A DNA stretch of 52,828 nucleotides from Rhodospirillaceae bacterium. Lineage in GTDB: Bacteria > Pseudomonadota > Alphaproteobacteria > UBA8366. Positions 1 to 52,828 of the stretch are shown here, piece by piece. A model generated the notes under the pieces. It had not been told where the DNA came from. It saw only the letters and a list, made by a program, of their open reading frames with translations, and searched no databases. Where the stretch lies: the NCBI GenBank assembly GCA_002715005.1, contig PAXN01000015.1:1-52828 (forward strand). Direction: 5' to 3'. Each line of letters starts with the position of its first letter. Within the stretch, counting starts at the first letter, position 1. The position numbers and the translations under genes were made by a program.

Positions 1-575
1 CCACCAGCCGTACACGAGCCCATAACAGCCGCAATTTGCGGTATATTTTCCGATGACATATTCGCTTGATTAAAAAATATTCGACCAAAATGCTCTTTAT
101 CGGCGAATATATCTGCCTGATAAGGCAAATTAGCACCCCCAGAATCAACCAAATAAATACAGGGAAGTTTGTTTGTCGCAGCAATCGCTTGCGCCCGAAG
201 ATGCTTTTTTACCGTTATCGGATAGTACGTGCCGCCCTTTACGGTAGCATCATTAGCAACAATCAAACAATCAGTTCCACAAACCTTTCCAACACCGGTG
301 ACAATCCCACCAGCAGGCGCAAACTCACCATACATCTCATGGGCTGCTAGAGCAGAAAATTCGAAAAAGTCGGTTTTAACGTCAATCAATGCCGCGATCC
401 GATCGCGCACAAGGAGCTTTCCCCGATCCATGTGGCGTTTTCGGGACCTCTCAGCACCGCCTTCATAAATTTTTGACAGCGTTCGTCGCAATTCATCCAC
501 TAACGATTGCATAGCGGCAGCATTAGCCCTAAATGCATTACTTTTTAGGTTGATTTTACTTTTGATCTTGGGCAT
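1..575 (-). CDS. mccB: Methylcrotonoyl-CoA carboxylase beta subunit (partial, N-terminal part)
   Basis: This is the carboxyltransferase subunit of the biotin enzyme that carboxylates 3-methylcrotonyl-CoA in leucine breakdown. The gene starts at the ATG at 575 and runs off the left window edge, so only about 191 N-terminal residues are visible. They include the carboxylase start region ([16 protein letters not shown]) and, near the edge, an acyl-CoA-binding stretch with [21 protein letters not shown] and MGSCTAGG. That pattern is typical of MCC beta rather than of propionyl-CoA carboxylase beta, which is also in this window at 11812-13344. It lies 59 bp downstream of the asparagine synthetase gene on the same strand. 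The pathway partner, isovaleryl-CoA dehydrogenase, is about 4.3 kb upstream. The family call is confident; completeness cannot be judged. Confidence 0.93.
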
Positions 576-634
576 CGAAAATCCGGATTACTTGCCACCA
601 GACAATGCCCGTTAGCTTGCTAAGGGGCAAGAGA

Positions 635-2566
635 TCAAACATTCCATTCAGACCGCCAAGCTTGCAACATTAGGATATTCCATAGTTCAAATTGCCAATT
701 GCGATGCCCCTTTAAGTGTTCATCCCAGATGGCCTGCACTGGTTGAGGGTCGAGCCAACCATCCGAAGGAATCCTATCCGGTCCTAATAGGTCTTCTGCC
801 CAATCCCGTAATGGTCCACGCAACCAATCCGCCAGCGGTGGTTCAAAGCCTTGCTTTGGTCGATCAGATAATCCCGGGGGAACATATTTGTAAAGAACAT
901 TCCGCAACACAGATTTACCAATATCACCTTGAAACTTGAAGCTCGACGGCAGTGACCAGGCAAATTTCACCAAATCGTGATTAAGAAACGGTGTTCGGAC
1001 CTCCAACGCCACTGCCATACTCGCTCGGTCCAGCTTGACTAATAAATCATCAGGCAAATAAGTCATAGTATCCGCAAAAGTGAGCCGATTAAAATCGTCT
1101 CCTCTTTCGGCCCATTCCCTTGAATTACTATAGAACCCCACAGCAGCAAGGTTTATTGGAGGCTGAGCGGTACGCCAACGCGATAAATACCTCATCTGCA
1201 CGTCTTCGACGGCGTTTGCCGTCGCAGCGTTTAACCTTTGGAATAGCTTATCTCCGAGCCGCGCCGGGCGTCCGCCAAGCCCCTTAATGTCATTTAGTAT
1301 ATCATATGGCATCACGGAATTTAGCGGCTCTGCGAGCTGCTTTAGTATACCTTCGTTTTTCTGCCACTCTCTAACAGCTGATTGGTACCGCGGATACCCG
1401 CCGAACAATTCATCGCCACCATCGCCTGAGAGGACTGCAGTTACATGTTCGCGGGTTAGCTCGGAAAGTAAAATTGTCGGCAGCTGACTTACATCAGCAA
1501 ACGGCTCATCATAGCAACGCGGTACCCGTTCTACGCATTTCATCACAGAATCTGTATCGATGATAAGCTCAGTATGATCCGTGCCAATATGCTCCGCTAC
1601 CGAACGCGCGAATTTTGCCTCGTTATATTCCGGGTCGGTAAAGCCGATGGTAAAGGTAAGTACTTTCTTGGCGCTAATTTTTTGCGCCAAGGCAGCGATG
1701 GTAGAGGAATCGATACCTCCAGACAAAAAAATTCCTAGGGGTACATCTGCAATCAACCGCCGTTCGACAGAGTCAGCTAGCAATTGCTCCAATAAGCTGG
1801 CTGCCTCTTCCTGCGAACCTTCAAATGGATTTTCTTGCACCGAATCAAAAACGCATTTTGCATCCCAATAAGCCTTAGATTTAGGCAAACGACCAAGTGT
1901 TAAAGCTCCCTGGCGGAGCGTAACGATATGACCGGGCCGTAATTTATAAATTCCTCGATATATGGATGCTGGTGCCGGTACGTAGGAGAAACGCATGTAA
2001 GATTGCAGAGCCGGCTCATTCAGCCTTCCGTTCCAATCGGGATGAGCACTAAGCGCCTTCAACTCTGAGCCAAAAAGAAGCGTCTTACCTTGCCAACCGT
2101 AATAGAGAGGTTTCTCTCCCATTCGATCTCGCGCCAAATAAAGTGTTTTTTCCCAACAATCCCAAAGCGCGATCGCAAACATGCCATCGAGCATCTCCAA
2201 TGTCTCTTTAATACCGTACCGGCAAACGGCGGCTAGCAAGACCTCTGTATCAGAAGTTCCGCGCCACTTGATATTTTTCTCAGCCTCCAGCGCTACGCGG
2301 ATTTCACGGAAATTATAAATTTCCCCGTTAAAGGCAACCACATAACGATCATCAAAGGACCGCATCGGCTGATGTCCTTTGATAGATAAATCAATTATGG
2401 ATAGGCGTCGAAACCCTAAACCAAACCCCACCTCGCGATCTATAAAAAAGCCACCATCGTCAGGACCGCGGTGAACAAGCGCAGCCATCATCGGCTCGAT
2501 CGCACGCCGTAAAACAGCCTCTTCAAAGGCTCCCTTAAGATCTATGTAACCTGCTATTCCGCACAT
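635..2566 (-). CDS. asnB: Asparagine synthetase (glutamine-hydrolysing)
   Basis: This class II glutamine amidotransferase transfers ammonia from glutamine to a beta-aspartyl-AMP intermediate in the cytoplasm. The N-terminal Ntn domain begins MCGIAGYID, so Cys2 is the nucleophile after Met removal, and it contains RRLSIIDLS, FNGEIYNF and GTSDTEVLL. The C-terminal synthetase domain carries the pyrophosphate loop LSGGIDSST (near residue 283) and SGDGGDELFGGYPRY. The length of 643 aa fits the long AsnB form often found in surface-polysaccharide loci, where related proteins amidate sugars or peptides. It overlaps the preceding glycosyltransferase gene by 13 bp, so the two are probably cotranslated. 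The physiological role may therefore be glycan modification rather than bulk asparagine supply. Confidence 0.93.
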   Translation of the reverse strand: MCGIAGYIDLKGAFEEAVLRRAIEPMMAALVHRGPDDGGFFIDREVGFGLGFRRLSIIDLSIKGHQPMRSFDDRYVVAFNGEIYNFREIRVALEAEKNIKWRGTSDTEVLLAAVCRYGIKETLEMLDGMFAIALWDCWEKTLYLARDRMGEKPLYYGWQGKTLLFGSELKALSAHPDWNGRLNEPALQSYMRFSYVPAPASIYRGIYKLRPGHIVTLRQGALTLGRLPKSKAYWDAKCVFDSVQENPFEGSQEEAASLLEQLLADSVERRLIADVPLGIFLSGGIDSSTIAALAQKISAKKVLTFTIGFTDPEYNEAKFARSVAEHIGTDHTELIIDTDSVMKCVERVPRCYDEPFADVSQLPTILLSELTREHVTAVLSGDGGDELFGGYPRYQSAVREWQKNEGILKQLAEPLNSVMPYDILNDIKGLGGRPARLGDKLFQRLNAATANAVEDVQMRYLSRWRTAQPPINLAAVGFYSNSREWAERGDDFNRLTFADTMTYLPDDLLVKLDRASMAVALEVRTPFLNHDLVKFAWSLPSSFKFQGDIGKSVLRNVLYKYVPPGLSDRPKQGFEPPLADWLRGPLRDWAEDLLGPDRIPSDGWLDPQPVQAIWDEHLKGHRNWQFELWNILMLQAWRSEWNV

Positions 2567-3516
2567 GAGTTTTCATAGTTGGGCGCTTGTTCATCGACAC
2601 CGCAACGTTCTGCTAATTCATACGCCGTAACACAGCGGGCCGCAAAAGCCACGTGATCACGAGGTAATGGAAACTGCGCGGCAAGGTTGATCCAAAACCA
2701 TCGCCCGAACTTACTTTCACCTCCACGCCGTCTTGCATAACGCCATGCACGACCCGCGAGACGACGACACGCAAACTGCTTAACGGAAAATGGGAGGTCG
2801 GCATGATCCATTAGAAAATTAGCAACCGCCAACGTAATGCGCTGTAGTTGGCGTCCTTCATTTGTCGATAAACGCCCGGGCGCATCTTGCGGTACATAGG
2901 CGACAGTTGCACTTGTTTTTAGAAATTGCCACTGGTGGGCTAGCCGCAAAGTTAATCCATACTCCTGGCTATGCACGACTCGCTCGTCACATCCACCCAC
3001 CTGTCTGATTGCATCCGTACGGGCCAAAAATTGGGTCGGATTAAATAGCGAGTTTTTGAGGGCTAGTAAAAGGGGCGCCTGAATTGTTTCTACTTTCGTA
3101 TCGCGCAATGAACTACGCAAGTCGATCTCATCGTCCTCGCCGAATCGGTAAACACTTCCATAGATAAGGCACGCCTCACTATCTTTGAGCGCACTCAAAA
3201 GGTGCAGTGTGGCATCTTCATGAAGCAAGTCATCCGCATCGACGAATTTAATATAGGGCTGGGTACTCAGAGCAATACCAGCGTTCGTCGCACCTGCAGA
3301 CCCCTGATTTTCTTGAAATTCAATAATACAATCGTTCCAGCCGGACGTCTCTTTCCGCAGTATTTCAAGTGAGTTATCGGTTGACCCATCATCTATGAAG
3401 ATATATTGGCGATAGAAAGCTCCTCTCTGCGCTTTGATCTGTGCCAGGACGCGAGGTAAATGCGGCGCTTTGTTATAGACGGGAACGATAAAAGAAACGC
3501 CAGGAAGCGGACACAT
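2554..3516 (-). CDS. Family 2 glycosyltransferase
   Basis: This is a GT-A fold glycosyltransferase. The N-terminus has the family 2 opening VSFIVPVYNKAPHLPRVL, then FIDDGSTDNSLEIL for nucleotide-sugar binding, and FVDADD, the DXD-like metal site. I chose the ATG at 3516, which starts 5 residues before the first beta strand and gives 320 aa. A TTG at 3555 would overlap the upstream gene by 20 bp. The C-terminal third contains an Arg-rich segment and no obvious membrane helix. The gene overlaps asnB by 13 bp. A glycosyltransferase plus an AsnB-type amidotransferase suggests a small surface-glycan function inserted among leucine-catabolism genes. Donor and acceptor sugars cannot be inferred. Confidence 0.85.
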   Translation of the reverse strand: MCPLPGVSFIVPVYNKAPHLPRVLAQIKAQRGAFYRQYIFIDDGSTDNSLEILRKETSGWNDCIIEFQENQGSAGATNAGIALSTQPYIKFVDADDLLHEDATLHLLSALKDSEACLIYGSVYRFGEDDEIDLRSSLRDTKVETIQAPLLLALKNSLFNPTQFLARTDAIRQVGGCDERVVHSQEYGLTLRLAHQWQFLKTSATVAYVPQDAPGRLSTNEGRQLQRITLAVANFLMDHADLPFSVKQFACRRLAGRAWRYARRRGGESKFGRWFWINLAAQFPLPRDHVAFAARCVTAYELAERCGVDEQAPNYENSCAE

Positions 3517-3535
3517 ATTCTCGTTCAAAGTAAAC

Positions 3536-4144
3536 TTACCAATGACCAGCGCCAAGCCAGCGCTCTAAATGTTCCAGCCTGTCATGGCCCCAGAACTGTT
3601 CGCCATCTACGATAATAAAAGGGGACCCAAAGACACCGGCATCTACGGATGCCATGGTGATATTCTTAAGCTTGTCCTTAATCTCTTGGTTCTGACAAGC
3701 AGCGCGCATCGCATCGCCTTCGATTCCAAGAGATTCGGCGACATGCACCACATCTTCTACTTCAGACATATCCCGTCCAAGACCCCAATGAGCCTCATAA
3801 ATCGCCGCTGCAAATTTCTTAGCAATACCCGGGCTACTGCCATCAAGCCAGTAAAAGGCTCTTGCAGCCGCTAGTGAGTTCATCGGCATTTTGTCAGGCA
3901 TTGTAAATGCCAATCCCAAAATCTTCGCACATCGGGTGATATCGTTTTTGAAGTAATCACCCTTAATCGGAACCAAAACATTAGGCTGACTGCCGGTCGC
4001 CTGAAGCGCCGCTCCCAGCATTATTGGTTTCCAATCTACACTACGGCCATATTTTGCGGCAATACCGTCAATTTTCGTGCTAGCGAAATAGCCATAGGGG
4101 CTTGCAAACTCGAAATAGAACTCGATAGGTTTATGTTCCGTCAT
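3536..4144 (-). CDS. DsbA-fold 2-hydroxychromene-2-carboxylate isomerase family protein
   Basis: This protein belongs to the thioredoxin-like kappa-GST/HCCA isomerase family. Such enzymes use glutathione to isomerise aromatic-ring cleavage intermediates, but many homologues have unknown substrates. The N-terminus IEFYFEFASPYGYFAS is the hallmark, with Ser at the position that activates glutathione. The C-terminal GVFGSPFIIVDGEQFWGHDR is the cis-Pro and substrate-side motif. The ATG at 4144 has AAGG seven bases upstream and gives 202 aa. A longer frame beginning at 4189 would overlap the upstream dehydrogenase and adds non-family residues. It sits between a glycosyltransferase and a short-chain dehydrogenase in a same-strand run. 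No ring-cleavage genes are nearby, so the substrate is open. Confidence 0.88.
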   Translation of the reverse strand: MTEHKPIEFYFEFASPYGYFASTKIDGIAAKYGRSVDWKPIMLGAALQATGSQPNVLVPIKGDYFKNDITRCAKILGLAFTMPDKMPMNSLAAARAFYWLDGSSPGIAKKFAAAIYEAHWGLGRDMSEVEDVVHVAESLGIEGDAMRAACQNQEIKDKLKNITMASVDAGVFGSPFIIVDGEQFWGHDRLEHLERWLGAGHW

Positions 4145-4154
4145 AATAAAGACC

Positions 4155-4820
4155 TTACCATGGAATGGGTTTGCCATCGTAATTGACATAGCTGCCTGCC
4201 ATCACCGGGGTCAATGCTGCAATGGTCTCACGCATGCCACTTACACTAGTTTGTACATCTATGGCAGCATTTGGGCCTCCCATATCGGTTCTCACCCAGC
4301 CCGGGTGGATTAACAAGCTTGTAATACCCTTGGATCGAAGCTCTGGTGCGACGCTTCTTACCGCTTGATTTAATGCAGCCTTAGATGAACGGTAGATTGG
4401 CATTCCGCCACTATTGTCCTCTATGCTTCCCATAATACTCGACAAGAATACTATCTGCTTTAGGTCCGAATATGCCACGTGAGTGGCAAAACACTCCGCG
4501 ACACGTAGAGGTGCTAAAACATTGACCCACATCACCTCATCCCACGCATCGTAATCGAGGTTACCAAAGTTGGCATGTTTAGCGCGGTTAATACCCGCAT
4601 TGTTAATCAATAAATCAATAGGAACTCCGGCTAATAAATTAGCCAAATTCTTGATACTTACCGGGTCAGATACGTCGAGTTCAAATGCATCGCTATTTTT
4701 ATAGCCCGCCCCTTCAGGATCTCGACAAGTGGCAATGACCCGCCACCCAGCCTCGCGATACTGCGAAGCAAATTCCCGACCGATGCCTCTACTTGCGCCA
4801 GTTACCAATACCGTAGGCAT
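4155..4820 (-). CDS. Short-chain dehydrogenase/reductase (SDR)
   Basis: This is a classical SDR of 221 aa. It has the NAD(P)-binding TGASRGIGREF near the N-terminus, NNAGINRA after strand 4, the catalytic Ser in VFLSSIMGS, and YRSSK, which supplies the Tyr and Lys. HPGWVRTDMGG is the loop after strand 6. The ATG at 4820 is preferred because GGAG lies eight bases upstream; a GTG at 4829 sits inside that Shine-Dalgarno site. Its stop is 10 bp from the isomerase start, so the two are likely cotranscribed. SDR proteins of this type with a C-terminal Gly-Pro-Asn-Ala segment are often annotated as C-factor-like. The substrate is unknown. Confidence 0.9.
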   Translation of the reverse strand: MPTVLVTGASRGIGREFASQYREAGWRVIATCRDPEGAGYKNSDAFELDVSDPVSIKNLANLLAGVPIDLLINNAGINRAKHANFGNLDYDAWDEVMWVNVLAPLRVAECFATHVAYSDLKQIVFLSSIMGSIEDNSGGMPIYRSSKAALNQAVRSVAPELRSKGITSLLIHPGWVRTDMGGPNAAIDVQTSVSGMRETIAALTPVMAGSYVNYDGKPIPW

Positions 4821-4896
4821 TCCAAGCACTCCAATTATATCTTGAACGCTAGCATATTAGACTGAAAAATAGGATTATTGGCTATACGTTTTACTT

Positions 4897-6072
4897 TTAA
4901 TGTTGTGTTTGCTCAAAAAGTTCTCGGCCAATCAACATACGGCGAATTTCAGATGTCCCGGCCCCAATTTCATAGAGTTTCGAGTCCCTTAATAAACGGC
5001 TTGTAGCACTTTCGTTGACGTAGCCCGTCCCGCCCAAACATTGAATAGCCTCCAGCGACATCCACGTCGCTTTTTCAGCGGCATATAGGATTGCCCCAGC
5101 TGAATCCTTCCGGGTAGCCTCTCCCCGGTCACATGCTTGCGCCACCGAATACGCATAAGATTTACACGCGTTCATTGTTGTATACATATCCGCAAGTTTA
5201 GCCTGCATTATTTGAAAAGACCCGATCGGGCGATCAAATTGATGCCGCTCGTGAAGGTAGGGTATGACAATATCTAAACAGGCCTGCATGATTCCAAGCG
5301 GCCCTCCGGCCAGAACCATTCTTTCGTAATCAAGGCCGCTCATTAAAACAGAAACACCTCCGCCCTCCACGCCCAATACATTCTCCACTGGCACCTCACA
5401 ATTTTCAAATATCAGTTCACAAGTATTCGAGCCACGCATGCCCAGTTTATCGAGCTTTTGCGACGTGGAAAATCCCTCCATCGATTTTTCAATGATGAAC
5501 GCGGTGATTCCTCGTTTGCCGGCAGCGGGGTCAGTTTTACCATAGACCACGAGCGTATCTGCATCCGGGCCATTGGTAATCCACATCTTTGTGCCGTTGA
5601 GAATATACCGATCACCCTCCTTCTCAGCACGTAACTGCATCGAAACAACATCCGAACCGGCCCCTGCCTCACTCATGGCAAGTGCACCCACATGTTCACC
5701 TGAAATTAGTTTTTTAAGATATCGATTCTTCTGATCGTGGGTACCATTCCGGTGAATCTGGTTAACACATAAGTTAGAATGAGCGCCATAAGAAAGACCT
5801 ACTGAGGCCGACGCCCGGCTGATCTCCTCCATTGCCACCACATGCTCCGTATAGCCCATACCAGCACCGCCATACTCCGCGTCCACCGTAATACCATGTA
5901 GACCAAGCGCACCAATCTCCGGCCAAAGTTCTCTCGGGAATTCATTACTCTCGTCAATCCGCTGTGCTATGGGAATAATTTTCTCGGACGCAAAGGCACG
6001 AGTTGTGTTACGTACCATGTCGACAGTTCTACCAAGACCGAAATCTAACGAGGGAAAATCATTGGGGATCAT
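4897..6072 (-). CDS. ivd: Isovaleryl-CoA dehydrogenase
   Basis: This FAD enzyme oxidises isovaleryl-CoA to 3-methylcrotonyl-CoA, the third step of leucine degradation, and passes electrons to ETF. Family motifs in order are [33 protein letters not shown] (flavin and acyl contact), [19 protein letters not shown], and [14 protein letters not shown]. The last carries Glu250 at the position of the catalytic base specific to isovaleryl-CoA dehydrogenases. [11 protein letters not shown] and [12 protein letters not shown] follow; Ala takes the place of the usual acyl-CoA dehydrogenase Glu, as expected for this subfamily. AGGA lies seven bases before the ATG. The product is the substrate of the MCC carboxylase whose beta gene lies downstream at 1-575, but four unrelated-looking genes intervene. 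Confidence 0.95.
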
Positions 6073-6090
6073 GAATATGTCCTAAAAATT

Positions 6091-6201
6091 TCATGCCGCT
6101 GGCAGGTGCCCGAAGTACCTTCGGGAATTCTGCCATTCTGCTTCCAGGACATCCTGTACGATATCGTCTTCGGGTATAATTCTAGCCTTTCTACCGTACA
6201 T
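6091..6201 (-). CDS. Possible small protein in the ivd leader (36 aa, uncertain)
   Basis: A 36-codon frame begins MYGRKARIIPEDDIV and stops 18 bp before the ivd start. I do not recognise it. The composition is charged and plausible for a small soluble protein, but the Shine-Dalgarno context is weak. A longer version of the same frame would start inside the tRNA-Leu gene. Its 3' part contains a perfect inverted repeat (6109-6125, CCCGAAG / CTTCGGG around a 3-base loop). The stretch may therefore be an RNA leader rather than a gene. Confidence 0.2.
   Translation of the reverse strand: MYGRKARIIPEDDIVQDVLEAEWQNSRRYFGHLPAA
6109..6125 (-). repeat. Perfect 7-bp inverted repeat in the ivd leader
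   Basis: CCCGAAG and CTTCGGG flank a 3-base loop about 36 bp upstream of the ivd start codon. No T-run follows, so it is not an obvious intrinsic terminator. It could act as an mRNA stabilising or regulatory hairpin between tRNA-Leu and ivd. Confidence 0.4.
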
Positions 6202-6246
6202 TAATGACCAAACTTTCGTTTGCGCTACATAATATAGCTTATACAA

Positions 6247-6333
6247 TGGTGCGGTCGAGAAGACTCGAACTTCCACGGGATTTCTCCCACAGCGACCTCA
6301 ACGCTGCGCGTCTACCAATTCCGCCACGACCGC
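6247..6333 (-). tRNA. tRNA-Leu (GAG)
   Basis: The minus strand folds as a class II tRNA with acceptor GCGGTCG / CGACCGC and a D-arm containing GGCGGAATTGGTAGACGC. The anticodon stem CAGCG / CGCTG encloses the loop TTGAGGT, which gives anticodon GAG. A long variable arm and the T-arm GTTCGAGTC follow. Discriminator A and a genomically encoded CCA are at 6247-6250. It lies between the divergent lipB and the ivd gene and may be read into the ivd leader. Confidence 0.95.
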
Positions 6334-6407
6334 ACTTCACTTATGTACTATTGGTTTGTGGGAGATAGCAAAAGCAAGTGATCTACGCAAGCAAAGCAAT
6401 ATTGTAA

Positions 6408-7070
6408 ATGACAATTATTATCGCATCATCGATAAAAGATGGCGTTGAATGGGCCTTCAGCAACGCGCCGGTACCCTACGAACAGGCGCTGGCAAAGATG
6501 AAAGAAAGAGTCGAAAAAATTCGGCACGAAGCGGCGCGAGAATTAGTTTGGCTGTTGGAGCATCCGCCCATCCTAACGGCTGGCACCAGTGCTCAACCAG
6601 GAGACCTCCTCGAACGCGCGCGTTTCCCCATATTTCAAACGGGACGAGGAGGCAAATATACCTATCACGGCCCTGGCCAACGAGTGATCTACGTCATGCT
6701 TGATTTAAAGAAACGCGGCCCGGATATAAGAAAATTCGTTCACGATCTTGAAGAATGGGTCATTCGTGCACTCGCTCAGTTCAACGTGAGAGGTGAACGT
6801 CGAAAAGACCGGATTGGTATCTGGGTAGATCGTCGCAACGGCAAGGAAGATAAAGTCGCCGCTCTCGGCATTCGTATACGCAAATGGGTTAGCTTCCACG
6901 GTATCGCAATCAATGTAGAGCCGAACCTTACCCATTTTAATTCCATTCGCCCCTGTGGTATCGATGCCACCCAGTTTGGCATCACTTCGCTTGTGGACCT
7001 AGGTCTGCCGGTCACAATGGACGATCTGGACGTTGCTCTAATGGAAACTTTCTCAGAAACTTTTAAGTAA
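6408..7070 (+). CDS. lipB: Octanoyltransferase (lipoate biosynthesis)
   Basis: LipB moves octanoyl groups from acyl carrier protein to lipoyl domains; LipA then inserts sulfur. The 220-aa protein has the family landmarks [34 protein letters not shown], the catalytic Lys in [17 protein letters not shown], and the catalytic Cys in RPCGIDA. The ATG at 6408 lacks a clear Shine-Dalgarno site, but the family N-terminus ([16 protein letters not shown]) fits it. It is divergent from tRNA-Leu and is followed after 23 bp by a secreted hydrolase. No lipA is in the window. Confidence 0.95.
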
Positions 7071-7093
7071 CACTGCTAGTAGAACATTTACCC

Positions 7094-7975
7094 ATGAGAA
7101 CCTTCTGTTTATCTACAACGATTATTGTTGGCTTTATCTTAGCTGGAATTGCCAAAGCAAATGATGTCATCGATGGAGGATCAGGTCGGTTCTACCACCA
7201 AGATATTTCTAGCGGAGAGAAACGCGATATTTCGGTCTATTATCATTTACCAGACAACTATGTACCGAACAGGCCTATCCTCTTCGTTATGCATGGCAAC
7301 AGCCGCACAGCAGTTCGATATTGGAGACAATGGCATGAAGTAGCGGAGGCCTATAACGTCCTGATCCTCGTGCCCGAATTCGATAAATTCGACTTCCCCG
7401 GCAGCGTTTCCTATCACTCAGGAGGAATGTACGATGTTGTAAGTGGTGAAGATAAACCGCCGTACCAGTGGACCTTCAGTATTATTAATCGCATTTTCGA
7501 ACAAACGAAGAAACTTACCAACGCTACCCAGGAGACATTCTTTATTTACGGCCATTCCGCAGGTGCCCAATTCGTGCACCGATACCTTACCTTTACTGGT
7601 GCTTCAAAGGTTCAGCGTGCGGTTGCGGCAAACGCTGGTTGGTACACATTACCGGTGTTAGAGGACGAATTTCCCTATGGCCTCAAAGGTAGCCCTGCCA
7701 CAATCGCAGATCTAGCCCCTTTATTCGATCAACACCTCATTATCTTGCTAGGTGAGAATGACACTAAACAAACTCGAAGCCTCCGACAAACCTTCGAAGC
7801 TATGGAACAGGGAGCACATCGCCTAGAGCGCGGCAAACACTACTATGCAACCGGAAAACGCGTTGCTACCACACTCAAACTGCCCTTTAATTGGCGCATT
7901 CAAACCGTTCCCGGTGTCGGTCATTCCAATCGTGGAATGGCTCCATTTGCCGCAAAAATTCTTTTTGACAACTAA
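7094..7975 (+). CDS. Secreted alpha/beta hydrolase (esterase / PHB-depolymerase-like)
   Basis: The 293-aa protein starts with a probable Sec signal peptide (MRTFCLSTTIIVGFILAG followed by IAKA), so it should act in the periplasm or outside. The hydrolase core shows the oxyanion region PILFVMHGNSRTA, the nucleophile elbow FIYGHSAGAQ with catalytic Ser, an acid candidate in LGENDT, and the His in VPGVGHSNRG. The layout resembles the LpqC / poly(3-hydroxybutyrate) depolymerase-like esterases, but no specific substrate can be named. Its last 4 bp overlap the convergent acylphosphatase gene, leaving no room for a terminator between them. Confidence 0.8.
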   Translation: MRTFCLSTTIIVGFILAGIAKANDVIDGGSGRFYHQDISSGEKRDISVYYHLPDNYVPNRPILFVMHGNSRTAVRYWRQWHEVAEAYNVLILVPEFDKFDFPGSVSYHSGGMYDVVSGEDKPPYQWTFSIINRIFEQTKKLTNATQETFFIYGHSAGAQFVHRYLTFTGASKVQRAVAANAGWYTLPVLEDEFPYGLKGSPATIADLAPLFDQHLIILLGENDTKQTRSLRQTFEAMEQGAHRLERGKHYYATGKRVATTLKLPFNWRIQTVPGVGHSNRGMAPFAAKILFDN

Positions 7976-8247
7976 TCCCGGTACAGAATAACCCCTGTCT
8001 CCGTTGGAGGAGCAGCAGGAGAGGCTGTAATATCAATAACCTTTGCCAAACTCGGGCCCTCAAAACACAACTCAATCATATCTTGCACTTTCTTCGCACT
8101 GCCAGAAAATACAGCTTCGACGGAACCATCTTGTAAATTGCGAACCCAGCCGCCTAAACCCATTCTGCGGGCATGTCGGTCTACCCAATGACGATAACCG
8201 ACCCGCTGAACACGACCTGCGATTATAACATTAACCGAACGTATCAT
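7972..8247 (-). CDS. acyP: Acylphosphatase
   Basis: This small enzyme of 91 aa hydrolyses acyl phosphates such as carboxyl phosphate. The ferredoxin-like fold signature GRVQRVGYRHWVDRHA places the catalytic Arg at residue 19, and GGWVRNLQDGSVEAVF supplies the catalytic Asn37. It overlaps pccA by the 4-bp ATGA arrangement at 8244-8247, so the two are translationally coupled. Since biotin carboxylases pass through a carboxyphosphate intermediate, the coupling with pccA invites a role in clearing it. That is inference only. Confidence 0.93.
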   Translation of the reverse strand: MIRSVNVIIAGRVQRVGYRHWVDRHARRMGLGGWVRNLQDGSVEAVFSGSAKKVQDMIELCFEGPSLAKVIDITASPAAPPTETGVILYRD

Positions 8248-10214
8248 TCGTTATCAAATTCCAGAATCACTTGATCTAAATTCAAATTAGCACCAACCTC
8301 TGCATTCAACTTCGCTATGACCCCATCGCGCTCGGCACGCAAAACATTCTCCATTTTCATCGCCTCAACCACCGCAAGCTCTTCGCCCGCCTTTACAGAA
8401 TCACCCTGATCAACCGATAGGCGAACTAACAATCCCGGCATGGGGGATAATAAAAACTTCGACATATCCGGTTTGCCCCGAATTGGCATCTGGCGATAAT
8501 GTGCGGCCCTAGCCGGCGCTAACAAGATTATATCAAGGGTAAAAGCACCCGCGACTAAGTGGAATCCGAGGTTCGTCTGGTTGATATGCACATTTACAAT
8601 CTCGCCGTCTATGCACGCGCTTATGGTGGGCAAACCCGGACGCCACTCTGTTTCAATTGCAAACTTAGCCTCATGGACAAAAATCTCGCCTGCACCACCC
8701 TCTCTCGACACAGTAAGATCAAAGCTCTGACCTTTGGGATTATCCAGAACCGCAACATACTGTGCCTGAACTGGCCCAATTCCCCGCGCCTGGAAAATTG
8801 ATTTCGCAAACCCTGCAATAGCAATGAGGCGATCGAGAATTAAACCAGTCGGTTGTCTAGATTCAAAACCATCTGGAAACTCTTCTGCAATAAAATTGGT
8901 TGTAAAATCACCAGTCCGGAAGAGATCATGCTCAGTTACAGCTGTTAAAAAAGGAAGATTATGAGAAATCCCCTGGACAGTGTATCCACCAAGTGCCGAC
9001 GCTAAACGTTCCACTGCCCGCTCCCGCGTTGTCCCCGAGGCAATTAGTTTGGCAATCATCGGATCATAGAAAACTGAAATTTCACTACCCTCAACAACCC
9101 CACTATCGATGCGAACACCCGTTTTATCTTGCGGCTCTCTATAACGGACCAAACGCCCCGTCGATGGCAAAAAACCCCGGGCAGGATCTTCCGCATAGAG
9201 CCTTGCTTCAATTGCCCAGCCTCTAAAAGCAATTTCGGACTGCTTGAAACTTAATTCCTCACCGGCTGCTACGGTAATCATCTGTTCAACCAAATCAATT
9301 CCTGTCACATATTCCGTAACCGGGTGTTCCACCTGCAAACGCGTATTCATTTCGAGAAAAAAGAAATTCTTATCCTTGTCAACTATGAACTCGACCGTTC
9401 CCGCGGAACTATAATTAACAGCTTTGCAAAGTTTCACAGCTTGGCTTCCCATCGCATCACGCGTTTTTGCATCGAGGAACGGCGATGGCGCCTCTTCAAT
9501 GACCTTTTGATGACGTCGCTGTATAGAGCACTCACGTTCACCTAAATGGACTAGATTACCGTGCTGGTCACCCAAGACTTGAATTTCTATATGCCGTGGC
9601 TGTTCGATAAACTTCTCGATGAAAATTCGGTCGTCCCCAAAACTCGCTTTAGCTTCGCTAGCAGCCAGCTTAAAACCCTCAGTTAACTCTTTGTCTGAAT
9701 AGGCAACACGCATACCCTTGCCGCCGCCGCCGGCCGAAGCTTTTATCATGACCGGATAACCGATATCATCTGCAATAGAAGCGGCTTCCATAGCGCCTTT
9801 TACAACGCCCATGTGCCCAGGTATGGTGCTGACGCCGGATTTAGCAGCAATCTTCTTAGACTCAATTTTATCACCCATTGCAGCAATGGCCTCGGGCTCA
9901 GGCCCGATAAAAGTTATACTCTTTTCCCTAAGCGCCTTGGTAAATTCAGCATTCTCAGACAGAAAGCCATAACCAGGATGCACAGCGTCTGCCCCAGACT
10001 GTGCGACAGCTTCAAGAATATTTTCGATTGCCAAGTAACTTTGTGAAGCGGGTGCCGGACCAATGCGAAATGCCTCATCCGCCATGCGCACATGTAATGC
10101 AGATGCATCGACGTCTGAATAAACCGCGACTGTCCCTATCCCCATGCGTTTGGCGGTTCGCATAATACGACACGCAATTTCCCCACGATTTGCGATTAGA
10201 ATCTTTGAAAACAC
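8244..10214 (-). CDS. pccA: Propionyl-CoA (acetyl/propionyl-CoA) carboxylase alpha subunit
   Basis: This biotin carboxylase plus biotin-carrier subunit carboxylates biotin and works with PccB to make methylmalonyl-CoA. The biotin carboxylase domain fills roughly residues 1-450: ILIANRGEIACRI, the ATP-grasp glycine loop KASAGGGGKGMRV, ERECSIQRRHQKVIEEAPS, and EMNTRLQVEHPVTE. The C-terminal carrier domain has VEAMKMENVL with the biotinylated Lys near residue 620. I chose the GTG at 10214 (MFSKILIANRGE, 656 aa), preceded by TAGG at good spacing, over a TTG five codons upstream, because family members start here. The gene lies about 310 bp downstream of threonine aldolase and is coupled to acyP. 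The methylmalonyl-CoA mutase genes are not in the window. Confidence 0.94.
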   Translation of the reverse strand: MFSKILIANRGEIACRIMRTAKRMGIGTVAVYSDVDASALHVRMADEAFRIGPAPASQSYLAIENILEAVAQSGADAVHPGYGFLSENAEFTKALREKSITFIGPEPEAIAAMGDKIESKKIAAKSGVSTIPGHMGVVKGAMEAASIADDIGYPVMIKASAGGGGKGMRVAYSDKELTEGFKLAASEAKASFGDDRIFIEKFIEQPRHIEIQVLGDQHGNLVHLGERECSIQRRHQKVIEEAPSPFLDAKTRDAMGSQAVKLCKAVNYSSAGTVEFIVDKDKNFFFLEMNTRLQVEHPVTEYVTGIDLVEQMITVAAGEELSFKQSEIAFRGWAIEARLYAEDPARGFLPSTGRLVRYREPQDKTGVRIDSGVVEGSEISVFYDPMIAKLIASGTTRERAVERLASALGGYTVQGISHNLPFLTAVTEHDLFRTGDFTTNFIAEEFPDGFESRQPTGLILDRLIAIAGFAKSIFQARGIGPVQAQYVAVLDNPKGQSFDLTVSREGGAGEIFVHEAKFAIETEWRPGLPTISACIDGEIVNVHINQTNLGFHLVAGAFTLDIILLAPARAAHYRQMPIRGKPDMSKFLLSPMPGLLVRLSVDQGDSVKAGEELAVVEAMKMENVLRAERDGVIAKLNAEVGANLNLDQVILEFDNE

Positions 10215-10403
10215 CGCCAACCTACCCAATAGATTAATGTACTTAAACGCTCTAACTGGAGACGAAGAATATCGTTCGTGTTACACTGAATCCGATCTAA
10301 ATACCAGATTAGCCAAGGTCTACTTTTTTCAGAGGACGAGAATCGCCTAACGCATAACGGCAATTTTGTATTGGTATTCTTGGATTGAGGTAACCGAAGG
10401 AGT

Positions 10404-10430
10404 GATTACCACTGTGCGGCATCAGTAATC
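10404..10430. repeat. Imperfect inverted repeat between ltaE and pccA
   Basis: GATTA-CCA-CTG and CAGTAATC form an 8-bp stem with a 3-base bulge around an 8-base loop. There is no T-run. It lies in the 313-bp gap between threonine aldolase and pccA and could be an operator or an RNA hairpin. The rest of that gap shows no gene, and I see no convincing promoter in it. Confidence 0.3.
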
Positions 10431-10473
10431 CAACTGCCCTACCCAGTAGCTATTGCCTGGACACTAAATAGAT

Positions 10474-10489
10474 TAACTAACTAACTAAC
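10474..10489. repeat. Short tandem repeat (TAAC)x4
   Basis: Four perfect copies of TAAC lie 39 bp downstream of the threonine aldolase stop codon. Because the unit is 4 bp, the run places TAA stops in all three forward frames and TAG stops in all three reverse frames. Confidence 0.7.
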
Positions 10490-10527
10490 GTATTGGAATA
10501 TCGCAGCTTTATCTAAATGAAGCAGGG

Positions 10528-11565
10528 TCAGGCTCCCGCAGCAACATCAGCAACCGCATCCACTGCCCTATTGACTTGGTCCATGGACACATCCAAGTGA
10601 GTTACCGCCCTCATCTCGTATTTGCTTTTTATCCCAATGCGAACACCGCGTTTCAACAACCGTTCGTGAAAATCCTTGGCAGTGAGACCTGTTTTTTTTA
10701 GATCAAAGAAAACCAAGTTTGTTTCCACAGGCCAAACCTCAATCCCGGATACTTCCTCCATGCCTTCGGCCAAACGCCGTGCAGACGCATGATCTTCGGC
10801 TAATCTTTCTATATTGTTTTCAAGTGCGTAAATGCCAGCAGCGGCAATGACTCCTGATTGCCGCATTGCTCCGCCAAGACGTTGCTTCCAACCCCATGCT
10901 TGCTCGATGAAATCTTTAGATCCACAAAGGACAGCCCCGACTGGGCAACCTAATCCTTTGCTAAGGTCGATCCATAGAGAGTCAAAGGGTGCCCCAAAAT
11001 CGGATGCAGTTACATTGCTTGCTACGACCGCATTAAGCAAACGTGCTCCGTCCATATGCATTGCCAAACCGTGCCGCTTAGCAACATCAGCAACCTCACA
11101 GATTGTCTCCAATGGCCAAATCGACCCGCCGCCAGCATTCGAAGTTTGTTCTATCTCTATCATGCTAGTTCGGGGGAAGTTACGCTTGACCGAATTGATC
11201 GCCTCTTCGGCTTGCTCCGCTGTAAAAACACCACGAACACCATCAACGGACCTAATTTGTGCACCTGCCAGTGCGGCAGCGCCGCCGGACTCAGAATTTA
11301 TAATGTGTGAAGTTTTATCTGCAATGATTTCATCACCAGGTTGACAATGAACAATCATAGCTACCTGGTTGCACATAGTCCCCGATGGCATGAAAACTGC
11401 AGATTCCTTACCCGTCAACTCTGTTGCCAATTCACATAAACGATTTGCGCTTGGATCCTCGCCACGCTGTTCATCACCAACTTCCGCTGAGACCATCGCA
11501 TGGCGCATCCCTTCGGATGGACGCGTCTGAGTATCACTGTGAAGGTCTACTTCAATAGTCATCAT
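10528..11565 (-). CDS. ltaE: Low-specificity L-threonine aldolase
   Basis: This fold-type I PLP enzyme cleaves threonine or allo-threonine to glycine and acetaldehyde. Features are SDTQTRPSEGMRHAM at the N-terminus, EDPSANRLCELATELTGKE, FMPSGTMCNQVAM (PLP phosphate), MHMDGARLLNA (Asp contacting the pyridine nitrogen), and the Schiff-base Lys in IDLSKGLGCPVGAVLCG near residue 203. The reading frame offers TTG-ATG-ATG; the first ATG at 11565 has GAGGA at suitable spacing and gives 345 aa. It follows the 2TM gene by 9 bp, in the same direction as pccB. The link to propionyl-CoA metabolism may be amino-acid (Thr/Gly) breakdown. Confidence 0.93.
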   Translation of the reverse strand: MMTIEVDLHSDTQTRPSEGMRHAMVSAEVGDEQRGEDPSANRLCELATELTGKESAVFMPSGTMCNQVAMIVHCQPGDEIIADKTSHIINSESGGAAALAGAQIRSVDGVRGVFTAEQAEEAINSVKRNFPRTSMIEIEQTSNAGGGSIWPLETICEVADVAKRHGLAMHMDGARLLNAVVASNVTASDFGAPFDSLWIDLSKGLGCPVGAVLCGSKDFIEQAWGWKQRLGGAMRQSGVIAAAGIYALENNIERLAEDHASARRLAEGMEEVSGIEVWPVETNLVFFDLKKTGLTAKDFHERLLKRGVRIGIKSKYEMRAVTHLDVSMDQVNRAVDAVADVAAGA

Positions 11566-11574
11566 CAACTTCCT

Positions 11575-11802
11575 CTACTCGTCGCCCTTTTTAAATATAT
11601 CGAATAATCCCATTACATGCGCCACATGCAAAGCTAAAACACTCCCCCAACCCACCATTGGCAATAACACCCATTTACTCTCTGGATACATGGTTAGGTT
11701 ACAAGCTATCAGGACCAGCATACCCAACGCATATACTCCCAAGTGAATAATAAAGTATCTTAACTTGCGCTGCGCTCCAGAAGTTTCTAAATCGTTTTGC
11801 AT
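11575..11802 (-). CDS. Small 2TM-domain membrane protein
   Basis: The 75-aa protein has two hydrophobic helices (about residues 16-36 and 43-63) in the arrangement of the 2TM domain family. RKLRYFIIHLGVYALGM comes before the first, and a short GLFDIFKKGDE tail follows the second. Function is unknown. It is wedged between pccB (9 bp) and threonine aldolase (9 bp), so it is part of one transcript. Nothing in the sequence suggests catalytic activity. Confidence 0.75.
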   Translation of the reverse strand: MQNDLETSGAQRKLRYFIIHLGVYALGMLVLIACNLTMYPESKWVLLPMVGWGSVLALHVAHVMGLFDIFKKGDE

Positions 11803-11811
11803 ACAAACCTC

Positions 11812-13344
11812 TTAAAGCGGAATGTTGTCATGCTTTTTGAGAGGATTTTCTAGCTGTTTATTTGCCAACATTTTCAGTCCACGGCATATTCGAAAGCGGG
11901 TATTTCGTGGCATAATCACATCATCAATAAATCCATACCGCCCGGCCACAAAAGGATTAGAGAATTTCTCACGATATTTGTCTGTCCTTTCCTTAATTTT
12001 GGCCTCATCACCTATATCTTGTCGAAAAATAATTTCCACCGCGCCTTGCGGCCCCATGACGGCAATTTCCGCACTTGGCCAAGCATAGTTCAAGTCACCC
12101 CGAAGATGCTTCGAGCTCATCACGTCATACGCTCCACCATAAGCTTTCCGAGTTATAACCGTCACCTTTGGAACAGTTGCTTCTGCATAGGCAAAAAGTA
12201 ACTTAGCACCGTGTTTAATGATCCCTCCATATTCCTGTGCAGTGCCAGGTAAAAACCCAGGAACGTCAACGAACGTTAAAATCGGAATATTGAAACAATC
12301 GCAAAACCGAACAAACCGTGCTGCTTTGCGTGACGACTCAATATCGAGACAACCAGCTAACCCCATAGGCTGATTAGCAACTATCCCAACAGTAGTGCCA
12401 GCCATACGTGCAAACCCAGTTATTATGTTACGCGCAAACTCTGATTGCGTTTCGAAAAAATCACCTTCATCAACAACCTTTAAAATCAATTCTTGCATAT
12501 CGTAAGGCTGAAGAGCATCAACGGGGACGAGTGTATCGAGTGAGATTTCCATCCTTTCAATAGGGTCGTTTGTTTCTCTAAGCGGCGGTTTCTCCCTATT
12601 TGATAATGGTAGGAAATTCATAAATCGGCGAACTTGAACCAAAGCCTCCACATCATTTTCAAATGCTAAATCAGCAACACCGGATTTAACAGTATGCGTC
12701 GATGCACCGCCTAACCTCTCAGCGCTGACTTCCTCATGGGTAACCGTTTTCACCACGTCTGGACCCGTTACAAACATGTATGATGTATCTTTAACCATGA
12801 ATATAAAATCCGTCATGGCTGGAGAGTAAACCGCACCTCCGGCGCATGGACCCATAATTACAGAAATTTGCGGAATCACTCCCGATGCCAAGACATTTCG
12901 TTGAAAAACATCGGCATAGCCTGCGAGTGACGCCACTCCCTCTTGAATGCGGGCTCCGCCAGAATCATTAAGGCCGATAACCGGCGCCCCTACTTTCATT
13001 GCTTGATCCATGACCTTACAAATTTTTCGCGCATGCGCAGCTGATAGTGAGCCACCAAAAACAGTAAAATCCTGACTAAACACAAATACCAAACGCCCGT
13101 TAATACTGCCGTGGCCAGTAACCACCCCATCCCCCGGTATTTTTTGGCTCGCCATATCAAAGTCTTGGCAATCATGTTCAACAAACATATCCCATTCTTC
13201 GAACGAGCCTTCGTCAAGCAGCACATCAATACGTTCCCGTGCAGTCAACTTCCCTTTAGAGTGTTGTGTATCAGTGCGCCTTTTACCACCACCCATTTGC
13301 GCCCGGTTGCGCATTTGATCGAGTTTCTGGATAATATCGCTCAT
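11812..13344 (-). CDS. pccB: Propionyl-CoA carboxylase beta subunit
   Basis: This carboxyltransferase subunit of 510 aa moves CO2 from carboxybiotin (PccA) to propionyl-CoA. Two crotonase-like halves are visible. The N-half has [45 protein letters not shown] and [17 protein letters not shown]. The C-half has [33 protein letters not shown], and a tail with FANPF-like [17 protein letters not shown]. The residues distinguish it from the MCC beta homologue at 1-575. It is the first gene of a tight run (pccB - 2TM - ltaE), with pccA further downstream, and follows the ATP12 gene by 28 bp. Confidence 0.95.
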
Positions 13345-13372
13345 ATCCCTTTCCCCCTCATCCTCATACCAT

Positions 13373-14077
13373 CTACGGATCTATCAGCCCAAGAAATCTG
13401 GCAGCATTACGGATTTCGTGCGCTAGTCCTGCCAACCGCGCAGTAACATCTTCATCTTCGCCCCACTGCTCTATTTGAAAAATTTCATCTAACTGGCTCG
13501 CTGCGATACAGGATTCCACGTCGACTTCATCTTCCGCTAAAGCCAGCGCCAACGCTAGAGAACCACAAGACGCAGTGACTACACTCAGCCCTGTTAAGAA
13601 GAAATCATCACGTTGACTTAGGATCTTATTAAAAATACCCATACTGCTCTGCGGCTGCTCCATCGGCATGATACCAGATGTGACCACGAGTGGTGCGTCG
13701 AAATTAGATTCTACCCAGTCCAAAATTGGTTGCCACACTTGATGCTGCCGCTCCTTCAGCGCGGCCGGCTCTTCTGCTCGGTAGCATAAGAGATCTGTCG
13801 ACGCATAACTAACCAAGTTTTCAACCACGAGTTCTCGATTTTTAGGAGTTTGATCTATTGCAGTTGTAGCTAATTGCATAGTCGGCATAGACTCCGCATT
13901 AATTATGACGCCCTGAGCTTGCCATTCGTCACAAATCAAATACGCAAGCGACCGAGTGGGAACCACTAAGTCAGACTTAGCTGGTGTCTTGACCGGATGG
14001 TCGTCAAGAACAACGCCAAAGCCATTGCCAAACGCAATTATACCCACCTCTTCATAGAAGCGTTTCATTACCGCCAT
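13373..14077 (-). CDS. ATP12-family F1F0-ATPase assembly chaperone
   Basis: The 234-aa protein matches the ATP12 family, which in mitochondria and alphaproteobacteria assists assembly of the F1-ATPase alpha subunit. Characteristic stretches are [47 protein letters not shown] and [12 protein letters not shown]. The C-terminal half contains [18 protein letters not shown]. Met4 (14068) is an alternative start. A hairpin with a T-run at 14113-14142 separates it from the upstream HAD gene, so it probably begins a unit leading into pccB. ATP12 genes often sit beside rluC and HAD genes in alphaproteobacteria, which supports the class assignment. Confidence 0.9.
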
Positions 14078-14112
14078 TTGTTAGGAAATCCGATATGATC
14101 AAACATCACTAC

Positions 14113-14142
14113 AAAAAAGGTAGCGCCCATTTGCGGGGCACC
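14113..14142 (-). terminator. Probable intrinsic terminator after the HAD gene
   Basis: On the minus strand, GGTGCCC ... GGGC(GCT)ACC forms a GC-rich hairpin with a 3-base bulge, followed by six T residues. It lies 59 bp downstream of the HAD phosphatase stop and upstream of the ATP12 gene, so it plausibly ends the crcB-rluC-HAD transcript. Confidence 0.55.
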
Positions 14143-14200
14143 GTACTAATCAAAGAGGTCAATGAAAACACGATAATTGCAAGGATGTTCCGGAACCACT

Positions 14201-14881
14201 TCAAGGTACCCTCCATAAGGATTGCAAAGCGGGCTGCAACTCCGAACAGTCGGTGACAATAATACTCGCTCCGGCTTCCTTTAACTCGCCAGTCTCATGG
14301 TATCCCCAGCTAACGCCAATAGCAGTTGCTGCCGCTTCTTTTGCCATTATCATATCGTATATTGTATCACCAATCATTGCTGTCTTTTCAGCTATCGTGT
14401 GGGCCTCATCAATCGCATCAAGAAGAATATCTGGGTTAGGTTTACCCGGGCCGTCGTCAGCGGTTTTCAAGACGCAAAATAATTCGCTCAAGCTATGACG
14501 TTCCAGGGTACGTAAGAGGCCTCTCCGGGACTTACCAGTTGCTATACCAAGTGAGAACCCCAGGCTGACCAAGTCATTTAGGCAGTCTCGAATACCCGGA
14601 TAAAGCGGCTCTGTATACTCTGGGTCATCTCGAAATCGACTAAACGAATCAATATATGCCTGAACCAAATGGTTGACCTCGACTTCACAATCAAGTGGTA
14701 TCAGTTTTTGCACGGCATCTTCTAACTTTAACCCAACTATTCGCCGGATTGAAGTTGCAGGTGGTGGCTCAAGATCGTGACTCCGCCAAGCTTCGCACAT
14801 TGCTGTTACAATATTATGCCCGCTATCTATAAGGGTGCCGTCGCAGTCAAATATGACCAAATACGAGTTCGAGGTGTTCAT
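14201..14881 (-). CDS. HAD-superfamily phosphatase (phosphoglycolate phosphatase-like)
   Basis: This is a cytoplasmic haloacid-dehalogenase family hydrolase of 226 aa. Motif I is FDCDGTLIDSG (nucleophile Asp12, acid/base Asp14). Motif II is in ATGKSRRGLL, the motif III Lys is in GKPNPDILL, and motif IV is MIGDTIYDMIMAKEA. The cap between motifs I and II is helical, as in Gph/PgmB-type enzymes. It begins 10 bp after rluC. This rluC-HAD pairing is conserved in alphaproteobacteria, but the substrate has not to my knowledge been established. Calls as phosphoglycolate phosphatase are by similarity. Confidence 0.88.
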   Translation of the reverse strand: MNTSNSYLVIFDCDGTLIDSGHNIVTAMCEAWRSHDLEPPPATSIRRIVGLKLEDAVQKLIPLDCEVEVNHLVQAYIDSFSRFRDDPEYTEPLYPGIRDCLNDLVSLGFSLGIATGKSRRGLLRTLERHSLSELFCVLKTADDGPGKPNPDILLDAIDEAHTIAEKTAMIGDTIYDMIMAKEAAATAIGVSWGYHETGELKEAGASIIVTDCSELQPALQSLWRVP

Positions 14882-14891
14882 ATTTATCCGG

Positions 14892-15872
14892 CTACTCGTC
14901 GCTAAATGCGTCTTCGATTGCTATATTTCTATTGAGCCCAAAAAACTCCCAACTTGCCAACATATGGTCGGTCAACGGGGCCGTAACGCTAAATTCGTGA
15001 GCTTCCGTGGGATGTAAGAACTCAATTCGACGCGCATGAAGGTGCATTCTTCTAGCAATATCTACTCCGTCTAGAAAAGCCTCCTCACCACCATACTTCC
15101 CATCTCCTATAATAGGGTGACCTATAGCAGCAAGATGCGCACGCAATTGATGGGTTCGGCCTGTTTCGGGAAACAGGACCAGCCAGGAACATTCTCGAGC
15201 AGCATTCTCAATAACTGCATAACGGGTCGTAGCATGTTTACCGTTGCGCTCATCTACCAAAACCCGCTCCTGTCCGCGCCTACCGGCTTTAATCAACGGC
15301 AGGTCTATTTTACCTTGGCGTGGACTGGGAACTCCCGCAACTAGCGCCCAATATTGTTTTCGGATCTCGCTCCGCTGAAATTGTTTTCCCAAATGTTCTG
15401 CTACTCGGGCCGAGCGAGCTACTAATAGTACCCCGCTGGTATCCTTATCGAGCCGATGTACTAATTTTGGACGATCCATACCAGCACTAACCAAGCCAGC
15501 CAGCAGTCCGTCCAAATGGCGTTTTGTGCCGCTACCGCCCTGAACCGCTAACCCAGCAGGTTTATTTAACGCAAAAAGGGATTCATCTTTAAAAAGAACC
15601 AAATTTTGAACGAATGAACAATCATCTTCGCTTACGGTTTGATACAGTCGAGATCCAGTTCTTTCTGCATCCAATGGCGGAATTCTGATGACCTGACCTA
15701 GTCGGAGACGGCTGCTACCTTTTGCCCTTTTGCCGTCCACTCTCACTTGGCCGGTACGTAACAGTTTTTGCAGGCGACCATGAGAAAGCCCGTCATAATG
15801 ACGCTGAAACCAACGATCTAGACGCAGGTCATTATCTTCGACGCCAACTTCACATTGAGAAACACCGCTCAT
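14892..15872 (-). CDS. rluC: Ribosomal large-subunit pseudouridine synthase C
   Basis: This RluA-family enzyme isomerises uridines in 23S rRNA (in E. coli 955, 2504 and 2580). The 326-aa protein has an N-terminal S4-like RNA-binding domain (LRLDRWFQRHY, SHGRLQKLLRTGQVRVDG) and a catalytic domain with LNKPAGLAVQGG. The catalytic Asp142 lies in LVHRLDKDTSGVLLVA, and PETGRTHQLRAHLAAIGHPI follows. It overlaps crcB by 4 bp (ATGA) and precedes the HAD gene by 10 bp. RluC is favoured over RluA or RluD by the S4 domain and by the gene context. Confidence 0.93.
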   Translation of the reverse strand: MSGVSQCEVGVEDNDLRLDRWFQRHYDGLSHGRLQKLLRTGQVRVDGKRAKGSSRLRLGQVIRIPPLDAERTGSRLYQTVSEDDCSFVQNLVLFKDESLFALNKPAGLAVQGGSGTKRHLDGLLAGLVSAGMDRPKLVHRLDKDTSGVLLVARSARVAEHLGKQFQRSEIRKQYWALVAGVPSPRQGKIDLPLIKAGRRGQERVLVDERNGKHATTRYAVIENAARECSWLVLFPETGRTHQLRAHLAAIGHPIIGDGKYGGEEAFLDGVDIARRMHLHARRIEFLHPTEAHEFSVTAPLTDHMLASWEFFGLNRNIAIEDAFSDE

Positions 15873-16249
15873 GAATAGACAGACCTAATTAACGCTATAC
15901 CGCAACATAATGCACCAATGGAAAGTACCACAGACGCCGCGATATAAAATGCGGCTCTCAAAAAAGCACCTCTTTCATATAGAAGGGCCACATCCAACGA
16001 GAATGAGGAGAACGTTGTAAACGCGCCGCAAAAACCTACAATAATCATCGCACGAAGCGTCGGTGACGGTTCCCATGCCACTGACGATAACTCCGCAAAA
16101 ATGCCAAGAACAAACGAGCCAAGTACATTGACCGTCAACACTCCATAAGGAAAGCCCAAGCCGAACCACACCACAGCTTGCTGTGTTATGAAATATCTAG
16201 CCAAAGCACCAAAAGCGCCGCCCGCGGCAATTGCCAAGAATAGCTTCAT
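15869..16249 (-). CDS. crcB: Fluoride exporter CrcB/Fluc
   Basis: This 126-aa, four-helix inner-membrane channel exports fluoride as an antiparallel dimer. Conserved elements are GGAFGALARYFI, GVLTVNVLGSFVLGIF (pore Asn), and GFCGAFTTFSSFSLD (the Phe box and Thr/Ser track). A single gene is present, implying a homodimeric dual-topology channel. It overlaps rluC by 4 bp. I did not find a fluoride riboswitch-like element in the 39-bp gap upstream. Confidence 0.95.
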   Translation of the reverse strand: MKLFLAIAAGGAFGALARYFITQQAVVWFGLGFPYGVLTVNVLGSFVLGIFAELSSVAWEPSPTLRAMIIVGFCGAFTTFSSFSLDVALLYERGAFLRAAFYIAASVVLSIGALCCGIALIRSVYS

Positions 16250-16288
16250 AGACAGTGCGCCACTTTCCGTTCAGAAAGACGGATTTTC

Positions 16289-16627
16289 TTAAAGCGCATC
16301 CCCACCGGTTTCACCGGTACGAATGCGAACTGCACTTTTAAGATCAGTTACAAATATTTTGCCATCACCGATATCACCTGTTTGGGCTGTCTCACGGACC
16401 GCTTCCACAAGCTGATCAGCCAATTTACTATCGATGGCAATTTCTATTTTCACTTTTGGCACAAAATTTACTGCGTACTCCGCACCGCGGTAAATTTCAG
16501 TTTGCCCTTTTTGACGACCAAACCCCTTCACCTCGGATACGGTCATACCCTCTACGCCCAGCGACGATAGGGCTTCTCGTACAGAGTCTAATTTGAAAGG
16601 CTTGATGATCGCTGTAATTAGTTTCAT
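16289..16627 (-). CDS. glnK: PII nitrogen regulatory protein (GlnK-type)
   Basis: This 112-aa trimeric signal protein senses 2-oxoglutarate, ATP and ADP. The T-loop GFGRQKGQTEIYRGAEYAV contains Tyr51, the uridylylation site, and TGDIGDGKIFVTDLKSAVRIRTGE is the C-terminal nucleotide-binding signature. It lies 17 bp downstream of amtB and is cotranscribed with it, which favours GlnK over GlnB: it should bind AmtB and block ammonium flow under nitrogen excess. The usual order is glnK then amtB; here amtB comes first. Confidence 0.93.
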   Translation of the reverse strand: MKLITAIIKPFKLDSVREALSSLGVEGMTVSEVKGFGRQKGQTEIYRGAEYAVNFVPKVKIEIAIDSKLADQLVEAVRETAQTGDIGDGKIFVTDLKSAVRIRTGETGGDAL

Positions 16628-16644
16628 CTTCCTTTTCCTTTCTT

Positions 16645-17955
16645 CTAGTTGTAGCCACGCTCACCATGCTCGGAGAGATCTAAACCATCTGTTTCCGCCT
16701 CATCATCAACCCTCAAGCCAACCAATGCGGAAACAATTTTAATGATTACGATAGTTCCAATAATACTCCAGATGACGGTTGCGGCCGTGCCTGTCATTTG
16801 GACAACGAACTGAGTCCCCATGGTCATTCCGTTAGCATAACCCATACCGCCCAACTCAGGAGACGCAAAGACTGCTACAAGCAGAATTCCGAGTATGCCA
16901 CCCACGCCGTGAACAGCAAACACATCAAATGAGTCGTCTATTTTTAAGCTCCGCTTTACAAAAGTAACCCCGTAATAACAAATGATACCAGCCGAAATAC
17001 CATAAACGAGTGCCCCTAGTGGGCCAACAAACCCTGATGCCGGCGTAATCGTTGCTAATCCAGCAACCATTCCAGTAACAATACCAACCAGACTCGGCTT
17101 ACCGAATTTAATCCATTCGATAGTCATCCAAGTTAAAGAAGCGGTAGCAGCAGAGACATGGGTAACCAACATAGCCATACCTGCTCCCTCATTGGCAGCC
17201 AACGCGGACCCAGCATTAAAGCCAAACCAACCAATCCAAAGCATACACGCACCCATGATCGTCATTGCAGGGCGATGCGGCGGGCTCAACTCAGTGGGAT
17301 AACCTTTGCGAGCACCCAACATAGCTGCAAGAATTAACGCGGAAACGCCAGCCGTCGCATGAACAACGAGCCCACCGGCAAAATCCATAACGTTTTTGTC
17401 AGCAAGCCATCCACCGCCCCAAACCCAATGACAAACCGGAGCGTAAACAACAACTATCCAAATCACGCAAAATAAAAGGACGGCGCTGAACTTAATACGT
17501 TCAACAAATGCACCGACAATAAGCGCGGGGGTAATAATTGCAAATGTCATCTGAAACATAAAAAAGACTGTTTCCGGAATATCGCCACTTATTGTCAAGG
17601 CACCAACTCCTGAGAGAAAGGCTTTCCCCAGCCCCCCTATATAGGCGTTAAGGTTTCCGCCATTATCGAAGGCTAGACTGTAAACACAGACCAGCCACAT
17701 GACTGACATCAGGCAAGCTATTGTAAAACAGTGCATCAAAACCGAGAGAACATTATTGGACCTAACCAATCCGCCATAAAACAAGGCCAGTCCGGGTAAA
17801 GTCATAAACAAAACTAAAGCCGTCGATGTCAAAACCCACCCAGTATTAGCACCACTCAATTGCGCATCTGCGGCAAACGCTACACCGGGTAGCATTACGC
17901 CTACACCAACAATTAAAACCCCTACAATCCGGCGCCCTAATGAATAAAAGAACAT
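16645..17955 (-). CDS. amtB: Ammonium transporter AmtB
   Basis: This 436-aa inner-membrane ammonium channel has a predicted cleavable signal (RRIVGVLIVGVGVM ending GVAFA) followed by about 11 helices. Family features are ALFYGGLVRSNNVLSVL, a first pore His in DFAGGLVVHATAGVSAL, WIGWFGFNAGSALAANE, and a second pore His in FAVHGVGGILG. The C-terminal tail is charged (EAETDGLDLSEHGERGY), consistent with the cytoplasmic PII-interacting end. It begins the amtB-glnK pair. About 195 bp separate it from the rarA remnant upstream. I looked there for a sigma-54 element (GG/GC at -24/-12) and found none convincing. Confidence 0.95.
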   Translation of the reverse strand: MFFYSLGRRIVGVLIVGVGVMLPGVAFAADAQLSGANTGWVLTSTALVLFMTLPGLALFYGGLVRSNNVLSVLMHCFTIACLMSVMWLVCVYSLAFDNGGNLNAYIGGLGKAFLSGVGALTISGDIPETVFFMFQMTFAIITPALIVGAFVERIKFSAVLLFCVIWIVVVYAPVCHWVWGGGWLADKNVMDFAGGLVVHATAGVSALILAAMLGARKGYPTELSPPHRPAMTIMGACMLWIGWFGFNAGSALAANEGAGMAMLVTHVSAATASLTWMTIEWIKFGKPSLVGIVTGMVAGLATITPASGFVGPLGALVYGISAGIICYYGVTFVKRSLKIDDSFDVFAVHGVGGILGILLVAVFASPELGGMGYANGMTMGTQFVVQMTGTAATVIWSIIGTIVIIKIVSALVGLRVDDEAETDGLDLSEHGERGYN

Positions 17956-18150
17956 AACCCCCCCACGGGCCAGAAAACCCTATCCAACTAATTTTCCCAA
18001 ACCAGCGACCGTAACCCAAATCGTAATCACCCAACGGTCTCTAGCAACTAATACGATGGATCATAACCCGGCTTTGACGAAGAGCAAAGGATTGTAATAC
18101 TTCCATCAAAGTTCGCCGTTTTTCTTACCGTTCTTTTTTTGCCTCAGCCG

Positions 18151-19287
18151 TTACAAGCAATCCAATCGCTTAGCTAGTTCAAGCTCAAAACCGCGTTCCA
18201 TTGAATGCTAGAAGACCACTCGATCAACGAATTCCGGAAAATAGTTCTGACCAGAAAATTTATCCTCCACGCAATGGTCATATTGGGAATCCCTGCCATA
18301 GTCCAATTCATCCATTAGAGCAGTTGGCGCATTCAAAATTCGCTTATGTGGTGCAACAGAGCCAGTTTTCATCGCAATTTCTCTAGAGGCCGTGAAAGTT
18401 GAATAAGCCGTATTTGACTTCGGCGCTGTACCTAGGACAATGACTGCTTGTGCGATCGCTAATTCGCTTTCATGAGCATCCAATCGCTCATATGTCTGCC
18501 ACGCAGAGAGCACTTGAAGCGCAACGCTCGGTTCGGCTAAGCCAATATCTTCATATGCAAATCGTAATAAACGCCGAGCGATGAAACGTAGATCCCCGCC
18601 ACTCACTTACATGCGCGCAAGCTAATATAGAGCCACATCCGTGTCAGAGCCGCGTAATGATTTGTGCAATGCACTTATAAGGTTGTAGTGGCTATCTTGG
18701 AATTTATAATATAACGGTGCCCGCCTCCGTACCGCAGCCGCCAGACCTGTTGTATCTAGCGGCTCTTCCCAATCCCGCACAGGCAATATTTCGCACATGT
18801 TCAATAGATGCCGGCCATTGCAATCAGCAACTACCACCTTTAATTCAAAACTAGGATTTTCGGTCGTTGTACCGATTAGAACAGCCGAACCATCTTCCAC
18901 AGAAGGCAAAAATCCGTCTTGCTGAACCCAATTGAACCGGTGAGTTTCATCTATAAATCAAAGCGTAACTTTCCCAGTAGACCGGCGCTCATAGACTCGC
19001 GCAAATATCCTGCAGAGATCGGCCACCCCAGAAAAACCCTCAGACAATAGTTCAAACGCCAGATCAACTGTATCCGCAATTAAAACGTGCCATAGTCGTC
19101 TTACCACACCCAGGCACCCCCAAAACACCAAAGAAGCCAATTGGTCAGCATCAATTATCTACCGAATCGATCCTTTTCTCTAAAGGAGATGTTGTTGGCC
19201 AACAATATCATCTATCGACTGAGGACTAAGGCGATCCACTAAAGGTCGGACTGACAGATCATCGACCAAACCTTTATCTGCGCCCAT
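18151..19287 (-). pseudogene. rarA: Decayed replication-associated recombination ATPase RarA (MgsA)
   Basis: Conceptual translation along one frame from the ATG at 19287 matches RarA from end to end. It runs through RPLVDRLSPQSIDDIVGQQ, FSGVADLCRIFARVYERR, FIDETHRFN (DExH-like), LIGTTTENPSFEL, YNLISALHKSLRGSD and FIARRLLRFAYEDIGLAE to a C-terminal RGFELELAKRLD. It is broken by six in-frame stops: TAG 19180-19182, TAG 19159-19161, TGA 18958-18960, TAG 18622-18624, TAA 18607-18609 and TAG 18208-18210. A one-base loss in the G run (19117-19121) and a one-base gain in the T run (19082-19085) shift the Walker A region out of frame. About 65-70 codons are missing after SFELK (near 18840). RarA normally acts at stalled forks. 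It lies downstream of the Deg protease, its usual place in alphaproteobacteria. Confidence 0.93.
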
Positions 19288-19307
19288 GATCAATGATCCC
19301 TCGCCAT

Positions 19308-20732
19308 CTAACCAATGTTTTTTCGAAGCTTTCTTTTGCCCCGGCGGATATCTATTCTCCAGGGCTGCGGCTCATCGCGAAGTATGCGCTCCATATCTCT
19401 CACACGCTTAACCGTCTTACTATTAATCTGGACAAACACATCACCGGGTTTAAACCCTAAGCGTATAGCTGGTGAACCACGTTTGACCGCAATAACCAAT
19501 ACTCCAACCGGGCTTCCTCTTAAATTATGTTCTTCAAGAACGGCAGGTGACAAATTAACAACCTTGAGGCCGGAGAAAGGATTACGTCCCCCAATTACTG
19601 TTTCATTCCTGAGCGGGTTCTCAGGCGGTGGGATTAACTTAAAGCGAACAGGTTTAGTAATTCCTCGGCGTAACACACTTAACTCGACCGACTTTCCTAT
19701 TGGCCGTGATGCCAAGCGAAATCTTAGTGCGTACTCATCTTCAACCGCAAACTTTTCGATTTTGGTAATCACATCACCCCGTTTGATTCCGGCATTATCT
19801 GCGGGACCACCCGGATAAACATTTTCCACTAATACCCCTGTCGGCCTATTTAGTCCGAGCCCTTCGGCCATATCAGCCGTCACGGCCGCACCACTTAATG
19901 ATAACCAGGGCCGCACCAGCGGCTTGCCCGACACAGCGCTCTGTACTACCGTTTGCACCATATTACTAGGAACAGCGAACCCTATACCAACAGAACCACC
20001 ACCACGTTGCGAAAAGATCGCAGTGTTTATTCCAATAAGGCGTCCTTTCAAATCAACTAAGGCGCCACCTGAATTTCCAGGATTGATCGCCGCATCTGTT
20101 TGGATAAACGAACGAAAATCCGACACACCTACATTGGTCCGAGCCAAGGCAGAGATAATACCGCTAGTCACTGTCTGACCGACCCCATAAGGATTACCGA
20201 TCGCTATTACCAAATCCCCAACCTCTAATCCGTCGGCATCGCCAAAGGATGCGGTCGGCAAAGGCTCTTTACCGGCTTGAATACGAAGGACCGCAAGATC
20301 AGTCTTTGTATCAGCCAATAAGATTTTAGCATCAAATTCACGTCGATCTGGAAGAACTACCGTAACATGTTGAGCGTTTTTGATTACGTGATTATTAGTG
20401 ACAACTACACCGCTCTTACCAACAATGACCCCAGAACCTAATGATTTTTCCATGCGTTTTCGGGTACCACCGAAAGGTACCCCGTCGCCAAAGAAACGAC
20501 GGAAAAACGGATCATCAAAGAGCGGCTGGACGCGGCGTTGCCGAATAATCTTCGCATAAATATTAACTACAGCCGGCGCCACCTGTCGTACAACGGGAGC
20601 AAATGACATGATCACCTGCTGCTTATTTTCCGGTAGCACCTTGGTTTGAGCCATTGGCGATTGGCAAAAGACAATAGCCACTAATAGCAACAAGCAGGAA
20701 CTGGAAAAGATTCTCAAACCCGTAAAAGTCAT
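19308..20732 (-). CDS. Periplasmic Deg/HtrA-type serine protease
   Basis: This trypsin-like protease and chaperone for envelope protein quality control has 474 aa. A signal peptide (RIFSSSCLLLLVAIVFC then QSPMAQ) precedes the protease domain. The triad is His115 in VVTNNHVIKNAQ, Asp145 in DTKTDLAVLRI, and Ser221 in NPGNSGGALVD. Two PDZ domains follow: MAEGLGLNRPTGVLVENVYPG and later SPVGVLVIAVKRGSPAIRLGF. The ATG at 20732 is chosen over an adjacent GTG at 20735. The gene sits between rplQ and the rarA remnant, the common alphaproteobacterial order; DegP and DegQ cannot be told apart here. The ribosomal terminator at 20773-20804 separates it from rplQ, so it likely has its own promoter. Confidence 0.93.
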   Translation of the reverse strand: MTFTGLRIFSSSCLLLLVAIVFCQSPMAQTKVLPENKQQVIMSFAPVVRQVAPAVVNIYAKIIRQRRVQPLFDDPFFRRFFGDGVPFGGTRKRMEKSLGSGVIVGKSGVVVTNNHVIKNAQHVTVVLPDRREFDAKILLADTKTDLAVLRIQAGKEPLPTASFGDADGLEVGDLVIAIGNPYGVGQTVTSGIISALARTNVGVSDFRSFIQTDAAINPGNSGGALVDLKGRLIGINTAIFSQRGGGSVGIGFAVPSNMVQTVVQSAVSGKPLVRPWLSLSGAAVTADMAEGLGLNRPTGVLVENVYPGGPADNAGIKRGDVITKIEKFAVEDEYALRFRLASRPIGKSVELSVLRRGITKPVRFKLIPPPENPLRNETVIGGRNPFSGLKVVNLSPAVLEEHNLRGSPVGVLVIAVKRGSPAIRLGFKPGDVFVQINSKTVKRVRDMERILRDEPQPWRIDIRRGKRKLRKNIG

Positions 20733-20772
20733 CACTGCTATTTAGTCTCTCGACGTATGGAGAACAAGGCGC

Positions 20773-20804
20773 AAAAAAAGCCGGTCTCTCGAACCGGCTT
20801 TTTA
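20773..20804 (-). terminator. Intrinsic terminator of the ribosomal-protein operon
   Basis: GCCGGT and ACCGGC form a perfect 6-bp stem around a 7-base loop, extended by flanking A and T runs. Reading on the minus strand, seven T residues follow. It lies 19 bp downstream of the rplQ stop and ends the long tuf-to-rplQ transcript before the Deg protease gene. Confidence 0.88.
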
Positions 20805-20822
20805 TATCTCTGACAAAGCAGT

Positions 20823-21248
20823 TTATCCTTCTTCCGACACATCCATATCCATTTCTTGTATCGGCCCGGAATCCTGGCCCTTAGCCTCCTGATCACGATC
20901 AACGAGTTCAATCACCGCCATTGGCGCGGAATCACCATATCGAAATCCCGCCTTCAAAACACGTGTATATCCCCCAGAACGCTCCTCATAACGAGGACCA
21001 AGTGTTTCAAATAGCTTTGCCGTAGTCGAATCATCTCGCAACATGGCGAAGGCACGGCGACGGTCATGTAGACTTCCCTTTTTGCCCAGTGTGATTAGCT
21101 TATCGACAATCGGCTTTAATTCTTTCGCTTTTGGCAAAGTCGTAGTTATCTGCTCATGCTTAATCAAAGCCGCTGCCATGTTCGAAAACATAGCTCGCCG
21201 ATGCTGTGATTTACGGTTAAGCTTGCGCCCACTCATACGGTGCCGCAT
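20823..21248 (-). CDS. rplQ: 50S ribosomal protein L17
   Basis: L17 binds 23S rRNA near the exit side of the large subunit. The 141-aa product begins [19 protein letters not shown] and contains the conserved [14 protein letters not shown]. The ATG at 21248, with AAGGAG upstream, is preferred over a TTG one codon earlier. The tail after about residue 115 ([18 protein letters not shown]) is an acidic extension longer than in the E. coli protein. It is the last gene of the alpha operon, 36 bp after rpoA and before a strong terminator. Confidence 0.95.
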
Positions 21249-21284
21249 CAATCTTACTCCTTCAGTCTGGGTACTTCCATTTAA

Positions 21285-22301
21285 CTAAAACGGCTCCTCG
21301 AGTTTCTTTGCCATATCCTCTATATTGTCCGGCGGCCAATTGACCACCTCCATGCCAAGATGCAGGCCCATTTGCGTTAGCACCTCTTTGATTTCATTGA
21401 GCGATTTGCGACCAAAATTAGGTGTACGCAGCATTTCTGCTTCTGACTTCTGAACAAGGTCGCCAATATAAACGATATTGTCATTCTTCAAACAATTTGC
21501 GGATCGAACCGATAGTTCCAACTCGTCAACCTTGCGCAATAAATTTTTATTAAACGGCAGCTCCGATGGCGCTTCCTCTTGGACTTGGGCAGTAGGTTCT
21601 TCGAAATTGATAAACAGTTGTAACTGATCCTGCAATATACGGGCTGCTAGAGCAACCGCATCATCAGGCATAACCGTACCGTTAGTCTCAAGTTCCATGG
21701 ACAGTTTGTCATAGTCGGTAACCTGTCCAACACGGCTATTCTCAACCTTGTAAGACACCTTGCGGACGGGACTAAATATTGAATCCACCGGTATGAGGCC
21801 GATAGGCGCATCTGCTGGCCGGTTCATCGCAGCAGGTAAATATCCTTTACCGGTTTCAACCGTTAATTCCATATTGATGCTGGCATCACGATCAAGCGTA
21901 CAAATAACTAAGTCTGGATTCATGACATCAATATCGTGTCCTGTATCGATTTGTGCGGCTGTGACCGGGCCGGGGCCCGTTGCCGACAGTGTCATCCGTT
22001 TCGGACCTTCATTGTGTAATTGCAATGCCAATGATTTCACGTTGAGCACAATATCGGTCACATCTTCCTGCACGCCTAGAATGGATGAGAATTCGTGAAG
22101 AACCCCTTCAATTTGAATTGATGTGACTGCAGCCCCTTGTAATGACGATAACAATACACGGCGCAGCGCATTACCAAGCGTCAGACCAAAGCCACGCTCA
22201 AGTGGTTCAGCCTCGACGGTAGCAGTTCGCCCTGTATCCGTCCCTGCCTCAATATTCAACTTAGTCGGTTTAATTAATGCTTGCCAATTTTTTTGGATCA
22301 C
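21285..22301 (-). CDS. rpoA: RNA polymerase alpha subunit
   Basis: This 338-aa subunit starts core RNA polymerase assembly and contacts promoters and activators. The N-terminal dimerisation domain shows [19 protein letters not shown] and [14 protein letters not shown]. The C-terminal DNA-binding domain shows [21 protein letters not shown], then [16 protein letters not shown]. It starts with GTG at 22301, preceded by GAGGG at good spacing; the start [12 protein letters not shown] is the alphaproteobacterial form. The gene lies 91 bp downstream of rpsK in the alpha operon. Confidence 0.97.
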
Positions 22302-22392
22302 GTCCGTGCCCTCATATATTCGCGTTTAACCCATAGCCGCAGTGTGTCGGCTATTTCGGCACTGAACTTAGTCAGCACCATTTTTAATTCCG

Positions 22393-22785
22393 TTAGACTC
22401 TCCGGCGTTTCGGGGGCCGACAACCGTTATGCGGCACAGGAGTCACATCCTTAATAGCCGTAACCGTAAGGCCAACGCTTTGCAGCGCTCGTAATGCCGA
22501 TTCCCGACCGGAACCCGGACCCTTGACCAGCACTTCAAGCGTTTTTACACCATGATCCATAGCCTTCTTACCGCAATCTTCCGCCGCAACTTGGGCTGCG
22601 TAAGGAGTCGATTTACGAGAGCCGCGGAACCCCATACCGCCAGCAGACGACCAGGCAATAGTATTGCCCTGCACATCGGCAATGGTAATCATAGTGTTAT
22701 TAAAAGTTGCATTCACATGGGCAATTCCCGATGTGATATTCTTACGTTCGCGCCTACGAACTCGCGGTGCCGCTGCTTTAGCCAT
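22393..22785 (-). CDS. rpsK: 30S ribosomal protein S11
   Basis: S11 lies on the platform of the small subunit beside the mRNA exit. The 130-aa protein has the conserved [34 protein letters not shown], and the C-terminus [18 protein letters not shown]. It follows rpsM by 6 bp in the alpha operon. Confidence 0.97.
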
Positions 22786-22791
22786 ATTAAA

Positions 22792-23163
22792 TTAAACCTT
22801 CTTCTTGCCGGCAATCGGCCGGGCCGGGCCTTTGCGGGTCCGGGCGTTTGTATTTGTTCTTTGGCCGCGAACGGGAAGCCCCTTGCGATGCCGCAATCCA
22901 CGATAAGTACCCAAATCCATGAGGCGCTTAATATTCATCGCCGTTTCACGGCGCAGATCGCCCTCAACAATATAGTCACGACTGATCGTTTCACGAATGT
23001 TTATCACTTCCTGTTCAGTCAATTCATTGACCCTACGTTCAAAACTGATATTACATTTTTGACATATCTCAATAGCCCTAGTGCGTCCTATACCAAAAAT
23101 ATAGGACAACGCAATCTCAACTCGTTTTTGCGTCGGAATATTTACCCCTGCTATGCGCGCCAC
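22792..23163 (-). CDS. rpsM: 30S ribosomal protein S13
   Basis: S13 sits at the head of the small subunit and bridges to L5 and the tRNAs. The 123-aa protein reads [20 protein letters not shown] at the N-terminus and ends with the basic tail [16 protein letters not shown]. It uses a GTG start at 23163. It is the first gene of the alpha operon and has its own consensus-like promoter about 160 bp upstream (23322-23349), separating it from adk. Confidence 0.97.
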
Positions 23164-23321
23164 AACTTTATCCCCGTACCATCCTGTTAAATTATAAAAT
23201 CTGCCGAACTTCAGCGCTACTGATCTTCGCTTAATAGCGATACTCGATAACCATTTTAACTGTCTGCAATTCCGAATCCATTTTGGCCAGAAAATTCAAC
23301 TTCCAGCCCGAAAGCCGCGGG

Positions 23322-23349
23322 ATTATAAGGGAAGATTGCATTCTGTCAA
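23322..23349 (-). promoter_or_regulatory. Sigma-70-type promoter for the alpha operon (rpsM-rpsK-rpoA-rplQ)
   Basis: On the minus strand, TTGACA at 23344-23349 and TATAAT at 23322-23327 are both exact consensus hexamers with 16-bp spacing. The -35 box starts 6 bp after the adk stop. Transcription would start near 23315, leaving a leader of about 150 bases before rpsM. That leader contains a 16-codon frame (23231-23281) of unknown meaning. Confidence 0.85.
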
Positions 23350-23354
23350 TTACT

Positions 23355-23933
23355 CTAAATTTGAGAAACTATTGTTTCAATTGCGTCTGTAACCTGATGA
23401 ACTTCGCGCATCCCGTCTACCCTCCACAACAACCCTCGTGCCTCATAAAACGGAATAATTGGTGCTGTCCATTCGTAATATGCCGAAAGTCTATTTTTCA
23501 AAACTTCGACTCTATCATCAGACCTCACCTTTCCATCGACCGCCTCCTTTGCCCGCTGTTCAATACGCGATATTAGAACAACATCATCTACTTCCAACAT
23601 TATGACCGCATCTACTGCTCTCTCTGCCTCAGAAAAAATATCATTAAGAGCCTCGGCTTGCGCAATAGTGCGCGGAAATCCATCAAAAACTACACCATCC
23701 TTGCAATCCGGTTCCGCTAGCCTCCTTTCCAACACCTCAAGCACTAAATCATCTGAGATTAAATTGCCGGCCGCCATAGTATTTTTTATCGTTTTACCTA
23801 GCAAACTTTCCGAGGCTACTGCCTCGCGCAATATCTCTCCTGTCGATACTTGTACCAATCCATGACGTGCTTCTAATCGTTTTGCTTGAGTACCCTTTCC
23901 GGATCCAGGTGGCCCAAGCAGAATGATCTTCAT
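23355..23933 (-). CDS. adk: Adenylate kinase
   Basis: This enzyme interconverts ATP + AMP and 2 ADP. The 192-aa protein has the P-loop GPPGSGKGTQAKRLE at residues 7-15, STGEILREAV for AMP binding, and FDGFPRTIAQAEAL. The short LID segment (RIEQRAKEAVDGKVRSDD) shows it to be the short, zinc-free form. Its ATG overlaps the secY stop by 4 bp (ATGA), so the two are translationally coupled, as is usual for secY-adk. Confidence 0.96.
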   Translation of the reverse strand: MKIILLGPPGSGKGTQAKRLEARHGLVQVSTGEILREAVASESLLGKTIKNTMAAGNLISDDLVLEVLERRLAEPDCKDGVVFDGFPRTIAQAEALNDIFSEAERAVDAVIMLEVDDVVLISRIEQRAKEAVDGKVRSDDRVEVLKNRLSAYYEWTAPIIPFYEARGLLWRVDGMREVHQVTDAIETIVSQI

Positions 23934-25273
23934 CCGCGGCGCCCTCGAAGTTTTGATTTTTTTATAAGCCCTTCATATTGGTGCGCTAACATATGCGAAT
24001 GAACTTGGCCTACGGTATCCATCGTTACGCTCACCACAATCAACAAACTGGTACCACCAAAATAAAACGGCACCGAAAATTGTGAGATCAGCCACTCCGG
24101 AATAATACAAATAATAACTAAATAGCTAGCGCCGATAACGGTCAGCCTTGTCAGCACATGATCCAAATAGTTTGCCGTATTTTTGCCAGGCCGAATGCCA
24201 GGAACAAACCCACCATGTTGACGCAAGTTTTCAGCTGTTTCCTCTGGGTTAAAGACAATCGCTGTATAAAAAAATGTGAAGAAAACAATGAACAGCACAT
24301 AGAGCCCAATAAATCCAGGCTGCCCGCGTCCGAGTAAAGCAATAATCGTATTAAGCCACTCTGGTCCCGAATTACCTGCAAATTGAAAAACCGACAACGG
24401 TAATAGTAATATAGAACTAGCAAATATCGGCGGGATAACACCCGGTGTATTGATCTTCAAAGGTATATGCGAGGATTCGCCACCGAACATCCTTTGTCCA
24501 ACTTGGCGTTTTGGATATTGAACCACAATTCTTCGCTGAGCCCGTTCAACAAATACAATCACCGTGATAACGATAACGGCTAGAACCAAAATACCGATGA
24601 TAATTGGCGCAGAGAGGACGCCACGGCGCCCTAGATCCATCGTAGCCGCCAAAGCAGATGGTAACTCGGCAACGATACCGGCGAAAATGATCAACGAAAT
24701 ACCGTTACCGACGCCCCGTTGAGTCACTTGCTCCCCCAGCCACATCAAAAAAATTGTACCTCCAACCAGCGAAATCACCGTTGTTGCACGAAAAAAGAAC
24801 CCTGGCGCTAAAACTGCCGCTCCAGAAGCAGAAACGATACCTTCAACACCGACAGAAAGGCCATAGGCTTGGAAAGTTGCAAGCACGACAGTACCGTAGC
24901 GCGTATATTGATTAAGTTTTTTCCGACCAGACTCGCCTTCTTTCTTCATGGCTTCAAGTTTCGGCACGGTTGATTGTAACAACTGCATAATAATTGCTGC
25001 TGAAATATAGGGCATGATATTGAGCGCGAATATGCTCATCCGTCCCAACGCCCCCCCGGTAAACAGATCCATCATATCCGTTATGCCACCGGCCCCTTGC
25101 GCAAAAATATCTCGAATTACTGCAGGGTCGATACCAGGTAAAGGTATATAAGTCCCGAGACGATAAATAACCAAAGCGCCTAGGGTAAACCAAATACGCT
25201 TCTTCAATTCGGTCGCTTTATTAAAAGCTCCGAAGTTAAAGTTTGCAGCAAGTTGTTCTGCGGCTGATGCCAT
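23930..25273 (-). CDS. secY: Protein translocase subunit SecY
   Basis: This 447-aa channel subunit of the SecYEG translocon has ten predicted membrane helices. Signature stretches are LGALVIYRLGTYIPLPGID, the plug region near GGALGRMSIFALNIMPYISA, NGISLIIFAGIVAELPSAL, and the cytoplasmic loop RRIVVQYPKRQVG. The C-terminus is YEGLIKKSKLRGRRG. It lies 41 bp downstream of rplO and overlaps adk by 4 bp. Confidence 0.97.
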   Translation of the reverse strand: MASAAEQLAANFNFGAFNKATELKKRIWFTLGALVIYRLGTYIPLPGIDPAVIRDIFAQGAGGITDMMDLFTGGALGRMSIFALNIMPYISAAIIMQLLQSTVPKLEAMKKEGESGRKKLNQYTRYGTVVLATFQAYGLSVGVEGIVSASGAAVLAPGFFFRATTVISLVGGTIFLMWLGEQVTQRGVGNGISLIIFAGIVAELPSALAATMDLGRRGVLSAPIIIGILVLAVIVITVIVFVERAQRRIVVQYPKRQVGQRMFGGESSHIPLKINTPGVIPPIFASSILLLPLSVFQFAGNSGPEWLNTIIALLGRGQPGFIGLYVLFIVFFTFFYTAIVFNPEETAENLRQHGGFVPGIRPGKNTANYLDHVLTRLTVIGASYLVIICIIPEWLISQFSVPFYFGGTSLLIVVSVTMDTVGQVHSHMLAHQYEGLIKKSKLRGRRG

Positions 25274-25314
25274 AATCAGGTTTTCGGTCTAAAAAGAGTT
25301 TCGCTACGGCAACT

Positions 25315-25899
25315 CTACTCTTTTACAGACTTGTCCTCTCCAACTTCGGGTTCAGATGTATCGTTAGTCCTTGTTTGTCTTTTTGCTACAGCTTGTGTCT
25401 TGCGCTCAGCTTTTTTCCCCAATTTTAGTGATAGATCTTGCACTGCAGGCAGAACAACCTTACCGCCCGCCGCTTCAATCGCAGCAATAGCAGACTTAGT
25501 TGCACCTGCTATATCCAAGGTAAGCTTCGCTTTCAATTCACCGTTGCCTAATATGCGAACACCATCTTTTATTCGCCGAATAACACCGGCCTTTACTAGC
25601 GCCGTACCATCAATGGTTTTACTTACATCAAGCTTCCCGGCATCAACTGCCTTTTGCAGCCGTTCCAAAGACACCTCAGCGTATTTCTTTCGAAAGATAT
25701 TAGTAAAGCCACGTTTCGGTAGTCGGCGATAAAGCGGCATTTGCCCGCCTTCAAAACCTTTAATAGAGACACCACTGCGAGATTTCTGACCTTTTTGACC
25801 TTTCCCGGAAGTTTTGCCTGTACCAGACCCTTCGCCACGTCCGACCCGCTTACGGGAGCCACGGGCGCCTTGGTTATCGGAAAGTTTATTCAATTCCAT
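25315..25899 (-). CDS. rplO: 50S ribosomal protein L15, C-terminally extended
   Basis: L15 is a late-assembly protein of the large subunit. The N-terminus [20 protein letters not shown] and the Gly-rich [20 protein letters not shown] are typical. The body ends with [14 protein letters not shown]-like [15 protein letters not shown]. At 194 aa it is about 35-50 residues longer than usual; the extra tail is charged and low in complexity ([19 protein letters not shown]). It is 33 bp downstream of rpmD and upstream of secY. Confidence 0.95.
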
Positions 25900-25932
25900 T
25901 CTATTGGCCTCACTATATCGAATAAGCTGGCG

Positions 25933-26127
25933 TTAGCCCGCATCTTCAACACGCACAAGATGTTTCACTTTATTTAGCATGCCGCGCACAGAAGGAGTGT
26001 CTTCAAGCTCGCGGGTCTTATTCATTTTGTTGAGGCCAAGCCCAACCAAAGTAGCTCGCTGATCAGCCTGGCGCCTAATGGGGCTACCCGTCTGAGTTAC
26101 CCGTACTTTTTTTATTGCATCAACCAT
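25933..26127 (-). CDS. rpmD: 50S ribosomal protein L30
   Basis: This small large-subunit protein of 64 aa begins [19 protein letters not shown] and carries the conserved [20 protein letters not shown]. The ATG at 26127 overlaps the rpsE stop by 8 bp. A longer upstream frame reads through the rpsE region and is not L30-like. Confidence 0.94.
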
Positions 26128-26707
26128 TTGCCGCATCCTTGACTGGATCACCCCCACTCCGACGCCCAACAATTTCGCCAACTTTTTTTCCACGTTTACC
26201 AGCGATGTGACGGGGGGAGCAACACTTCGACAACGCATCAAATGTCGCCTTGATCATATTGTGACCATTGGAACTACCAACAGATTTTGCTACAACGTCT
26301 TGCATGCCGAGTGCTTCAAAAACCGCACGCATCGGGCCGCCAGCGATAATACCTGTACCCGGAGGTGCATTACGTACAACCACACGGCCGGCTCCGAAAC
26401 GGCCACGCACATCGTGATGCAAAGTTCGACCTTCACGCAATGGAACACGAACTAATTTCTTGCGAGCACTTTCAGTCGCCTTGCGGATCGCTTCTGGTAC
26501 TTCACGCGCCTTACCCAATCCATGGCCAACACGACCCTTACCGTCTCCGACGACAACAACCGCTGAAAACGCGAAACGACGGCCGCCTTTGACCACTTTT
26601 GCAACACGGTTGATACCAACCAATTTTTCAATCAGCTCAGGCTGATCGTTCTGGTCGTCTCGCCCCCGTCCGCGGCCTCGGCCCCTACCTTGTGGTTCCC
26701 GTGCCAT
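26120..26707 (-). CDS. rpsE: 30S ribosomal protein S5
   Basis: S5 helps maintain decoding accuracy and mRNA unwinding at the entry site. The 195-aa protein has [40 protein letters not shown], and [19 protein letters not shown]. The N-terminus is an Arg-Gly repeat ([11 protein letters not shown]). It overlaps rpmD by 8 bp and follows rplR by 15 bp. Confidence 0.96.
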
Positions 26708-26722
26708 ATTCTCTGAACTCCC

Positions 26723-27085
26723 TTAAAACGCCAATCCGCCTTCGCGCGCAGCTTCGGCCAATGCCTTAACCCGCCCGTGATAGGCATAACCTCCACGATC
26801 AAATACAACCACCGAAACGCCAGCCTTTGTAGCTCGCTCGGCAATCAGTTTACCCACTGCACCGGCCGCATCTTTATTACCACCAGCTTTCAACTTCTCT
26901 CGCAAACCTTTATCGGTAGACGAAGCGGCAGCTACTGTAACACCGCTATCATCGTCGATGACCTGTGCATAAATATTTAGATTCGAACGGAATATGGACA
27001 ACCTTAGCTTGCCCTTTGCGCTGCGACGTAAATTATAGCGATTTCGTCTTTTTCGCCGATCGAATAGTCTTTTTGAGCTCAACAT
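26723..27085 (-). CDS. rplR: 50S ribosomal protein L18
   Basis: L18 binds 5S rRNA and helps dock it on the large subunit. The 120-aa protein contains [34 protein letters not shown], and the C-terminal [20 protein letters not shown]. It sits 12 bp after rplF. Confidence 0.96.
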
Positions 27086-27097
27086 CCCATTCGCCCT

Positions 27098-27637
27098 CTA
27101 CTTCTTCTTACCTTCTTTGCGCAGGATGTATTCATCAGAATAACGAATCCCCTTACCTTTATAAGGTTCGGGTGTCCGGAAACTTCTGATCTTACTTGCA
27201 ACCTGCCCTACTTGTTGTTTACTAGCTCCGCTAACTGTAATCACTCCATCGCGATCGCCTTCAAGCACGATATTTACGCCTTCGGGAATGGGAAAATCGA
27301 TATCGTGACTATAGCCTAGCTGCAAATTTAAAACCTTACCTTTGACCTGAGCGCGGTAACCAACACCATTGATTTCAAGCTTTTTCGTAAATCCGTCAGT
27401 AACACCGCACAATGCATTGTAAACCAAGCTCCGGGTCGTACCCCAAAGGGAACGTGCGCGCTTGCTTTCGTCTACCGGCGTCACGGTAACCTTTCCATCG
27501 TCTAATGAAACTTTAACAGCGTCAGTCAATGGAACCGTTTGCTCGCCCAACTTACCTTTTGCGATCAACAAACCGCTGGCAATCGACACATCGACGCCAT
27601 CAGGCACCAAAACAGGATTTTTACCTACACGCGACAT
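27098..27637 (-). CDS. rplF: 50S ribosomal protein L6
   Basis: L6 lies near the sarcin-ricin loop and supports elongation-factor binding. The 179-aa protein has MSRVGKNPVLVPDGVDVSI at the start, GYRAQVKGKVLNLQLGYSH, and the C-terminal PEPYKGKGIRYSDEYILRK. It lies 24 bp after rpsH. Confidence 0.97.
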   Translation of the reverse strand: MSRVGKNPVLVPDGVDVSIASGLLIAKGKLGEQTVPLTDAVKVSLDDGKVTVTPVDESKRARSLWGTTRSLVYNALCGVTDGFTKKLEINGVGYRAQVKGKVLNLQLGYSHDIDFPIPEGVNIVLEGDRDGVITVSGASKQQVGQVASKIRSFRTPEPYKGKGIRYSDEYILRKEGKKK

Positions 27638-27661
27638 AATGCTTCTCCTTAAAAATGCCGC

Positions 27662-28060
27662 TTAAAACACTTGGCACAGGACTTCGCCACCAACATTCTG
27701 CTCGCGGGCTTCAGCGTCCGACAGAACACCACGAGGCGTCGAAAGAATAGAAATACCGAGACCATTATAAACCCGCCGCAAATCCTTAATACCGGAATAA
27801 ATGCGACGACCCGGCGTCGACACACGAGAAATTTCACGAATAACGGGCTCCCCATTGTGATATTTGAGCTCAATGGTTAGCTCTTGAATACCAGCGCGTA
27901 ATTCAGCCCAACTAAAACCTCGAATATAGCCCTCTCGCTCCAAAGCGCCGAGCACATTAGCCCGTAACTTGGAAGCAGGACAAATAACAGTCGACGAATT
28001 ATTATGCTGACCGTTTCGAATACGGGTCAACATATCGCCCAAAGGATCGCTCATTGTCAT
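27662..28060 (-). CDS. rpsH: 30S ribosomal protein S8
   Basis: S8 nucleates assembly of the central 16S domain and in many bacteria represses the spc operon. The 132-aa protein begins [18 protein letters not shown] and ends [33 protein letters not shown] lies 9 bases before the first ATG; the second ATG two codons later is an alternative. It is 12 bp after rpsN. Confidence 0.96.
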
Positions 28061-28072
28061 GGAGGCGTTCTC

Positions 28073-28378
28073 CTACCAGCTTGACTTTACTATCCCAGGC
28101 AAATGCCCAGATGATGCGAGGTCCCGCAACGCAATGCGGGACATTTTATATTTACGATGAAAACCACGCGGACGACCGGTAAGTTCACAGCGGTTACGAA
28201 TACGAGCCGGCGCGGAATTACGCGGCAGCCGAGAAAGTTTTAGCCGTGCCGCAAAGCGTTCCTCCGCGGGCAAACTCTGATCTTTAGCGATCGCCCGCAA
28301 CGCGTTTCGCTTATCAGCATACCGTGCGACCATACGCCGCCGGCGCTTGTTTTTTTGAATGGCGCTCATTTTAGCCAT
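28073..28378 (-). CDS. rpsN: 30S ribosomal protein S14
   Basis: S14 is a head protein of the small subunit. The 101-aa product is the long, zinc-free type: it lacks the CxxC pairs and reads [20 protein letters not shown], with [19 protein letters not shown] near the end. The ATG at 28378 lies 1 bp after the rplE stop; an upstream extension would overlap rplE. Confidence 0.96.
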
Positions 28379-28379
28379 A

Positions 28380-28961
28380 TTAAGCTTGTCCCTTGTCAGT
28401 CTTTGGTTTTGGGAATGGCAGGTTGAACCCTCGAAGAAGCTCCCTAGCTTCATGATCGGTTTTTGCCGTTGTGCAAATCACTACATTCATCCCTCTAATG
28501 GTATCGACTTGATCATAATCGATTTCCGGAAATACAATCTGTTCTTTAAGTCCCAAAGAATAGTTACCGCTGCCATCAAAACTGGTAGCCGACAATCCAC
28601 GAAAATCTCGTACACGGGGTAACGCGACCATAACAAGACGATCGAGAAACTCATACATGCGGTCACGACGCAATGTCACTTTGGCCCCAATTGGCATACC
28701 TTCGCGCAATTTGAAATTTGCAATTGATGTTTTTGCCTTGGTGACTTGGGGTTTTTGACCCGTAATAGCAGCTAAATCCCCGCATGCGGCACCAATCTTT
28801 TTCGAGTCCCCAACAGCGTCCCCAATCCCCATATTTACAACAATTTTCGTCAATTTCGGAATCTGCATGGGGTTCGTATAGCCAAACGCATCTGTCATTT
28901 CCTTAACCAACGCATCGCGATAGTGCTTCTTTAGGCGCGGTATATATTTTTCTTCAGCCAT
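28380..28961 (-). CDS. rplE: 50S ribosomal protein L5
   Basis: L5 binds 5S rRNA and contacts the P-site tRNA. The 193-aa protein contains [55 protein letters not shown], and [18 protein letters not shown]. It is slightly longer than the E. coli protein because of a short Lys/Pro tail. It lies 11 bp after rplX. Confidence 0.96.
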
Positions 28962-28972
28962 CTATTTTCGCC

Positions 28973-29290
28973 TTAGCTATCAATTACTTCACCCGAAATC
29001 TTGGCAAAACGAACTTTGCGTCCGTCTTCTAGTGTCCGGAACCCAACGCGTGTCGGCTTATTTTCCTTTGGATCCACATGTGCAAGGTTGGACAAATGAA
29101 CCGATAATTCTTTGTCGATAATGCCACCCGGATTGGACTGGCTCGGCCTAGTATGGCGTTTGGCAACGTTAACGCCCTGCACAAAAGCTCTATTATCTTT
29201 TGTGACAATTTTCATCACCTCACCGACTTTTCCCTTATCTTTGCCCGTCAGCACCATAACTTTATCGCCCTTCTTAATTTTTGCGGCCAT
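28973..29290 (-). CDS. rplX: 50S ribosomal protein L24
   Basis: L24 starts large-subunit assembly. The 105-aa KOW-domain protein has [20 protein letters not shown] and [18 protein letters not shown]. Its start overlaps the rplN stop by one base (TAATG). Confidence 0.97.
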
Positions 29291-29658
29291 TACAACACCT
29301 CCGGCGCGAGCGAAATAATTTTCATAAACTGTTTGGCACGCAATTCACGGGTAACAGGGCCGAAAATACGGGTGCCAATGGGCTCATTTTGATTATTAAT
29401 CAAAACCGCCGCATTGCGGTCAAATCGAATGGCAGTACCGTCATCCCGACGCACTTCTTTTGCGGTACGTACGATAACAGCTTTCAATACTTCACCCTTC
29501 TTTACTCGACCGCGCGGAATAGCTTCTTTCACTGACACAACGATAACATCGCCGACACCGGCGGATTTTCGTTTTGAGCCTCCCAGTACTTTGATGCACT
29601 GGACGCGCTTGGCGCCGGAATTATCGGCGACATCTAAATTTGTCTGCATCTGGATCAT
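29290..29658 (-). CDS. rplN: 50S ribosomal protein L14
   Basis: L14 forms an intersubunit bridge. The 122-aa protein shows [39 protein letters not shown] and [19 protein letters not shown]. It overlaps rplX by one base and lies 27 bp after rpsQ. Confidence 0.97.
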
Positions 29659-29685
29659 GATCCAGCGCTCCCTTTAAATCTTAAC

Positions 29686-29922
29686 TCATGTACCTTCCGA
29701 CAGGACTTCCCAACTTTTACGCTTGGAAAGCGGTCGGCATTCCTGAATACGAACAACGTCCCCGGCCTTGCATCGGTTGTCTTCGTCATGTGCCATATAC
29801 TTCTTCGAACGTCTGATAAATTTCTGATAAAGTGGATGTTTAATCTTCCGCTCGACACGCACAACGACAGACTTGTCCTTGGCGTCTTTTAATACTTGTC
29901 CCTGCAAAACGCGCTTTGACAT
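29686..29922 (-). CDS. rpsQ: 30S ribosomal protein S17
   Basis: S17 is a primary 16S-binding OB-fold protein. The 78-aa product begins [19 protein letters not shown], with [20 protein letters not shown] later. The ATG at 29922 has AAGGGG eight bases upstream and is preferred over a TTG two codons earlier. Confidence 0.95.
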
Positions 29923-29934
29923 TACCAATACCCC

Positions 29935-30129
29935 TTACGAAGCCGCAGCCCGTTGATTCAAAATAGTCTTAATACGTGCGATATCCCTACGGACCTCACG
30001 CACTCGTCCCGTGTTCTCTAGCTGGCCGCTGGCCCGCTGAAACCGGAGGTTAAACGCTTCTTTGCGCAGGTCAATTAGTTGCCCAGCTAATTCATCGTCG
30101 GTTTTCTGCCGAATATCTTCTGCTTTCAT
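29935..30129 (-). CDS. rpmC: 50S ribosomal protein L29
   Basis: L29 lies at the polypeptide exit and is part of the SRP and trigger-factor docking site. The 64-aa protein reads [20 protein letters not shown], then [18 protein letters not shown]. Two tandem ATGs are present; the second (30129) gives better spacing from GGAG. It is 11 bp after rplP. Confidence 0.95.
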
Positions 30130-30140
30130 CATCCGACTCC

Positions 30141-30554
30141 TTAGCTACCTAACCGCATTATAAAGCGCGTTTTAACCGGCAGTTTTGCCGCGGCTAGTTC
30201 AAACGCACGCTTGGCAGTCTCTCTTTCAACACCATCAAGCTCAAACATCACCCGACCCGGCTTGACACGGGCCATCCAATATTCGGGAGTCCCCTTACCT
30301 TTGCCCATGCGCACTTCGGCTGGCTTTTGACTAACCGGAACATCGGGGAATATTCTAATCCACACGCGCCCGGCACGCTTGATATGACGCGTAATGGTAC
30401 GCCGTGCGGCCTCAATTTGACGAGCCGTTACACGGCCAGGTGTCGTAGCCTTCAGGCCAAAACTGCCGAAATTCAGGGTAGTCCCCCCTTTCGCCAAGCC
30501 TTTCACCCGACCTTTGTGCTGCTTGCGGTGTTTTGTCTGCTTAGGGCTGAGCAT
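30141..30554 (-). CDS. rplP: 50S ribosomal protein L16
   Basis: L16 stabilises tRNA in the A and P sites. The 137-aa protein begins [20 protein letters not shown] and contains [20 protein letters not shown] and the region around Arg81 with its Gly-Lys-Gly run. It lies 23 bp after rpsC. Confidence 0.97.
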
Positions 30555-30577
30555 CGTCTAGTCTCCCATAACAGGCC

Positions 30578-31252
30578 TTAGCGGACCTGCTGCTCCTGTA
30601 ATAATTTGTCCTGCGCCATAGGGTCATGTGCTAAGATTTCACCTTTGAACACCCAAACCTTGACGCCGCACGCACCATATGTCGTCTGCGCCGTCGATGT
30701 TCCATAATCTACATCAGCGCGCAATGTATGCAGCGGAACGCGACCTTCCCGATACCATTCAGTTCGTGCTATTTCAGCGCCGCCTAAACGGCCAGCACAG
30801 TTAATCCTAATACCTTCAGCACCAAGACGCATCGCAGATTGCACCGCCCGCTTCATGGCCCGGCGGAATGCAACACGACGGACCAGCTGTTGCGCAATAT
30901 TGTCCGCAACCAACTTTGCGTCCAATTCGGGTTTACGAATTTCAACAATATTCAGCGTTACTTCACCGGCAGTTTTCTTGGCAATTTCTAAGCGCAACTT
31001 CTCGATATCTGCGCCTTTCTTGCCAATTACGACACCCGGACGTGCCGTATGAATAGTGATCCGGGCCTTTTTTGCCGGACGCTCAATTATCACCTTGGAC
31101 ACACCAGCTTGGTTCAGTCGCTCAACAATATAATTACGCAATTGCAAATCTTGGTGCAGCAAAACACCATAGCCACGATCCGCATACCAACGCGAATCCC
31201 ATGTGCGGTTGATGCCGAGCCGGAGCCCGATCGGGTTTACTTTCTGGCCCAT
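30578..31252 (-). CDS. rpsC: 30S ribosomal protein S3
   Basis: S3 lines the mRNA entry channel. The 224-aa protein starts [20 protein letters not shown], has the KH-domain loop [15 protein letters not shown], and ends in the C-domain with [15 protein letters not shown]. It overlaps rplV by one base. Confidence 0.97.
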
Positions 31253-31632
31253 TATTCCGCTTCCTCTCGTTCTTCGACGATGACGGTCAAGTTACTAAAA
31301 GGCTTCCGGATCCGACCAACACGCCCGCGCGCCCTCGGGCGGAACCGCTTCATTTCGAGCGATTTACCAACTGTGGCTTCTTTCACATATAACCTATCAA
31401 CATCTAGCTGGTGATTGTTTTCAGCATTCGCAATCGCCGATTCTAGAACCTTCTTTACTTCAACAGCAATCCGTCGACGTGAAAAAGTAAGTTCAGCAAG
31501 CGCTTTACTGGCTTCCTTGCCGCGAATAGTCTGTGCAACCAGATTCAGCTTTTGCGGACTTCCTCGTAGTAATTTCCCGAAAGACTTAGCCTGATTTTCG
31601 CCAAGACGGCGCTTGGCCTTTGGTTTACCCAT
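31252..31632 (-). CDS. rplV: 50S ribosomal protein L22
   Basis: L22 lines the exit tunnel with a long hairpin loop. The 126-aa protein has [37 protein letters not shown] and the tip region [19 protein letters not shown]. It is 17 bp after rpsS. Confidence 0.97.
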
Positions 31633-31649
31633 TTTCCTACGCGCTCCTA

Positions 31650-31928
31650 TCAGCCACGCTTGGCTCTTTTATCAGCCGTATGGCCGTAAAAGGTCCGAGT
31701 TGGCGAGAATTCGCCAAATTTATGGCCAATCATATTTTCAGTGACCAAAACCGGAATAAATTTGGTGCCGTTATGAACACCGAAAGTCAGCCCAACAAAT
31801 TGCGGCAAGACCGTCGACCGGCGCGACCACGTTTTAATAACGTCATTGCGACCAGAAGCTCGAACCGTTTCTGCTTTTTTCAGCAGATAGCCGTCGACAA
31901 ACGGCCCTTTCCAAACTGAACGTGACAC
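31650..31928 (-). CDS. rpsS: 30S ribosomal protein S19
   Basis: S19 is in the head of the small subunit and contacts S13 and A-site tRNA. The 92-aa protein starts with GTG and reads [20 protein letters not shown], then [20 protein letters not shown] and KLGEFSPTR-like [11 protein letters not shown]. It lies 18 bp after rplB. Confidence 0.97.
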
Positions 31929-31946
31929 TACTCTTTACTCCCTAAG

Positions 31947-32780
31947 CTAACGTCTCCGACCACGACGCCGGATGATCAACTTACTACTTGGTTTTTTCTT
32001 ATTGCGGGTCCGCTTGCCTTTGGTCGGCTTACCCCACGGTGTAACCGGATGGCGTCCACCAGAAGTTCTCCCCTCACAACCTCCATGGGGGTGATCAACC
32101 GGGTTCATTGCAACACCCCTTACTTGCGGACGCTTACCAAGCCAACGTTTTCGGCCCGCCTTACCAAGCGAAATATTAGCTTGATCGGGGTTGGAAACTG
32201 CACCCACCGTCGCCATACATTCACCGCGTACCAGCCGAAGTTCGCCCGAACTCAGCTTCACTTGCGCATATCCCTGATCACGACCCACTAACTGCACATA
32301 TGCACCGGCAGAACGGGCTATTTGCCCGCCTTTACCAGCCTTCATTTCTACATTGTGGATAATGGTACCAACTGGAATATTATTGAGCGGCAGTGCGTTC
32401 CCTGGCTTAATATCCACGTCCGTGCCAGAAACTACCTGGTCGCCCGGAGCCAGCCGTTGAGGGGCCAAAATATAGGACTGCTCACCATCTTCGAATGTAA
32501 TTAGGGCGATAAATGCCGTGCGGTTAGGGTCGTATTCTATCCGTTCCACGGTTGCCGTCATGTCTATCTTTGCACGCTTGAAATCAATAATACGGTAGCG
32601 CCGTTTATGGCCACCACCACGGCGCCGCGCAGTTATGCGTCCCTTATTGTTTCGGCCACCTTTTTTCGTCAGACCTTCGGTCAAAGTTTTAACTGGCCCA
32701 CCCTTATGAAGGGTAGAACGGTCAACTAACACGAGTTCGCGCATACCCGGCGTAATTGGGTTAAAACTTTTTAACGCCAT
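31947..32780 (-). CDS. rplB: 50S ribosomal protein L2
   Basis: L2 is needed for subunit joining and peptidyl transfer. The 277-aa protein has [34 protein letters not shown], and the conserved [20 protein letters not shown] with the functionally important His. The C-terminus is basic. It lies 4 bp after rplW. Confidence 0.97.
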
Positions 32781-32784
32781 GGTT

Positions 32785-33111
32785 CTAGACTCCCGTGGTT
32801 ACGTCGATCGAATGCCCTTCTTCAAGGCATACGATGGCTTTTTTAGTATGGTTACGTCGACCTTCACGGCCTCGGAATAGCTTAACTTTGCCTTTCTGGC
32901 GCAGCGTGTTAACGGCTTTAACTTTCACATCAAATAACGCTTCTACTGCCGACTTGATTTCAGGCTTTGTAGCATCCATCGGCACGCGAAACGTTACCTG
33001 GCCAAATTCGGCACCCAAGGTCGCTTTTTCAGTGATAACCGGCGATCGGATCAACTCATATTGACGCTGCTTCGTCACACTTTTATCGTACTTGAAATAT
33101 TTCCAACTCAT
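32785..33111 (-). CDS. rplW: 50S ribosomal protein L23
   Basis: L23 is the trigger-factor and SRP anchor at the tunnel exit. The 108-aa protein contains [35 protein letters not shown] and [20 protein letters not shown]. About ten residues precede the usual start, and its ATG overlaps rplD by 4 bp, supporting this start. Confidence 0.95.
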
Positions 33112-33728
33112 AATAAGCGAGCCCCCAATCCTTCCACTGCACCTTTGGTCAAAACCAACGTATCGCGACGAAGAATGTCGTAAACATTGGCACCTTCGGT
33201 TGGCAGCACATCCACATTAGGGATGTTTCTAGCGGCCCTAACGAAATTCTCATTAATCGGAGACCCCCCAACAATCAAAACACGTCCCCAATTCAGTTTC
33301 GCAAACTTTACAGCCAGCGACTTAGTTTTCCCTTCTTTCAGTTCGGCATCATCAAGGATAATCAACTTGCCGTCAGCCTGCTTCGCAGATAGCGCAGAAC
33401 GAAGAGCCAACTTCCGAAATTTCTTAGTCAGCTTATGACCGTGATCGCGAACGACAGGGCCAAAAACCGTCGCACCGCCTCGCATCTGAACCACTTTGAT
33501 CGAACCTTGACGAGCGCGGCCGGAGCCCTTTTGACGAAATGGCTTAGCCGTTGTCCCCCGGATCTCGCCGCGGGTTTTAACCTTATGCGTTCCGGCACGT
33601 TTTTTCGCACGCTGAAAATTCACCATACGAGTAAGAATATCTTTACGAACATCTACTCCGAACACCGCATCTGGTAACTCAATATTGCCAGCCGCCGTGT
33701 TCTCTAAGGTGATGATTTTTGCTTTCAT
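33108..33728 (-). CDS. rplD: 50S ribosomal protein L4
   Basis: L4 extends into the exit tunnel; in E. coli it autoregulates the S10 operon. The 206-aa protein has [36 protein letters not shown], and [20 protein letters not shown]. It is 6 bp after rplC. Confidence 0.96.
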
Positions 33729-33734
33729 CGTTCC

Positions 33735-34490
33735 TTAGTCCTTCTTTTCTTCTTCAGTGGCTTCTCCTATGGACGCTTGCTCCCCTTCTAGGGCCGCAGA
33801 TTCTACAGGTGCATCTCTATCTTTTAACGCAGCCGGAAAAGGTGCATCCTCAGGGAGAGCCTTCTTCACCGCATCCTTAATTGTCACCCAACCGCCTTTG
33901 GACCCAGGGACCGCTCCCTTTACCAATATCAAGCCATTGTCATCATCGGTTTCGACCACGACTAAATTCTGAGAGGTAACCTGATTGGCTCCCATATGGC
34001 CAGCCATCTTTTTACCCTTAAAAACTTTACCAGGGTCCTGACACTGACCGGTTGAACCGTGCGATCTATGCGAAATCGAGACACCATGCGTCGCTCGTAA
34101 ACCTGCAAACCCGTGACGCTTCATGGCGCCGGCAAATCCCTTACCTATGCTTTCGCCAGTAACATCTACATATTGTCCAGAGACAAAATGGCTAGGAGCA
34201 ATTTCTGCCCCGACGTCTAACAACCCATCGTCGCTAACGCGAAACTCCACTAACTTTCGCTTAAGCTCTACTTTAGATTTAGCGAAATGGCCGCGCATAG
34301 CATTAGTCGTATTTTTCGCTTTGGGCTTACCACTTCCTAATTGAACAGCGTTATAACCTTCGCTATCGGCACGACGTACCGCAACTACGCAGCATTCCTC
34401 TACCTTCAACACAGTAACCGGCACATGACTACCATCTCCTGCAAAGACTCGGGTCATACCCAGTTTTTGTGCCACTAATCCGGTTCGCAT
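33735..34490 (-). CDS. rplC: 50S ribosomal protein L3, C-terminally extended
   Basis: L3 starts large-subunit assembly near the peptidyl transferase centre. The 251-aa protein has [40 protein letters not shown], and [20 protein letters not shown] with the conserved Gln that is methylated in E. coli. The last 35 or so residues are an acidic, Ala/Glu-rich tail ([17 protein letters not shown]). It is 19 bp after rpsJ. Confidence 0.96.
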
Positions 34491-34509
34491 TACTCTGTTT
34501 CCCTACCGC

Positions 34510-34818
34510 TTAGAGCTTAATCTGAACGTCAACCCCAGACGCCAGGTCGAGCTTCATCAGCGCGTCCACAGTCTGTGGTGTCGGATCAACTATGTCGAGT
34601 AGCCGCTTATGAGTGCGGACCTCGAATTGTTCACGACTTTTCTTATCGATGTGCGGCGAACGGAGAACCGTCACCTTTTCAATACGGGTCGGCAAGGGGA
34701 TTGGGCCCCGCACTTGGGCTCCCGTGCGCTTCGCTGTATTGACGATCTCTTGGGTCGACTGATCGAGTACACGATGGTCGAACGCCTTTAACCGTATGCG
34801 TATATTTTGACTGTCCAT
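34510..34818 (-). CDS. rpsJ: 30S ribosomal protein S10
   Basis: S10 is a head protein that also serves in NusB-dependent antitermination. The 102-aa protein has [40 protein letters not shown] and [17 protein letters not shown]. It follows tuf by 31 bp, so the S10 operon appears to be read from the tRNA-tuf promoter region. Confidence 0.97.
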
Positions 34819-34849
34819 GAGATCGTCTCCAAATCAGCGCCTAAGCTGC

Positions 34850-36040
34850 CTACTCTGTAATAGCTGTTACGACGCCGGCACCAACTGTCTTGCCACCTTC
34901 ACGAATCGCAAATCGCAAGCCTTCGTCCATCGCAATCGGCGCAATCAAGTTCACACCCATCGAGATATTGTCGCCGGGCATAACCATTTCGGTACCATCG
35001 GGCAGATCAACCGTTCCCGTTACATCGGTCGTCCGGAAGTAAAACTGAGGACGATAGTTCGAGAAGAACGGCGTATGACGTCCGCCTTCATCTTTTGTCA
35101 ATATATAGCACTCGCACTGAAACTTAGTGTGCGGTTCAATGGAACCAGGCTGCGCCAGCACTTGGCCGCGCTCAACACCCTCGCGCTCAATACCGCGCAA
35201 CAATGCTCCGATATTGTCGCCAGCCTCTCCTTGATCTAACAATTTGCGGAACATCTCGACGCCAGTGCAAACCGTCTTTGACGTGTCACGAATGCCGACA
35301 ATCTCAATCTCATCACCAACATTAACAATTCCACGCTCTACACGGCCCGTCACGACGGTACCACGACCGGAAATCGAAAACACATCCTCAATAGGCATTA
35401 AGAATGGCAAATCTTTAGGACGCTCCGGCTGCGGGATGTAATCGTCAACTGCCGCCATCAACTCCAGAATTTTATTCGCACCCGTATCAGGGTCCTTACC
35501 TTCAAGCGCACCCAAAGCCGTACCCGCAACAATCGGAATATCATCGCCAGGAAAGTCATAGCTCGACAAAAGCTCACGCACTTCAAGCTCAACCAGTTCC
35601 AATAATTCTTCATCATCGACCTGATCAACCTTATTCAAAAATACAACTATCGCGGGAACACCAACCTGACGCGCCAACAAAATATGCTCACGGGTTTGCG
35701 GCATCGGGCCGTCAGCCGCATTAACAACCAATATCGCCCCATCCATTTGCGCCGCACCCGTGATCATGTTCTTCACATAATCAGCATGCCCCGGGCAATC
35801 CACATGCGCGTAATGGCGGTTTTGCGTCTCATATTCAACATGAGCTGTATTAATCGTGATACCGCGCTCTTTCTCTTCTGGCGCTTTATCAATATCAGCG
35901 TAATCCGTGAACGTAGCTCCGCCTGTATCAGCTAAAACCTTCGTAATCGCAGCAGTCAGTGTCGTCTTGCCGTGATCAACGTGACCAATCGTACCAATAT
36001 TACAATGCGGTTTGGTCCGTTCAAATTTCTCTTTCGACAT
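34850..36040 (-). CDS. tuf: Elongation factor Tu
   Basis: EF-Tu is the GTPase that delivers aminoacyl-tRNA to the ribosome. The 396-aa protein starts [20 protein letters not shown]. It has the P-loop [13 protein letters not shown], switch [15 protein letters not shown], and NKVD for guanine recognition, followed by beta-barrel domains 2 and 3. It is preceded by tRNA-Gly and tRNA-Tyr on the same strand, with 93 bp between tRNA-Gly and its ATG. fusA, rpsG and rpsL do not precede it here, so this copy is not in a str operon within this window. Confidence 0.98.
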
Positions 36041-36133
36041 CGGCCTTAAATTCCTGTTCTCTAATAGTTAACAAAATTACGCTATTTAAACTCGCGTGCA
36101 CCAAAACTATCGTCCCAAGTCGCTCCGTAATTT

Positions 36134-36209
36134 TGGAGCGGGCGGTGGGAATCGAACCCACATCACCAGCTTGGAAGGCTGGGGTAATAAGCCATTATAC
36201 GACGCCCGC
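36134..36209 (-). tRNA. tRNA-Gly (TCC)
   Basis: Acceptor GCGGGCG / CGCCCGC, anticodon stem CCAGC / GCTGG around CTTCCAA (anticodon TCC), T-arm GGTTCGATTCC and an encoded CCA are all visible. It lies between tRNA-Tyr and tuf. The 3' end (CGCTCC) is complementary to the GGAGCG seven bases beyond the CCA, which may form a trailer hairpin at 36121-36140. Confidence 0.96.
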
Positions 36210-36292
36210 ACGCTTTAAATCCCGCCAACCTAAAACAACAACCTTTTAATACACCTCAACTCTTCTAATAATTCTCAGCACCAGACGTAGAG

Positions 36293-36377
36293 TGGTGGAG
36301 GGGGTTGGATTTGAACCAACGTAGGCATAGCCAACGGGTTTACAGCCCGTCCCTTTTAACCACTCAGGCACCCCTCC
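36293..36377 (-). tRNA. tRNA-Tyr (GTA)
   Basis: This is a class II tRNA with acceptor GGAGGGG / CCCCTCC, anticodon stem ACGGG / CCCGT around CTGTAAA (anticodon GTA), a variable arm, T-arm GGTTCAAATCC, and an encoded CCA at 36293-36295. It is the first gene of the Tyr-Gly-tuf unit and lies about 30 bases downstream of the predicted transcription start. Confidence 0.96.
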
Positions 36378-36414
36378 GACGCGTCAGCTACCTCGCCATC
36401 GCAACGGACTGGGC

Positions 36415-36442
36415 ACTATGGTGATTTAAACCCCCTTGTCAA
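36415..36442 (-). promoter_or_regulatory. Promoter of the tRNA-Tyr - tRNA-Gly - tuf unit
   Basis: On the minus strand a perfect TTGACA (36437-36442) is followed 16 bp later by CATAGT (36415-36420), which matches four of six positions of TATAAT. Transcription would begin about 30 bases before tRNA-Tyr. It lies between this unit and the divergent rlmB gene. Confidence 0.65.
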
Positions 36443-36577
36443 CGCAAATTAAGACATCCACACAGCATAAAAAACGCAACCCGCCCTCCCCGGCCAAAAA
36501 AGCAAAGAAGCGTGTGTTGCGAAAGTCTTACGAACCGTCATAGTACAAAGCATCCGAATCAAAAGCAAGTAAACCTC

Positions 36578-37360
36578 ATGGCAAACCAAAGAATATCGAA
36601 AAAGTACTTAAGCCAACGTGCAAGTGGCATTCGGCGAAAGAAATCTGCCCCTCAAAACTGGATATATGGACTGCATGCGGTAATTGCCGCCTTACGAAAC
36701 CCAGATCGTATCGTTCGTCGCATCCTTGCCACTGAAAATGTCTCAAAAAACCTTCAAGAATGGGCAGGCAAAGGCGTCTTAAATGTAGTAGGACGAGAGG
36801 ATATCAATCGCAATCTCGAGCCCTATTCAGTTCATCAAGGTGTCGCCGCGGAGATAGAACCTTTAGCGTCAAAGTCCGTTACAGATATTATAAATCAAAC
36901 CGCAGATAGTGCACGGGTCACACTCATTGCGCTTGATCAAGCCAGCGACCCTCGTAACATTGGAGCAATATTACGATCGGCCGCTGCATTTGGAGCTGTT
37001 GCCCTACTCCAGCAAGACCGTCACGCTCCGCCGGTTACCGGTGCTATGGCCAAAAGCGCGAGCGGTGGCCTTGAGCAAGTTTCCATGATTTACGTGCCTA
37101 ACTTAGTTCGTGCGTTACAGCAACTTAAAGTGGCGGAGTTTTGGATTGTCGGCCTAGACAGCAATGCGGAAACCGTTTTAGGCACATCAGAACTGCCAGG
37201 CCGATGTTGCCTAGTACTGGGCTCCGAAGGAGGCGGTCTGCGGCGTCTGACCAGAGAAAAATGCGATCTGGCTATTAAAATACCCATCGGTAATTCTATA
37301 GACAGCTTGAACTTATCGAATGCCGCAGCGATAACGCTCTATGAAATCAATCGTCGATAA
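36578..37360 (+). CDS. rlmB: 23S rRNA 2'-O-ribose methyltransferase RlmB (SpoU/TrmH family)
   Basis: This SPOUT-class methyltransferase modifies G2251 in the P-loop of 23S rRNA in E. coli. The N-terminal substrate-binding domain contains WIYGLHAVIAALRNPDRIVR and YSVHQGVAAEIEPL. The knotted catalytic domain has LDQASDPRNIGAILRSAAAF (motif 1), VLGSEGGGLRRLTREKCD (motif 2) and IPIGNSIDSLNLSNAAAI (motif 3, with the catalytic Asn-Ser). The ATG at 36578 (260 aa) starts a basic N-terminal stretch; an upstream frame start at 36512 has no supporting signal. It is divergent from the tRNA-tuf unit. Confidence 0.92.
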   Translation: MANQRISKKYLSQRASGIRRKKSAPQNWIYGLHAVIAALRNPDRIVRRILATENVSKNLQEWAGKGVLNVVGREDINRNLEPYSVHQGVAAEIEPLASKSVTDIINQTADSARVTLIALDQASDPRNIGAILRSAAAFGAVALLQQDRHAPPVTGAMAKSASGGLEQVSMIYVPNLVRALQQLKVAEFWIVGLDSNAETVLGTSELPGRCCLVLGSEGGGLRRLTREKCDLAIKIPIGNSIDSLNLSNAAAITLYEINRR

Positions 37361-37506
37361 AATATTACATTTGCCGGCGCTTTCGCTCAAATATATCGTG
37401 CCTATTCCGAAAATGACCGAACCGCGCTTAAACCGTTCATTATGCTGACCTTAGGTTGCTGATATAGGTCCTGGCTGCTTAAATAAATTCAGTGGAGTAT
37501 GAAATT

Positions 37507-38415
37507 ATGGCCAAATTAAAAATCGTCGTAACCGGCGCCGGTGGTCATGTAACCAAAGCATTATTGCCGGTCTTTAGAAAACGATACGAGTTAGTGTTGC
37601 TGGATGTTTCTAAGGAAACAAAGACTGGACGCGTCGACGATATTATTGAGATAGACTTACTTGATCCGGATGTAGAGCAATATCGTGAACATTTTAAAGG
37701 GGCGGACATTATCGTTCACAATGCACGTGTATCCAATCGCGGAGAGCCTAACTTTACCACCGGTCCAAACCACCAATGGAAGGCAGACCGGCCTATCCAA
37801 CCAGTCGACGGTTATATTTCGGAGCGGAAGAATCTCGATATGGCATTCCATGCATATAAAATGGCGCTACAGGAAAATATAAAACGTGTCGTCATCGCTA
37901 GTTCTAATCATGCTGCTGACTGGTACGAGACAAAACTCCATTGCGGGGAGATGGATATGGTTGGCCCGGAAACCTATCCAAAGTCCGATAATTTCTACGG
38001 CTGGTGCAAGATATCTTACGAAGCCATGGGTTTTGCCTTTGCCACGGGACGGTTTGGAGCCCCTGTGGAAAGCGTTAACATTCGTATCGGCGGACCACGA
38101 ACTCTCGATATAGCGAAACTATCCGAAAACCAAATCAGTCTTCGCCGCGATCTAGGCGCTTGGATTAGTGACCGCGACCTTCAGCAGCTTTATGTAAAGT
38201 CAATTGAGGCAAAGGACGTTCACAACGAAGACAGCATACCGTTTCAAACTTTTTATGGTATCTCTAATAACACCCGCGCTTTTTGGAGCATTGCTAATGC
38301 AAGGGCGATAATTGACTATGCACCGGATGATGATTCCGAACAGTTTTATGCTAGAGAGATCAAAAAGCATTTGACCGAGCCTGGCCGCACATTTTTTTCA
38401 CGCCCCGTTCGATAA
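37507..38415 (+). CDS. NAD-dependent epimerase/dehydratase (extended SDR)
   Basis: This is an extended short-chain dehydrogenase of 302 aa. The Rossmann motif is VTGAGGHVTKALLP, VHNARVSNRGEP replaces the usual NNAG-like segment, and the catalytic Tyr and Lys are in FYGWCKISYEA. The overall layout resembles uronate-dehydrogenase-type and nucleotide-sugar epimerases, but the substrate is not evident. The ATG at 37507 has GGAG about ten bases upstream; an earlier ATG-like start at 37492 falls on that site. It lies 7 bp before threonine synthase, so the two are cotranscribed. No functional link between them is obvious. Confidence 0.8.
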   Translation: MAKLKIVVTGAGGHVTKALLPVFRKRYELVLLDVSKETKTGRVDDIIEIDLLDPDVEQYREHFKGADIIVHNARVSNRGEPNFTTGPNHQWKADRPIQPVDGYISERKNLDMAFHAYKMALQENIKRVVIASSNHAADWYETKLHCGEMDMVGPETYPKSDNFYGWCKISYEAMGFAFATGRFGAPVESVNIRIGGPRTLDIAKLSENQISLRRDLGAWISDRDLQQLYVKSIEAKDVHNEDSIPFQTFYGISNNTRAFWSIANARAIIDYAPDDDSEQFYAREIKKHLTEPGRTFFSRPVR

Positions 38416-38422
38416 CTGGCCA

Positions 38423-39646
38423 ATGACCGTTCTCCGTTCATATGTAACCCATTTGGAATGCAGCTTCTCACTTAAGCAATATGAGCCCGAGCAACTTTAT
38501 AATCTATCCGATGCGGGGCGGCCGCTTATCGTTCGTTACGATTTGGATGCCATAAAAGCTGCCGTAAGCCCTGAAGAGCTTTTAGCACGCCCTCAGGATA
38601 TGTGGCGCTACGAAGAACTTTTACCAGTACCGCCACATGCGGAAATTGTCAGCCTCGGCGAAGCCTGGACCCCACTAATACCACTGCCGCGTATTGCCAA
38701 AAAATTCGGCGGCGGCGAAATCTTAGTGAAAGACGAAGGCCGAATGCCAACCGGCAGTTTCAAAGCCCGAGGCCTGGCGCTTGCCGTCACAATGGCAAAA
38801 GCTCTTGGCGTTAGCAATATCGCCATGCCCACCGCCGGCAACGCAGGCGCAGCACTGAGTGCCTACTGCAGTCGAGCGGGTTTGCGTTCGACGGTATTTT
38901 GCCCAGAAGATGCCCCTGAAACAACCGTACGCGAGATCGCCTTTCATGGCGCAGAGACCTATCGGGTCAATGGGCTTATCAGCCATTGCGGTGAACTGGT
39001 CGCTCAAGGCGCCGAGAGCCAAGGTTGGTTCGATTTTTCCACTTTGAAAGAACCCTATCGGATCGAAGGCAAGAAAACTATGGGCCTAGAGATCGCTGAA
39101 CAACTGGACTGGGATGTGCCCGATCTTATTTTTTACCCGACAGGCGGCGGTACGGGCTTGATAGGCATGTGGAAGGCATTTCAAGAACTCGCAGAACTCG
39201 GGTGGATCAGCAAAAAAAAGCCACGCATGATCGTAGTACAATCCACTGGGTGTGCACCTCTCGTCAAAGCCTTCGATGAGGGAAAAGCTTTTGTGGACGA
39301 ACCATGGAAGCCTGTTACAACGAAACTCCATGGTGTTCGCGTACCCAAACCATTAGGCGATTTCCTCTGCCTACAGGTTATGCGAGACTCAGATGGATTT
39401 GGTGTGATGGTCTCGGACGACAACGTTGCAGATACGCGCGCCATGGTAGCACGCGAAGAAGGCTTTCATCTGGGACCAGAGGGCGCTGCATGCCTGGTCG
39501 CTTATCGCCAAGCGTTAAGGACGGGCCGTATTACGAAATCCGACCAAGCCATTGTATTTAACTGCGGCAACGGCTTGAAATCTGACCTACCCCCAATGGA
39601 CCGCAGTATCGATCGGCACGAGACCATCGATTTTGGATCGCTTTAG
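38423..39646 (+). CDS. thrC: Threonine synthase (degenerate zinc ribbon)
   Basis: This fold-type II PLP enzyme converts O-phosphohomoserine to threonine. The Schiff-base Lys114 is in GRMPTGSFKARGLALAV, PTAGNAGAALSAYCSRAG binds substrate, and FYPTGGGTGLIGMWKAF is the PLP phosphate loop. Family members of this type normally carry an N-terminal zinc ribbon of four cysteines; here only Cys13 (HLECSFS) remains, and NLSDAGRP replaces the second Cys pair. The length of 407 aa is normal. The ATG gives the usual N-terminus. It could instead be a threonine-synthase-like paralogue with another substrate. It is 7 bp after the epimerase gene. Confidence 0.85.
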   Translation: MTVLRSYVTHLECSFSLKQYEPEQLYNLSDAGRPLIVRYDLDAIKAAVSPEELLARPQDMWRYEELLPVPPHAEIVSLGEAWTPLIPLPRIAKKFGGGEILVKDEGRMPTGSFKARGLALAVTMAKALGVSNIAMPTAGNAGAALSAYCSRAGLRSTVFCPEDAPETTVREIAFHGAETYRVNGLISHCGELVAQGAESQGWFDFSTLKEPYRIEGKKTMGLEIAEQLDWDVPDLIFYPTGGGTGLIGMWKAFQELAELGWISKKKPRMIVVQSTGCAPLVKAFDEGKAFVDEPWKPVTTKLHGVRVPKPLGDFLCLQVMRDSDGFGVMVSDDNVADTRAMVAREEGFHLGPEGAACLVAYRQALRTGRITKSDQAIVFNCGNGLKSDLPPMDRSIDRHETIDFGSL

Positions 39647-39967
39647 GAATCCTGTTTTCCTCGAGGGGAGGGCGTATAAAACTAACCACAGTATTAATCG
39701 TACCGCCGATGATATACGTCCGAGTGCTATTGAAATATATGCTACTCAGCAAATTTTTACATTGCTCCGTAGCAATAAAGATTGTGCTTGATCCATTTTC
39801 AGAAGCATCACATCCGTGCTTGTTAAGTTGATAGCCAAAGTTTTTGTGCTCTTATGGGGCATAGCCTAACAAAAAAGTTTTGACGTCCATGGCATTTCTG
39901 TGCAATCCGAGCATTATAGACTTAAAGAAGGATGCGACTGAATAATCAAATGATAGTTGTATGAGAT
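39647..39967. other. Intergenic stretch between thrC and tRNA-Thr
   Basis: These 321 bases hold no recognisable gene. A perfect 6-bp hairpin (ATTGCT / AGCAAT, 39761-39776) is present without a T-run. TTGACG at 39880-39885 and TATAGA at 39915-39920 are too far apart to be a convincing promoter pair. The tRNA-Thr promoter is not clear. Confidence 0.6.
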
Positions 39968-40043
39968 GCCGTCGTAGCTCAGTTGGTAGAGCAGGGGTTT
40001 TGTAAACCTCAGGTCCGCGGTTCGAGTCCGTGCGACGGCACCA
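39968..40043 (+). tRNA. tRNA-Thr (TGT)
   Basis: Acceptor GCCGTCG / CGACGGC, D-arm TAGCTCAGTTGGTAGAGC, anticodon stem with loop TTTGTAA (anticodon TGT), T-arm GGTTCGAGTCC, discriminator A and an encoded CCA (40041-40043) are visible. It stands alone on the plus strand at the left border of the AT-rich gap that precedes the selenium module. Confidence 0.95.
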
Positions 40044-40345
40044 TTATCTCACAAATATGATTAATTTTTTTATTTGTATAATTTTTTATATGTCTAAAAA
40101 TAATTAGTTACATTCAAGTAAATAATTTTTTTATATTTAAAATAGTGGAATTTTTATTTATAAATTGCAATTTCATATTTCATATTTAAAATCCAATTTC
40201 GGTGTTGCAAGCATGCTGTAAATTTAACTAAAAATCTCCTAGTTTGCAGTAAAGAGTAATTAGACTCGCCCCGCGATCGTTTAGCAAACTTATCTCTAAG
40301 TATCTATCCAGGTTGAAAAAAATGAAACATACAGTGAGTCATATA
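40044..40345. other. AT-rich intergenic stretch upstream of the selenium module
   Basis: About 300 bases, the first 200 dominated by runs of A and T and clearly richer in AT than the surroundings. No gene is visible. AGCATGCT near 40211-40218 is a perfect 8-bp palindrome. The stretch must hold the transporter operon promoter, but I cannot pick a convincing -35/-10 pair. Confidence 0.6.
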
Positions 40346-41200
40346 ATGAAAAAATTAATTGCTGCGGTAACTCTGTTGGTTGGACTATCCGTTTCTGCAC
40401 AAGCCACCGATTTCACATTTACCGCTATTCCGGATCAAGATGAAAGCGCTCTAAAGGCTCGTTTCACTAAAATCGCAGTCTATCTTGAAAAACAACTCGG
40501 CGTGAAAGTAAATTATATTCCGGTCAAATCTTATTCTGCCGCCGTTACGGCCTTCCGCAATAACCAAGTACAATTGGCATGGTTTGGTGGCCTATCTGGG
40601 GTAAGGGCACGCCTACTCGTAAAAGGATCAGAAGCTATTGCCCAGGGTTTCGAAGACCCAAACTTTGAAACTTATTTTATTGCCCACAAATCGAGCGGCC
40701 TGAAGCCAAGCAAGAAATTCCCTAAAGGTATAGCCGGTAAGACCTTTACCTTCGGCTCCAAAGGCTCTACGTCAGGCCGCCTGATGCCGGAATTTCACAT
40801 TCGTAAGGCTTTTGGAAAAACACCAGAGAAAGTTTTCAAGCGTGTCGGCTTCAGCGGAAGCCATTCGCGTACCGTCGCCCTAGTCAATGGCGGCCAATAC
40901 GAGGTCGGCGCGACGAATTTTAAGGTTTATAAAAAAGCACTCAAGGCTGGCAAGCTCGACCCGAAGAAAGTAACACTCATCTGGAAGACGCCGGGTTATC
41001 CTGATTACAACTGGACTATCCGGGGCGATGTCGAAAAACAATTTGGCAAGGGCTTCAAGATCAAGGTTCAAAAAGCACTGCTCGACATGAAGGATCCGGA
41101 CTTACTCAAATCCTTCCCTCGCAAAAGCTTCATCAAGGCCACCAACAAAGACTACCAGCCGATCCTGGACACAGCCAGGACACTTGGTCTGGTTGACTAA
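40346..41200 (+). CDS. PhnD-like periplasmic binding protein, putative selenium-oxyanion ABC transporter
   Basis: This substrate-binding protein belongs to the phosphate/phosphonate-type (PhnD-like) family. A signal peptide (MKKLIAAVTLLVGLSVSA then QA) exports it. The mature protein has FTAIPDQDESALKARF, YIPVKSYSAAVTAFRNNQVQ, LAWFGGLSGVRARLLV and GSKGSTSGRLMPEFHIRKAF, the conserved ligand-binding regions. Database members of this subfamily found beside selD are named putative selenate transporters, and here too the operon continues into selD. I chose the ATG at 40346 (GTGAG upstream, 284 aa); starts at 40322 (ATG) or 40313 (TTG) are possible. Its stop overlaps the ATPase start by one base. 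Selenate, selenite or another oxyanion cannot be distinguished. Confidence 0.8.
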   Translation: MKKLIAAVTLLVGLSVSAQATDFTFTAIPDQDESALKARFTKIAVYLEKQLGVKVNYIPVKSYSAAVTAFRNNQVQLAWFGGLSGVRARLLVKGSEAIAQGFEDPNFETYFIAHKSSGLKPSKKFPKGIAGKTFTFGSKGSTSGRLMPEFHIRKAFGKTPEKVFKRVGFSGSHSRTVALVNGGQYEVGATNFKVYKKALKAGKLDPKKVTLIWKTPGYPDYNWTIRGDVEKQFGKGFKIKVQKALLDMKDPDLLKSFPRKSFIKATNKDYQPILDTARTLGLVD

Positions 41201-41859
41201 TGGCATTATTTGACCTGAGCGAAGCGTGTGCTTCTTATAACGGAAAGCAAGTGCTCAATAGCGTCTCGCTCAGCGTCGAAGCCGGCGAGAAAATCGCCCT
41301 GGTGGGTCGGAGCGGCGCCGGCAAGTCCACGCTCCTCAAGCTTCTTTATGACCGCCACGATACCGAGTGCGCACTCGTTCCTCAAAATCTGGGTTTGGTA
41401 AGCACACTCTCTGTTTTTCATAATGTTTTTATGGGTCGGCTCCATAAAAATTCGACCTGGTACAATCTTGCCAATCTGGTCCGCCCATTCACGGCAGAGG
41501 CGGAACAAGTTCGCACTATTTTAAGCAAAATTCGGCTCGAGGAAAAGTTTTCGACACCGGTTGGTGAACTTTCGGGTGGACAACAGCAACGAACCGGTGT
41601 GGCGCGTGCACTTTACCAAGGGTGCTCAGTGTTTCTAGGCGACGAGCCAGTCTCGGCGGTCGATGAACACCAGGCACGTGGTGTGATGCAAAGCATCACC
41701 GAGAACCATGACACGGTTATTCTCGCGATGCATGATGTGCAATTAGCATTGCAATTCTGTACGCGCATCATTGGCATATCTGATGGCAAAATTGCATTTG
41801 ACCGTCCGGTCGACCGCATGAAATCGACAGACCTCAATGGCCTATATGGCACCTCATAA
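41200..41859 (+). CDS. ABC transporter ATPase, putative selenium-oxyanion transporter
   Basis: This is the cytoplasmic ATPase of the adjacent importer, 219 aa. Walker A is GRSGAGKST (36-44), the Q-loop is in VPQNLGLVSTLSV, the signature is LSGGQQQR, Walker B is VFLGDEPVSAVD with the catalytic Glu, and the switch His is in LAMHDVQLAL. It resembles PhnC-type ATPases but is shorter. The start codon overlaps the binding-protein stop by one base, and the end overlaps the permease start by 23 bp, so the three are coupled. Confidence 0.9.
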   Translation: MALFDLSEACASYNGKQVLNSVSLSVEAGEKIALVGRSGAGKSTLLKLLYDRHDTECALVPQNLGLVSTLSVFHNVFMGRLHKNSTWYNLANLVRPFTAEAEQVRTILSKIRLEEKFSTPVGELSGGQQQRTGVARALYQGCSVFLGDEPVSAVDEHQARGVMQSITENHDTVILAMHDVQLALQFCTRIIGISDGKIAFDRPVDRMKSTDLNGLYGTS

Positions 41860-43357
41860 TCCCGCACCGCTCGTACCGGAATCACCGTTAGTTCGCACAA
41901 GCCTTTGGTTTTTATTTATAGCGATCAGCTGTTTATTTTTTGCCGATATCGAAATCACGACAAACGATCCCTGGCCGGAGATGAAACGCCTTGGTGCTGG
42001 TTTGATCACTCCGGATTTCACAAAGTGGGAGCAGATATTAGAGGCACTTCTCTATACAATCTGCTTCGCTATTCTCGGTGTATCTTTAGCAAATATCTCG
42101 GGTTTTTTGCTAGCGGTTGTTTTTCATTATCGCTTTGTGCGCATCGGCTGCGCATTTATCCGCGCCGTCCATGAATTATTTTGGGCACTTATTTTCCTAC
42201 AAATATTTGGCCTAACTGCTGTGACAGGTGTCCTTGCTATTGCCATTCCTTATGCGGGGATTTGTGCCAAGGTCTACGCGGAAATATTAGAAGAAGCGGA
42301 CCCCTCGCCACTCCAGGCTGTACCCAGCGGTACATCGGTCATCTCTCTGTTTTTCTATGCCCGCCTCCCTGGAGTATGGGCGCATTTCAAAACCTACTCT
42401 TTATACAGATTGGAATGTGGACTGCGATCAAGCGCAGTACTGGGATTTATCGGCTTACCAACGATCGGTTTTTATTTAGAAACTGCCTACAAAGAAGGGC
42501 ATTACTCGGACCTATCTGCTTTATTGCTCGTGTTTTATGTCGTCATCTCGACAATTCGGAAATGGATGCGAAGTGAATTGATACCAGTTTATATAATTAC
42601 TTCTATTTTTCTGCTCCCCGAAAGTGGTCCCATGAGTTGGTCTAACGCATGGCGGTTTTTCACCGACGACATTATGCCACTTCCAATCCGAACTGCCGAC
42701 GCTGCCTCGGTGCCAGTGCTCATCGAAACCTGGTATTGGTTCCAAAATTTATTTATCTCCGAAGCACTGCCCGGAATTTTTAACACCGTAATTCTTACTA
42801 TGATTGCTTTAACTAGCACTGGTCTTCTGACCTTGCTGTTTTTCCCCTTAATCTCACCGCTGTTTTTCCGTCCCGTTGGTCGTACGATAGGTCATATCTT
42901 CCTCGTCGTAGTCCTTTCCACGCCAGAGTATGTGCTAGCCTTTATTCTTCTTCAGCTTTGGGGGCCTTCTATGTTTCCAGCGATTGTGGCTCTTTCCCTA
43001 CACAATGCCGGAATCATAGGCCATTTAATCGGCCGCTTTACTGAGCAACTGCAACTACGCCCAGACAGCGCAAGGGGAGTTAATTTATATTTGTTTGAGG
43101 CATTGCCGCGTGTCTATCGCCAGTTCCTCGCCTTCATATTCTATCGTTGGGAAGTGATCTTCCGAGAAACCGCCATCCTCGGCATACTTGGTATCCATAC
43201 GTTAGGCTTTTATGTGGATTCTGCATTTGCCGATATTCGGTTTGACCGAGCAATGGTTTTAATTCTTATTACCGCATTGTTGAATATCGGCTTAGATATG
43301 ATTTCACGACGTATCCGCACAACCTTGCGGCTCCAAACATCACTTGATGCTAGGTAG
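41837..43357 (+). CDS. Double-length ABC permease (PhnE-PhnE-like fusion)
   Basis: The 506-aa membrane protein consists of two homologous permease halves, roughly residues 20-250 and 285-500, where PhnE-type permeases usually have a single half of 250-280 residues. The first half shows VYAEILEEADPSPLQAVPSG, with SSAVLGFIGLPTIGFYLETA after it. The second shows GRFTEQLQLRPDSARGVNLY, with ETAILGILGIHTLGFYVDSA after it. The two latter segments align closely, so the gene is an internal duplication and fusion that would make a pseudo-heterodimer with one polypeptide. It overlaps the ATPase by 23 bp and precedes the SelD fusion by 3 bp. An ATG at 41846 is an alternative start. Confidence 0.85.
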   Translation: MAYMAPHNPAPLVPESPLVRTSLWFLFIAISCLFFADIEITTNDPWPEMKRLGAGLITPDFTKWEQILEALLYTICFAILGVSLANISGFLLAVVFHYRFVRIGCAFIRAVHELFWALIFLQIFGLTAVTGVLAIAIPYAGICAKVYAEILEEADPSPLQAVPSGTSVISLFFYARLPGVWAHFKTYSLYRLECGLRSSAVLGFIGLPTIGFYLETAYKEGHYSDLSALLLVFYVVISTIRKWMRSELIPVYIITSIFLLPESGPMSWSNAWRFFTDDIMPLPIRTADAASVPVLIETWYWFQNLFISEALPGIFNTVILTMIALTSTGLLTLLFFPLISPLFFRPVGRTIGHIFLVVVLSTPEYVLAFILLQLWGPSMFPAIVALSLHNAGIIGHLIGRFTEQLQLRPDSARGVNLYLFEALPRVYRQFLAFIFYRWEVIFRETAILGILGIHTLGFYVDSAFADIRFDRAMVLILITALLNIGLDMISRRIRTTLRLQTSLDAR

Positions 43358-43360
43358 ATT

Positions 43361-45625
43361 ATGGAAAATTCCGATACCCCGATTTTAAAAGATTTAGTGC
43401 TGATAGGCGGCGGACATTCGCACGTAACTGTTTTGAAGAAATTCGGGATGAAGCCACTCCCTGGCGTGCGCTTGACACTAATTTGCCGCGACATGGAGGC
43501 ACCATATTCTGGTATGCTACCCGGCTTCATCGCGGGCCATTACACCTTCGCGGAAGCCCATATTGATTTAGGCCCTCTGGCGCGATTTGCCAATGCACGC
43601 TTTTATTTGGATGAAGTGACAGGCATTGATCCGGAAAAAAAACAGGTAGTCTGTAGAAATCGCCCGCCTGTGCAGTACGACCTTCTTTCGATCAATATAG
43701 GTTCTGCCCCTAATACCAAAATTGTCAAAGGCGCGACAGAGAACGTAGTGCCAGTGAAACCCATCGATGGCTTTGTCGATCATTGGAATAAACTTATTGA
43801 ACGTGTCGTCGCTGCAAAAGGAAAAACTAAAATTGGCGTCGTTGGCGGCGGAGCAGGCGGCGTTGAAATAATCCTCGCCATTCAGTTCCGCCTCCGCCAA
43901 ATTCTTAAAAGAGCGGGCATCGAAAAGGTTGAACCGAGCTATAACCTTTTCACCAACAATGACATACTAATCGGTCACAATCGGAAAGTGCGGGATAAGT
44001 ACCGAAGCGTTTTACAGGAACGAGGCGTCAAACTGTACCTCCATCATGAAGTTCAAACCGTAGACCCTAGCCGTCTGCGCTGTGTGAACGGAGAAAGTTT
44101 CGAACTCGATGAAATATTGTGGGTCACCATGGCCAGCGCCCAAGAATGGCTCGAAAAAGGTGGCTTATCAGTTTCAGAGGGTGGCTTCGTCAAAGTAAAT
44201 GACACATTAGAATCCGTATCGCATCCGGGAATTTTTGCCGCCGGCGATATCGCAGACATGATAAACCATCCGCGTCCAAAATCAGGCGTCTTCGCCGTGC
44301 GACAAGGCCCACCGCTGGAACGCAATCTGCGAAGAGCTCTCTTAGGGAAGTCTTTAAAACGTTTTGAGCCACAGCAACAGTTCTTAAGCCTAATCTCAAC
44401 CGGAGATAAATATGCGGTGGCATCGCGTTCCAATTGGACCGCTGAAGGCAAATTAATTTGGCGGTGGAAGGATTGGATCGACCGGCGGTTTATCCGAAAG
44501 TTCAGCGATCTGCCTGATATGGGTGATGAAGAGAAGGCTGATATAGCCAAGGGCCTAGCTAATGAAGATGTAATCAAAGAAATATCCGCTATCGCCATGC
44601 GTTGCGGCGGGTGTGGGGCCAAGGTGGGCGCGACGGTCTTACAAAGCGCTCTATCGCAATTAGCTCCGATTCCCCGCAAAGATGTTTTAATTGGACTGCA
44701 TGAGCCCGATGATGCCGCAGTCGTAGAAGTGCCAGACGGCAAAGTAATGGTACATACCGTCGATGCGTTTCGCGCCTTTATCGACGATCCCTATATTTTT
44801 GGCCAAATCGCAGCAAACCACGCCTTAGGGGACATCTTCGCGATGGGAGGCGAGCCGCAGACGGCGCTGTCCATCGTCACACTGCCTTTCGGTCTAGAAA
44901 ATAAGGTTGAAGATGATTTATCGCAATTGATGGCAGGCGCCATGAAAGTACTAAACGAAACGGGTACAGCATTGGTTGGTGGCCATACTAGTGAGGGTTC
45001 CGAAATGTCGTTGGGCTTTGCCATTAATGGCCTTGTCGATAGAGCACGTATTCTCCGCAAAGGTGGCATGAAAGCGGGTGATAAAATTATTCTCACAAAA
45101 CCAATCGGCACCGGTACACTATTCGCTGCCGATATGCGTCATAAAGCTGAGGGCAACTGGATTGATGCCGCGCTAAAAGGAATGATCCAATCAAACAAAC
45201 AGGGCGCGGACATTCTTTATGCAAATGGCGCAACAGCCTGCACAGACCTGACGGGCTTTGGCCTTCTTGGCCACCTCGTCGAAATGATAAAGCCGTCCGG
45301 CGTTGATGTAGATTTGAATATAAATGCTATTCCCTTATTGGCGGGAGCGTTAGAGCTAGTAACAGAAGGTATTTTCAGCTCTCTGCAGCCCCAAAATGTT
45401 CGACTCAGACGGGCCATTCATGACGTGGACTCAGCGGCGCAAGACCCCCGTTATCCGTTGATTTTTGACCCACAAACAGCCGGTGGTCTTATAGCCAGCA
45501 TTCCTGATAAAAAAGCCGATATAACGGTTACTGAGCTAAAAAAGGCTGGTTATAAATGTACGGCAATTATCGGTAGTGTTCTCCCAAATAGTGGGCGTTT
45601 AGAGCCTATTACTATTTCGTCATAG
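43361..45625 (+). CDS. selD: NDH-2-like flavoprotein fused to selenophosphate synthetase
   Basis: This is a two-domain protein of 754 aa. Residues 1 to about 385 form a two-dinucleotide-binding-domain flavoprotein like type II NADH dehydrogenases: GGGHSH (16-21) binds FAD, IGVVGGGAGGVEI binds NAD(P)H, and VSHPGIFAAGDIADM closes the FAD site. Residues from about 395 form SelD, which makes selenophosphate from selenide and ATP: MRCGGCGAKVG with the catalytic pair Cys418 and Lys421, DDAAVVEVPDG, ANHALGDIFAMGGEPQTAL and GGHTSEGSEMSLG. The active site uses Cys, not selenocysteine. The fusion plausibly couples a redox step on a selenium species to its activation. It is the fourth gene of the transporter operon, and its stop abuts that of the convergent senB. 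Confidence 0.92.
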   Translation: MENSDTPILKDLVLIGGGHSHVTVLKKFGMKPLPGVRLTLICRDMEAPYSGMLPGFIAGHYTFAEAHIDLGPLARFANARFYLDEVTGIDPEKKQVVCRNRPPVQYDLLSINIGSAPNTKIVKGATENVVPVKPIDGFVDHWNKLIERVVAAKGKTKIGVVGGGAGGVEIILAIQFRLRQILKRAGIEKVEPSYNLFTNNDILIGHNRKVRDKYRSVLQERGVKLYLHHEVQTVDPSRLRCVNGESFELDEILWVTMASAQEWLEKGGLSVSEGGFVKVNDTLESVSHPGIFAAGDIADMINHPRPKSGVFAVRQGPPLERNLRRALLGKSLKRFEPQQQFLSLISTGDKYAVASRSNWTAEGKLIWRWKDWIDRRFIRKFSDLPDMGDEEKADIAKGLANEDVIKEISAIAMRCGGCGAKVGATVLQSALSQLAPIPRKDVLIGLHEPDDAAVVEVPDGKVMVHTVDAFRAFIDDPYIFGQIAANHALGDIFAMGGEPQTALSIVTLPFGLENKVEDDLSQLMAGAMKVLNETGTALVGGHTSEGSEMSLGFAINGLVDRARILRKGGMKAGDKIILTKPIGTGTLFAADMRHKAEGNWIDAALKGMIQSNKQGADILYANGATACTDLTGFGLLGHLVEMIKPSGVDVDLNINAIPLLAGALELVTEGIFSSLQPQNVRLRRAIHDVDSAAQDPRYPLIFDPQTAGGLIASIPDKKADITVTELKKAGYKCTAIIGSVLPNSGRLEPITISS

Positions 45626-46579
45626 TTATAAAACCGCATCCAATAATACCCTCCATTCGGCGCTTTCACGTTCCAGCGTAAATTGGGAAAGCTTAGCGGC
45701 GCATTGTTGCTCAAGCCTCTTCAAGAAACTCGAATCGACTTCGGCTCGTACTAACAGGGCGCCGAGTGCTTGGGTATCTTTCACCGGATAATAACCGTCA
45801 TAGCTTTCGCCAAGTAATCCTTTTGCCCCCTCAATATCAGATGCGATAATTGGAACACCGGCGGCAACCGCTTCCGAAATCACATTCGCGCCACCTTCCA
45901 TGATTGAACTTAATACCATCAGGTGGGTCTTGGCGAATTCGCGACGCACGCGCCAGCCAGGAACCTCCCCCATCCATTGGTATCGAGGATTTCGCACCAT
46001 TTCTTTTTCGGCTTTTTCCGCCCAATCTGCACTATGCGCCTTCCCCAAATGGATAACTCTAATTTTAGAATCCGGTGGCATGTTGCGTACTGCCATCGCT
46101 GTACGAAGCGGGTCTTTCTCCTTACGCAAATGTCCGACCACGCAAATATCAAAATGCCGAACAGACGGTTTACGCGCCATGCTCAAGGGTGATGCGGACT
46201 GATGCACTACATGCAGTTTGGAAGTAAACTCAGCCGGGATGGAACGGTGCACTTGTTCATGAAGGCAGGCCAGTCCGTCAGCAATCTCCATGCACCGGTA
46301 CGTTTTCTGAGGATGGCTTTTTTGGAAGCGGTAAATATCCGTTCCCGCCAGAAGTACAATCAACGGCCGTTTCGGATAGCGCTCCCTAAATTGCAATGCG
46401 GATTGTGCGCTACGCCAGGCATGGATAGCGACCATCATATCTGCCGGACGACCGTCCCATTCCACGTCGACCCTAACTTGATGGCCGAGTTCGCGCAGAA
46501 TACGCGCCCATCGAACAGCCGTCGTTCGATTACCGTTCTTGGCTAACTTTGCTGCAGGTGTGATAAGAATAATTTTCAT
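45626..46579 (-). CDS. senB: SenB-like selenosugar synthase (glycosyltransferase family 4 type)
   Basis: This is a GT-B fold protein of 317 aa. It has NGNRTTAVRWARILRELGHQ at the N-terminus, AIHAWRSAQSALQFRERYP, LLAGTDIYRFQ, CVVGHLRKEKDPLRTAM, and the donor-site loop SSIMEGGANVISEAVAAGVP. This pattern matches the glycosyltransferases of selenoneine loci, where SenB joins selenophosphate to UDP-GlcNAc to give a selenosugar. The assignment rests on remembered family features plus the location between selD and the SenA-like gene. It is on the opposite strand: stop codons abut selD with no gap, and only 27 bp separate its start from the divergent senA. Confidence 0.85.
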   Translation of the reverse strand: MKIILITPAAKLAKNGNRTTAVRWARILRELGHQVRVDVEWDGRPADMMVAIHAWRSAQSALQFRERYPKRPLIVLLAGTDIYRFQKSHPQKTYRCMEIADGLACLHEQVHRSIPAEFTSKLHVVHQSASPLSMARKPSVRHFDICVVGHLRKEKDPLRTAMAVRNMPPDSKIRVIHLGKAHSADWAEKAEKEMVRNPRYQWMGEVPGWRVRREFAKTHLMVLSSIMEGGANVISEAVAAGVPIIASDIEGAKGLLGESYDGYYPVKDTQALGALLVRAEVDSSFLKRLEQQCAAKLSQFTLERESAEWRVLLDAVL

Positions 46580-46606
46580 CGTTACATCTTAAAGAGACCG
46601 AGTCCC

Positions 46607-47917
46607 ATGACACAACCAGTTGCTGCATCTTATTTAGAAGAAATTATGAAGGACGCCCATACTCGGACCCTGGAACTAGTAGCTGGGCTGGATGAAGATC
46701 AATTAATGGGGCCTCGTCTACAAATCGTAAATCCGTTACGCTGGGAAATTGGACATGTAGCGTGGTTCTACGAAAAATTTATTCTGCGCGATCTCTACGA
46801 CCAAGCTCCGTACCACGCACTAGGCGATGATATTTACGATTCAATTGAAATTCCCCATGAGGTGCGTTGGGACCTGCCATTGCTCCGCATGAACGAAACA
46901 CTCGCCTATATCGAGACCGTCCTAGAACGCTGTATTTGTCGGCTCGGCGACGGGGATGCGAGCGAGGTAGACAGCTACATGTATCAGTTTTCCACATTCC
47001 ACGAAGACATGCACACGGAGGCCTATACCTATTCACGCCAAACGCTGGGCTATCCGAAACCCACCTTTACAAATGCCGCAGTCCCGGATGATGCAGAAGC
47101 TGGTGCCCACCCAGGAGACGTCACAATACCAGGAGGAACATTTTTGCTCGGCTCAACAAAAGATGAAGCCATACTCTTTGATAACGAGAAATGGATCTAT
47201 CCGGTTCCAGTCAAACCGTTCGAAATCGCTAAAGCACCGGTCACCAACGCAGAGTTCCAACACTTTGTTGACGCAAAAGGATATGAAATTCGGGAGTTTT
47301 GGGACGAAGATGGATGGGACTGGTGTAAACGAGAAGACGCCGTTCATCCGGTCTATTGGCAGCCTACTGGCGAAGGTGATTGGTCAGTAAAAAGGTTCGA
47401 CACCATTGAAGACCTAAAGCCACACCAACCGATAATCCACGTGAATTGGTATGAAGCAACTGCATTTTGCCGTTGGGCAAAACGTCGATTACCCGCAGAA
47501 ATTGAGTGGGAGGTAGCTGCACTAGGCGAGCCCAATACAGATAGGACAATGCTTAGCGAAAAAAAACGTGACACTCCTTGGCATGCCACCTCCGGGAACT
47601 GCATACACGCCAACCTAGACGGCAGCGCTCTTGGCGTTATCGATGTCGCTGCTTTTCCACAGAGCGATAGCGCTTTTGGGTGTCGCCAGATGCTGGGCAA
47701 TATATGGGAGTGGACATCGACGGCATTTAGCCCCTATCCGGGTTTCTCGCCGGATGCTTATAAAGATTATTCACAACCGGTATTCTACGAGACTAAAGTC
47801 CTACGTGGAGGCGCTTGGGCGACGCGAAGCAGGGTGGTCAACGGACGCTACCGCAACTTTTTCACCCCCGATAGACGCGATGTCCTGGCCGGGTTTCGGA
47901 CCTGTGTATTGCCATAA
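46607..47917 (+). CDS. senA: SenA-like (EgtB-family) non-haem iron C-Se bond-forming enzyme
   Basis: This 436-aa protein has the EgtB architecture. An N-terminal DinB-like domain carries the iron ligands His50 (WEIGHVAWFYEKF), His132 and His136 (FHEDMHTEAYTY). A C-terminal formylglycine-generating-enzyme-type domain contains GGTFLLGSTKDE, NAEFQHFVDAKGYE, RLPAEIEWEVAAL, NIWEWTSTAFSPYPGF and RNFFTPDRRDVLAGFRT. EgtB makes the C-S bond of ergothioneine; SenA uses the selenosugar from SenB and hercynine to form the C-Se bond of selenoneine. Context (SenB, SelD, transporter) favours SenA, but sequence alone cannot exclude an ergothioneine EgtB. No EgtD, which makes hercynine, is in the window. Confidence 0.85.
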   Translation: MTQPVAASYLEEIMKDAHTRTLELVAGLDEDQLMGPRLQIVNPLRWEIGHVAWFYEKFILRDLYDQAPYHALGDDIYDSIEIPHEVRWDLPLLRMNETLAYIETVLERCICRLGDGDASEVDSYMYQFSTFHEDMHTEAYTYSRQTLGYPKPTFTNAAVPDDAEAGAHPGDVTIPGGTFLLGSTKDEAILFDNEKWIYPVPVKPFEIAKAPVTNAEFQHFVDAKGYEIREFWDEDGWDWCKREDAVHPVYWQPTGEGDWSVKRFDTIEDLKPHQPIIHVNWYEATAFCRWAKRRLPAEIEWEVAALGEPNTDRTMLSEKKRDTPWHATSGNCIHANLDGSALGVIDVAAFPQSDSAFGCRQMLGNIWEWTSTAFSPYPGFSPDAYKDYSQPVFYETKVLRGGAWATRSRVVNGRYRNFFTPDRRDVLAGFRTCVLP

Positions 47918-47977
47918 ATAGAAATTCATGGTGTAGCTATTTCCTAAATCGACATTCTAATTCGCGGGAGAATTATC

Positions 47978-49147
47978 TTGCTACAATTCGAGCTGACGGA
48001 AGAACAACGGCAAATGATGGATACGGTCAGCCGTGTTCGTAAAGACGTAATTGAGCCTAATGCCAAAAAATGGTTAGACGGTACCTTCCCTTATGAAAAT
48101 ATGGAAAAGCTAGGCGAGATTGGCATTCTTGGAATGTCCGTTCCGGAAGAATATGGCGGGATGGGCGCGAGCGTCCTCGACACGGTTCTTGTTCTCGAAG
48201 AAATTGCAAAAGGGTGCTACGTAACAGCCATGGCCGTACTTGGCGAGGTAGGTACCCAATGCCGAATTTTATCCCATTACGGTTCTGATGAACTTAAGGA
48301 AAAGTACCTGCCTCAGCTTTTGGAAGGTAAATGTATCCTCGCTATTTGTATGACCGAACCTGATTGCGGCACCGACCTTGGTAATATGAAAACCAACTGC
48401 ATGGTTAAGAACGATAGGGTGGTTCTCAACGGCTCTAAAACTTTAATTAGCCGCGCTGAGGAAGCAGACCTTTTCGTTATATTTACTCGCGTCAATAATA
48501 CGCCTGGAACAAAAGGTATCGGTTGTGTGCTTGTAGAAAAAGGGGCTAAAGGCATGAGCGCCGATGCCTGTTATCACACTATGGGCGGTGAATATTTAGC
48601 GGATGTGCGTTTCGAAGACGTTGAAGTACCATTAGAGCATCTAGCACTGCACGAAGGGTCGCTCAGCAAATTACTAGGAGCCTTTAATACACAACGTTGC
48701 CTTAATCCTGCGATCTGTCTGGGTATGGCGGAATCCTCTTTAGAAGAATCCATTCGGTATATGCGCGACCGGGACGCTTTTAATCATCCCATTGGTGATT
48801 TCCAAGGTATGCGTTGGAAGGGGGCAAGTATGTTGACCGAAATTGAAGCAGGTCGGAGTATTCTCTATCGCGCTGCCGCAACCGCCGATCCCTTTCCTAA
48901 CCCTACCCTTGCAGCTATGGCTAAAATCTACGTGAATGAAATGTCTATCCGCGTGTGTAGCGAAGGCGTCCAAATCCATGGCGGATACGGCTTTATCGAT
49001 GATTTTGCGGTTTCACGAAATTACCGTGGCGTGCGCTATGGTACTCTTGGCGGTGGAACAACCGAAACTCTCAGGAATTTTGTCGGACGAGAACTGGTCG
49101 AACGAATGGATTTAGAAACCGGCATTTCGGGAATGGGGCTTTTTTAA
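47978..49147 (+). CDS. Acyl-CoA dehydrogenase family protein lacking the usual catalytic Glu
   Basis: This is an FAD acyl-CoA dehydrogenase fold protein of 389 aa. Fold motifs are VPEEYGGMGASVLDTVLVLE, CMTEPDCGTDLGNMKT (flavin contact) and IHGGYGFIDDFAVSRNYRG. It starts with TTG at 47978, seven bases after GGGAG. The catalytic base is absent at both known positions: the common site reads LGGGTTE (Gly359 where IYEGTSE has Glu), and the isovaleryl-type site reads NTQRC (Gln239 where DYERM has Glu). It may use another base, or do a reduction, isomerisation or non-redox reaction. It follows the SenA-like gene by 60 bp on the same strand; a functional link is not shown. Confidence 0.8.
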   Translation: MLQFELTEEQRQMMDTVSRVRKDVIEPNAKKWLDGTFPYENMEKLGEIGILGMSVPEEYGGMGASVLDTVLVLEEIAKGCYVTAMAVLGEVGTQCRILSHYGSDELKEKYLPQLLEGKCILAICMTEPDCGTDLGNMKTNCMVKNDRVVLNGSKTLISRAEEADLFVIFTRVNNTPGTKGIGCVLVEKGAKGMSADACYHTMGGEYLADVRFEDVEVPLEHLALHEGSLSKLLGAFNTQRCLNPAICLGMAESSLEESIRYMRDRDAFNHPIGDFQGMRWKGASMLTEIEAGRSILYRAAATADPFPNPTLAAMAKIYVNEMSIRVCSEGVQIHGGYGFIDDFAVSRNYRGVRYGTLGGGTTETLRNFVGRELVERMDLETGISGMGLF

Positions 49148-49334
49148 AGGGAAATCGGGCCAAAGAAGAATTCAATCGGCCTCAAGGTCAAAGTTAAAGG
49201 CACCAGCATGGGACCCATAAGAGGGGATGTACATTTCGAACTATTTGTCCAAGTAAATGCGTCCTATAATTGAAACTAGAGCCAATCCGGCCTCCAGCCC
49301 TCCAGTGCAGACCATTATCAAAACCTGCTATATT

Positions 49335-49356
49335 GTTCTGTCAATTCAACCAGAAC
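49335..49356. repeat. Inverted repeat between two convergent genes
   Basis: GTTCTG and CAGAAC form a perfect 6-bp stem with a 10-base loop in the 271-bp gap between the convergent acyl-CoA dehydrogenase and enoyl-CoA hydratase genes. No T-run follows in either direction, so termination by it is doubtful. Nothing else in the gap is recognisable. Confidence 0.3.
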
Positions 49357-49418
49357 CAGGGGGCAAAACTCTAATCTTAGAGAGGGAATTCCTAGCCTAA
49401 ATAGCAAAAAATAAAAAC

Positions 49419-50192
49419 CTACCGACCCTTCCAATCGGGCGCGCGCTTTTCCGAAAATGCCTTAGGACCTTCCACAAAATCCTCACTATTGCGTAATACT
49501 TCTTCAGCGGCATACACAGTCTCAATTGCTTCTTGGACAGATGCTTTTTCGAGACCAAGCCGCATGACTTCCATAGAAGTCCGAATGGAGACCGGCGAAC
49601 ATTTCAATATTTTACCTGCCCATTCCTTAGCGTATTCTAATACTTTACCTTCTTGTACAACCTCCGTCACAAAGCCGAACCTATAGCCTTCTTCTGCAGA
49701 AACATGTCGCCCAGTCAGAATCATACCCAATGCTTGATGTCTGGGGATTACCCGAGGCAATCTGTGCAACCCTCCGGACATAGCCGCAAGCCCCACTAGT
49801 GGCTCCGGCAATGCAAATTTTGCATTTTCTGCTGCTAAGATAATATCGCAGGCGAGTGCTAACTCGAAGCCTCCTCCCATAGCAACACCATTGACAGCAG
49901 CAATAATAGGTTTTGTTCGGCCGAAACGTCTAACTATTCCGCCAAAGCCTGTATCTGGCTTATCTCGAGTACCGCCTTCCGCCTGAAACTTTAGGTCATT
50001 ACCGGCACTAAACGCTCGATCCCCAGCGCCCGTCAAAATTGCGATCCATAAACCATCATCCGCTTCGAACTCATCGAAAACCTCAGCTAATTCGAAATGG
50101 GCCATAGAATGCAACGCATTCATGCGCTCTGGTCGATTAACGGTGACAATTAGAAGGTGCCCATCTTTTTCGACGGTTGAATATTCACCCAT
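49419..50192 (-). CDS. Enoyl-CoA hydratase/isomerase family protein
   Basis: This crotonase-fold protein of 257 aa has VNRPERMNALHSMAHFEL and the oxyanion-hole segment AFSAGNDLKFQ. GVAMGGGFELALACDIILA holds Glu110 and ALPEPLVGLAAMSGGLHRLP holds Glu130; both Glu residues match the catalytic pair of enoyl-CoA hydratases, spaced by 20. It is therefore likely a true hydratase, though the substrate is open. It stands alone on the minus strand, convergent with the acyl-CoA dehydrogenase and divergent from the rhodanese gene (108 bp). Confidence 0.9.
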   Translation of the reverse strand: MGEYSTVEKDGHLLIVTVNRPERMNALHSMAHFELAEVFDEFEADDGLWIAILTGAGDRAFSAGNDLKFQAEGGTRDKPDTGFGGIVRRFGRTKPIIAAVNGVAMGGGFELALACDIILAAENAKFALPEPLVGLAAMSGGLHRLPRVIPRHQALGMILTGRHVSAEEGYRFGFVTEVVQEGKVLEYAKEWAGKILKCSPVSIRTSMEVMRLGLEKASVQEAIETVYAAEEVLRNSEDFVEGPKAFSEKRAPDWKGR

Positions 50193-50300
50193 TTAAGGAT
50201 CCCCCATTTATGTTAGGTCTGTTTCCAACACTCTAAGCACATCAGTAGCCAGAAGGCCAACCCTTCGGCGATATTCGCTCTAACACAACGGAGGTATATT

Positions 50301-50633
50301 ATGACAGAAACCTGTAAAGAAGAATTTGTTGATGCGGCAACCGCCAACAGTTGGTTGGAATCCGGAGACGCTTTGCTAATAGATGTTCGCGAGGCCCACG
50401 AACATAAATTGGCCCGAATAGCGACTGCCAACCTAAACCCGCTTTCGTCATTCGACCCTAGGGGGATACCCATAAAAGATGACAAGAAAATTATATTTCA
50501 TTGCGCCAGCGGCGTCCGTTGCGGCATTGCTGCTAAGAAGATGATGGCTTCTGGGCATGAGGGTACGATTTATCGTTTGCAGGGCGGTATTCAAGCATGG
50601 CATGAAGCCGGTTACCCAATCCTATTTGAGTAG
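50301..50633 (+). CDS. Rhodanese-domain sulfurtransferase
   Basis: This single-domain rhodanese of 110 aa contains LLIDVREAHEHKLARI and the active-site loop FHCASGVRCGIAAKKM with nucleophile Cys68, then YRLQGGIQAWHEAGYP. GGAGG seven bases before the ATG gives a strong start. Rhodaneses carry persulfide, and some can carry perselenide. It lacks the P-loop domain of the tRNA 2-selenouridine synthase SelU, so it is not that enzyme. It is the first of three plus-strand genes (rhodanese, quinone oxidoreductase, TusA-like). Confidence 0.9.
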   Translation: MTETCKEEFVDAATANSWLESGDALLIDVREAHEHKLARIATANLNPLSSFDPRGIPIKDDKKIIFHCASGVRCGIAAKKMMASGHEGTIYRLQGGIQAWHEAGYPILFE

Positions 50634-50710
50634 CAAGTGAAACCAGCAATTTCTTGTTTCAAAATGTCTAAAGGGCGTGCATTTTTTTAAAATTACTTAG
50701 GGAGAGAAAC

Positions 50711-51709
50711 ATGTCTGCCAACATTCCGAACTCGATGAACGTTATCGAAATTACTGAGCCTGGCGCCCCCGAGGTTTTGAAACCGGCCTCTCGCGAGGTT
50801 CCCACCCAATCAGAACATGAGATTTTAATCAAGGTCGCCGCTGTCGGGGTCAATGGTCCGGACATTGTTCAACGTCGCGGCCATTACCCGCCGCCCAAAG
50901 GTGCGACCGATCTGCTCGGCCTCGAAGTCTCTGGTGAGGTTGTCGCGACGGGTAAAGATGTTTCGAATTGGACTGTGGGCGATAAGGTTTGCGGCCTGAC
51001 TAATGGCGGCGGCTATGCGGAATACGTCCGGGCCGATGCTAGTCACTGCTTGCCCATCCCAAAGGGGTTGAATCTTATCGAAGCGGCCAGCCTACCCGAA
51101 ACGTTCTTTACGGTATGGAGTAATATTTTCATGGGTGTCGCAAACCTTCAGGCAGGAGAACGGTTCCTCGTTCATGGTGGATCCGGTGGTATCGGGGCAA
51201 CAGCGGTCCAGCTGGGCAAAGCATTCGGTGCAACTGTCTTCACTACTGATAGTCCGACGGACCGCTGCTCCTTTGCCAAGGAATTGGGGGCCGACCAGGT
51301 CATCGACTATAACGAAGAGGATTTCGTCGAAATTGTTCGTGAAGCTGGCGGCGCGAATGTTATCCTTGATACAATTGGTGGTGCTTATGTTGAACGTAAT
51401 ATTAAAGCCACGGCACCTGAAGCTCGGATCGTTCAACTTGCCTTCAATTTAGGTTCGAAAATAGAAATCAATTTAATGCCAGTGATGTTAAAACGCCTTG
51501 TATATACAGGCTCTACTCTAAGAAGCCGGCCGGAAACATTTAAATCCGAAATTGCACGTCAACTCCACGAAAAAGTATGGCCAATAATCGAGGATGGGAC
51601 AATCAAAACCATGGTGCGGCAAAGCCTGCCTCTAGAACAAGCCGCGGAGGCACATGCTTTGATGGAAAGCGCCACACATACCGGCAAGATTATGCTTGAG
51701 GTAGGCTAA
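50711..51709 (+). CDS. Zinc-independent NAD(P)H quinone oxidoreductase (MDR family)
   Basis: This medium-chain dehydrogenase/reductase of the quinone oxidoreductase (PIG3-like) subfamily has 332 aa. The catalytic domain has VGVNGPDIVQRRGHYPPPKG and LGLEVSGEVVATG, and the nucleotide-binding domain has VHGGSGGIGATAVQLGKAFG. Zinc ligands are lacking, as in this subfamily. GGGAG precedes the ATG at 50711. It is 8 bp before the TusA-like gene, so the two are cotranscribed. Reduction of quinones or of electrophilic enones with NADPH is the expected chemistry. Confidence 0.9.
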   Translation: MSANIPNSMNVIEITEPGAPEVLKPASREVPTQSEHEILIKVAAVGVNGPDIVQRRGHYPPPKGATDLLGLEVSGEVVATGKDVSNWTVGDKVCGLTNGGGYAEYVRADASHCLPIPKGLNLIEAASLPETFFTVWSNIFMGVANLQAGERFLVHGGSGGIGATAVQLGKAFGATVFTTDSPTDRCSFAKELGADQVIDYNEEDFVEIVREAGGANVILDTIGGAYVERNIKATAPEARIVQLAFNLGSKIEINLMPVMLKRLVYTGSTLRSRPETFKSEIARQLHEKVWPIIEDGTIKTMVRQSLPLEQAAEAHALMESATHTGKIMLEVG

Positions 51710-51717
51710 GGCCTTCC

Positions 51718-51963
51718 GTGTCTTCCAAAGGCTCTCTATTGGTCGACGCATCCGGGCTTAAATGTCCTATGCCGGTATTAAAAATACAAAAAGCACTTCG
51801 CAGTCTTGGTCAAGGGGATCGATTAACGCTTATTGCAACGGATCCCATGAGCTACATTGACGTGCGTCACTTCTGCGAGACTAACAATCATATACTAATA
51901 TCCGCGGAAGAGGACAGCGACACCTTTACCTATAAAATTAGAAAGGGACCTAAGCGATTATAA
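51718..51963 (+). CDS. TusA-family sulfur carrier protein
   Basis: This 81-aa protein has the TusA/SirA/YedF signature GLKCPMPVLKIQKAL, with Cys16 as the sulfur-carrying residue, and the fold continues with GDRLTLIATDPMSYIDVRHFC. It uses a GTG start at 51718, 8 bp after the quinone oxidoreductase. TusA proteins relay persulfide to many acceptors, including tRNA thiolation and molybdenum cofactor synthesis. Relatives such as YedF occur in selenium metabolism. A rhodanese two genes upstream could be its donor. Confidence 0.9.
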   Translation: MSSKGSLLVDASGLKCPMPVLKIQKALRSLGQGDRLTLIATDPMSYIDVRHFCETNNHILISAEEDSDTFTYKIRKGPKRL

Positions 51964-52054
51964 GTAGTTTATTTTTTTAAATTTGACCCACCCTATCTAA
52001 AATTTATCACTGGACTCTAATTAACAACTTTTTTCCTTCGAGACACCTGAAGCG

Positions 52055-52828
52055 TTACGCAATAAGAATCGCACGGAAGTCGTTTACGTTCGTATGAGTA
52101 GGCTTCGTAATCACCAAGTCATCGATACTTTTAAAGAAACTATACGCGTCGTTATTTGCAAGATACGACTTCGCATCAACGCGCTTCTGCGCAGCACGTT
52201 CTAACGTACTAGGGGATACAATAGCACCGGCGTTGTCTTCCGCTCCATCTATTCCATCAGTATCAGCAGCTAGCGCATTAATCCCCTTCTCGCCGTTAAG
52301 CGCAATCGCCAATGCTAATAAGAACTCGCTATTTCGGCCTCCGCGTCCATCGCCAATAACAGTCACAGTTGTCTCGCCGCCAGACAATAATACGACCGGC
52401 GTTTCAGCCGGTTGCCCGCGATAACGCGTTTGCTTTGCAATTGCGGCCATAACTTTTGCAACCTCTCGGGCCTCCCCTTCCACAGCATCACCGAGTATCA
52501 GAGACTGAATACCGTTTCTATTCGCAACTTCAGCCGCTGCCTGCAGAGATATTTGCGGTGTTGCAACGATATGCGTTTCACAATTCCAAAAACAATCGTT
52601 ATCAGGCTTCAAGGTCTCCACTTTTCCTTCTTTTAAAAGTTCAAGAGCAGCGATTGGCTGTTCAATTCCATATTTTTCTAATACTGCCAATGCGTCTGAG
52701 AAAGTTGTAGAGTCAGGGATAGTCGGTCCCGACGCAATGACGCTAGGGTCGTCCCCAGGAACATCAGAAATTAATAATGTGACGGTACGGGCTGGCTTTG
52801 CAGCGGCGGCTAAGTGTCCACCTTTTAT
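52055..52828 (-). CDS. Glycerate 2-kinase, MOFRL/GckA type (partial, C-terminal part)
   Basis: This is the C-terminal 257 residues of a glycerate kinase of the GckA/TtuD (MOFRL-containing) family, which phosphorylates D-glycerate at the 2-position. The frame is open to the right edge and begins IKGGHLAAAAKPARTVTLL, so the N-terminus is outside the window. Conserved parts are SDVPGDDPSVIASGPTIPD, LLSGGETTVTVIGDGRGGRN, ADTDGIDGAEDNAGAIV and KPTHTNVNDFRAILI at the end. Treating the methionine near 52690 as the start would drop this conserved N-terminal sequence. It is convergent with the TusA-like gene, 91 bp away. Confidence 0.93.
   Translation of the reverse strand: MKGGHLAAAAKPARTVTLLISDVPGDDPSVIASGPTIPDSTTFSDALAVLEKYGIEQPIAALELLKEGKVETLKPDNDCFWNCETHIVATPQISLQAAAEVANRNGIQSLILGDAVEGEAREVAKVMAAIAKQTRYRGQPAETPVVLLSGGETTVTVIGDGRGGRNSEFLLALAIALNGEKGINALAADTDGIDGAEDNAGAIVSPSTLERAAQKRVDAKSYLANNDAYSFFKSIDDLVITKPTHTNVNDFRAILIA

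Follow-up and report, generated by a model that had tools for sequence, protein, structure and literature searches.

We analysed a window of 52,828 nucleotides from a marine bacterium (contig PAXN01000015.1 of the Rhodospirillaceae bacterium assembly GCA_002715005.1). Reading of its open reading frames places six adjacent genes where the first-pass annotation had put them. The window proteins were scored as NCBIfam bit scores against curated cut-offs, with the following result.

40346..41200, + strand: substrate-binding protein (SBP) of an ABC importer; TIGR04553, 364 bits against a cut-off of 250; PhnD, 145 against 261, not reached.
41200..41859, + strand: PhnC-like importer ABC ATPase; PhnC, 165 bits, below the cut-off of 266; Pfam ABC_tran.
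41837..43357, + strand: importer permease, 506 amino acids; TIGR01097 PhnE in two stretches, 217.3 against 216.7.
43361..45625, + strand: NAD(P)H/FAD oxidoreductase–SelD fusion (NDH-SelD); TIGR03169, 501 against 310; TIGR00476, 305.5 against 125.
45626..46579, − strand: senB, predicted selenosugar synthase; TIGR04348, 401 against 300.
46607..47917, + strand: senA, predicted selenoneine synthase (EgtB/OvoA/OvsA iron-enzyme superfamily); NF041186, 475 against 420.

The SBP, the flavoprotein, SelD, SenB and SenA all score above their family cut-offs, and the earlier description of the six genes holds. The SBP, ATPase, permease and NDH-SelD genes form one same-strand run, while senB is convergent with selD and divergent from senA, the senA and senB start codons being 27 bp apart. 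As senB is on the opposite strand, the six genes do not make up a single transcription unit. Across GTDB genome contigs, 563 SenB relatives were detected, of which the best 80 loci were read; 67 of these 80 have a senA match, and the face-to-face start codons seen in the window (around 46580–46606) recur there, usually with a gap of 18–50 bp. Such a gap is too short for two ordinary promoters, so that each promoter would fall inside the opposite gene. Scans for promoters and terminators returned sites no more frequent than in shuffled sequence, and tRNAs were the sole kind of RNA element found among those sought in the window. A tRNA-Thr gene (39968–40043) lies 303 bp before the importer start in very AT-rich DNA, a ribosomal protein/secY/rpoA operon occupies about 21285–36040, and an acyl-CoA dehydrogenase gene (47978–49147) follows on the 3′ side of senA, as it does in the close relatives L055 and L075.

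The glycosyltransferase was compared with Variovorax SenB (PDB entry 8jjn and others), the important residues of which have been defined by mutagenesis (PMC10891094). Residues N20, T23, H58, R61, T85, Q131, R155, K158, E231 and E239 are identical in the window protein; T83 is replaced by Ala, at a position that is also variable among relatives, and H235 by Asn. The latter substitution makes the motif EGGANV, which is found in seven of seven aligned relatives, in place of the EGGAHV of SenB-like enzymes (PMC10891094). Judged by its family score and its catalytic residues, the protein can be taken as a genuine member of the selenosugar synthase family, as first proposed.

For the SenA-like protein, the best solved match by phmmer is OvsA (312 bits), with Variovorax SenA scoring 210. 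This ranking put SenA membership to the test, as the enzyme might instead yield ovoselenol, like OvsA, or ergothioneine, like EgtB. The EgtB model TIGR03440 is not reached (314 against 360). The window protein has the three iron-binding His residues, an HxxMH motif and Y/N/F at the three substrate positions. In an alignment of 124 proteins, every SenA and OvsA row has Met in the HxxM/QH motif and every EgtB row has Gln, and the substrate positions read M/Q/A in OvsA rows and Y/N/(F,Y,W) in SenA and EgtB rows. The best-scoring OvsA chain is 8ux5, which has Y/N/F where 8u41 and 8u42 have M/Q/A and differs from them by exactly these letters; we infer that 8ux5 is an engineered OvsA variant. In a tree of 53 rows (IQ-TREE, LG+C20), SenA and OvsA split together from EgtB (support 100/98) and the window protein groups with SenA (99/97). 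OvsA (PDB entries 8u41 and 8ux5) shares the selenium branch of the superfamily and the HxxMH motif with the window protein, but it forms a group of its own within SenA (support 100/100), to which the window sequence does not belong. The exact position of Variovorax SenA is unsure owing to its long branch. On the diagnostic residues and the tree, ergothioneine and ovoselenol were rejected as the product; with EgtD also encoded in the genome, we regard either as highly improbable. The first-pass view of an enzyme apart from ergothioneine EgtB is borne out by the NF041186 score, the Met of the motif and the tree.

At one locus (L169, G200:C40:4876-7561) an OvsA-type gene lies directly 5′ of a SenA-type gene, which, together with the nesting of OvsA in SenA, suggests that ovoselenol synthase was derived from a selenoneine synthase. 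Where senA is not adjacent to senB (L072, L077 and others), a different partner enzyme for SenB was considered and rejected for most: an EgtB-family match was found in 10 of the 11 such genomes searched, and nine have a full-length SenA-type protein encoded elsewhere. The genome of L100 gave none, that of L093 only a fragment at a contig edge and that of L098 only a weak partial match. Plasmid pMPOP01 of Methylorubrum populi BJ001 (25 kb; L219) carries senA–senB alongside an IS6-family transposase gene, so the sen genes can travel on mobile DNA.

In the fusion protein, the NAD(P)H/FAD oxidoreductase spans approximately residues 1–400 and SelD approximately 410–754. Cys418 and Lys421 align with the active-site residues Cys17 and Lys20 of Escherichia coli SelD, and the ‘fusion_not_SelD’ model scores 494, short of its cut-off of 700. 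This is the sole SelD found in the source genome, a 94%-complete assembly in 64 contigs. Both selA (587 bits) and selB, which the first-pass annotation had marked for a search, are present; selA is followed by selB, identified by reading its GTPase sequence, and tRNA-Sec on contig C27. MnmH was not found in this genome. With selA, selB, tRNA-Sec and a sole SelD found, one selenophosphate supply would serve both selenocysteine and selenoneine. An unfused NAD(P)H/FAD domain adjoins senB at three loci (L056, L057 and L061), and a search of the whole genome carrying L057 returned no SelD.

The genome also encodes EgtD, another gene marked for a search, as an isolated gene (L052, G000:C27:130697-131599; 401 bits against a cut-off of 291). 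With this, all three refuting outcomes named in the first-pass annotation fail to appear: SenA does not cluster with EgtB, the glycosyltransferase is a SenB by family score and residues, and egtD is present. No further EgtB-family gene was found in the 94%-complete, 64-contig assembly, the missing part of which could hold a second SelD or EgtB. Given the lone egtD and the absence of a detected EgtB, the hercynine is most likely routed to selenoneine. EgtD is present in all eight senB genomes of the class survey described below, against 47 of the 182 others (p = 3e-5), and egtD lies 35–449 bp behind senA at 10 of the best 80 senB loci, as well as in G187.

Walker A, LSGGQ and Walker B motifs are readable in the translated importer ATPase, and the permease has two PhnE-like halves in a single chain. 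The proteins do not qualify as the phosphonate importer PhnCDE: the SBP and the ATPase fall below the PhnD and PhnC cut-offs, and the permease barely exceeds that of PhnE. TIGR04553, which the SBP does reach, is an NCBI family already named ‘putative selenate ABC transporter’, in which ‘selenate’ is a prediction; the window system has the same order of SBP, ATPase and double permease as other members. Its context is selenoneine synthesis, whereas other members lie with selA-selB-selC or mnmH-selD. Among solved structures, the closest to the SBP are those of PhnD1 proteins, whose ligands are phosphate, phosphite and methylphosphonate (PMC5700983, PMC10284923). Each of the phosphate-contacting PhnD1 residues (taken from PMC10284923) is conserved in at least 42 of the 43 importer SBPs, and in the window protein the oxyanion site is complete (D11, Y44, STS, H156, N174, D203 and Y204). 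The fold and this site are shared with the phosphite- and phosphate-binding proteins PhnD1 and PtxB; unlike these, the importer SBP has the invariant or near-invariant, family-specific residues K42, S43, K122, G123 and R/K158 flanking the binding residues, and the window importer has no linkage to phosphonate or phosphite genes. The predicted site, with extra positive charge, fits a small oxyanion, a description that does not by itself identify selenium as the ligand; as every PhnD1 phosphate/phosphite contact is kept, the sequence is no proof of selenium specificity.

We surveyed 190 genomes of the class, using Fisher tests that ignore ancestry. SenB is above its cut-off in eight genomes, with a clear gap (387 versus 65 bits), and TIGR04553 is also above its cut-off in eight; five genomes have both (p = 1.5e-6), and in all five the importer is inside the same cassette of ∼7 kb. 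Three of the eight senB genomes are without the importer and three of the eight importer genomes are without senB. The association still holds when only the 35 genomes that have SelD or SelA are counted (p = 0.007). SelD or SelA accompanies the importer in eight of eight genomes, which come from different families, compared with 35 of 190 overall (p = 6.5e-7), and the genomes with sub-threshold importer matches only (G028, G059 and G128) have neither.

The 80 senB loci are mostly from marine alpha- and gammaproteobacterial MAGs near the window and are not independent. Importer genes are found at 33 of these best 80 of 563, and at 22 of the 38 with enough flank; the commonest order is SBP-ATPase-permease-NDH-SelD directed toward senB. 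Other orders also occur. At five loci (L091, L107, L109, L110 and L121) the importer is tail-to-tail with senB at a distance of 16–30 bp, with no NDH-SelD; in three of these genomes SelD is encoded separately, by a gene with an in-frame TGA, and two have no SelD match. The importer is head-to-head with senB at L105 and L122, and at L083 senA is followed ∼80 bp on by SBP-ATPase-permease in one direction. That the importer is kept beside the sen genes through rearranged gene orders argues for a functional link, which the gene-order data support. The possibility that the importer is linked only as a companion of SelD is weakened by the loci that join it to senB or senA without SelD between. The proposed linkage of importer, NDH-SelD and sen genes is upheld by the overlap of five in eight in the survey and by the 33 loci.

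Seven marine alphaproteobacterial loci (L072, L077, L082, L085, L087, L093 and L100) have a gene for a hydantoinase/dihydroorotase-like amidohydrolase preceding senB and facing a gene for a xanthine-dehydrogenase-type molybdenum hydroxylase; these names were assigned by eye. Such a hydroxylase, again by eye, lies within about 3–6 kb of senB at L133, L098, L091, L107, L109 and L110.

The importer is also found with other selenium genes. In G007 the SBP, ATPase, permease, selA, selB and tRNA-Sec genes are in one run (L051); a Sphaerotilus plasmid has the order mnmH-ATPase-permease-SBP-selD, its SBP being 34% identical; and on a Paracoccus marcusii plasmid the importer adjoins selA-selB and formate dehydrogenase genes. 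Two genomes (G091 and G123) have the importer, SelA and SelD and no SenB, and four Rhodobacterales plasmids carry the importer without an adjacent selenium gene. The sen genes themselves can lie close to these systems: the sen cassette of G113 is 3 kb from tRNA-Sec-selB-selA (L034), selA is beside or near senA at L063 and L065, and an MnmH-like gene is beside or near senA at L101, L118, L124 and L125.

Taken together, the locus is probably a selenium supply-and-use cassette, the importer and SelD of which are shared by selenoproteins and selenoneine. The PhnD-fold ABC importer would bring in selenium as a small oxyanion (selenite or selenate), and the SelD half of the fusion, with its conserved active site, would convert selenide and ATP to selenophosphate. 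The NAD(P)H/FAD half probably helps to make or pass on reduced selenium, which is the weakest step of the scheme. By analogy with the characterized enzyme families, SenB would then attach selenium to a UDP-sugar and SenA would join the selenosugar to hercynine, supplied by the EgtD encoded elsewhere in the genome, giving the selenium antioxidant selenoneine. The importer and SelD would also feed selenoprotein synthesis, since selA, selB and tRNA-Sec accompany the only SelD found in this genome. The chemistry of the sen cluster enzymes has been described (PMC10891094). Like the Variovorax paradoxus cluster (senA, senB and senC/selD), the source genome has SenA and SenB equivalogs, SelD and EgtD; it differs in the fusion of SelD to an NAD(P)H/FAD domain, in the three-gene ABC importer before the fusion and in having senB on the opposite strand.

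Two other readings of the importer need to be weighed against this one. It might move phosphite, phosphate or a small phosphonate, with its selenium neighbours being incidental, a reading to which the PhnD1 relatives and their fully retained contact residues lend some weight. We consider it unlikely, as the PhnD and PhnC scores are too low, importers above the TIGR04553 cut-off are confined to selenium users (eight of eight), the linkages to selA, mnmH-selD and senAB are recurrent and differ from one another, and K42, K122, G123 and R/K158 sit beside the binding residues. A different question is whether the importer works for selenoneine synthesis alone, that is, for small-molecule selenium, as the first-pass annotation had inferred. 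In many genomes it does lie next to senA or senB, and the enrichment with senB among selenium users points the same way. Set against this are the selA-selB-tRNA-Sec genes of its own genome and the single SelD found there, which lies in the importer run; a SelD that is shared and encoded in the same run as the importer argues that the importer is not dedicated to the small molecule. The family also occurs in a selenocysteine operon (L051 of G007), beside selA-selB-formate dehydrogenase in P. marcusii, in the selenouridine operon of the Sphaerotilus plasmid and, in G091 and G123, together with SelA and SelD in the absence of SenB. Dedication is thus quite unlikely and that part of the annotation is not sustained; the best reading is that the importer supplies selenium in general and that selenoneine is one of its outlets.

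Extending this shared-supply reading to the family, we lean towards the TIGR04553 system being a selenium-specific high-affinity importer through which selenoproteins, selenouridine and selenoneine would all be supplied, while the NAD(P)H/FAD–SelD fusion would act as a reducing and activating hub. No specific selenium transporter was known in any organism according to a 2024 paper (PMC11097638), and no specific high-affinity selenium system had been identified in prokaryotes according to one from 2026 (PMC13188914). Within the searchable open literature, a scope that leaves out the 2022 sen-pathway paper, TIGR04553 is used in no paper. The suggestion that the arrangement is under-described appears to be right for the linked importer-SelD-sen layout in that literature and not for the parts, as TIGR04553, TIGR03169 and TIGR04348 are named NCBI families.

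The locus offers a candidate importer whose proposed selenium specificity can be tested: as gene order ties it to the makers of selenoneine, which is measurable, a knock-out with a clear read-out is possible. If the TIGR04553 importer is indeed selenium-specific, it would be the first transporter dedicated to selenium in prokaryotes that experiments could prove. A further suggestion from the shared arrangement is that many marine alpha- and gammaproteobacteria make selenoneine from the same imported pool of selenium that serves their selenoproteins.

Follow-up and report, generated by a model that had tools for sequence, protein, structure and literature searches.

The window, by which we mean the whole 52,828-nucleotide stretch analysed (contig PAXN01000015.1 of the Rhodospirillaceae bacterium assembly GCA_002715005.1), carries a transporter operon that runs into a flavoprotein-SelD fusion gene, followed by two genes of selenoneine synthesis. 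The features are given here with coordinates, strand and family-model scores.

40313..41200, + strand: substrate-binding protein; TIGR04553 ("putative selenate"), 364 bits (cut-off 250)
41200..41859, + strand: PhnC-type ATPase; 165 bits, under the PhnC equivalog cut-off of 266
41837..43357, + strand: PhnE-type permease, 506 aa; 217.3 bits (cut-off 216.7), in two matched stretches
43361..45625, + strand: flavoprotein-SelD fusion, predicted to act as SenC; one open frame of 754 aa from the ATG at 43361 to the TAG at 45625
43391..44503, + strand: NDH-2-fold flavin domain of the fusion, residues 11-381; TIGR03169 ("Nterm_to_SelD"), 501 bits (cut-off 310)
44597..45514, + strand: SelD domain of the fusion, residues 413-718; TIGR00476, 305.5 bits (cut-off 125)
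44603..44623, + strand: C415-x-x-C418-x-x-K421 loop, low-confidence and probably mobile (alignment and AlphaFold2)
45626..46579, - strand: SenB, selenosugar synthase; TIGR04348, 401 bits (cut-off 300)
46607..47917, + strand: SenA, selenoneine synthase; NF041186, 475 bits (cut-off 420)

The genes are tightly packed. Those of the binding protein, whose real start is probably an ATG shortly 3' of 40313, and of the ATPase overlap at stop and start, those of the ATPase and permease overlap by 23 bases, and a gap of 3 bases separates the permease from the fusion. The stops of the fusion and of SenB, on the opposite strand, touch, and the starts of SenB and SenA lie 27 bases apart. Its predicted gene content marks the locus as a selenoneine cluster, with the fusion in the place of SenC, and this one stretch of DNA most likely encodes the import, reduction, activation and use of selenium. 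Several smaller observations can be set beside this arrangement. A tRNA-Thr (39968-40043) lies ~270 bases 5' of the operon, and within ~7 kb of the cluster there are a rhodanese-domain protein (50301-50633) and a TusA-like protein (51718-51963; 67 bits, cut-off 78); a connection of SirA/TusA-like proteins with SelD has been published (available part of PMC2432076). SenB runs against the fusion transcript, and overlapping antisense transcripts may couple the two. Of 36 loci, window included (one contig counted twice), 34 have SenA and SenB in head-to-head orientation, often 23-60 bases apart. At gathering thresholds an Rfam scan of the locus returned tRNAs and no other known RNA element, and scans of the locus for promoters and terminators gave numbers equal to those of shuffled sequences. 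A horizontal island was rejected, as GC is ~0.45-0.50 across the region with no step in composition.

The source genome is a draft of 3.66 Mb in 64 contigs (completeness 94.4, contamination 5.5). In this 94%-complete draft the fusion is the only SelD over the cut-off. SelA is present with a tRNA-Sec on the same 19-kb stretch, EgtD for hercynine supply is found on contig C27 (TIGR03438, 401.5 bits, cut-off 290.9), and no SelU was found in the draft. Because the draft yielded no other SelD, the fusion probably supplies SelA for selenocysteine, and, if no second SelD was missed in the draft, there is a good likelihood that it feeds both selenoneine and Sec.

The fusion is real, complete and conserved, and the fusion type itself is already known. 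The original prediction had described both domains as complete with Cys418 and Lys421 intact, and this is borne out: the positions are correct, the catalytic Cys and Lys of the SelD half are spaced CxxK (C418, K421), and G16, G18 and H19 together with G162 and G164 are kept in 59/59 fusions. The fusion had thus been recognized correctly, but C415, which forms a CxxC with C418, and the senB and senA genes were absent from that description. A chance or misassembled fusion is ruled out by the family scores and by recurrence elsewhere, the same frame being found in many unlinked genomes and the same gene order in many others besides this one. The fusion also matches TIGR04369 ("fusion_not_SelD") moderately, on which basis the C-terminal half could be a relative of that family and no selenophosphate synthetase. 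Its score of 493.6 is below the TIGR04369 cut-off of 700, whereas the SelD cut-off is exceeded with the catalytic residues intact, and the genome has SelA and tRNA-Sec with no SelD found other than the fusion. We regard this alternative as next to impossible, and a dead SelD or a TIGR04369 identity was rejected on the scores. The identity of the fusion as SelD/SenC, as predicted from these comparisons, is in our view nearly certain.

The AlphaFold2 model of the fusion (pLDDT 89, pTM 0.90) has pLDDT <50 only in the first three residues, in residues 409-412 and in residues 414-424, the last of which hold the CxxC. The best structural match of the flavin domain is NDH-2 (Z 43.0, YjlD model 9a63), and the match to 4nwz (Z 41.7, rmsd 2.3 over 372 residues) places in it the two-dinucleotide-binding-domain fold; several sulfide:quinone oxidoreductase (SQR) structures gave Z 34-36, and NDH-2 is closest also by sequence alignment. 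The NDH-2 quinone motif is AQxAxQ, and SQR carries a conserved redox Cys pair by the flavin. Judged by the NDH-2 alignment and by conservation in 59 fusions, AQxAxQ is absent from the flavin domain and replaced by GVFAVR at 309-314, and the 59 aligned fusions have no conserved Cys column in residues 1-400 and hence no such pair. The domain thus resembles type II NADH dehydrogenase (YjlD, 4nwz) in fold, with ~370 residues aligned, and differs from it in the replaced quinone motif and in the C-terminal SelD. As far as sequence and model can tell, the fold is that of an NAD(P)H-FAD enzyme with an acceptor side unlike that of NDH-2 or SQR. Fold (the Z scores of 43.0 and 34-36) and sequence kinship would speak for an NDH-2/SQR-like exchange between NAD(P)H or selenide and the membrane quinone, with SelD fused by an accident of operon structure, but the change of AQxAxQ to GVFAVR and the lack of the conserved flavin-side Cys that SQR needs make this very unlikely. 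A quinone enzyme is accordingly disfavoured on motif and Cys evidence, and the quinone-linked variant of the electron supply that had been offered at the outset is weakened.

Stand-alone relatives of the flavin domain adjoin other reductase or transport genes, and the domain would therefore be an enzyme in its own right. A protein in which a VTT (DedA-like) membrane domain is joined to a mercuric-reductase-like flavoprotein is nearby in 8 of 10 distinct loci of these relatives (L089, L099, L100, L101, L102, L127, whose contig has the same length as that of L208, L198 and L219), and ArsS and a phosphonate-type transporter are also present in two of the eight.

As the flavin domain lacks a conserved Cys, the nearest candidate acceptor for its electrons is the CxxC in the SelD half, or else selenium bound there. 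The fusions on which this rests were found by the flavin-domain model only, and the SelD motif played no part in their selection: among the class's 385 genomes, stretches around 67 TIGR03169 places outside the window were fetched, 60 of them scoring above the cut-off and 7 below it, and the alignment comprises 59 of 68 sequences, window included, with 7 stand-alone flavoproteins and 2 truncated sequences left out. Every one of the 59 full-length fusions keeps C415, C418 and K421. A further 80 named loci form a second collection, gathered in part by the pattern MRCGGCGA and hence biased for the CxxC motif; in this motif-biased set both Cys are invariant in the 56 aligned rows, window included. 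CxxCxxK was found in a fixed stretch in 72 of 77 rows, and the other five have longer linkers and fall outside that stretch. None of 14 stand-alone SelDs has the Cys at -3 (GxGCGCK in 13, GGCAGK in one), and the available part of Zhang 2008 (PMC2398784) gives CxxC in all Ndh-SelD fusions and in <5% of single-domain SelDs. On a tree of the SelD domain a single branch (1 change, support 94) separates the fused from the stand-alone sequences. A single switch from CxC to CxxC may account for the pattern, in which case 59 of 59 stands for one evolutionary event and not for 59.

The same pattern, a CxxC combined with no conserved Cys in the flavin domain, would also be expected if the flavin domain kept the SelD thiols reduced by repairing a C415-C418 disulfide in aerobic cells and left selenium untouched, and the available text of PMC2398784 describes Ndh-SelD fusions as common in surface-ocean data. 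Stand-alone SelDs, however, do without a flavin domain, and stand-alone relatives of the flavin domain occur away from SelD; we consider thiol repair quite unlikely. Alternatively, the flavin domain could reduce free selenite or selenodiglutathione by FAD in an anion pocket of its own and pass on selenide by proximity, with the CxxC serving the ordinary SelD reaction only. Such a pocket would fit the invariant K133, K307 and R314 and the near-invariant K370-type basic residues of the flavin domain, the oxyanion transporter that adjoins the fusion, and those three among the ten distinct loci of stand-alone relatives (L101, L102, L127) that have a phosphonate-type transporter near and no fused SelD. 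It leaves unexplained the extra Cys that every fused SelD has and none of the 14 stand-alone SelDs has, and we hold it to be unlikely, if worth weighing.

As far as we are aware, there is a gap in the understanding of how selenium is reduced in vivo to the selenide that SelD uses. Our best explanation of the locus, to which we give a probability of roughly 55%, is that the fusion is the SenC of the selenoneine cluster with its own attached reductase. We think it probable that the flavin domain reduces selenium for SelD, and possible, at somewhat less than even odds, that the electrons pass through the CxxC. We propose that the ABC transporter would import a selenium oxyanion, most likely selenite, and that cell thiols would convert it to a thiol-bound selenium species, a step that is established thiol chemistry. 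The flavin domain, judged by its fold, would draw electrons from NAD(P)H and pass them to FAD, and from there, with the electron path, selenium species and cofactor preference that we infer, to selenium held on C415/C418 in the flexible interdomain loop. Selenide would then be set free in the SelD active site, which would phosphorylate it using ATP, as expected from the family and the intact residues. SenB and SenA, also going by their families, would make the selenosugar and join it to hercynine, supplied by EgtD, to give selenoneine. Counting against the best explanation is a published in-vitro SenC assay that used Na2Se and DTT with no flavoprotein listed in the available part of the paper (PMC10891094).

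That a reduction step feeds the kinase, as originally predicted, is still the best reading but not a new one, the idea of a flavoprotein reducing selenium for SelD having been printed in 2008 by Zhang et al. Flavoprotein-SelD fusions themselves were in print in 2005, 2008 and 2015, and the fusion and the reductant idea can be found in the available portions of PMC1273633, PMC2398784, PMC2432076 and PMC4561486. The Ndh-SelD fusions of Zhang 2008 (PMC2398784) and Mariotti 2015 (PMC4561486), as far as the accessible text of these papers goes, share with the window protein the domain order, a Cys-type SelD and the CxxC in all members; those papers predate the selenoneine pathway, whereas here the fusion is a member of a sen cluster and the only SelD found. 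The selenoneine pathway has been described (PMC9814287; PMC10891094 and PMC11929427, both available in part). Like the Variovorax paradoxus sen cluster (SenA, SenB, SenC), the locus has SenA and SenB over their cut-offs, a SelD beside them and EgtD in the genome. In V. paradoxus, however, SenC is a SelD for which a flavin domain goes unmentioned in the available text (PMC9814287, PMC10891094, PMC11929427), whereas the SenC of the window carries a flavoprotein and is preceded by an ABC transporter. In the open-licence literature we found no publication joining a fused SelD, selenoneine and the transporter. New here are the predicted SenC role of the fusion within a variant selenoneine cluster, the argument from CxxC, absent Cys and absent quinone motif for the electron path, the genome evidence tying the transporter to selenium use, and a testable link to PhnD1. 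The locus offers a candidate importer and a candidate reductase in one compact unit.

A selenium-oxyanion-like transporter had been predicted upstream of the fusion, and that assignment is strengthened by the family score, by co-occurrence and by the pocket residues. TIGR04553 is over its cut-off in 18 of 385 genomes of the class, and the fusion is present in 13 of these 18 genomes against 46 of the 367 others (Fisher p 3.5e-8, kinship uncorrected), the TIGR04553 gene and the fusion being linked in 11 of the 13. Four further TIGR04553 genomes carry a stand-alone SelD whose frame contains a TGA, and G007, a draft of ~810 contigs, has no SelD over the cut-off and a SelA directly after PhnE; a selenium gene is found in 18/18. 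These counts are strong genome evidence that the predicted transporter belongs to selenium use. We found no report in the literature of selenium oxyanion binding by any TIGR04553 member.

The closest solved relatives of the binding protein are picocyanobacterial PhnD1 proteins (7s6g, 2.8e-64; 5lq5, 7.9e-58), with PtxB far behind (3.5e-26). PhnD1 fragments score 333.6 and 297.3 on TIGR04553 (cut-off 250) and ~119 on the PhnD model (cut-off 261). The PhnD1 ligand contacts given in the available part of PMC10284923 (Y44, S124, T125, S126, H156, D203, Y204) correspond to Y74, S152, T153, S154, H184, D231 and Y232 of the window protein, with paper and alignment numbering shifted by 3; in the TIGR04553 family six of the contacts are kept in 37/37 sequences, window included, and the Asp in 31/37. 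The picocyanobacterial PhnDCE proteins (PhnD1; 7s6g, 5lq5) are thus alike in exceeding the TIGR04553 cut-off and in their pocket residues, and unlike in that PhnD1 is assigned to phosphite/phosphate, with its role disputed, whereas the window protein sits among selenium genes. Prochlorococcus PhnD1 prefers phosphite (nanomolar, with reported values of 50-120 nM) to phosphate (micromolar) according to the available part of PMC8786288. The tested Synechococcus strains could not use phosphite as sole phosphorus source, and the affinity was called fortuitous, according to the available part of PMC10284923; its authors conclude that it is a phosphate transporter, and their crystal contained phosphate, which speaks against selenite, and "selen" is absent from the main text of that paper. 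A pocket that prefers XO3 to XO4 would favour selenite rather than selenate, and the real cargo may be selenite. In Prochlorococcus and Synechococcus the selD gene bears an NADH-dehydrogenase-like extension, and ybbB is present as well (PMC1273633, available in part). Reviews of 2022 and 2026 state, in their available parts, that prokaryotes have no known specific transport system of high affinity for selenium. We tentatively suggest, at well below even odds, that the transporter is the missing high-affinity bacterial importer specific for selenite, and that, since its family takes in PhnD1 of Prochlorococcus and marine Synechococcus, the "paradoxical" phosphite/phosphate PhnDCE of picocyanobacteria would in truth import selenite for them and feed a flavoprotein-SelD fusion of this kind. 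The PhnD1 link turns a puzzle of ocean microbiology into a single binding measurement.

TIGR03169 is over its cut-off in 61 of 385 genomes of the class, and SelD in 129 of 398 genomes of a phylum sample, in which fused SelDs score 263-314 bits and nearly all stand-alone ones at least 349 bits. The neighbours across 127 fusion loci, among which a few contigs occur twice, once by G handle and once by name (e.g., L044/L120), are SenB (51), PhnC (38), the substrate-binding protein (37), PhnE (36), SenA (28), EgtD (22), SelU-like (15), SelA (12) and SelB-like (11), the SelU-like and SelB-like labels resting on sequence starts, size and place with no family scan. Because of these neighbours the fusion probably supplies selenophosphate for all three of its uses, depending on the genome. 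The phylum sample has 13 genomes with SenB: six have a fused SelD near it, six a stand-alone one (in one case 5.4 kb from SenB), and one has no SelD nearby; G535 and G729 have an ordinary stand-alone SelD elsewhere and keep the fusion beside SenB. The SelD is therefore unfused in 6 of the 12 genomes with SelD near SenB, and because 4 of these 6 lack a TIGR03169 match over the cut-off, the reductase would be dispensable for selenoneine in general, a point that also counts against our best explanation. SenB adjoins 6 of 28 fused and 6 of 103 other SelDs (Fisher p 0.02, a weak result among related genomes). A stand-alone flavoprotein as a Rosetta stone for SelD proved weak, as only G399 of the 6 genomes has one near the unfused SelD. 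A single "sen clade" of fusions is ruled out by frequent changes of sen context on the SelD-domain tree (19 changes, at least 12 of them forced by starred branches, with some "none" labels being contig ends).

Further contexts of the fusion are of note. A SelU-like (rhodanese-type) protein, so labelled from sequence start and size, is nearby in L042, L043, L046, L049, L053, L056, L063, L066, L069, L076, L084, L087, L090, L098 and L140. Twelve Marinobacter loci (L118, L124, L129, L130, L134, L135, L137, L138, L144, L147, L151, L156) have the fusion, SenB and the transporter with no SenA match within the fetched stretch, and their end point may be a selenosugar or another product. Four more loci (L038, L040, L041 and L111) likewise have SenB but lack a SenA match within what was fetched, and they may make a different selenium metabolite; in L038 and L111 SenB is followed by an amidohydrolase-family gene, the one in L111 being over the NF006689 cut-off. 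In L122 (Halospina; 12281-15765) an OvoA C-terminal family methyltransferase (278 bits, cut-off 170), a SenA-like protein and SenB stand in a row together with the fusion and the transporter, an arrangement resembling an ovoselenol-type cluster (the compound is so named in PMC13188914), and L136 has the same SenA-SenB order.
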